Virus record (IMG/VR): IMGVR_UViG_3300033156_000316
Span: 1-25,387 of that record
Source: a virus
Reading direction: 5' to 3' (one strand)
Length of the DNA stretch: 25,387 nucleotides
Position numbers and translations under genes: made by a program. The notes beneath the pieces were generated by a model, which worked only from the letters and a program-made list of their open reading frames with translations, was not told the origin of the DNA and searched no databases. Every line of letters starts with the position of its first letter. Positions within the stretch are counted from its first letter, which is position 1. This document shows positions 1-25,387 of the stretch, piece after piece.

Positions 1-76
1 CAAAGAAAATGTCGCCATTTTTGTGTATACATAGATTCAAACTCGGTATCCGGTCCTTGTGGGGGTGTTGATATTT

Positions 77-1012
77 ATGTCGGACGCTAAGAGCCAGCAT
101 TTAACAGGGGTGCAGCAGATAGCCGAACTGTCCCGTATGCGGCAGAATGCAGCGGCCTGGCTCCTGGGTATCAGTGCCCGGCGATTGCGCGACCATGCCG
201 CGCCGCGCAACACGGACGGCACCTACGACGGCGCCCTCCTTGTCCGCTGGCGGGAGGAAGTGGAGAAGGAGCGGCTTGACATTGCGGGCGGGGATCCGCT
301 GATGGTCGGGGGTGATGGCAAGGACAGGTGGTTGAGCGAGTATCGCAAGGAGAAGGCGCGCGAAGCGCATCGTAAGAATGAAGTAGCCGAGAATAAGCTG
401 GTAGAGACGGGAATTATCACGACGCAGCTTCTGCAGATGTCGCACACTTTCAGGCAGCGGGCGGAGGCCATCGAGCGGGACCACGGGCCGGATGTGGGCG
501 CGGCCATCCGTGACATGATAGACGAAGCACAGGGCGCCTGCCAGCGGATATTTCCGGCGCTCATCGAGCGGGCAGGACACGGTCCCGCACCACATGAGGA
601 GCGCGAAATGCCAAATTCCAAAGCTCAAATGTCAAATCAAATCCCAAGTCCAAAACCCAAAAAAGGGGAACAACGGAAGAAGCAATCCGGAAACCCCATG
701 CGCAAGCGTGGGGAGATAGATAGGTCTGAACCCAAAACCAAACGCGACCCGAAAGGCAGGTTTGTCAAGAAGAAGAAGAAGGCGAAAAAGGCTGCGGCAA
801 AGCGTGGGAAGAAAAAGAAACCGACTGCCAGGCCGGCGGAGCCGAAGGCAAAAAAACATGGGGCGGGAGCCAATGAGCCCCCGGCTCCGTTGGCACCGCA
901 GCCGGAAAATGGAAGTCCCATGCGCAAGCGTGGGGGGGTAGAAAAGAAGCCGGTTAAACGGGCCGTCCGTCGGTCCGCACCGAGACGGGGAATTATCAGG
1001 ACGAAGTATTGA
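77..1012 (+). CDS. Terminase small subunit (TerS, Nu1-like) with repeat-derived basic tail
   Basis: Probable DNA-recognition subunit of the packaging motor. The first ~45 residues read as a winged-helix or HTH (QIAELSRMRQNAAAWLLGIS then RRLRDH), and residues ~85-115 hold the W-x3-YRKEKAREA segment and 'KLVETG' typical of phage small terminases; this is family recognition by eye. I chose ATG 77 over an in-frame GTG at 59 because GGGGGTG sits 11-17 bases upstream of it. From residue 178 to the end (311) the protein changes to Lys/Arg-rich low complexity. That part is built from a CAAATTCC-type repeat (608-662) and two in-frame copies of the window-wide hairpin repeat, which encode PMRKRG twice. 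The normal C terminus probably lay near residue 178. The gene sits 3.5 kb from the large terminase, farther than usual. Confidence 0.75.
   Translation: MSDAKSQHLTGVQQIAELSRMRQNAAAWLLGISARRLRDHAAPRNTDGTYDGALLVRWREEVEKERLDIAGGDPLMVGGDGKDRWLSEYRKEKAREAHRKNEVAENKLVETGIITTQLLQMSHTFRQRAEAIERDHGPDVGAAIRDMIDEAQGACQRIFPALIERAGHGPAPHEEREMPNSKAQMSNQIPSPKPKKGEQRKKQSGNPMRKRGEIDRSEPKTKRDPKGRFVKKKKKAKKAAAKRGKKKKPTARPAEPKAKKHGAGANEPPAPLAPQPENGSPMRKRGGVEKKPVKRAVRRSAPRRGIIRTKY
607..662 (+). repeat. CAAATTCC/CAAATGTCAAATC-type spacer repeat inside the small terminase gene
   Basis: An A-rich tandem-like run of CAAAT/CCAAA words, read in frame as MPNSKAQMSNQIPSPKPK. It resembles a non-coding spacer repeat type I associate with planctomycete-like genomes (from memory). 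It marks the point where the protein becomes low complexity. Confidence 0.55.
690..718 (+). repeat. Hairpin repeat copy 1 (in frame inside the small terminase gene)
   Basis: GAAA, the hairpin CCCCATGCGCAAGCGTGGGG (694-713), then AGATA. The stem is 8 bp including one G-U wobble, with a GCAA loop. It is read in frame as N-PMRKRGEID. Confidence 0.9.
912..940 (+). repeat. Hairpin repeat copy 2 (in frame, diverged end)
   Basis: GAAG, then TCCCATGCGCAAGCGTGGGG (916-935). The first base is T instead of C, so the outermost pair becomes U-G and pairing survives. The downstream AGATA is replaced by GGGTA. Read in frame as S-PMRKRGGVE. Confidence 0.85.
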
Positions 1013-1015
1013 TTG

Positions 1016-1044
1016 GAAACCCCATGCGCAAGCGTGGGGAGATA
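1016..1044 (+). repeat. Hairpin repeat copy 3
   Basis: Consensus unit that begins three bases after the small terminase stop codon (hairpin 1020-1039). It is followed by AGATAGATTAA and then by the CCACGGAGACACAGAG element. Confidence 0.92.
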
Positions 1045-1048
1045 GATT

Positions 1049-1066
1049 AACCACGGAGACACAGAG
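1049..1066 (+). repeat. AACCACGGAGACACAGAG element
   Basis: Short purine-rich spacer repeat directly after hairpin copy 3 and before the ribosome site of the next gene. A degenerate partner (ACCGCGGAGAAGGAGG) follows hairpin copy 4 near 3882. Similar sequences are, from memory, common in intergenic spacers of planctomycete-like genomes. Confidence 0.5.
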
Positions 1067-1083
1067 TTTGTGGAGGGGAAGAA

Positions 1084-1242
1084 ATGAAGGCACGTAGATG
1101 CGCGTGGTGCAAGCGAGTCATTAGAACCAACTTGTATCCCATGGGAGATGGCAAGACGTTCTATCACAAGGGCTGTTGGGGCCGCATGATTATTTGGCTC
1201 TCCGCCCTGTTCTGTGAGGCATCTGTGGGGGGTGAATCGTGA
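1084..1242 (+). CDS. Small putative zinc-binding protein (52 aa)
   Basis: ATG 1084 follows a good ribosome site (GTGGAGGGGAAGAA). The protein has CAWC (Cys6, Cys9) and later YHKGCW (His28, Cys31), so a CxxC plus HxxC zinc knuckle is plausible. A hydrophobic stretch MIIWLSALF follows at about residues 35-43. The stop TGA overlaps a GTG that could start the next small gene (GTGA), which suggests translational coupling. I do not recognise a family. It is one of several tiny CxxC proteins between the two terminase genes. The role is unknown; the start and reading frame look reliable because of the ribosome site and the overlap. Confidence 0.55.
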   Translation: MKARRCAWCKRVIRTNLYPMGDGKTFYHKGCWGRMIIWLSALFCEASVGGES

Positions 1243-1377
1243 ACATGCAGGACATGGGTAAGGCGTGCTACGTCTGGCCGCCGAAGCAGCCAATAGCCAG
1301 TAGCCAGTAGGCAAGAGGGGAATGAAGCCGCTGTCACAAGCGACGAGTTCAAGGCGTGGCAGAAGGAAAACGAGTAA
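1239..1377 (+). pseudogene. Small gene interrupted by an AGCCAATAGCC-type repeat
   Basis: Two coding pieces flank a repeat. The first, GTG 1239 to 1289, reads MNMQDMGKACYVWPPKQ. The second, 1324 to the TAA at 1375-1377, reads EAAVTSDEFKAWQKENE in another frame. Removing the 34 bases between them (1290-1323, not a multiple of three) fuses the pieces into one open 34-residue protein. That protein would start at the preceding stop and end overlapping the next ATG (TAATG at 1375-1379), as expected of an intact coupled gene. As it stands, translation from 1239 ends in the repeat at 1308-1310. I cannot name a function. Other readings: the second piece may be unrelated, or an ATG at 1322 may open a different short frame. 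Confidence 0.5.
1288..1320 (+). repeat. AGCCAATAGCCAGTAGCCAGTAGG spacer repeat, copy 1
   Basis: Tandem AGCCARTAG words ending in a GGCAAGAGGGG tail. Copy 2 lies at 1893-1928. The repeat interrupts a small coding sequence (see 1239-1377). The GCCGCCGAA at 1277-1285 just before it also precedes hairpin copies at 9726 and 19808. Confidence 0.7.
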
Positions 1378-1529
1378 TGGCTGTATGGACATGTCCGAAG
1401 TGTAGAACCGTGGTATATACCAGTAGGCACGACGCGCCCGTTTGCCCTTCGTGTGGTTATCAGCGCGGCAAGAAGCCACAGAGGGCCGAGACGCAGGCCG
1501 GGAAATGGAGGCGAGCGAATGAAAAATAA
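1377..1529 (+). CDS. Small zinc-ribbon protein (50 aa)
   Basis: ATG 1377 overlaps an upstream stop (TAATG). The protein shows a textbook two-knuckle zinc ribbon: CPKC at residues 6-9 and CPSCG at 23-27, followed by a Lys/Arg/Gln-rich tail. Its stop overlaps the next gene's ATG at 1519 by eleven bases, so the pair is probably translationally coupled. Zinc ribbons of this size in phages usually bind nucleic acid or a protein partner; nothing here says which. No closer family is recognisable. Confidence 0.65.
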   Translation: MAVWTCPKCRTVVYTSRHDAPVCPSCGYQRGKKPQRAETQAGKWRRANEK

Positions 1530-1893
1530 CGACTCGATACTACTGGAGACGCAACTGGGACCGGGTGAGGAAAGCACGCTCGCGCAAGCGAGGGCGCTTG
1601 AACTCGAAAGCGCGGCGGGGTACAGGATAATCATAGAGGCGGATATGGGTGTCCGGCTGAACGTGGTTTCCTGTGGCCCGCTCGTGCTCGAGCTGTATGC
1701 GTCGGATGACAGGAAGGTGTGGGAAAAGACGCCCTGTATCCAATATAAAATAGGCTTTCGGAGAATAAAGGGGGCCTGGAAAGCGAAGTCTATGACAGAA
1801 ACCGCGCCATTGCACAACTTCGTCAAGCCGGTCGTTCGCAACGCGCCGGCGAACCATCGCGTTGCGGTAAAGGTTACGGCGAGAACCGGGTAG
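1519..1893 (+). CDS. Hypothetical beta-rich phage protein (124 aa)
   Basis: ATG 1519 has GGAGGCG nine to fifteen bases upstream and overlaps the end of the zinc-ribbon gene. An in-frame GTG at 1453 would run deep into that gene and is less likely. The sequence alternates short beta-type segments (YRIIIEADMGV, PLVLELYASDDRKVWEK, RVAVKVTA), suggesting a small beta-sandwich. It ends right at the second AGCCAATAGCC repeat. I do not recognise the family; the Ser-Asp-Asp-x-x-x-W pattern is reminiscent of carbohydrate-binding sandwiches, but this is weak. Confidence 0.6.
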   Translation: MKNNDSILLETQLGPGEESTLAQARALELESAAGYRIIIEADMGVRLNVVSCGPLVLELYASDDRKVWEKTPCIQYKIGFRRIKGAWKAKSMTETAPLHNFVKPVVRNAPANHRVAVKVTARTG

Positions 1894-1928
1894 AGCCAAT
1901 AGGCAATAGCCAGTGGGTAAGAGGAGGG
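1893..1928 (+). repeat. AGCCAATAGGCAATAGCCAGTGGG spacer repeat, copy 2
   Basis: Second copy of the AGCCAATAGCC family, filling the whole gap between 1893 and the next start. Its tail (GTAAGAGGAGGG) supplies the ribosome-binding site for ATG 1937. Confidence 0.7.
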
Positions 1929-1936
1929 CAAAATCG

Positions 1937-2305
1937 ATGGCGGACGCAGAGAAGATAGAACGGCTGGCGAAGTGGATGGGCTGGAATAAAGAGTTGTATA
2001 TAAATTTAGAAGAAGGCGTGCAATATCTCGTGTGGTCGTCCGGTGAGCTTATCAATTACAATGATAAGAAAGTTGATGATTGGAACCCTCTTGTCAACAT
2101 CGCCGATGCGTGGATACTGTTGGAGTGGGCAGCCGAACTGAGAAAAAACTCACCTGACTTAAATTGCAAGGAAGGCTTTAGTGAAAAAATTTCTGTCTTG
2201 AACTTGCATATCAGACTGACAAGGACACTTTCGGCGTCAGTTGACATGACGGCCTCGGAAACTGCGGGCTGCATTTCAGATATTATTTTGGAGGCGATAG
2301 CATGA
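1937..2305 (+). CDS. Probable Phage ABA-sandwich domain protein (122 aa)
   Basis: ATG 1937 follows GAGGAGGGC supplied by the preceding repeat; an upstream in-frame GTG (1913) lies inside that repeat and is discounted. The pattern 'KIERLAKWMGWN...WNPLVNIADAWILLEWAAEL' matches my memory of the small Phage_ABA_S (alpha-beta-alpha sandwich) proteins seen in many tailed phages, whose role is unknown. The coding sequence is more AT-rich than the terminase genes. The stop TGA overlaps the ATG of the next small frame (ATGA at 2302-2305). Confidence 0.6.
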   Translation: MADAEKIERLAKWMGWNKELYINLEEGVQYLVWSSGELINYNDKKVDDWNPLVNIADAWILLEWAAELRKNSPDLNCKEGFSEKISVLNLHIRLTRTLSASVDMTASETAGCISDIILEAIA

Positions 2306-2427
2306 AAGCGCGGGGCTGTGGCACTTGCCAAAAGCCGCATGATAGCAGAGTTGGAAGACGTGGCAGTGGCGGCCATATTCGGCATTGCCAGCATCTCGGC
2401 TGGCGGAATGGAGTATCTCTAACATGA
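2302..2427 (+). CDS. Small coupled protein (41 aa), reading frame uncertain
   Basis: ATG 2302 overlaps the upstream stop (ATGA) and the stop overlaps the next ATG (ATGA at 2424-2427), the layout of a coupled gene. It reads as a CGTC knuckle with later His/Cys residues (HIRHCQH), possibly zinc-binding. A competing frame from GTG 2318 or ATG 2339 to TAA 2420-2422 gives a hydrophobic peptide (ELEDVAVAAIFGIASISAGG) whose codon choice looks at least as natural. Only one is likely real. The overlaps favour the first and composition favours the second. Confidence 0.4.
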   Translation: MKARGCGTCQKPHDSRVGRRGSGGHIRHCQHLGWRNGVSLT

Positions 2428-3191
2428 AAGCGCTCTCAGTCAAACAACCCTGGGCGGAACTTATCGCATCGGGGCGGAAGACAATCGAGACCCGCACCTG
2501 GCGGACGAAGTACCGCGGGCCGTTGCTTATCTGCGCAGGCAAGACGGTTGATAAGGAAGCGCATGAGCATTTTGTGAAACAGGGCTTTTTTCTGCCCGAA
2601 GGTACTTACCCCAGAGGCTACGCATTGACCGTTGTTGACTTGGATGATTGCCGGCCAATGACGAGAGACGATGAAGAATATGCATGGTGCCGGTATCTGC
2701 CGAATACCTATAGCTGGGTGCTCAGTAATCTGCGACGAGAATTCAATCAGTACAAAATGACGGGGCGACAGGGCTTATTTGAATGCGAAGTGAAGCCGCT
2801 GATAATACTGGCCGAATATTGTCCGGGTCCCTTTTACATGGGCTGGTGGCTTTACGAGAGAGACCGCAACGACGGCTCAATAAACGACTGGGACGGTTGG
2901 GGCTGGTTACAATCGGCGGAGAGACAGGAGAAGGTATACAATCTCTGTTGCGCCATGGGTTGTAAGGACCTTCCAAAACCAGTGCGATATTCCGATGAAT
3001 TCGCGGAGGCGTTCGGGAAGCGGTTCCCAAAGGGGATCTCCGTTTCTCGCATAAAGAAAGGGTTCACCTGCGGGGACTATGACCCGGGCATTGCAGTAGA
3101 CCGGCAGGAGCTTACCGTCCATGAGAAAGCGCTCGAAAAATCAATTGTGGAGGTGTTGAATGAGGCTGAAAGTAACGGTAAGCGACGCTAA
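2424..3191 (+). CDS. ASCH-domain protein with C-terminal extension (255 aa)
   Basis: ASCH domains are PUA-like beta barrels that bind RNA or modified nucleosides. Residues 1-123 carry the family signature: MKALSVKQPWAELIASGRKT, then IETRTWRTKYRGPLLICAGK, the central YALTVVDLDDC strand, and MTGRQGLFECEV at the end. Residues ~124-255 are extra, with a Trp-rich stretch (MGWWLYERD...WDGWGWL) and a CCAMGC cluster that I cannot assign. ATG 2424 was chosen because it begins the conserved domain and overlaps the previous stop. The 3' end overlaps the next gene by 32 bases. It may modulate host RNA or translation, but that is a guess. Confidence 0.72.
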   Translation: MKALSVKQPWAELIASGRKTIETRTWRTKYRGPLLICAGKTVDKEAHEHFVKQGFFLPEGTYPRGYALTVVDLDDCRPMTRDDEEYAWCRYLPNTYSWVLSNLRREFNQYKMTGRQGLFECEVKPLIILAEYCPGPFYMGWWLYERDRNDGSINDWDGWGWLQSAERQEKVYNLCCAMGCKDLPKPVRYSDEFAEAFGKRFPKGISVSRIKKGFTCGDYDPGIAVDRQELTVHEKALEKSIVEVLNEAESNGKRR

Positions 3192-3396
3192 CCGGCTGTC
3201 CGAGGTCAGGGACGCGGAAACGGGCAAGTTTATCGAAGGCGTTACGAGAACAAGTTTCGATTCCAGTTACGGCGCCCGGTCAAAGTTAATACTGGAAATA
3301 AGCTCGCCGTACTTCGACCTGGAGTTTGTAAAAGACGAGAGGGTGAGAAAGGACGCGGGGTTTACGGAGGTGCCGGATGGCGGAAAACAAATTTGA
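3160..3396 (+). CDS. Hypothetical protein (78 aa)
   Basis: ATG 3160 is preceded by GGAGGTGTTGA inside the 3' end of the ASCH gene, a good ribosome site, and its end overlaps the next gene (ATG 3377). The protein begins MRLKVTVSDANRLSEVRDAE and has a beta-type middle (KLILEISSPYFDLEFVKDE). The composition suggests a small soluble beta-rich protein; no family recognised. Confidence 0.6.
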   Translation: MRLKVTVSDANRLSEVRDAETGKFIEGVTRTSFDSSYGARSKLILEISSPYFDLEFVKDERVRKDAGFTEVPDGGKQI

Positions 3397-3649
3397 AATG
3401 TTAGGGGATAAGCTGGCGAAGCGCCTGATAGTTCAAGTCACAGTGAGGTTTTCAACTATGTTCCGCCTGCGTTGGTTTTTATTCCTTAGCCTGTTAAAAA
3501 TCTTGAGGCGAATGTGTCCGATACGGGTGAGAGTGTACCAGGAGCCAAAGCCGGGCAAAACGCTGTTTAGCAAATATACCGAGCATGACAAAATAGAAGC
3601 CCTTGGCGGGCAGAGTCCAACACACTTAATGAAACCCAGAGGAAAATAG
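3377..3649 (+). CDS. Small basic membrane-associated protein (90 aa)
   Basis: ATG 3377 follows GGAGGTGCCGG. The protein has a beta-like segment (LIVQVTVRF) and then a short basic-aromatic hydrophobic helix (RLRWFLFLSLLKILRRMCP), likely an amphipathic or single membrane-associated helix. The same beta-segment plus 'WRLRVFLLLVRIA' layout occurs in the gene at 6609-6806, so the two look like diverged paralogues. Function unknown. Confidence 0.55.
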   Translation: MAENKFEMLGDKLAKRLIVQVTVRFSTMFRLRWFLFLSLLKILRRMCPIRVRVYQEPKPGKTLFSKYTEHDKIEALGGQSPTHLMKPRGK

Positions 3650-3651
3650 AC

Positions 3652-3840
3652 ATGGAAGCAACCTGGCACAACACGGGAAAAATCGTTGACGAGGCGGTCG
3701 AGTTCCTTGCGAAGCGGTTCAAGGAGATGGATATCAATATCGGCCAGGAAGATAAAGACGAACTGGCGGAAGCGCTCTATGCGGGCGTGTACGACCGGCC
3801 GTTCTCCAAAGGGATAGAAGGAGAGGCGTATAGCGAGTAA
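3652..3840 (+). CDS. Hypothetical acidic protein (62 aa), source of a downstream duplicate
   Basis: ATG 3652 has AGAGGA upstream and lies just after the previous stop. The protein is helical and acidic (VDEAVEFLAKRFKEMD, QEDKDELAEALY) and ends DRPFSKGIEGEAYSE. Bases 3791-3819 recur with one mismatch at 4452-4480, where a broken second copy of the 3' end remains. Hairpin repeat copy 4 begins a few bases after its stop. No family recognised. Confidence 0.55.
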   Translation: MEATWHNTGKIVDEAVEFLAKRFKEMDINIGQEDKDELAEALYAGVYDRPFSKGIEGEAYSE

Positions 3841-3847
3841 CCAGACG

Positions 3848-3876
3848 GAAGCCCCATGCGCAAGCGTGGGGAGATA
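3848..3876 (+). repeat. Hairpin repeat copy 4
   Basis: Consensus unit (hairpin 3852-3871), eight bases after the stop of the preceding gene. It is followed by GATTGACCGCGGAGAAGGAGGGG, whose last part is the ribosome site of the next gene. Confidence 0.92.
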
Positions 3877-3902
3877 GATTGACCGCGGAGAAGGAGGGGC
3901 TG

Positions 3903-4115
3903 ATGGGCGAGAAATTCAGTATTAAAGGGGTCGAGAGGGGGAGTATTCCCCCTCAGTTCTGGCTGTGGGCGGACATCGACGGCAAGGGGAAGCGCTGGAT
4001 GCTCGCGTTTTTCAACAATGGGAAAATTACGTTTCCCTTTGAGGAGTTTTCGGAAAATGCGGCCGTATTCGAGGGCTATCCGATAATTTTAATCCGGCAG
4101 CCAGAGGAGGATTAG
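3903..4115 (+). CDS. Hypothetical protein (70 aa)
   Basis: ATG 3903 follows GAAGGAGGGGCTG, an excellent ribosome site; a TTG at 3879 lies in the repeat region and is rejected. The sequence (GSIPPQFWLWADIDGKGKRW then GKITFPFEEF) suggests a compact beta protein. No family recognised. It is separated from the next start (4119) by three bases. Confidence 0.55.
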   Translation: MGEKFSIKGVERGSIPPQFWLWADIDGKGKRWMLAFFNNGKITFPFEEFSENAAVFEGYPIILIRQPEED

Positions 4116-4118
4116 GAT

Positions 4119-4430
4119 ATGAGCAGGCCATTACCCGACTGTGCGTATTGTGGTGGCTCGCTGAGCCGCTGTGGGCGGATTCTATTGAGATGTGGCGACT
4201 TGCCGGGCGCGCCAGAAGTGGGATGGCACTCGCAGTGCGCGGGCAAGGACAAGCTGTTTCAGTCGGATACTATTCTGTTTGGGGGTGACAAGGCCAAAAC
4301 CATTTTGTTTATGATTAACGACCGCGGGCGCAAGCACCCCTCGCAGGCACGGGTTGTCTCACTTCTAAAGAAGGGCGAGAAGGGCGGTTACAGGCGGGCT
4401 TACGGGCCGGGAATCGCATTCGACATGTAA
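4119..4430 (+). CDS. Putative zinc-binding protein (103 aa)
   Basis: ATG 4119 has GAGGAGG nine to fifteen bases upstream. The N terminus has a cysteine-rich patch: CAYCGG at about residues 8-13, Cys18, Cys25, and HSQC at 38-41, consistent with a zinc finger of unusual spacing. The remainder is basic with FMINDRGRKHPSQARVVSLLKK. No family recognised. It is the last intact gene before the large terminase. Confidence 0.55.
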   Translation: MSRPLPDCAYCGGSLSRCGRILLRCGDLPGAPEVGWHSQCAGKDKLFQSDTILFGGDKAKTILFMINDRGRKHPSQARVVSLLKKGEKGGYRRAYGPGIAFDM

Positions 4431-4446
4431 CAAGTGTTATAAGAGG

Positions 4447-4522
4447 CGTCCACGACCGGCTGTTCTCCAAAGGGATAGAATTCGAAAAGTACGAGATAAT
4501 ACCCGCCCCGTATCCGGCATAG
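4447..4522 (+). pseudogene. Truncated 3' duplicate of the gene at 3652-3840
   Basis: Bases 4452-4480 match 3791-3819 at 28 of 29 positions and keep the same reading (HDRLFSKGIE versus YDRPFSKGIE). They then diverge into FEKYEIIPAPYPA and a TAG at 4520-4522. No start codon or 5' part is present, so this is a remnant from recombination or a lost gene start. The TAG overlaps the purine-rich ribosome site of the large terminase. Confidence 0.6.
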
Positions 4523-4539
4523 AGAGAGGGTTATTGCAA

Positions 4540-6531
4540 ATGGCCTCAGTACCGGCAGAACGAATCATACGCGTGCGCGAGAACCCGCTTATCGAGGTCT
4601 TCGCGGCCATGCGGCCGCCGAGGATTCGTACCCTGCGCGAGTTCGCGGAAGCTGAAATCCGGATGCCGCCAGGTGGCCGGTACCCGCTGCGCCGGTTCTC
4701 CTGTAACATAATGCCGTGGTCTGCGGAGCTTTTTGAAATCCTTACCGCTATATTCCAGGGCCGGTCACCATATCGCAGGGTGTTTATGTTCGCGGACGTG
4801 CAGGACGGCAAGACCACGATGGGAATCGTTATCCCCCTGATGTACGCCTTGTTCGAGCTGAAAGAAAACGTGATTTTTGGCGTCCCGGACGTGGACCTCG
4901 CACAGGGCAAGTTCGACGAGGATATCAAGCCGATGATTGTAAATAGCAGTTACGCGGGCCTGCTACCGACGAAGGGCGGCGGCTCACGCGGCGGCAAGAC
5001 GAAGATGATGCAGTTCGGCAATGGCACCCGGCTGCGGTTCATGGGCGCCGGCGGCGGGGACGAGCAGAGGTCGTCATTCCCGGCGCGGGTCATATTTATC
5101 ACGGAAGTTGACAAGATGGATACTTCCGGCAAGGTATCGCGCGAGGCAGACCCGGTAACACAGCTCGAGGCGCGTTCGGACTCGTTCGACGAGCGGGCAC
5201 TCGTATTCGGCGAGTGTACCCGCTCGACCGAAAAGGGGAGAATTAACCAGGAAGTCTGCAAGAAGGGGACAGACACTAAAATTTACATCCCCTGCCCCCA
5301 CTGCGGCGAGTATATCACGCCGACACGAGAGCATTTCGGTGGCTGGGAAGATGCGGAAGATGTCATCTCCGCCCGTGACAGCGCTTTCTACCTGTGTGAC
5401 AAGTGTGAGCAGGCCTGGACAGAGCAGGACCGGCGCAAGGCGCTCAAGACACCCGTCCTGGTGTCGAAGGACCAGACGGTAACGCCGGACGGCGTTGTGC
5501 ACGGCGACCCGCCCAGAACGAACACTTTCGGCTTCCAGTGGAATGCAATGCTTTCGGGCCTCAAGTCAATCGGATACGTAGGGGAGCGGGAATACGAGGC
5601 TGAAATTTCCGATGACCCTAACCCGAAGAAGGCGCTGTATCAATTTGCCTGGGCACTGCCGTTCGACGATTCGATAACTGATTTGTCAAACCTCGACAAA
5701 AAAGTCATACTCGGGAAAATCGGCCGGCACAAGCGCGGGTTTTTACCGGAAGGGACACAGGACAGGTTGACGGTATTTATGGACATCGGGAAGTGGAGAT
5801 GCTGGTGGAGCGCCTGGTCGTGGCGTGAGGATGCGCAGGGGTACCTGATAGACTACGGCGTCGAAATCGTACCGCAGGGCCGCAAGACGAGCGGGCTTGC
5901 GATACTCGCCTCGCTGCGTGCGTTCAGGGAGGATATCCTTATACCGGGTTGGGTCAATGCATCCGGCCGGCAGGTACAACACAGGCTATGCTTTGTAGAC
6001 TCCGGATATGAGAGGGATATAGCTTACGAGTTTGTGAGGGAAAGCGGGCAGGACAGGTACTTCGCCACAAAAGGGCTTGGCTCCGGACGCGATCAGGAAA
6101 AGTGGCGTAAACCGGCAAAGGGTAAAAGCAAAGCCATCGGGCACGAATGGTTTGTCACGCGGCAGCCGGGCAATGTGCGGCTGTTGAATATGAATGCCGA
6201 CTTTTGGAAGCAGCAGGTACACGAGGGCTTCCTGGCCCCGGCCGGCGAGGCGGGCGCGCTATCGCTGTTTCTGGCGTCTGAGCGCGAGCACCTGCGGTAC
6301 GCGAAACAAATCGTTTCGGAACGCAAGCTCGAGGAGTGGGTACCCGGCAAGGGGCTAAGACTCTACTGGGAAAAGGTGGAGAAAGACAACCACTGGCTGG
6401 ACTGCGCTTACGGGTGCCGGGTGGCCGCCGACATGCTCGGCGCGAGTACGCTACCCCGTGCGGAGGAGAAGCGCAAGAAGCGCCGCGAAAAGGAACGCAG
6501 GGCAAAGAAACAAATCAGGACGAGGTATTGA
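4540..6531 (+). CDS. Terminase large subunit, GpA family (TerL)
   Basis: ATPase-nuclease that cuts concatemeric DNA and translocates it through the portal. Residues 84-93 are a Walker A-like loop (FADVQDGKTT, Lys91). Residues 182-192 (ARVIFITEVDK) occupy the Walker B position, with Thr where Asp is usual. A zinc ribbon follows (Cys252, Cys255, Cys286, Cys289), a GpA-family feature. The nuclease half has the expected acidic positions: Asp415 in FMDIG, Asp487 in FVDSGY and Asp621 in HWLDCAY. Length (663 aa) is normal for GpA. I prefer ATG 4540 to TTG 4534 because GAGAGAGGG ends nine bases before it. The basic tail ends KKQIRTRY, nearly the same as the small terminase end (IIRTKY), and hairpin copy 5 follows the stop. 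Confidence 0.93.
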   Translation: MASVPAERIIRVRENPLIEVFAAMRPPRIRTLREFAEAEIRMPPGGRYPLRRFSCNIMPWSAELFEILTAIFQGRSPYRRVFMFADVQDGKTTMGIVIPLMYALFELKENVIFGVPDVDLAQGKFDEDIKPMIVNSSYAGLLPTKGGGSRGGKTKMMQFGNGTRLRFMGAGGGDEQRSSFPARVIFITEVDKMDTSGKVSREADPVTQLEARSDSFDERALVFGECTRSTEKGRINQEVCKKGTDTKIYIPCPHCGEYITPTREHFGGWEDAEDVISARDSAFYLCDKCEQAWTEQDRRKALKTPVLVSKDQTVTPDGVVHGDPPRTNTFGFQWNAMLSGLKSIGYVGEREYEAEISDDPNPKKALYQFAWALPFDDSITDLSNLDKKVILGKIGRHKRGFLPEGTQDRLTVFMDIGKWRCWWSAWSWREDAQGYLIDYGVEIVPQGRKTSGLAILASLRAFREDILIPGWVNASGRQVQHRLCFVDSGYERDIAYEFVRESGQDRYFATKGLGSGRDQEKWRKPAKGKSKAIGHEWFVTRQPGNVRLLNMNADFWKQQVHEGFLAPAGEAGALSLFLASEREHLRYAKQIVSERKLEEWVPGKGLRLYWEKVEKDNHWLDCAYGCRVAADMLGASTLPRAEEKRKKRREKERRAKKQIRTRY

Positions 6532-6533
6532 CG

Positions 6534-6562
6534 GAAACCCCATGCGCAAGCGTGGGGAGATA
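6534..6562 (+). repeat. Hairpin repeat copy 5
   Basis: Consensus unit (hairpin 6538-6557) beginning three bases after the large terminase stop. The preceding ATCAGGACGA-GTATTGA (from 6514) also precedes copy 3. Confidence 0.92.
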
Positions 6563-6565
6563 GAT

Positions 6566-6594
6566 AAACCACAGATTACACAGATTACACAGAT
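6566..6594 (+). repeat. Tandem ACAGATT spacer repeat, copy 1
   Basis: CCACAGATT then ACACAGATT units, directly after hairpin copy 5. The purine-rich end (AAGAAGGAGAAGG) is the ribosome site for GTG 6609. Copy 2 is at 19737-19766, again right after a hairpin. Confidence 0.7.
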
Positions 6595-6608
6595 AAGAAG
6601 GAGAAGGC

Positions 6609-6806
6609 GTGAAACCGAAGAAAGTCGATGGGTTCGACGAAAAGATTTGCATTACCGTCAAGGTAAAAAAAGTTTTCTTGTGGAGGCTTAGGGTATTCCT
6701 GCTCCTCGTGAGAATCGCGGCAAAAATATATCCAGGACCCACGGAGTTGATAATCGATTACGGCATTGACAGGATAGTCAAAGGTATTGGAGAGGAGGGG
6801 AGTTGA
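6609..6806 (+). CDS. Small membrane-associated protein (65 aa), paralogue of 3377-3649
   Basis: GTG start with AAGGAGAAGG just upstream. The protein has KICITVKVKKVF, then a hydrophobic arginine-flanked helix (WRLRVFLLLVRIAAKIYP) and an amphipathic end. This is the same arrangement as 3377-3649, suggesting an old duplication across the large terminase gene. The stop overlaps the next ATG (TGATG at 6804-6808). Function unknown. Confidence 0.55.
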   Translation: MKPKKVDGFDEKICITVKVKKVFLWRLRVFLLLVRIAAKIYPGPTELIIDYGIDRIVKGIGEEGS

Positions 6807-7144
6807 TGGTAGAACTGGCAGAAAAGAGTTACAGGGAGATGGTGGCGATGGGCAAGGAGCTTGGTATTGAGGGCTGCCACGAAATGAAAAAGAAGGTGCT
6901 GTTAGAGAAGCTCCTGACGATGGGCGCAACTGACGGTGGGGATGTGAAGCCGCCTACAGGAGACACGCTGCCGGAATCCGCGGAGGTGAAGAAGGGCCGC
7001 TATTTATTCCCCCGCTCGGTGCCGTGCCCGCGCTGCGGCGCGATGGACACCGTGGCGTATTCCACAAAAGGGCGAGTACAGTACCGGCGGTGCCGGCGCC
7101 CGGTCTGCCGGCGTAACTTCACCGTGCGGGGAGAGAAGCAATAG
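6806..7144 (+). CDS. SAP/Rho-N-like plus zinc-ribbon protein (112 aa)
   Basis: ATG 6806 overlaps the previous stop and follows GAGAGGAGGGGAG. Residues ~5-38 (EKSYREMVAMGKELGIEGCHEMKKK...LLEKLL) look like a SAP or Rho N-terminal helix-extended-loop-helix, usually nucleic-acid binding. Residues 74-101 form a Cys4 ribbon: Cys74, Cys77, Cys96, Cys101 (PCPRCG ... RRCRRPVCRR) with basic flanks, similar in style to phage Ogr/Delta-like or transposase zinc ribbons. Two nucleic-acid modules make a regulator of late transcription or a packaging accessory plausible. This is inference. Confidence 0.6.
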   Translation: MVELAEKSYREMVAMGKELGIEGCHEMKKKVLLEKLLTMGATDGGDVKPPTGDTLPESAEVKKGRYLFPRSVPCPRCGAMDTVAYSTKGRVQYRRCRRPVCRRNFTVRGEKQ

Positions 7145-7149
7145 TCAAT

Positions 7150-7178
7150 GAAGCCCCATGCGCAAGCGTGGGGAGACA
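7150..7178 (+). repeat. Hairpin repeat copy 6
   Basis: Hairpin 7154-7173, followed by AGACA instead of AGATA. It fills the gap between 7144 and GTG 7188. ATGAAG upstream opens a 15-codon frame (7148-7195) through the hairpin that ends overlapping the next gene's start, so translated coupling is possible. Confidence 0.9.
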
Positions 7179-7187
7179 GGAGTATGT

Positions 7188-7406
7188 GTGACTGAGAAGC
7201 AATTCCAGTATTTTGCAATAATAATCGCCGTCCTCGGCGTTATCGGCGTTGAACTCAACGTGCGTAAAATAGGCGTGTGCTTCTATCTGTGGACTTTCAG
7301 CAACGCCGGCTGCATATACATCCATTACAGGCGCAGGGTGTGGGCTCATTTCTTTCTACACATCTATTACATGGCCCAGGCCGTCCGGGGGATACTGACG
7401 TGGTGA
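7188..7406 (+). CDS. Small membrane protein, PnuC-like fold fragment or phage membrane protein (72 aa)
   Basis: GTG 7188 follows AGGAGTATGT; the ATG at 7158 belongs to the hairpin repeat and is not preferred. The protein has two hydrophobic segments: FAIIIAVLGVIGVEL, then a Phe/Tyr/Trp-rich stretch KIGVCFYLWTFSNAGCIYI. The YLWTFSN motif recalls short PnuC-like membrane proteins found in some phages. Likely an inner-membrane protein of unknown role. It is the last gene before the 7.4 kb control segment. Confidence 0.55.
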   Translation: MTEKQFQYFAIIIAVLGVIGVELNVRKIGVCFYLWTFSNAGCIYIHYRRRVWAHFFLHIYYMAQAVRGILTW

Positions 7407-7467
7407 AAAGCGCATAAGAGCGTCCTGAAATATCTCGATTATTTTCAAGAATTATCCTCATTTCCCC

Positions 7468-7495
7468 TTGACAAACATGCTATATATGTTATAAT
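7468..7495 (+). promoter_or_regulatory. Consensus sigma70-type promoter with palindromic spacer
   Basis: TTGACA (7468-7473), 16-base spacer, TATAAT (7490-7495). Both hexamers are perfect and it drives the XRE gene. The spacer contains ACAT-gctatat-ATGT, an interrupted inverted repeat that could be the operator for autoregulation. Confidence 0.8.
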
Positions 7496-7517
7496 GTAGG
7501 CGAAAAAGGAGGAGATG

Positions 7518-7730
7518 ATGCGAAAAGACTACTTAGAAATCATCGGCGGGCGCATCAGGACCGCGCGGCGGAAGAAAAAAATGTCGCAAGCTGAACTCGC
7601 ACGGCGCATTGGCTCTGACCAGCCGGTAATCAGCAGAATCGAACATGGCAGACAAAACATCTCTATCGGCTACATCGAAAAGATTGCCTCCGCCCTGCGT
7701 GTTCCGATGCGCAGAATTCTCTGCGGCTAA
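7518..7730 (+). CDS. XRE-family helix-turn-helix regulator (70 aa)
   Basis: Minimal HTH_3/Cro-C1-type DNA-binding protein. Residues 22-46 give the classical helix-turn-helix (MSQAELARRIGSDQPVISRI then EHGRQ), and IGYIEKIASALRVP completes the five-helix fold. AGGAGGAG precedes tandem ATGs at 7515 and 7518; the second has the better spacing. It has its own perfect promoter, and downstream of it are paired 20-base direct repeats, plausible operators for this or another regulator. A single-domain XRE protein next to the structural operon suggests control of late genes, but its target is unproven. Confidence 0.88.
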   Translation: MRKDYLEIIGGRIRTARRKKKMSQAELARRIGSDQPVISRIEHGRQNISIGYIEKIASALRVPMRRILCG

Positions 7731-7744
7731 TTCGCCCACATCCC

Positions 7745-7764
7745 CCAAATCTGGTAAGTATTTT
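7745..7764 (+). repeat. 20-base direct repeat, copy 1 (putative operator)
   Basis: CCAAATCTGGTAAGTATTTT, repeated exactly at 7775-7794 with a 30-base period (about three helical turns). It lies between the XRE stop and a weaker promoter-like site. Confidence 0.7.
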
Positions 7765-7774
7765 GCCCGGATTA

Positions 7775-7794
7775 CCAAATCTGGTAAGTATTTT
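7775..7794 (+). repeat. 20-base direct repeat, copy 2 (putative operator)
   Basis: Exact second copy of the element at 7745-7764. The 30-base spacing would put two bound proteins on the same DNA face. Confidence 0.7.
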
Positions 7795-7815
7795 CGCGCA
7801 TTTCCAAAATAATTC

Positions 7816-7843
7816 TTGCGAAGTTCTCAGGCTGTAGTATAGA
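7816..7843 (+). promoter_or_regulatory. Weak promoter-like site before the structural operon
   Basis: TTGCGA (7816-7821), 16-base spacer, TATAGA (7838-7843). Each hexamer matches consensus at four of six positions. It sits 22 bases after the direct repeats and would give an RNA starting near 7850. Weak on sequence alone. Confidence 0.35.
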
Positions 7844-7849
7844 GAGGGT

Positions 7850-7931
7850 GTGAAGCCCAGGCCGATCACCTGGCAGAAAACTGGAAAGAATAGAGGCAGT
7901 TTGGTGCCAAACCACCGGACTGCCTTTTTTT
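7850..7931 (+). ncRNA. Putative short leader RNA ending in a terminator
   Basis: A stretch with no convincing coding frame and several local stems: CCAGG (7857-7861) with CCTGG (7869-7873), CAG-AAAA-CTG (7874-7883), then the terminator hairpin. With the promoter-like site upstream this would make an RNA of about 80 bases. It could be a small RNA or an attenuator or antitermination leader of the portal operon. No known RNA family recognised. Confidence 0.35.
7895..7931 (+). terminator. Strong intrinsic terminator
   Basis: GGCAGTTTGGTG pairs with CACCGGACTGCC as a 12-bp stem (two G-U pairs), with loop CCAAAC, followed by TTTTTTT. It would stop transcription from the XRE promoter just before the structural operon. 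Confidence 0.88.
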
Positions 7932-7955
7932 CTTTCCCCGTAATCGGAGGTATAC

Positions 7956-8225
7956 TTGGCACTCACTGACACCACGACACTTACCGAGGCACTCGCTCAG
8001 CTTAACAACAACCTTGTGTGGGAAGGCGATGCCACGAAGGCGCAGAACTACGTGGAGGCGGCGCGGTGGCTTCTGTTCAACCGGCCGCGGGTGAGTTCGG
8101 ACGCGGGCACTTCGCTAAACTACGAGATGATGGAGACACAGCTTGCGAAGGCCGAGGGGTACCTGCTCAGGGTCGGCAAGATAGCCACCAGGTCGCAATT
8201 TACACGCGGGAGAATGCTTGACTAA
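7956..8225 (+). CDS. Head-tail joining (gpW-position) protein (89 aa)
   Basis: It starts at TTG 7956 with GGAGG six to ten bases upstream; no ATG or GTG fits. The small helical protein (EALAQLNNNLVWEGDATKAQ, YVEAARWLLFNRP) lies just before the portal gene, where lambda has gpW, the head-completion protein. Sequence similarity to gpW is not obvious by eye, so the call rests on length, helical character and position. Its stop lies inside the portal start region (overlap of eight bases). It is the first gene after the terminator. Confidence 0.5.
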   Translation: MALTDTTTLTEALAQLNNNLVWEGDATKAQNYVEAARWLLFNRPRVSSDAGTSLNYEMMETQLAKAEGYLLRVGKIATRSQFTRGRMLD

Positions 8226-9726
8226 GAAAAAGACAGCCAGTGAGAAGCCGGCGGCAACAAGGCCCAGGAACCACAAGGTGAAGGTCGATGGCCATCGCGG
8301 CTATTACACATCTTACGGGTACCGGGCCGCGCGTGTAGCAAACAGAGAGGGACGGACGGCAACTACCGGGGCGGGCGCACGGCATCTTCAATATGACCGG
8401 GTGAAGCTTGTCAATCAATCGCGCGAGTTCATGCGCGACAATGCAATTTATAAGGGCATGATAAACCGGGCGGCCGCGTATATCGTCGGACCCGGGTTCA
8501 AGTTGCAGATGCTCACGGAAGACAAGGATTTGAACGATAAAGTCGAGCAGCTCTGGAAGGAGTTCTGGCTCGACCCGGGCGTGAGGGGTTTTTTGTCCGG
8601 ATTCCAGATACAAAAACTCGTGTGCCGCGAACTGTTGGTCGCGGGTGATACGGCGGTCCTGAAAGTGAAGGATGGCAAGCTTCAGACTATCGAGGCGGAG
8701 CAGATAACCAGCGGGCGCAGGACAGGCGGGATAAATCTCGGCAAATACGGCAATATAACCAGCTTTGATATCTGCCCGTACAGGGCTGGCGGGTTTGTGG
8801 ATACGGGGAAGCGTAAGAACGTCAAGGCGAAGGATGTCTTTTTCCTGTCGAATCCGGACCGGCCGTCAAGTACCCGGTCGGCGCCGCCCAGCCAGGCCTC
8901 GTTTACCATGCTGCACAGAATCAACGATGTTTGCGATTCCGAGGCCATTGCGTGGCAGATGCTCGCCCGGTTCGCGGTTGCCATCACGCAGAAGGACTCA
9001 GCGGAACAGGCTTACCTCACAAGTCGCGAAGACCCGAACAAATCCGGCGACGATACCGATGGCGACCTGGCAACCAGGTTGCACGAGCTCGACTACGCGC
9101 TGATATTCCACGGTGAGCAGGGCGAGGAAATAAAGGGTATCGAGCGGAACATACCCGCAAAGAATTTTACCGAAACGCTCCGAACTTTCCTGCGGTTGTT
9201 GGGTCTGCCGCTTGGCCTGCCGCTCGAGTTGATACTCCTGGACTGGACGCAGAGCAATTACTCACAGAGCCGGGCGGTAATGGAGCAGGCATACCAGATG
9301 TTTTTAGAATGGCAGATGTTGCTTGAAACCGGATTCCTCGAACGTGCCTACAAGTGGAAGCTGGCGCAGTGGATAGCCGATGGCAGTCTCGGGCAGCACG
9401 AGGGCGTGCTCAAGCACGGATGGATAAAGCCTACTTTCCCGTGGATAGACCAGCTCAAGGAGGCGCAGGCTTACGGCGTGAGGCTCGACCGCGGGCTGGC
9501 GACGCACGCGCAGGTACTCAAGACGCTTAACCAGGACCGGGACGAGGTGGTTGCGGCGCGAGAGGCCGAAATAAGGGATGCGATAGAACGCGCGCAAAGA
9601 ATCGAGGCGAAGACGGGCGAGAAGGTGCCTTACCAGATATTCTGCGGGCTTAAGCCGCCCAAGACGGAGCCGGGCAGGCCTGGCGGGTCGGAACCCGCAG
9701 CAGTGGACAAGGAAACGAAGGAATAG
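8218..9726 (+). CDS. Portal protein, lambda family
   Basis: Forms the dodecameric ring at the head vertex through which DNA enters. The lambda-portal signature is clear: 'SREFMRDNAIYKGMINRAAA' then VGPGF (residues ~69-94), a LVAGD segment near 140-144, and DWTQSNYSQSRAVMEQ near 342-357, matching the conserved NYSSxR of the family. Length (502 aa) is usual. The start is TTG 8218, overlapping the previous stop, with GGGAG five bases upstream; no better start is nearby. The C-terminal end is Pro/Glu-rich. A half-copy and a full copy of the hairpin follow it. Confidence 0.9.
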   Translation: MTKKKTASEKPAATRPRNHKVKVDGHRGYYTSYGYRAARVANREGRTATTGAGARHLQYDRVKLVNQSREFMRDNAIYKGMINRAAAYIVGPGFKLQMLTEDKDLNDKVEQLWKEFWLDPGVRGFLSGFQIQKLVCRELLVAGDTAVLKVKDGKLQTIEAEQITSGRRTGGINLGKYGNITSFDICPYRAGGFVDTGKRKNVKAKDVFFLSNPDRPSSTRSAPPSQASFTMLHRINDVCDSEAIAWQMLARFAVAITQKDSAEQAYLTSREDPNKSGDDTDGDLATRLHELDYALIFHGEQGEEIKGIERNIPAKNFTETLRTFLRLLGLPLGLPLELILLDWTQSNYSQSRAVMEQAYQMFLEWQMLLETGFLERAYKWKLAQWIADGSLGQHEGVLKHGWIKPTFPWIDQLKEAQAYGVRLDRGLATHAQVLKTLNQDRDEVVAAREAEIRDAIERAQRIEAKTGEKVPYQIFCGLKPPKTEPGRPGGSEPAAVDKETKE

Positions 9727-9731
9727 CCGCC

Positions 9732-9744
9732 GAAACCCCATGCG
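9732..9744 (+). repeat. Half-copy of the hairpin repeat
   Basis: GAAACCCCATGCG followed by TATTG and then the complete copy 7. The 3' arm is missing, so it cannot fold alone. It looks like the remains of a tandem pair. Confidence 0.7.
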
Positions 9745-9749
9745 TATTG

Positions 9750-9778
9750 GAAGCCCCATGCGCAAGCATGGGGAGATA
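9750..9778 (+). repeat. Hairpin repeat copy 7 (G-U replaced by A-U)
   Basis: Hairpin 9754-9773 carries GCATGGGG in place of GCGTGGGG, which turns the stem's U-G pair into U-A, so pairing is kept. AGATAGGAATAA then leads to ATG 9786. Confidence 0.92.
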
Positions 9779-9785
9779 GGAATAA

Positions 9786-11144
9786 ATGAAGGAAAACGGC
9801 CAATTGGGCGAGTGGCAGAAAAAGCTCTGGGTAATGGAGGCGCGTGCACTTGAAGGGTTTGTGCGTTCGGCATCTCAAATCGAGACTGACCCGGAACGGC
9901 TTATCGAGGCCGCGCTGCAAGCGGTCCAGCCGCGTAAAAGCCGGATGACAATGGAGGGCACCACCGCAGTCATACCGATAACTGGTTTCTTGATGAAAAG
10001 CCCGCCCGCCTGGCTGATGAAATACTTCGATATTACGGGCTACGAGGAAGTGGTTGCAGATGTCAATGCCGCCGTCGAGGACGAGAGTGTCGAGCAGATT
10101 ATGCTGCGGGTAGACTCGCCTGGCGGTGAGGTTGCCGGTGTCCAGGAGGCGGCAGACGCGATATTCGCGGCCCGGAAGGCGAAGCCGGTGAAAGGCTTTA
10201 TAGAGGACCTCGGTGCCTCGGGTGCGTACTACCTCGCGTCTCAGGCTCAGGAGCTCGGAACTAATCTTAACGGGCTCGTTGGCTCGATAGGCGTTTACGC
10301 AGTGTACATGGACCTCTCGAAGATGGCCGACGACCTCGGTATCAAGGTACACGTTATCCGCAGCGGCGAGCACAAGGGGATGGGCGTGGAGGGCGCGCCG
10401 ATATCCAAGGAGCAAATAAAGGGCATACAGGAAGTAATCGACGATATGGCGGCCAATTTCAGGGCTGCGGTGGAGCGCGGACGCGGGCTGTCCGCATCTA
10501 AAGTAAAGAAACTCGCCACGGGCCAGATATGGCTGGGCGAGAAATCGCGTGAACTGGGCCTGGTTGACAAAGTGACAACCATTTCGGCCATGCTTGCAGG
10601 TAATACAGATTCGAGTGTCAAGGTTTTGTCAGAGGAGGCAGGAGTTATGGCAGAAGAAAAAGAGAAGAAAGACCCGGCCGAAAAGGTTCAGGTCGTGGTG
10701 TTTGACGAGGAGGCCATGAAGGCAACTGCGGCCGAAGATGCCAGGAAGGCCGAAAAGGAGAACCTCGCGGCCCTGAAGGCCGCATTTCCCGAGGACCTCG
10801 CGTTTGCCGTCGAGCAGTACGAGGCGGGCGCTACGGTGCAGGAGGCGCAGGCGGCCTACGCCGGGGTGCTTGCCGGTAAGTTGAAGGCGAGCAAAGAGGA
10901 GAATGCGGAACTCGCCGGGAAGCTGAAGGAAGCGGCCACGGCGCCGGCCGATGCTTCCGGTGTGGAACCGATAGGGTTCGAGAACTCCGAGGCCGGCGAA
11001 GGTGGAGACTTCCTGAAGGCAGCCATCGCGCTTTCCAAGGAGAAGGGAATTACGAAGACAGCCGCGATGCAGAAGCTGGCAAGTGAAAATCCTGAAATGT
11101 TCGCTGCGTGGAAGGCGAGCCAGAAGCAGGTCCCGAAAAAATAG
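9786..11144 (+). CDS. Head maturation protease, S49 (SppA-like/gpC-like), with C-terminal scaffold region
   Basis: Serine protease that processes the prohead. Residues ~60-265 are the SppA fold: VDSPGGEV (109-116), DLGASGAYYLA with the nucleophile Ser145, GSIGVYAVY (166-174), and GEHKGMG with the catalytic Lys197. Residues ~285-452 are charged, Ala/Glu/Lys-rich and helical, as in lambda gpC where the C-terminal third is the scaffold Nu3. An internal ATG with its own ribosome site at 10647 fits that arrangement. Start ATG 9786 follows TAGGAATAA at the edge of hairpin copy 7. Confidence 0.9.
   Translation: MKENGQLGEWQKKLWVMEARALEGFVRSASQIETDPERLIEAALQAVQPRKSRMTMEGTTAVIPITGFLMKSPPAWLMKYFDITGYEEVVADVNAAVEDESVEQIMLRVDSPGGEVAGVQEAADAIFAARKAKPVKGFIEDLGASGAYYLASQAQELGTNLNGLVGSIGVYAVYMDLSKMADDLGIKVHVIRSGEHKGMGVEGAPISKEQIKGIQEVIDDMAANFRAAVERGRGLSASKVKKLATGQIWLGEKSRELGLVDKVTTISAMLAGNTDSSVKVLSEEAGVMAEEKEKKDPAEKVQVVVFDEEAMKATAAEDARKAEKENLAALKAAFPEDLAFAVEQYEAGATVQEAQAAYAGVLAGKLKASKEENAELAGKLKEAATAPADASGVEPIGFENSEAGEGGDFLKAAIALSKEKGITKTAAMQKLASENPEMFAAWKASQKQVPKK
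10647..11144 (+). CDS. Nested scaffolding protein (Nu3-like, 165 aa)
   Basis: Within the protease gene and in the same frame, ATG 10647 is preceded by GAGGAGGCAGGAG, the strongest ribosome site inside any gene here. The product begins MAEEKEKKDPAEK and is charged and helical: coiled-coil-like VLAGKLKASKEENAELAGKL and a basic C terminus (KASQKQVPKK) such as scaffolds use to bind capsid protein. Lambda's Nu3 is made in exactly this way from gene C. This is established for the family and inferred here from the site. Confidence 0.75.
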   Translation: MAEEKEKKDPAEKVQVVVFDEEAMKATAAEDARKAEKENLAALKAAFPEDLAFAVEQYEAGATVQEAQAAYAGVLAGKLKASKEENAELAGKLKEAATAPADASGVEPIGFENSEAGEGGDFLKAAIALSKEKGITKTAAMQKLASENPEMFAAWKASQKQVPKK

Positions 11145-11210
11145 ACGCAATATAATTGGCATTTTGCCGGCAGGCGTAGTTTGTTTTTGGAAATTCTGGA
11201 GGTATTTGAG

Positions 11211-11981
11211 ATGGCGATTGAAGTACAAGGGAACGTGGCAACCTATGTGGCCGGCGAGGCCGTTGTAGGCTATCGCCGGGTGAAGCTTAATAGCAGCCGC
11301 GCGGTAGTCTACTCCGATGCGGGTGAGGAGTGGATTGGTGTTACCACTGAGGCAGCGGCCAACGGAAACAATGTCGGGGTCAGGCTGAAAAACGGGCCTG
11401 GCACGTTCAAGATGATGGCCGCGGGTGCGTACTCTATCCTCGCCGTGCTTTACGGCGCGGATGACGGCAAGGTGGATGACGTGGCGTCGGGCCTGCCTGT
11501 CGGACGCGCGCTCGAGGCCGCAACTGCAGACGCCGATGTTACCGAAGTCTCTATTGAGGGCGAGGCACTTGGCGACCACTCCCTTGATATGGAAATGCCT
11601 TCTGTGGAAATCGTTGCCAGCAACGTTGGCAAGGGTATCCCGTTCCTTATCAACTTCCGCCCGACCGCAGCGGGAACCCTCGCGTATACGGTCCCGGCCG
11701 CGAAGAAGCTGCGCGTGATTGCGGTTCTGGATTGCGTGAAGATGGGCGGCGACGGCGCGCATGCAAGCGACGAAGTGCAGTTGTTCAACGACACCGACGC
11801 CATCACCGACAAGCAGGAACTTGGCGCAGTTAGCAACGACGCCATTTTCAACTTCACCACCTTCGACACCACGTTTCAGGATGTCGTTGCGACGGAGACT
11901 CTCAATCTCGTAGCGCTTGAAGACGCGGCGAACGGGTGCGATTGCCTCGTGCCGGTGCTCTGCATGTGGGTAACTCCGTAG
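11211..11981 (+). CDS. Capsid decoration/cement protein (DUF2190-like N-terminal part)
   Basis: ATG 11211 has GGAGG nine to thirteen bases upstream. Residues ~5-90 (GEAVVGYRRVKLNSSRAVVY, GEEWIGVTTEAAANG, VRLKNGPGTFKMMAAGA) resemble DUF2190-type phage capsid cement proteins, which bind the outside of the expanded head. The remaining ~160 residues form a second beta-rich part (LAYTVPAAKKLRVIAVLDCV...) that lambda gpD lacks. The position between protease-scaffold and capsid genes fits. Whether the second part is a decoration extension or another function is unclear. Confidence 0.6.
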   Translation: MAIEVQGNVATYVAGEAVVGYRRVKLNSSRAVVYSDAGEEWIGVTTEAAANGNNVGVRLKNGPGTFKMMAAGAYSILAVLYGADDGKVDDVASGLPVGRALEAATADADVTEVSIEGEALGDHSLDMEMPSVEIVASNVGKGIPFLINFRPTAAGTLAYTVPAAKKLRVIAVLDCVKMGGDGAHASDEVQLFNDTDAITDKQELGAVSNDAIFNFTTFDTTFQDVVATETLNLVALEDAANGCDCLVPVLCMWVTP

Positions 11982-11996
11982 GGTAGAAAAAGTCAT

Positions 11997-12047
11997 GGCG
12001 GGATAGGGTAGCTCCCGAAGAACCGACTGCCGAGCGGTTTTCCCGCC
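11997..12047 (+). other. Nested RNA hairpin upstream of the major capsid gene
   Basis: GGCGGGA (11997-12003) pairs with TCCCGCC (12041-12047), enclosing a second stem AACCG (12021-12025) with CGGTT (12035-12039). No T-run follows, so it is not a terminator. It may stabilise or mark the start of a processed capsid mRNA. Confidence 0.55.
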
Positions 12048-12109
12048 TGTTATCCTCGGCTATTGCTGCGTACCTCGGCGTCGTGGGAAATTTGAAACCG
12101 GAGGTAATG

Positions 12110-13069
12110 ATGGCAGTTCAGCAAACCACGTATGCAACCCCGCGCGCCGACCTGGGGGTAGCGTTCGAGGAGTATTCCGCAAGCCGGGAGCAGTTCGTGG
12201 CTTCAAGCATCCTCGCCCCGCTCGAGGTCCCGAAGGAGGCGGCTACGATTTCCGTCATCACGCGGGAAAGTCTCCTGAAGGACGCGGGCGCGGCCGAGAG
12301 AGAGTCCGGCGCGTATGCGCGTATCGCGATGTATGCCGAGGACAAGGAGTACAGGTGCAAAGAGTACGGCTACGAGTCCGAACTCGGCGACAAACAGAGG
12401 CGGAGGTACAAGAGCGACTTCGATGCGGAGCTCGCCGTTTCGCAGCACCTCTGGTTCAAGCTCCTGCTCAGGCGTGAAATGAGGGCCGCAGCCCTTGTTT
12501 TTAACACCACGACCTGGACGGGCGCGGCACTCTACACCGACAACAAGGCGACCCCGTGGTCCACTGCGGCCTCGGACGCCATCGGCCACGTCATAGCGGC
12601 CAAGGAAAAAGTTCGCCTCGGCGTAGGCATCGAGCCTGACACGCTGCTGATTGGCGGCGCGGCGCTGGCGAACCTGCTCAACAACACGGGTATCCGCGCG
12701 CAGTTCCCGGGCAATGCGAAAATCACGCTTTCGATGATTCGCAGCGCGCTGGCCTCGATATTCGGCCTCACAAAGCTGGTAGTCGGCGGACAGATTTACG
12801 ACTCCGCGAAAGAAGGGCAGACGTTCGTGGGGGCCGAGGTCTGGGATGCCAAGTACGCGATGGTCGCCGTTACCGCAGATGCCGGCCAGGCAATGACCGA
12901 GCCGTGCATCGGCCGGACACTCATGTGGGCCGAGGATGCGGCCGACCTGACGGTTACCGAGTCTTACCGTGAGGAGCAGGCCCGCGGCGAGATATACCGG
13001 GTACGCCAGAACGTCCAGGAGAAAATCTTCGACGCGCCGTTCGCGCACCTGATGCGAATCGAGACGTAA
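12110..13069 (+). CDS. Major capsid protein (HK97-like)
   Basis: Main shell subunit. The gene follows the decoration gene as in lambda (D then E), is 319 aa long, and contains the 'VGIEPDTLLIGGAALANLLN' then 'LTKLVVGGQIYD' pattern and the late 'YREEQARGEIYRVRQNVQEKIFDAPFAHLM' typical of lambda-E-like major capsid proteins. GGAGGTA leads tandem ATGs at 12107 and 12110; the second has the better spacing. A nested hairpin lies in the 100-base leader. Exact fold is inferred from family and position. Confidence 0.8.
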   Translation: MAVQQTTYATPRADLGVAFEEYSASREQFVASSILAPLEVPKEAATISVITRESLLKDAGAAERESGAYARIAMYAEDKEYRCKEYGYESELGDKQRRRYKSDFDAELAVSQHLWFKLLLRREMRAAALVFNTTTWTGAALYTDNKATPWSTAASDAIGHVIAAKEKVRLGVGIEPDTLLIGGAALANLLNNTGIRAQFPGNAKITLSMIRSALASIFGLTKLVVGGQIYDSAKEGQTFVGAEVWDAKYAMVAVTADAGQAMTEPCIGRTLMWAEDAADLTVTESYREEQARGEIYRVRQNVQEKIFDAPFAHLMRIET

Positions 13070-13094
13070 TCTTCTTCTCCCTCGAAGGAGGCCC

Positions 13095-13508
13095 GTGTCC
13101 GGTACCCCGCCGGGCACGGGCAACCCGCTTGTTAAGGGTTACGGCATGAGCATGTTTTCCGACATGGCGCAGGGTGCGGCCTGGGATGATCTCGTGCGGG
13201 TGCATGGCGTTGCTGCAACTTACAAATCGGGCGGCACCGGCGCGGGCACGGCGGTTACTATCCTGTTTAACCGCAACCAGACGATTCCCGGCTATTATCC
13301 CGATGGCGAGCAGGAAGTCGAGGCGGCGCGGGCGCGCGCGGCCCCGTCGGAAGTCGCAAGCCCCGGCCTGACGGATACCTTTACGATAGGCGGCGAAGTA
13401 TGGGCGGTTGTAGCGGTAAGTGAAAAAGCGGGGTTAAATGAAATGCAGCTCGAACGGCGTTCACAGACCTACAAGAGCGGCGGGGATGCCGCAAGGATTC
13501 AGCGGTAA
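13095..13508 (+). CDS. Head completion / head-tail attachment protein (137 aa)
   Basis: GTG 13095 follows AAGGAGG at close spacing; a later in-frame ATG at 13146 is the alternative and matches where conserved sequence begins (MFSDMAQGAAWDDL). The protein's beta-strand pattern, with a late DTFTIGGEVWAVVAV motif, looks like the FII-type or 'ATP-binding sugar transporter-like' phage head-tail joining proteins. It comes directly after the capsid gene, where such proteins are encoded. Its stop overlaps the next ATG (TAATG). Confidence 0.55.
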   Translation: MSGTPPGTGNPLVKGYGMSMFSDMAQGAAWDDLVRVHGVAATYKSGGTGAGTAVTILFNRNQTIPGYYPDGEQEVEAARARAAPSEVASPGLTDTFTIGGEVWAVVAVSEKAGLNEMQLERRSQTYKSGGDAARIQR

Positions 13509-13993
13509 TGGCAGTAGTGCCGACAGAGATGATTAGCCTGCCTCTCCACTATCTGAGGCTGATGCCTGCGGACAGCGCGACGTTTCGGACGTGGGTAGGC
13601 GCGGCAGACCAGGCCGAGGCGCTTGCCCGCGTATACGTTAACCGTGAAGCCTCGCCCGTTCGTCCCTTTGCCGTAGCTGCCTGGGCTACCAACTGGGGTA
13701 GGGAAGCAACTTCCGGCGGCGGCCGGAACTACTTCGAGCAGGTCGGTGACTTGATGTTGATGTTCGAAGATGATATTGCGGCCGGGCTTGACGAGGCAGA
13801 TGCATATTACACATTTACAAATACCGTCGGCGCCATCCTCGCAGAAATAGAAGCGCTTGCAGGCCAGGCGGGCTATCTCAACATCGTGTCGATTGCGGTC
13901 GAGAATGGCCCTGCAAGGCCGGGTTCGGATGAGAAGCAGACTACGGATGACTTTTACCAGGCACTTTACAGAATAGGATTTCAATCGGCATGA
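13508..13993 (+). CDS. Neck / tail-completion-type protein (161 aa)
   Basis: ATG 13508 overlaps the previous stop; the stop overlaps the next ATG (ATGA at 13990-13993), a tightly coupled arrangement. The protein is acidic (FEDDIAAGLDEADAYYTFTNTVGAIL) and ends in DDFYQALYRIGFQ, a late alpha-beta ending like those of tail-terminator or neck proteins. Position between attachment protein and tail tube supports a connector role. No specific family recognised. Confidence 0.5.
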   Translation: MAVVPTEMISLPLHYLRLMPADSATFRTWVGAADQAEALARVYVNREASPVRPFAVAAWATNWGREATSGGGRNYFEQVGDLMLMFEDDIAAGLDEADAYYTFTNTVGAILAEIEALAGQAGYLNIVSIAVENGPARPGSDEKQTTDDFYQALYRIGFQSA

Positions 13994-14484
13994 TAGTTAT
14001 CGATGCAAAAATCGAGAACACGTCGCTCCTGCTTTCAGTGAGGGCGATGCGGAAAGTAACCAAGTATTGCTTCTACCTGTTAGGTAAATACTGGCACGAG
14101 AAGATTCTGCCGAAGCACTTCAAGGCGGGAGCCTACAGTGAGTATAGCTACAGCCCCAGGGGTGCGAAGTACGAGGCGCGCAAGCTCAAAAAATATCAAC
14201 ACAGCATACCCAACGTGTTTACCGGCCTGATGCGCGACGAAGTTCTGAGCCAGGCCAATCAGGATGTCCGCGAAACATCAAAAGGCGTCAGGATTCACAT
14301 CCACGGCCCTAAATACACGTACCAGTACAAGCCGGGCGGGCCCGACAAGGCGGGAGAACTCATAGCGGTCAGTAACCGTGACAGGGAGATGCTGACGCGG
14401 TTTATGGAAAAACATCTTGAGTCGGAAGCGAAGAAATTAACAAAAGTTGGCGTGGCGAATGTCCAAAAGGGCATCGCGGGATAA
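13990..14484 (+). CDS. Neck or minor tail protein (HK97 gp10-like, 164 aa)
   Basis: ATG 13990 is coupled to the previous gene. Features: an N-terminal helix region with Tyr/Lys residues (KVTKYCFYLLGKYWHEKILPKHF), then YSPRGAKYEARKLKKYQ, TGLMRDEVLS and a basic C-terminal helix, the layout of HK97 gp10/lambda Z-like neck proteins. The call rests mainly on position (just before the tail tube gene) and on length. The next gene follows after a 16-base gap with AGGAGG. Confidence 0.55.
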   Translation: MIVIDAKIENTSLLLSVRAMRKVTKYCFYLLGKYWHEKILPKHFKAGAYSEYSYSPRGAKYEARKLKKYQHSIPNVFTGLMRDEVLSQANQDVRETSKGVRIHIHGPKYTYQYKPGGPDKAGELIAVSNRDREMLTRFMEKHLESEAKKLTKVGVANVQKGIAG

Positions 14485-14499
14485 CAGGAGGGAAGTGAG

Positions 14500-15438
14500 A
14501 TGGCGATTACGAATATGTTTACGCTTGCGCAGGTCAATATCAATCGAGATGTAGACGTCTTGCTTGCACAGATAGTTGACCAGAATGTCACGCTGGGCCT
14601 CAGCCGGTTCCTGGAAGGCTCCGACGGCGAGGTTGACAACCGCTACGTCGCGGTAAACGAGCAGCGGGCAATGATAGGATTCACAACGACGATGCTCGCT
14701 ACCGCACTTGGCCTGGCGGGCATAAACGGTACCCCGCTTGATGTTGACACGCCTGCAACAAAAGGCTCTCTGGAGGCGTTTTTCCAGCTTCTCGCGGAGG
14801 GTGCCACGCGTGCGGCCGGTGCGACACATACCATGCTGACCATCAACGAGGGGATACTTATCCCCCGGACCCTGTCGGCGTCCCAGGGCGCGGTAGCGCG
14901 TCTGGGCCTTGAAGCGCATGCAACTTATGACGGCACAAACAACCCGATTGTAATCGCGGCTTCTCAAGCGCTTCCGGGAACGCCCGGCGTGTCCGAGCTC
15001 TTTACGCTCGGGCCTATCCAGATAAACGGCGTGGCGATAAACGGCGTGGTGGATGTGGCGGTTGACTTCGGTATCGAGGTGTTGGTCGAAGGTTCCGATG
15101 GCGAGCCGTGGCCCCGGTTCGTAGCGATTATGCGCCGGCAGCCGAGTGTCAGTTTCAGCACCCCGGATGCGGGTATCCTCTCCACGCTCGGGATTACCGG
15201 CGCGGCCCAGGGTGCGACCGATTCCGTGATTTACTTCCGCAAAATAGCCGAGGGCGCAACCCGCGTGGCGGATGTTACCGCGGAACATATCAAAATTTCC
15301 GTAGATGAGGGACATATCAGTGTTGAGGACATAACCGGCTCGCACGGCGCGCGGCTGGGGGTACGCTGCACAATTACCCCAACCTACGATGGCACAAACG
15401 CTGTATTCGTAATAGATGCAGCCTCCGCAATAACGTAG
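14500..15438 (+). CDS. Major tail tube protein with tandem-duplicated domain (312 aa)
   Basis: The position before chaperone and tape measure identifies the tail tube. The protein is an internal duplication: residues ~9-158 and ~170-310 align along their length. EGSDGE occurs at 39-44 and 197-202, AEGATR at 99-104 and 250-255, TYDGTN at 142-147 and 295-300, and each half opens with an INxxVxI-type strand. Siphophage tubes are usually hexameric rings of one-domain subunits. A two-domain subunit would form trimeric rings with pseudo-sixfold symmetry, as known for T5 pb6. ATG 14500 has AACAGGAGG upstream. Confidence 0.75.
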   Translation: MAITNMFTLAQVNINRDVDVLLAQIVDQNVTLGLSRFLEGSDGEVDNRYVAVNEQRAMIGFTTTMLATALGLAGINGTPLDVDTPATKGSLEAFFQLLAEGATRAAGATHTMLTINEGILIPRTLSASQGAVARLGLEAHATYDGTNNPIVIAASQALPGTPGVSELFTLGPIQINGVAINGVVDVAVDFGIEVLVEGSDGEPWPRFVAIMRRQPSVSFSTPDAGILSTLGITGAAQGATDSVIYFRKIAEGATRVADVTAEHIKISVDEGHISVEDITGSHGARLGVRCTITPTYDGTNAVFVIDAASAIT

Positions 15439-15459
15439 AAACACTTTGAGGGGAGTGGT

Positions 15460-16185
15460 ATGTGCATTTACTTTTGGGAGACTGCCAAGCAGCTTGTCAA
15501 TAAGGCAAAAGTTGTGGAACTGGGGCTTGGTTACGCTTTTGAGACGCCTTCCGTCGCTTCGGCCCACGCGGATACCGGCCCAGGCGGAAAGGCCGGCGTC
15601 ACATTCTCCGCAAGCAGCAAAGCCGGCATGGTGCGATTCAAGCCTGAAGAGCAAGTCTGGGAGCCATACCCCGGCAAGGAGGGCCTGTGGCTCGGCTTCT
15701 GGAAAGAGAACCACCCCACGCCTGATGACCTGCTCCGCCGGAAGCCGAAGGACGGCCATTTTGTCGAGCTTTGCGACGGGCAGGAATGGCTCATCCCGGT
15801 TGCGCGTGCAGTAGACGGGAGCTCGCCCCTGCCCCGCGCCCTGAAAAACGACGGTGCGAACTGGCTTGTCGGTGATGTCAAGGAAGCGTTCAAGGACTAC
15901 TTCGCGCGCGCCTGCCAGTTGTGGGATGTGATGTTCCCGGCTGAAGGAGTGGCGTCGGACGAAGATAGAATCGTAACGATTGCGGGCGCGGCCGACCTCT
16001 GCGTTATCGCGCTGTCAATCAATTACCGCGTGAGCGCGGCTGAAATATCACTGCTTGAGCTTCTCGATACTGAAATATACACTGCCGTTTGCAAGGCGGT
16101 TGTTGACTACCCGACACTTGAAGCGATGGTAAAAAAAAACGAAACGCCCGGCGCTCAGTCTTCGACGCCTGGAGACGCGGACTGA
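15460..16185 (+). CDS. Tail assembly chaperone, zero-frame product (G-like, 241 aa)
   Basis: The gene sits between tail tube and tape measure, where tail chaperones (lambda G and GT) are encoded. ATG 15460 follows GAGGGGAGTGG. The body (residues ~60-215) contains 'KPEEQVWEPYPGKEGLWLGFWKENH', 'EWLIPVARAVDGSSPLPRAL' and helices with 'LELLDTEIYTAVCKAVVDYP'. The zero-frame tail after the A9 run (16131-16139) is short and featureless (ETPGAQSSTPGDAD). A longer -1 frame product is described separately. Family assignment is by position and shape, not by clear sequence match. Confidence 0.65.
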   Translation: MCIYFWETAKQLVNKAKVVELGLGYAFETPSVASAHADTGPGGKAGVTFSASSKAGMVRFKPEEQVWEPYPGKEGLWLGFWKENHPTPDDLLRRKPKDGHFVELCDGQEWLIPVARAVDGSSPLPRALKNDGANWLVGDVKEAFKDYFARACQLWDVMFPAEGVASDEDRIVTIAGAADLCVIALSINYRVSAAEISLLELLDTEIYTAVCKAVVDYPTLEAMVKKNETPGAQSSTPGDAD

Positions 16186-16235
16186 TGCCGGGTTATAGAC
16201 CGACTGTTGCGGAACTTGACTGCTTGGAGATGTGA
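15460..16235 (+). CDS. Tail assembly chaperone, -1 frameshift extended product (GT-like, ~258 aa)
   Basis: After codon 227, ribosomes could slip by -1 on A-AAA-AAC (16134-16140), which lies within nine A residues. The new frame is open from 16140 to a TGA at 16233-16235, adding 31 residues (RNARRSVFDAWRRGLMPGY then RPTVAELDCLEM). The added piece looks like natural protein: it carries aromatic and hydrophobic positions, and its stop overlaps the tape-measure ATG (TGATG). This is the G/GT arrangement known in many siphophages. The slip itself is inferred. An alternative, a separate 16-codon gene from ATG 16182, is less attractive. Confidence 0.6.
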
Positions 16236-17677
16236 TGGCAGGCGGCGTGAAATTTGTCGTGACCGGAGATGTGAGCCACGTTGAGAAAGCTCTCCACAAG
16301 ATGCAGCGGCAGGTAGAGAGTCTTAAAGGCCAACTAAAAGCGGCGGGCAAAAAAGGCAAGGAGGGCGCGGAAACTGCCGGCAAGGGTTTCAATAAACTTG
16401 GAACAGCGACAAAAAAGGCACTCGACCCCGCCGTGCTTCTGTCCTATGCGGCCGGGTTTGTTGGAGTCCAGGCGGCTATAGGTAAAGTTACGGAAGCGCT
16501 CAAGGCGATGCATGAGGAGCGTAAACGCGGCGCGCAACTGATGCGCGAGTCCGCTACCGGCCTTGCGTCCCTTGCGCAGCTTGCGGGCGGCGACGCGGGA
16601 AAGTTACGCGGGCTGATTGAAAAGGCCAAGGAAGTACGCAAGGCGGGCGGGGCCCCTACCCTGACGGAAGCGGCAAACCTGGTTTTCCAACTCGAATCTG
16701 CCGGCGCTATTCAGGAACGGGGGTTTTTCGGCAAGCTCCAAACAGTCACGCCAGCAACCGAGGCCGCAGGCGCAGCGGCAAAGATACAGGCCGCGATGGG
16801 TTTCAAGGAAACCGGCAAGTTGCAGGATATTCTCAGTGGTGCGGCAGCGGCAGCCGCGCCCGTAACCGGCGCCGGGATTGGCGATATTCTGGGCGCGGCA
16901 ACGAAGCCCGCCAAGATTGCTCATACAATGGGCATCTCCGATGAGGAGTTATTTGCCGCGATTTCCATAGTTGCAAAAGGAACCGAAACGGCGGATGTAG
17001 CGGGTACGCAGGTCCAATCATTTCTCGTTTCGATGATGCAGAAACCCGAATACAAAGGATTGTCAATCCAACAGATGGTTGAAAAGGTTCAGAAAAAAGC
17101 CTTGCCAGAAGCGGAATTGAAAAAGTTTTTTGGAAGAAAAGAGGCCGCGCTCGGGTTTCTTGCGCTTGAGGGCGGCGAGTTCCCGGGAATGACAAAGGCC
17201 ATTACGGAAGCAAAAGAGACAAATCTAATTGGCAAGATAGTTGGAAGCGCGATGGCAATACCTGCTATCCAAGCGGTGCGGGGGCAGGTTGCACTCGAAG
17301 GCCAAGAGGAAGTAGTGGACATCGAAAAATTCGGCCTGAAACAAATAGAACGCGAAAAAGCACTGTCGAGAACGAGGATAAAATCAAAGGAAGCCGAAGA
17401 ATCAGGGGCAAAAAGATATGTGCGGGGGAAAGTTGGGGGGGCGGCGGAGTTTCTTGGCGCGGAGCCGGAAGTGGTTGAGTCTGCTGGGGGGGCGTTAACT
17501 GATGTATTATGGGGCATTGTTAAGACTGGGCTGAAAGGAGCAGAATACGCCGATCCAGGGACGTGGATATTGAAAGAAATATTAAAGGTGTTGCAGAGTA
17601 CCAATAAGAAGACGGCACCCGGCCCGACTCTTCCCAAAGACCAGATACCCCAAGCGGGAGCGGGAGGGGAGTGGTAG
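16235..17677 (+). CDS. Tape measure protein (480 aa)
   Basis: Sets tail length and helps DNA ejection. It begins MAGGVKFVVTGDVSHVEKAL, typical of tape measures, followed by long helical segments (KMQRQVESLKGQLKAAGKK...), an Ala/Gly-rich hydrophobic stretch (residues ~200-225: GAAAAAAPVTGAGIGDIL), and an 'IGKIVGSAMAIPAIQAVRG' segment. At 480 residues and about 0.15 nm per residue it would give a short tail near 70 nm. ATG 16235 overlaps the frameshift product's stop; GTG 16232 is the alternative. The 3' third has more A and longer Lys runs than the rest. Confidence 0.75.
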   Translation: MAGGVKFVVTGDVSHVEKALHKMQRQVESLKGQLKAAGKKGKEGAETAGKGFNKLGTATKKALDPAVLLSYAAGFVGVQAAIGKVTEALKAMHEERKRGAQLMRESATGLASLAQLAGGDAGKLRGLIEKAKEVRKAGGAPTLTEAANLVFQLESAGAIQERGFFGKLQTVTPATEAAGAAAKIQAAMGFKETGKLQDILSGAAAAAAPVTGAGIGDILGAATKPAKIAHTMGISDEELFAAISIVAKGTETADVAGTQVQSFLVSMMQKPEYKGLSIQQMVEKVQKKALPEAELKKFFGRKEAALGFLALEGGEFPGMTKAITEAKETNLIGKIVGSAMAIPAIQAVRGQVALEGQEEVVDIEKFGLKQIEREKALSRTRIKSKEAEESGAKRYVRGKVGGAAEFLGAEPEVVESAGGALTDVLWGIVKTGLKGAEYADPGTWILKEILKVLQSTNKKTAPGPTLPKDQIPQAGAGGEW

Positions 17678-17680
17678 AAA

Positions 17681-18049
17681 ATGGCGACTAACGTCGGCGG
17701 AACATCCTGCGATATAGTAAACGCAACGGTAAATGCACTCGCAACTGCGCTTGACTTGTGGACCGTCGCGGGGCTCAACGGTATCGGCGCGATGGACTTC
17801 GGAGCCAACAAATCATCGTTTGTCGTAACTGCCGTTAAGTTCGATACTTCCGCTAATATAGAGACCTGGTTTGCAACGCTCCGGGCGTTGCAGGGGTATT
17901 CGATATCAATCGAAACCGGCCCGGGCAACGCCGTGGTTTCTACCGGCCTGCTTGTGGTCGAGGTTTCACGCGGGCAGCGCCAGGGCTGCATATATGAGGG
18001 AAATGACAGAGTGAGAGGGACGATGCAGTTGCAGGGGGTAATTCCATAA
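17681..18049 (+). CDS. Minor tail protein (122 aa), role unknown
   Basis: ATG 17681 follows the tape-measure stop by three bases with GGGAGGGGAG upstream. The protein is beta-rich (SFVVTAVKFDTSANIETWFA, GYSISIETGPGNAVVSTGLL, VVEVSRGQRQGCIYEGNDRV). In siphophages the gene after the tape measure usually encodes the distal tail protein, but this one is much shorter than those. I do not recognise a family. Confidence 0.5.
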   Translation: MATNVGGTSCDIVNATVNALATALDLWTVAGLNGIGAMDFGANKSSFVVTAVKFDTSANIETWFATLRALQGYSISIETGPGNAVVSTGLLVVEVSRGQRQGCIYEGNDRVRGTMQLQGVIP

Positions 18050-18367
18050 ATGGCCATCACGAGCTACTCACAGGCTTATCATGACGATATAGTGACCGTT
18101 ACGGCCGTGTCAGACCTTTCAGGCTTAATATACTACCATTGGTACCGCGACGGCGCTTATATAGGCACTACGACGTCAGGAAGCATGGATTTTCGCCTTG
18201 AGGCCGGTGACCAGGCGCGGGTCGAAGTTTTTGACACGAATGACCCCGACTATGACCCGGAGGCGAACACCCCGGAAGAATACCCTGCGCGCAGAACGTT
18301 GTGGTGGCTCCGGTCACTGAGCTCGGATGTTGATTATTATAGGGTTGAGCGAAGGGTGGGGCTATGA
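18050..18367 (+). CDS. Ig/FN3-containing tail protein, N-terminal part (105 aa)
   Basis: ATG 18050 follows the previous TAA directly. Residues ~10-62 look like an Ig-like sandwich (DIVTVTAVSDLSGLIYYHWY, RLEAGDQARVEVFD). Residues ~83-103 (TLWWLRSLSSDVDYYRVERR) look like the first strands of a fibronectin-III-type domain, after which the frame ends abruptly at VGL. The missing second half of such a domain appears at the end of the next gene (from residue 363). Its stop overlaps the next ATG. I therefore think this is the N-terminal half of a gene split by an inserted beta-helix domain. Confidence 0.6.
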   Translation: MAITSYSQAYHDDIVTVTAVSDLSGLIYYHWYRDGAYIGTTTSGSMDFRLEAGDQARVEVFDTNDPDYDPEANTPEEYPARRTLWWLRSLSSDVDYYRVERRVGL

Positions 18368-19701
18368 CGGTAAGGCTTGTACCTACTGACTATGCAGATA
18401 TAGCGGCCGCAGTTGCGGCGTGTGCGGCAACAGGTGATACTATCCGTCTTGAATCCGCGCACAGTCCGTTTCAAGGCGCGAACAACAAAAACATCGACCC
18501 CGGCGGCAAGGACATTATTTTCGAGGGCGACACAACAGACCCAGCCGACACTGTTATCGACTGCGAAAATTCTGGCCGCGCATTTTATATTCACAATGGT
18601 GAAACACTTGACTTGATTATCCGTAACCTGACAATTTATGATGGCTATGCTGTTGGTGCAAGTGTTTCTGGTGGTGGCGTATGGCTCACAAACACATCCA
18701 AGTTGACAATCAGTAATTGTATAATAGATGATTGTCGTGCTTGTTGGGGGGCCGGAATAAAAGTAGACGTTTCGTCCGAATTGGTGATGTCCGATTCAAT
18801 ACTAAAAAACGGCCACAACGCTGATTATGCCGGAGCTTTGTATTTTCATACTGCAACCGGAACTATAACAAACTGCCAATTTTACAGCAATCAAGCTGTT
18901 AGTGGTGGTGCTCTTTATTGCTATTCCAGTTCTCCTACTTTTACGTGCTGTTTATTTTATGACAATACTGCTGCCAGTCGTGGCGGTGCGATTTTTATAC
19001 GTCAGGATGCGCACCCAACATTCCATAATTGCACAATCACAGAAAACAGTCTTTCAACTTCGGTCAATCATGGCGGGGGCTTGCATACTTATAACGCCAG
19101 CGGTAGAGCCACGCTTACTGACTGTATCTTGTGGAATAACACGGCTCCGATACAACCCTATGACGCGCAGTGTTTCGGGGCGGTAGTTTTTAATTATTGC
19201 GATTGCCGTTCTGCTTTACCGTATATCGACGGTTCTTTCACTCGCAACAACTGCATAGAGGCCGACCCGCAATTTGTTGCCGGGCCAGGCGGCAATTATT
19301 ATCTTAGCCAGATAGCCGCCGGGCAAGATGCGGATAGTCCCTGCCTCGATGCTGGCAGCGATACAGTAACTGGTCTTGGACTTGGTGATAGGATAACTCG
19401 AACCGACCAGTCGTATGATGTGAGCCGCGTAGATATGGGGTGGCATTATGTGGGCGCGTTCGCCTGGGAAACTATCGGCATCGTACCTCACGATGATGCT
19501 CAATGGGTTTACAGTCTACTCAGCCCGCGTCTTGATGACCTTGCGGATGCGGAATTCCGGGTTGTCCCGGTAGACAAGGCGGGCAATGACGGTACTGCGC
19601 TTGCGCTGAGTTCAGAGAGGGTTGTCAGGACGCCGGATGGTCCCGACTTCACGGTGACTTTCGATTCAGGTACAACGAAAGTTACTTTTGCGGCGGTGTG
19701 A
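18364..19701 (+). CDS. Right-handed beta-helix ('choice-of-anchor Q'-type) tail protein with FN3-type end
   Basis: ATG 18364 overlaps the previous stop. Residues ~1-362 are a parallel beta-helix: opening VPTDYADIAAAVAACAATGD, repeated coils with turns such as NLTIYDG, SNCIIDD, NCQFYSN, CLFYDN and NCTITENS, and the ending EADPQF...NYYLSQI...SPCLDAGSD...VDMGWHY. That ending is the signature of secreted beta-helix proteins very common in planctomycete-like bacteria. Residues ~363-445 (WETIGIVPHDDAQW, AEFRVVPVDKAGNDG, VRTPDGPDFTV) are an FN3-type end. The helix DNA is AT-richer: about 37-40% GC in two 60-base lines versus 58-73% in neighbouring tail genes. Probably a receptor-binding or matrix-binding tail fibre that captured a host domain. 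Confidence 0.7.
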   Translation: MTVRLVPTDYADIAAAVAACAATGDTIRLESAHSPFQGANNKNIDPGGKDIIFEGDTTDPADTVIDCENSGRAFYIHNGETLDLIIRNLTIYDGYAVGASVSGGGVWLTNTSKLTISNCIIDDCRACWGAGIKVDVSSELVMSDSILKNGHNADYAGALYFHTATGTITNCQFYSNQAVSGGALYCYSSSPTFTCCLFYDNTAASRGGAIFIRQDAHPTFHNCTITENSLSTSVNHGGGLHTYNASGRATLTDCILWNNTAPIQPYDAQCFGAVVFNYCDCRSALPYIDGSFTRNNCIEADPQFVAGPGGNYYLSQIAAGQDADSPCLDAGSDTVTGLGLGDRITRTDQSYDVSRVDMGWHYVGAFAWETIGIVPHDDAQWVYSLLSPRLDDLADAEFRVVPVDKAGNDGTALALSSERVVRTPDGPDFTVTFDSGTTKVTFAAV

Positions 19702-19702
19702 T

Positions 19703-19731
19703 GAAGCCCCATGCGCAAGCGTGGGGAGATA
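19703..19731 (+). repeat. Hairpin repeat copy 8
   Basis: Hairpin 19707-19726, starting two bases after the stop of the beta-helix gene. Followed by the second ACAGATT tandem element. Confidence 0.92.
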
Positions 19732-19736
19732 AGAAT

Positions 19737-19766
19737 AAACCACAGATTGCACAGATTACACAGATT
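19737..19766 (+). repeat. Tandem ACAGATT spacer repeat, copy 2
   Basis: CCACAGATTGCACAGATT then ACACAGATT, directly behind hairpin copy 8, matching the order seen at 6534-6594. Confidence 0.7.
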
Positions 19767-19770
19767 GAAG

Positions 19771-19795
19771 GAGAAAGTAGGGAGTAGTAAGTAGA
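19771..19795 (+). repeat. GTAGGGAGTAGTAAGTAG element
   Basis: Purine-rich GTAG-word run between the ACAGATT element and hairpin copy 9. It is the last of the composite spacer pieces in this gap and is followed by the palindrome GGCGGCGGGGCCGCC (19799-19813). Confidence 0.45.
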
Positions 19796-19813
19796 GCTGG
19801 CGGCGGGGCCGCC

Positions 19814-19842
19814 GAAACCCCATGCGCAAGCGTGGGGAGATA
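19814..19842 (+). repeat. Hairpin repeat copy 9
   Basis: Hairpin 19818-19837, 111 bases after copy 8. It is preceded by GCCGCCGAAACCCC (also at 9726) and followed by AGATAGATAGGAACGA and ATG 19854. Confidence 0.92.
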
Positions 19843-19853
19843 GATAGGAACGA

Positions 19854-20651
19854 ATGGCAATAAGCAATCAACCTCTAATCGTACCACGGCGGAGAGCGGC
19901 AATCCCGGCGCAGTTGCCGATATGGCTCCGAGGTCCTAATGCCTATCTCTTGCCTGAGCTGTCTGAAGGCGTCCACTTGCCGGAAGCCCGCCATGGCGAT
20001 GCCCTGCGTTTGAAACTTGCGGGCGTAGAGACCGAGAGCCTCATCGCGGTAGGAACGATTCCCGGCGTGGCCGTGCTGGCTGCAGGGGGCCGCAACGGGC
20101 CGGGGGTAGGGTGTCTGAGAGCCTCGGGCGACGGGACGCTGCTATCATGGTGTGCGCCCGGCTCGAACAGGTTCGGCTCGACTACCGATTGCAGCGTGGA
20201 CGGGAACCACCTACTCGAGGACGGCCGGTACCCCGGCAAGTGGCTCCGCGTCCAGGTGTATAATACTTACATGAATCCCGGCGTGGCGGAAGCGAAAGTA
20301 TTTCTTGCCGATGCCTACAACAACGGGCCGGGCCATGATGACCTCAGCGCGGCCGAGGCGGCCGCCGGTGATATCGAGGATTACACCATTTCGCTTACAA
20401 ATGATAGCCCGATGGACATCTTGCACGTGAAGGCGTGGCTTGAAGTAGGTACGGCACGGATAATAGAAATCAGCAGCGATGACGCGAACTACTATTCGCC
20501 GACCTACGAGGACCACATAAACACGCTTTTCTGGGCGCGCATCGCATCCGGGGCGAGCGAAACACTCTATTTGAGAAGAACGATAACGGCCGGGGCAGAC
20601 AGTGACCCGGGCGTGTTAAATCACCTGCAGTTTGCTTTTGACAGTATTTGA
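19854..20651 (+). CDS. Minor tail / structural protein (265 aa)
   Basis: ATG 19854 follows AGGAACGA next to hairpin copy 9. The protein opens MAISNQPLIVPRRRAAIPAQ and reads as a beta-rich structural protein: VETESLIAVGTIPGVAV, GRYPGKWLRVQVYNTYM, MDILHVKAWLEVGTARIIEI, ETLYLRRTITAG. Strand-rich, no signal peptide, in the tail-tip gene cluster, so a virion protein is likely. No family recognised. The GDIEDYTISL stretch resembles strands in fibre base proteins, but this is weak. Confidence 0.5.
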   Translation: MAISNQPLIVPRRRAAIPAQLPIWLRGPNAYLLPELSEGVHLPEARHGDALRLKLAGVETESLIAVGTIPGVAVLAAGGRNGPGVGCLRASGDGTLLSWCAPGSNRFGSTTDCSVDGNHLLEDGRYPGKWLRVQVYNTYMNPGVAEAKVFLADAYNNGPGHDDLSAAEAAAGDIEDYTISLTNDSPMDILHVKAWLEVGTARIIEISSDDANYYSPTYEDHINTLFWARIASGASETLYLRRTITAGADSDPGVLNHLQFAFDSI

Positions 20652-20659
20652 GGTTTCTT

Positions 20660-20688
20660 TATCTCCCCACGCTTGCGCATGGGGTTTC
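20660..20688 (-). repeat. Hairpin repeat copy 10 (inverted)
   Basis: The only copy in opposite orientation: TATCT, CCCCACGCTTGCGCATGGGG (20665-20684), TTTC. On the transcribed strand its RNA has a C-A mismatch where other copies have G-U, and the loop is UUGC. Confidence 0.92.
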
Positions 20689-20702
20689 AAGGGAGGATTG
20701 AG

Positions 20703-21152
20703 ATGGCTGGAAGACGAGGGATGGGGGTTGTAAAGGGCATTACGCTCGCCGCAGCGACGGTCGAGACGCTTATACAGCTTATCGCAGCTGCGAACCATGC
20801 AATCAAAATCACAGAGATTATGATTGGTTTCCACGGCGTGGACGCGACGCACGAGCCGGTGCTGGTCGAAATCCTGCGCCAGATGGATGCAGGTACGGCA
20901 TCTGCACTTACACTTGTCAAGGCGGATGACAGTGTGGCGGATACGCTCGACACGACCGCACAGAAGACAATCAAGGTAGAACCGACTGAGGGCGATGTGC
21001 TGAAGGCACTCACCATACATCCGCAAACAAGCGTGATTTACCCGGTACCTCCGGACGCGCCACTTGTCTGCGGCGCCGGTGACAGAATCGCCGTGCGAGC
21101 GATGGCGCCGAATGCCGTCAACTGTGATATTACAGTCACTTTCGAGGAATAA
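20703..21152 (+). CDS. Structural protein (149 aa)
   Basis: ATG 20703 follows GGGAGG and the inverted hairpin. The protein (GVVKGITLAAATVETLIQLI, AIKITEIMIGFHGVDATHEP, DRIAVRAMAPNAVNCDITV) is a compact beta sandwich by pattern. It sits in the fibre and hub cluster, between two hairpin-bordered gaps, so it may be a self-contained accessory cassette. No family recognised. Confidence 0.5.
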   Translation: MAGRRGMGVVKGITLAAATVETLIQLIAAANHAIKITEIMIGFHGVDATHEPVLVEILRQMDAGTASALTLVKADDSVADTLDTTAQKTIKVEPTEGDVLKALTIHPQTSVIYPVPPDAPLVCGAGDRIAVRAMAPNAVNCDITVTFEE

Positions 21153-21160
21153 AAACTTCG

Positions 21161-21189
21161 GAAGCCCCATGCGCAAGCATGGGGAGATA
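21161..21189 (+). repeat. Hairpin repeat copy 11 (G-U replaced by A-U)
   Basis: Hairpin 21165-21184 with GCATGGGG, the same pair-keeping substitution as copy 7. AGATAAGGAATAA leads to ATG 21198, almost identical to the spacer after copy 7 (AGATAGGAATAA). Confidence 0.92.
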
Positions 21190-21197
21190 AGGAATAA

Positions 21198-21956
21198 ATG
21201 CCTCTCATTTACGCAATGCCGGGAGTTGTAAAAAGTGTCCGTGTGATACCGCCGCCGGGCAGGCCGATAACTATCGCCCCGCCCCGCCCGGACTTCGCGC
21301 GCCGCTACCACGATGGTCGCGGTAAGTACCGTGTGTTCAATGCGGCTGAATATCGCTTCTACCGCTCGAATTCAGGGCCGCCGGCCGAGACGGACACGCC
21401 GTTTGCTACAAATGCGACGCTGCCGCACGAGCCGGCAGACGTGTACGCAGACGGCACCTGGTACCTGAGCGTGTCGTATTTCAACGGCGTTATAGATAGC
21501 GGGTTCCTGCCCGTGGGAGCCAATGGTGAGACTTACCTGCGGCTCGATATCGCGGGCGGCGTGGTTATAGGCTCGCCGCCGAACCCGGCGAATGAAGCGC
21601 AGCTCGAGGTTCGCGCAGGCGGGGTGGTTGCGGTTGTTGGCAGCTACTACCAGGAGGATGCGCTCAGGGCGACGCAGTGGGCGATTGCGTACACCTTTAA
21701 TGGTGCTAACCCGCCGGCGGATACGCCGGACTATACCGAAGCTATGCCGGGCCAGGCGTTATGCATTCTCGACTACGAGCTCACGGCCCAGGTACACGGT
21801 ACAACCGTCAAGGCGCGGGTCCAGACCCGCCGGGATGACGGCGGGTGGATTTATTCCGAAGATTCAGTTATCCTGACAGCCACGGCCGACGCGACCGGCC
21901 CGGCTGCACCCGAAGGACTCGAAAGCTGGCGTGGGCGTTTGCCGGAGGATGTCTAA
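21198..21956 (+). CDS. Minor tail / structural protein (252 aa)
   Basis: ATG 21198 with AGGAATAA upstream. The sequence has proline-rich beginnings (VIPPPGRPITIAPPRPDFA), then beta-strands (KYRVFNAAEYRFYRS, GTWYLSVSYFNG, ETYLRLDIAGGVVIG) and a FN3-like end (ELTAQVHGTTVKARVQTRR). The stop overlaps the next ATG (TAATG at 21954-21958), so it is coupled to the hub-type gene. No specific family recognised. Confidence 0.5.
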   Translation: MPLIYAMPGVVKSVRVIPPPGRPITIAPPRPDFARRYHDGRGKYRVFNAAEYRFYRSNSGPPAETDTPFATNATLPHEPADVYADGTWYLSVSYFNGVIDSGFLPVGANGETYLRLDIAGGVVIGSPPNPANEAQLEVRAGGVVAVVGSYYQEDALRATQWAIAYTFNGANPPADTPDYTEAMPGQALCILDYELTAQVHGTTVKARVQTRRDDGGWIYSEDSVILTATADATGPAAPEGLESWRGRLPEDV

Positions 21957-23926
21957 TGTCCATGACGATAATCGGCCCGGCGAATGTGAAGCTCACGAAG
22001 GAGCGGCTGCCACTTGTCTACACCAAGGCCGAATGGAATGGCTCGTGGCAGTACCGTTCCGAGATGCGCCTGCAGGAGATGCTCCTGCGTACATGTGGCG
22101 AGGACCTGGGCCGGTGTGTCATTTCCCGCCGTTACGGAAGCCTGAAAGACCCGAATGACAGCTCGATGTCTGTCAGGGGTACTATTAACCTCGATGGTTA
22201 TTGGATACAAATCCGCCTGGCGTCCGGTACGGGTTCGAAATCGTTGTGGACGGGCCAAATCGAGGCTGTAACACATGACATCTACGGCTCCGACCCGGCG
22301 CGTAGCGGAGTTCAGACGTGGACGGCATACTCACCGCTCCAAATCCTGCGAAAGAAACCCATCAGCCGGTCGTATTGGGAAGAAGATAAAGACCTCGGCT
22401 GGGTACCGAATATGAATTTACGCGGAGAGCACGGAACCCTGTACGGGAATCGGAGTGCCGGCAGAGGCCCCGACGGCGTTCACCTCTACGGCGGAGAGAG
22501 TATCTGGACGCATGAAGATGCCGTGAAGTACATCCTCAAGAAGTTTGCGGATAGCGACAACGGACCCAAGTGGAAGCTTGCGGGCCAGAGTGAGCTGCTG
22601 AAAGGAATCAGGAACGTCGTGCCATTCCGGGCAACCCAGACAGTTGCGGAGGCGCTTGCCTACCTCATATCACCCCGGATGGGAATTGACTACAAAATTA
22701 TCGAGTCCGGAAACGATTTCGAGATTCACGTCTTCGCGCTGATTTCGGAAGAAGTTTCATTCGGCGGTGTATCATTGCCCAAGAATCCTAACGTCGTTCG
22801 TATCAGGTCGTCGGAAATTCAGAACATGCCGACCGTGCAGGTTGTACGTTCGGACGAATTGAGATATGACAAAATCCGAGTACTCGGCAATCGTATGGTG
22901 CTGTGCAGCAGTCTATGGGGCGAGAAAACTGACGGGCCGGTCGATGCGCGATTTGAGAAGAAGTGGATCGACGAATTAGAAACGGAATACAAGGCGGGTA
23001 CGGGCACACCGGCCGATTCAGCGGAGGACCATGACCGCGCGCGCGCGGTAGACAAGTTCGAGTCCGTTTACCGTGTCTTTGCCGCAGATGACGAGTTTAA
23101 GAGCGCGGCGCCGACGCTGGATACCGAAGGCAATGTGGTGGGCGGCGAGCAGGACTATCAGATAAAGGTGCGTGAAACGTCGCATTTTACACCTCTGCGT
23201 GAAGGTTTCGACTATACGGTTGACCCGCCGGTAGACAACAACCCGCCTGGCTTCCAGTCTGGATTTCTGCCGCCAATGGTATATCTGAAAGATGTCTGGG
23301 CGCGTAACCGCCAGCTTACCGGCGAGCCTTACATCCGGGCAAACGAGGTGAGTATCGGCACGTCGGTGCTCTGGGATGACTGGGGGATGAGCATCGGGGC
23401 ATCCCCGGCGCATCTCCTGGCACTGGACCATTTTGAAAATGCCGCCGATACAGTTACCTGGCCGGAAAACAAGGGGTACGATTACGAGCAGATGATAATG
23501 ACTCTCGCCCGGCGCGCCGACCAGCGGCTCGTCCTGGTTTATGGTGATGAAGACGGCGAGATGGTGAAGGATATTGTTGTATCTTCGGCCGAATTGTGGC
23601 TGCTTATGCCGGATACGGTCGTTCACATCGACGGTTCGGGTGAAATAAAGAAATCGCCCGGCGAGATAGTGACACTTCGCAATGACTCCGAGTACCTAAA
23701 ATTTATCATGGCGGGTGCCATCGCCCGCTACCACAAGTCACGTGCACGGGCGAGTATTACCCTGAAAGGGTTTCAGTCCTGGGGCGCGCAACTCGGGAGT
23801 ATCCTGACCGTAGTTGACGAGGCGGGCGATACCGAAAAAATCGAAGCGCCGATTACTTCACTGCATTGGTATCATGGTGAGAATAAGGCGCCGATGACGA
23901 TAATCGGCGCGGGATTTGCCTTATGA
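21956..23926 (+). CDS. Large tail-tip protein, probably baseplate hub-type (656 aa)
   Basis: ATG 21956 has GGAGGATG upstream and overlaps the preceding stop; a more distal GTG at 21845 lies inside the previous gene. The protein is long, strand-rich and mixed: N-terminal barrel-like MTIIGPANVKLTKERL, then QMLLRTCGEDLG-type region (residues ~40-60), YISPRMGIDYKII middle (~240), and a C-terminal part ending APMTIIGAGFAL. Its size and place near the end of the tail-tip cluster suggest a central tail hub protein. No catalytic motif seen. Its last bases overlap the next start. Confidence 0.55.
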   Translation: MSMTIIGPANVKLTKERLPLVYTKAEWNGSWQYRSEMRLQEMLLRTCGEDLGRCVISRRYGSLKDPNDSSMSVRGTINLDGYWIQIRLASGTGSKSLWTGQIEAVTHDIYGSDPARSGVQTWTAYSPLQILRKKPISRSYWEEDKDLGWVPNMNLRGEHGTLYGNRSAGRGPDGVHLYGGESIWTHEDAVKYILKKFADSDNGPKWKLAGQSELLKGIRNVVPFRATQTVAEALAYLISPRMGIDYKIIESGNDFEIHVFALISEEVSFGGVSLPKNPNVVRIRSSEIQNMPTVQVVRSDELRYDKIRVLGNRMVLCSSLWGEKTDGPVDARFEKKWIDELETEYKAGTGTPADSAEDHDRARAVDKFESVYRVFAADDEFKSAAPTLDTEGNVVGGEQDYQIKVRETSHFTPLREGFDYTVDPPVDNNPPGFQSGFLPPMVYLKDVWARNRQLTGEPYIRANEVSIGTSVLWDDWGMSIGASPAHLLALDHFENAADTVTWPENKGYDYEQMIMTLARRADQRLVLVYGDEDGEMVKDIVVSSAELWLLMPDTVVHIDGSGEIKKSPGEIVTLRNDSEYLKFIMAGAIARYHKSRARASITLKGFQSWGAQLGSILTVVDEAGDTEKIEAPITSLHWYHGENKAPMTIIGAGFAL

Positions 23927-25092
23927 GAGAAACGGAAAAGCGGTTGACAAGCAGGCCCCCGGCGCTTGTACGCCCTGCCCGCGACTTGCCGTTTATGCTT
24001 GTCGTGGATGACAAGTACGTGATTGACGGGCCGGCCAGTCAGAGCTTTCAGATTCTGCGACTCTGTGACTTGAAACGCGGCGACCTGGGTGATTTCCTGC
24101 GTGTACGCGCGCATCCCGTCGGGGTTGCCCGCGCAACCGGGCCTAACCGGCTCCTGCCGGGCTACCGTGCGATGTGGCTCATTAACCCGGAAACACTCGC
24201 CGAGGGCGGCTGGATAACCACGTCTGCAGGTTCCGGCCTGGGCTATTCGGAAAAGACGGACGGGTACTCGGTTGCAACGCCCACCATACGTATTGCGCAA
24301 ATCGGCGATATAGTCATCCTGACTGCGGACGACCTCATTTCGACAACTCCCGACGGAGACGAGTACACGCTTGCAAACATACGGCATGATGCGCACCACC
24401 ATTATGACATCGACCACGACGGGCGCATCTACTTCACTACGAGCGCGCCGGGCGTCCGGCCAACGGGCCCGACGATAATCGGCGAGATGGTAGGCGACCC
24501 GACGAAGGCGAATACCGATACCGCGCTCAACAAGGAAACGGTGAACTGGTGCCCGCAGGTGGTTGCGCACTGGCCGATAGATACGATTATTTTCCCGGAC
24601 CCGGCCGGCACCTACGGCTGGCCGACGTTTCGGGGCGTGCCGAACTCCATTAAACGCGGGGCGGCATTCCCGGCCTCCGGCGATAAGGTGGGCTGGGCGG
24701 CTGAGACGCAATTGCCGAGCAAGTTCAATTCTTCCTGGCACCTCGCGTTGTACATTGAGTATGCGGCTATCGGCGACGGCGGCGATAGCGCCACATCTGC
24801 TATTTTCGACCTTGACTACAAGGTGGTGTCACCGGGCGAGAGCCTCAGCACTGCGGCAGGCACTACTGCAGCCTCGATTGCCCTTGACGTGGCGGGGGCA
24901 GCCTCGGGTGAGACGTTCTGCACGGCCGTATTGCCGCTTATATCCGCGGGCGATTTGGGCGAAGGCGATTTAATCCTTGTTAAAGACTTTTACCGCGATT
25001 TTGATGACGGTTCCGACGACTATACGGGCAGCCCGCTTATTATCGGGTTCAAATGGTGCTGGACGGACAGCGACCCAAGCCCGCCGATTTAA
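23923..25092 (+). CDS. Structural / fibre-associated protein (389 aa)
   Basis: ATG 23923 overlaps the previous stop (ATGA). The protein is strand-rich; residues ~290-389 (GESLSTAAGTTAASIALDVA, GDLILVKDFYRDFDDGSDDY, SPLIIGFKWCWTD) match the ending common in phage fibre-base proteins of the style 'LILVKxFYRDFDD...YTG...LIGF'. A His-rich patch (HDAHHHYDIDHDGRIYF) occurs around residue 155. Probably virion-associated. Confidence 0.5.
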   Translation: MRETEKRLTSRPPALVRPARDLPFMLVVDDKYVIDGPASQSFQILRLCDLKRGDLGDFLRVRAHPVGVARATGPNRLLPGYRAMWLINPETLAEGGWITTSAGSGLGYSEKTDGYSVATPTIRIAQIGDIVILTADDLISTTPDGDEYTLANIRHDAHHHYDIDHDGRIYFTTSAPGVRPTGPTIIGEMVGDPTKANTDTALNKETVNWCPQVVAHWPIDTIIFPDPAGTYGWPTFRGVPNSIKRGAAFPASGDKVGWAAETQLPSKFNSSWHLALYIEYAAIGDGGDSATSAIFDLDYKVVSPGESLSTAAGTTAASIALDVAGAASGETFCTAVLPLISAGDLGEGDLILVKDFYRDFDDGSDDYTGSPLIIGFKWCWTDSDPSPPI

Positions 25093-25103
25093 TGAAGCCC
25101 CAT
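25093..25103 (+). repeat. Half-copy of the hairpin repeat
   Basis: TGAAGCCCCATG, broken after ATG, then GCGCTGTG and the complete copy 12. It parallels the half-copy plus full copy at 9732-9778. Confidence 0.6.
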
Positions 25104-25112
25104 GGCGCTGTG

Positions 25113-25141
25113 GAAGCCCCATGCGCAAGCGTGGGGAGATA
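25113..25141 (+). repeat. Hairpin repeat copy 12
   Basis: Hairpin 25117-25136, AGATA, then AAGGACAAGT and ATG 25152. The AAGGA supplies the ribosome site for the last gene. Confidence 0.92.
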
Positions 25142-25151
25142 AAGGACAAGT

Positions 25152-25387
25152 ATGGCGAACACAAAAGGGATAGGCGCAAGCTTGCCAGTGGTCTTCGACA
25201 ATGCGTTCAAAGGGCACAATCTCGATGGTACGCACGGACTTGTCACAATCAAGGGCCTCGGCGGCGTTGCGGGCAATGCAGTCGTATTCCTCGGCGGCGC
25301 AACAGATGGCTGCTACACCACGCTACAGGCCGCGATAAACGCTCTGCCCGCTTCTGGCGGCACAGTCTACATCCTGCCGGGGTATAC
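25152..25387 (+). CDS. Tail-fibre/tailspike-type beta-helix protein, 5' part (cut by window end)
   Basis: ATG 25152 follows AAGGACAAGT. The available 78 codons read MANTKGIGASLPVVFDNAFK, then GHNLDGTHGLVTIKGLGGVA, and DGCYTTLQAAINALPASGGT-VYILPGY. The last segment is the classic first coil of pectate-lyase-like beta-helices found in tailspikes and fibres ('...TLQAAINAL...GGTVYIPPG'). It fits the adsorption end of the tail cluster. The rest of the gene lies outside the window, so function and length are open. Confidence 0.65.
   Translation, partial: MANTKGIGASLPVVFDNAFKGHNLDGTHGLVTIKGLGGVAGNAVVFLGGATDGCYTTLQAAINALPASGGTVYILPGY

Follow-up and report, generated by a model that had tools for sequence, protein, structure and literature searches.

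A bacterial-type beta-helix between the two halves of a predicted FN3 domain in a phage tail-region gene

In an uncultivated tailed phage, a short gene behind the tape measure gene stops part-way through an apparent FN3 domain, and the remainder of that domain seems to resume only after a long beta-helix in the next gene. This raises the questions of whether the two flanks are one interrupted protein, where the helix came from, and what it might do on a virion. The window analysed here is the whole of a 25,387-bp linear virus record (IMGVR_UViG_3300033156_000316), in which the genes follow a siphovirus-like order of terminase, portal, protease, scaffold, major capsid, connectors, tail proteins and tape measure. 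A sequence-only reading of the locus had proposed that a host-type helix was inserted in an FN3 domain and split a tail gene into two overlapping genes; the ORF coordinates, the ATGA overlap and the return of the FN3 sequence at residue 363 are as it gave them (Table 1). The split gene is assigned to the tail region by its position after the tape measure match, a position conserved in relatives, and not through a family match of its own, and the gene at 21845 is likewise a putative tail hub by position. No Pfam or PHROGs family was matched by the 122-aa gene that precedes the split gene, and whole-ORF scans of Pfam, PHROGs and NCBIfam gave no family match in residues 363-445 of ORF2.

Table 1. 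Coordinates of the split gene, its insert, the neighbouring tail-region genes and the palindromic repeat in the window
Feature	Position	Strand	Evidence or remark
Tape measure protein (481 aa)	16232..17677	+	PF10145 1.2e-7 (slightly below the Pfam cut-off), phrog_28 7e-7; homologs in 5/5 relatives
Small gene (122 aa) between tape measure and split gene	17681..18049	+	Same slot in L053 and L083
ORF1, 5' part of split gene (105 aa); N-terminal Ig-like domain and first FN3 strands, ends ...DVDYYRVERRVGL	18050..18367	+	Five-relative profile, hmm 24-100, 35 bits; alignment
Left GTGGG copy at junction (5 bp)	18356..18360		Sequence
Insert as bounded by the GTGGG copies (1094 bp)	18361..19454	+	Sequence and comparison with relatives
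ORF2 (445 aa)	18364..19701	+	ATGA overlap with ORF1
ATGA start/stop overlap	18364..18367	+	ORF2 in -1 frame relative to ORF1
Right-handed beta-helix, ORF2 residues 1-362, VRLVPTDYADIAAAVAACAATGDTIRL to DPQF..SPCLDAG..VDMGWHY	18364..19449	+	PF13229 1.3e-20, PF05048 2.6e-6, PF02415 4.9e-5
Right GTGGG copy at junction	19450..19454		Sequence
3' part of split gene, ORF2 residues 363-445; remaining FN3 strands and conserved ...VRTPDGPDF... tail	19450..19701	+	Five-relative profile, hmm 113-179, 43 bits
Next tail-region gene	19854..20651	+	Syntenic in 5/5 relatives (tblastn)
Tail-region gene	21198..21956	+	Syntenic in relatives whose sequence extends that far (tblastn)
Putative tail hub gene	21845..23926	+	Syntenic in relatives; tblastn 22-26% identity, E down to 5e-43
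Copies of palindrome CCCCATGCGCAAGCGTGGGG	694, 916, 1020, 3852, 6538, 7154, 9754, 19707, 19818, 20665(-), 21165, 25117

Direct searches of viral contigs and annotated phages with the 5' half, the 3' half and the helix returned no relative and one weak partial match to the helix. Relatives were reached by a profile of the major capsid protein (59 related contigs) and then by one of the major tail protein, which added further tail modules; L053 was the first contig in which the joined flanks matched one uninterrupted ORF, L066 followed, and L074, L075 and L076 were found by a profile scan. In these five contigs the gene is one unbroken ORF and the gene order is conserved, the gene lying between the homologs of the tape measure and of the gene at 19854 in 5/5, with a homolog of the gene at 21845 farther along in L053, L074, L075, L076 and L066. 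The beta-helix family PF13229 is absent from the entire record of each. A more distant FN3-like protein, also uninterrupted, is found elsewhere in contig L068. The profile built from the five intact relatives only, with the window sequence left out, matches both halves of the split gene, gives 86.8 bits on the joined flanks, and makes no other match in the window that passes the inclusion threshold. Both halves retain residues that are invariant among the relatives (24/42 positions). By this comparison, one small Ig+FN3-like protein is divided between ORF1 and residues 363-445 of ORF2, much as the sequence-only reading had supposed.

In the model of the intact L075 protein (pLDDT 70), an N-terminal beta-sandwich is followed by an FN3-like one whose strands are in FN3-like order. 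The best Foldseek matches of this model in the PDB are tandem FN3 chains (E=1.5e-4, with a TM of only about 0.3); among viruses it matches FN3 and tail proteins of phages. By sequence the intact relatives have no Pfam FN3 match, and their assignment to FN3 follows from strand order and structural match. When aligned to the intact protein, the break (...DYYRVERRVG / VGAFAWETIG...) falls between predicted strands 83-92 and 95-102, which in the model is the tip, or turn, of a beta-hairpin in the predicted FN3 domain. It had been proposed that the flanks form one FN3 fold, and the model agrees with this. Neither of the two outcomes that would have contradicted the sequence-only reading, flanks that do not make one FN3 fold and relatives that all carry the helix, was thus observed.

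Joining the flanks at the GTGGG copies yields an in-frame ...YRVERRVGAFAWET... (...RRVGAFAWE...), in agreement with the relatives. Because the length of the insert leaves a remainder of 2 when divided by three, the frame changes and the gene is divided into two ATGA-coupled ORFs, the frames of which overlap only in 18349-18364. The GTGGG copies are weak evidence on mechanism, since 5-bp words are often shared near random points of the window. A target-site duplication was dropped as an explanation of them, words of at least 5 bp being shared near more than half of random point pairs. A programmed frameshift was rejected as well: the junction has no classical slippery site or heptamer, and the RNA downstream of it has no unusual or frameshift-stimulating structure (fold z = +0.67).

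The inserted part of ORF2 matches PF13229 at 74.1 bits against a curated cut-off of 25.9, which places it among right-handed beta-helices, and it also matches NosD (PF05048) and Chlam_PMP (PF02415, over its cut-off), so that the complete beta-helix which had been read between the two halves is confirmed. It starts with the usual cap and ends with ...DPQF...GGNYYL...SPCLDAG...VDMGWHY; the insert therefore covers one whole domain, and the boundaries of the insert coincide with those of the helix domain. Cysteines are frequent in the helix (16, or 4.4%, against 0-1.6% in the other proteins checked). No PHROG was matched, only one weak phage match was obtained (30% over 20% of the query), and there was no sequence match among solved structures; the single-sequence model of ORF2 is poor, with a pLDDT of 38. 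Other kinds of element were also considered and set aside, namely an intron (no Rfam match), a mobile element (the inserted protein matches beta-helix families only, with no transposase or endonuclease) and a defence protein (no PADLOC match).

Of the named cellular proteins found, a choice-of-anchor Q protein from a plasmid of Runella (Bacteroidota), WP_114070735, matches the helix best, at about 30% identity, with the repeated units aligned up to the VDMG end (E=3e-25 in a two-sequence search, 1e-11 against plasmids). Like this bacterial protein and others of the PF13229 class, the helix is a whole domain that includes the DPxF...GGNYxL...SPCxDAG...VDMG ending, and it carries the C-terminal choice-of-anchor Q signature DPxF...SPCxDAG...DMG. 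The NCBIfam choice-of-anchor Q model did not match; only POMP_repeat and NosD_copper_fam did, both weakly. Unlike the bacterial proteins, the helix is embedded in a phage tail-region gene and has no visible signal peptide or surface anchor, as ORF2 starts MTVRLVPTDY without a hydrophobic leader and FN3 sequence directly follows the helix. The term "host-type" used in the sequence-only reading is therefore right in the sense of cellular-type, whereas "host" is not supported, and neither is a planctomycete host, the best cellular match found being from Bacteroidota. In scans of the genome collection, neither the palindromic repeat nor the major tail protein gave a match that would point to a host.

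The composition of the insert differs from that of the rest of the window. Its GC content is 47.6% and its GC3 42.5%, compared to a GC3 of 54-79% in every other gene tested; with the codon usage of the other genes, its amino acids would be expected to give a GC3 of 66.3% (z = -9.8). The AT-richer DNA noticed earlier is thus real but milder than the 37-40% GC then estimated, the lowest 300-bp windows having 40.7-42%. This codon usage makes a recent gain of the helix from an AT-richer source most likely. Taken with the five empty-site relatives and the domain-exact boundaries, the foreign codon usage upholds the proposal that an insertion split one gene into two coupled ORFs. The tape measure gene has the next lowest GC3 after the helix (z = -6.0), significantly low and unlike most other structural genes.

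The account that we favour, with moderate confidence, is that the phage lineage captured a complete bacterial-type choice-of-anchor Q beta-helix, that the insertion took place in an FN3 hairpin and left two coupled ORFs, and that the FN3 domain reassembles and displays the helix. Comparison with the relatives shows the capture itself and the insertion into the hairpin tip. Both ORFs would then be made: ORF1 would end after the first FN3 strands, and ribosomes would restart at the overlapping ATG to produce the helix and the remaining strands. The halves would pair and restore the FN3 domain on the tail, from which the helix would loop out and bind surfaces in the manner of an adhesin. That both halves are translated, that the FN3 domain re-forms and that the helix comes to face outward from the tail and to serve in adhesion is the most likely course of events, and display on the tail is plausible from the gene order. 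Split FN3 domains are known from protein engineering to reassemble. More tentatively, a tail FN3 domain made from two separately translated, ATGA-coupled polypeptides with a captured bacterial beta-helix adhesin between them may be a natural case of FN3 fragment complementation.

The adhesion reading is drawn from Pmp-like GGA[ILV]/FxxN motifs in the helix (GGAL 181, GGAI 207, FYDN 198 and FTRN 292 of ORF2), motifs that are required for adhesion in chlamydial Pmps (PMC2997323). It is an analogy and not a statement of membership: like the Pmp adhesins (PF02415), the helix carries both motifs, but it is a short domain in a phage with only two of each, and ORF2 lacks an autotransporter barrel. 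Molecular mimicry had also been suggested for the helix; nothing supports it, and a role in adhesion or receptor binding explains the helix more economically.

In a study of phage domain shuffling (PMC10684548), pectin-lyase-like and Ig-like domains are among those over-represented where receptor-binding and baseplate proteins show recent mosaicism, and there too beta-helix and Ig-type domains are exchanged or gained in tail proteins and tied to host interaction. The tail examples considered from that study swap a C-terminal domain, whereas here the helix lies inside a beta-sandwich loop, empty-site relatives exist and what was one gene now consists of two coupled ORFs. The recipient resembles the Ig/FN3 tail proteins of tailed phages in being an Ig+FN3 protein with Foldseek matches to phage FN3 and tail proteins, but its FN3 domain is itself interrupted by another domain. 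Capture as such is a known kind of event, of which an insertion inside an FN3 hairpin that divides the gene into coupled ORFs, with relatives in which the site is empty, is a new form. As a case of domain capture in a phage tail-region gene it is unusually clean, given these relatives, the insertion exactly at a hairpin and the foreign codon usage. It identifies a loop of this FN3 scaffold that can accommodate 360 additional residues, and it provides a natural case, open to testing, of an FN3 protein in two pieces and of a way in which phages of uncultivated bacteria might acquire binding modules. The captured helix may give the virion a new surface-binding part.

The same architecture could arise with one continuous protein, a single FN3 protein with an inserted beta-helix, if an occasional -1 ribosome slip fused the products or a base-call error at the junction hid one continuous ORF. 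We think this rather improbable. In its favour, ORF2 is open upstream to 18349, which leaves the two frames overlapping for about 15 nt at the junction, the other junction is already in frame, and a change of one base in length close to the left junction would be enough. ATGA overlaps are, however, ordinary translational coupling, slippery heptamer and stimulatory structure are both lacking, and the junction is covered by one contig only, the 99.9% identical L006 spanning just the left part, so no second contig crosses it for comparison. Less probable again is a non-adaptive or decaying state, in which a tail-region gene was broken by the insertion and the helix is carried as a passenger or exists as a protein by itself. 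The broken frame, the uncultivated phage, the 18 of 42 relative-invariant positions that have changed and the divergence of the window protein, which is the most diverged member (29-37% identity, against 40-66% among the relatives), would all fit decay. Yet no stop interrupts either half or the 362 codons of the helix, the helix is in frame with the C half, and the C half keeps its conserved motifs; the whole family is diverse, so divergence by itself is no proof of decay.

Beta-helix tailspikes are often depolymerases, and the helix might be an enzyme-like tailspike domain, a polysaccharide lyase or hydrolase, in place of a binding module, with ORF1 as a part that could bind such a tailspike to the particle. 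The prevalence of pectin-lyase-like domains among shuffled receptor-binding proteins (PMC10684548) would agree with such a role, but ORF2 matches general beta-helix families only and no enzyme family, and the matched cellular class is that of choice-of-anchor Q proteins; an enzymatic role is unlikely. That the helix is ancestral and was cleanly lost in the five relatives is very unlikely. Of the six phages the one in the window is the most diverged, so this sample by itself does not determine the direction, but the codon usage is foreign to the phage, a beta-helix match is found in 0/5 relatives, and their ancestor would have needed a clean loss that restored the FN3 hairpin. An assembly chimera of phage and bacterial reads, to which the composition shift and the single contig might point, is scarcely credible: both flanks come from the same gene in the correct order and orientation, the insert starts and ends at domain boundaries, and a chimera would not normally be expected to resume the same hairpin at its following codon.

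Bacterial-type beta-helix ORFs are carried by the related phages L059 and L007 also, in other places. In L059, a distant relative (29% capsid identity), a 651-aa beta-helix protein lies directly after the capsid gene (L059:10658-12613), with an apparent bacterial signal peptide at its start and an Ig/cadherin-like stretch at its end. A record of L007, which is a capsid relative, has a 548-aa ORF (L079:706-2352) that starts as a bacterial-type beta-helix does (YYIDYAGGDDANTGLS); a Ser-rich ORF comes after it.

Several repeats were found elsewhere in the window. The palindrome listed in Table 1 (a hairpin with a GCAA loop) is present in 12 copies within a longer repeat, mostly intergenic, where 0.02 would be expected by chance. 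It had no exact 25-base match in the genome collection and was found in one other viral contig, L006 (IMGVR_UViG_3300033150_000880), which is a second record of the same phage, 99.91% identical to window positions 2-11117 and not reaching the tail genes. Two of the palindromic repeats are immediately followed by near-identical ATAAACCACAGATTACACAGATTACACAGAT stretches (6564-6594 and 19735-19765) with a 9-nt internal period, and a perfect 20-bp direct repeat, CCAAATCTGGTAAGTATTTT, is present at 7745-7764 and 7775-7794, 30 bp apart, upstream of the portal gene.
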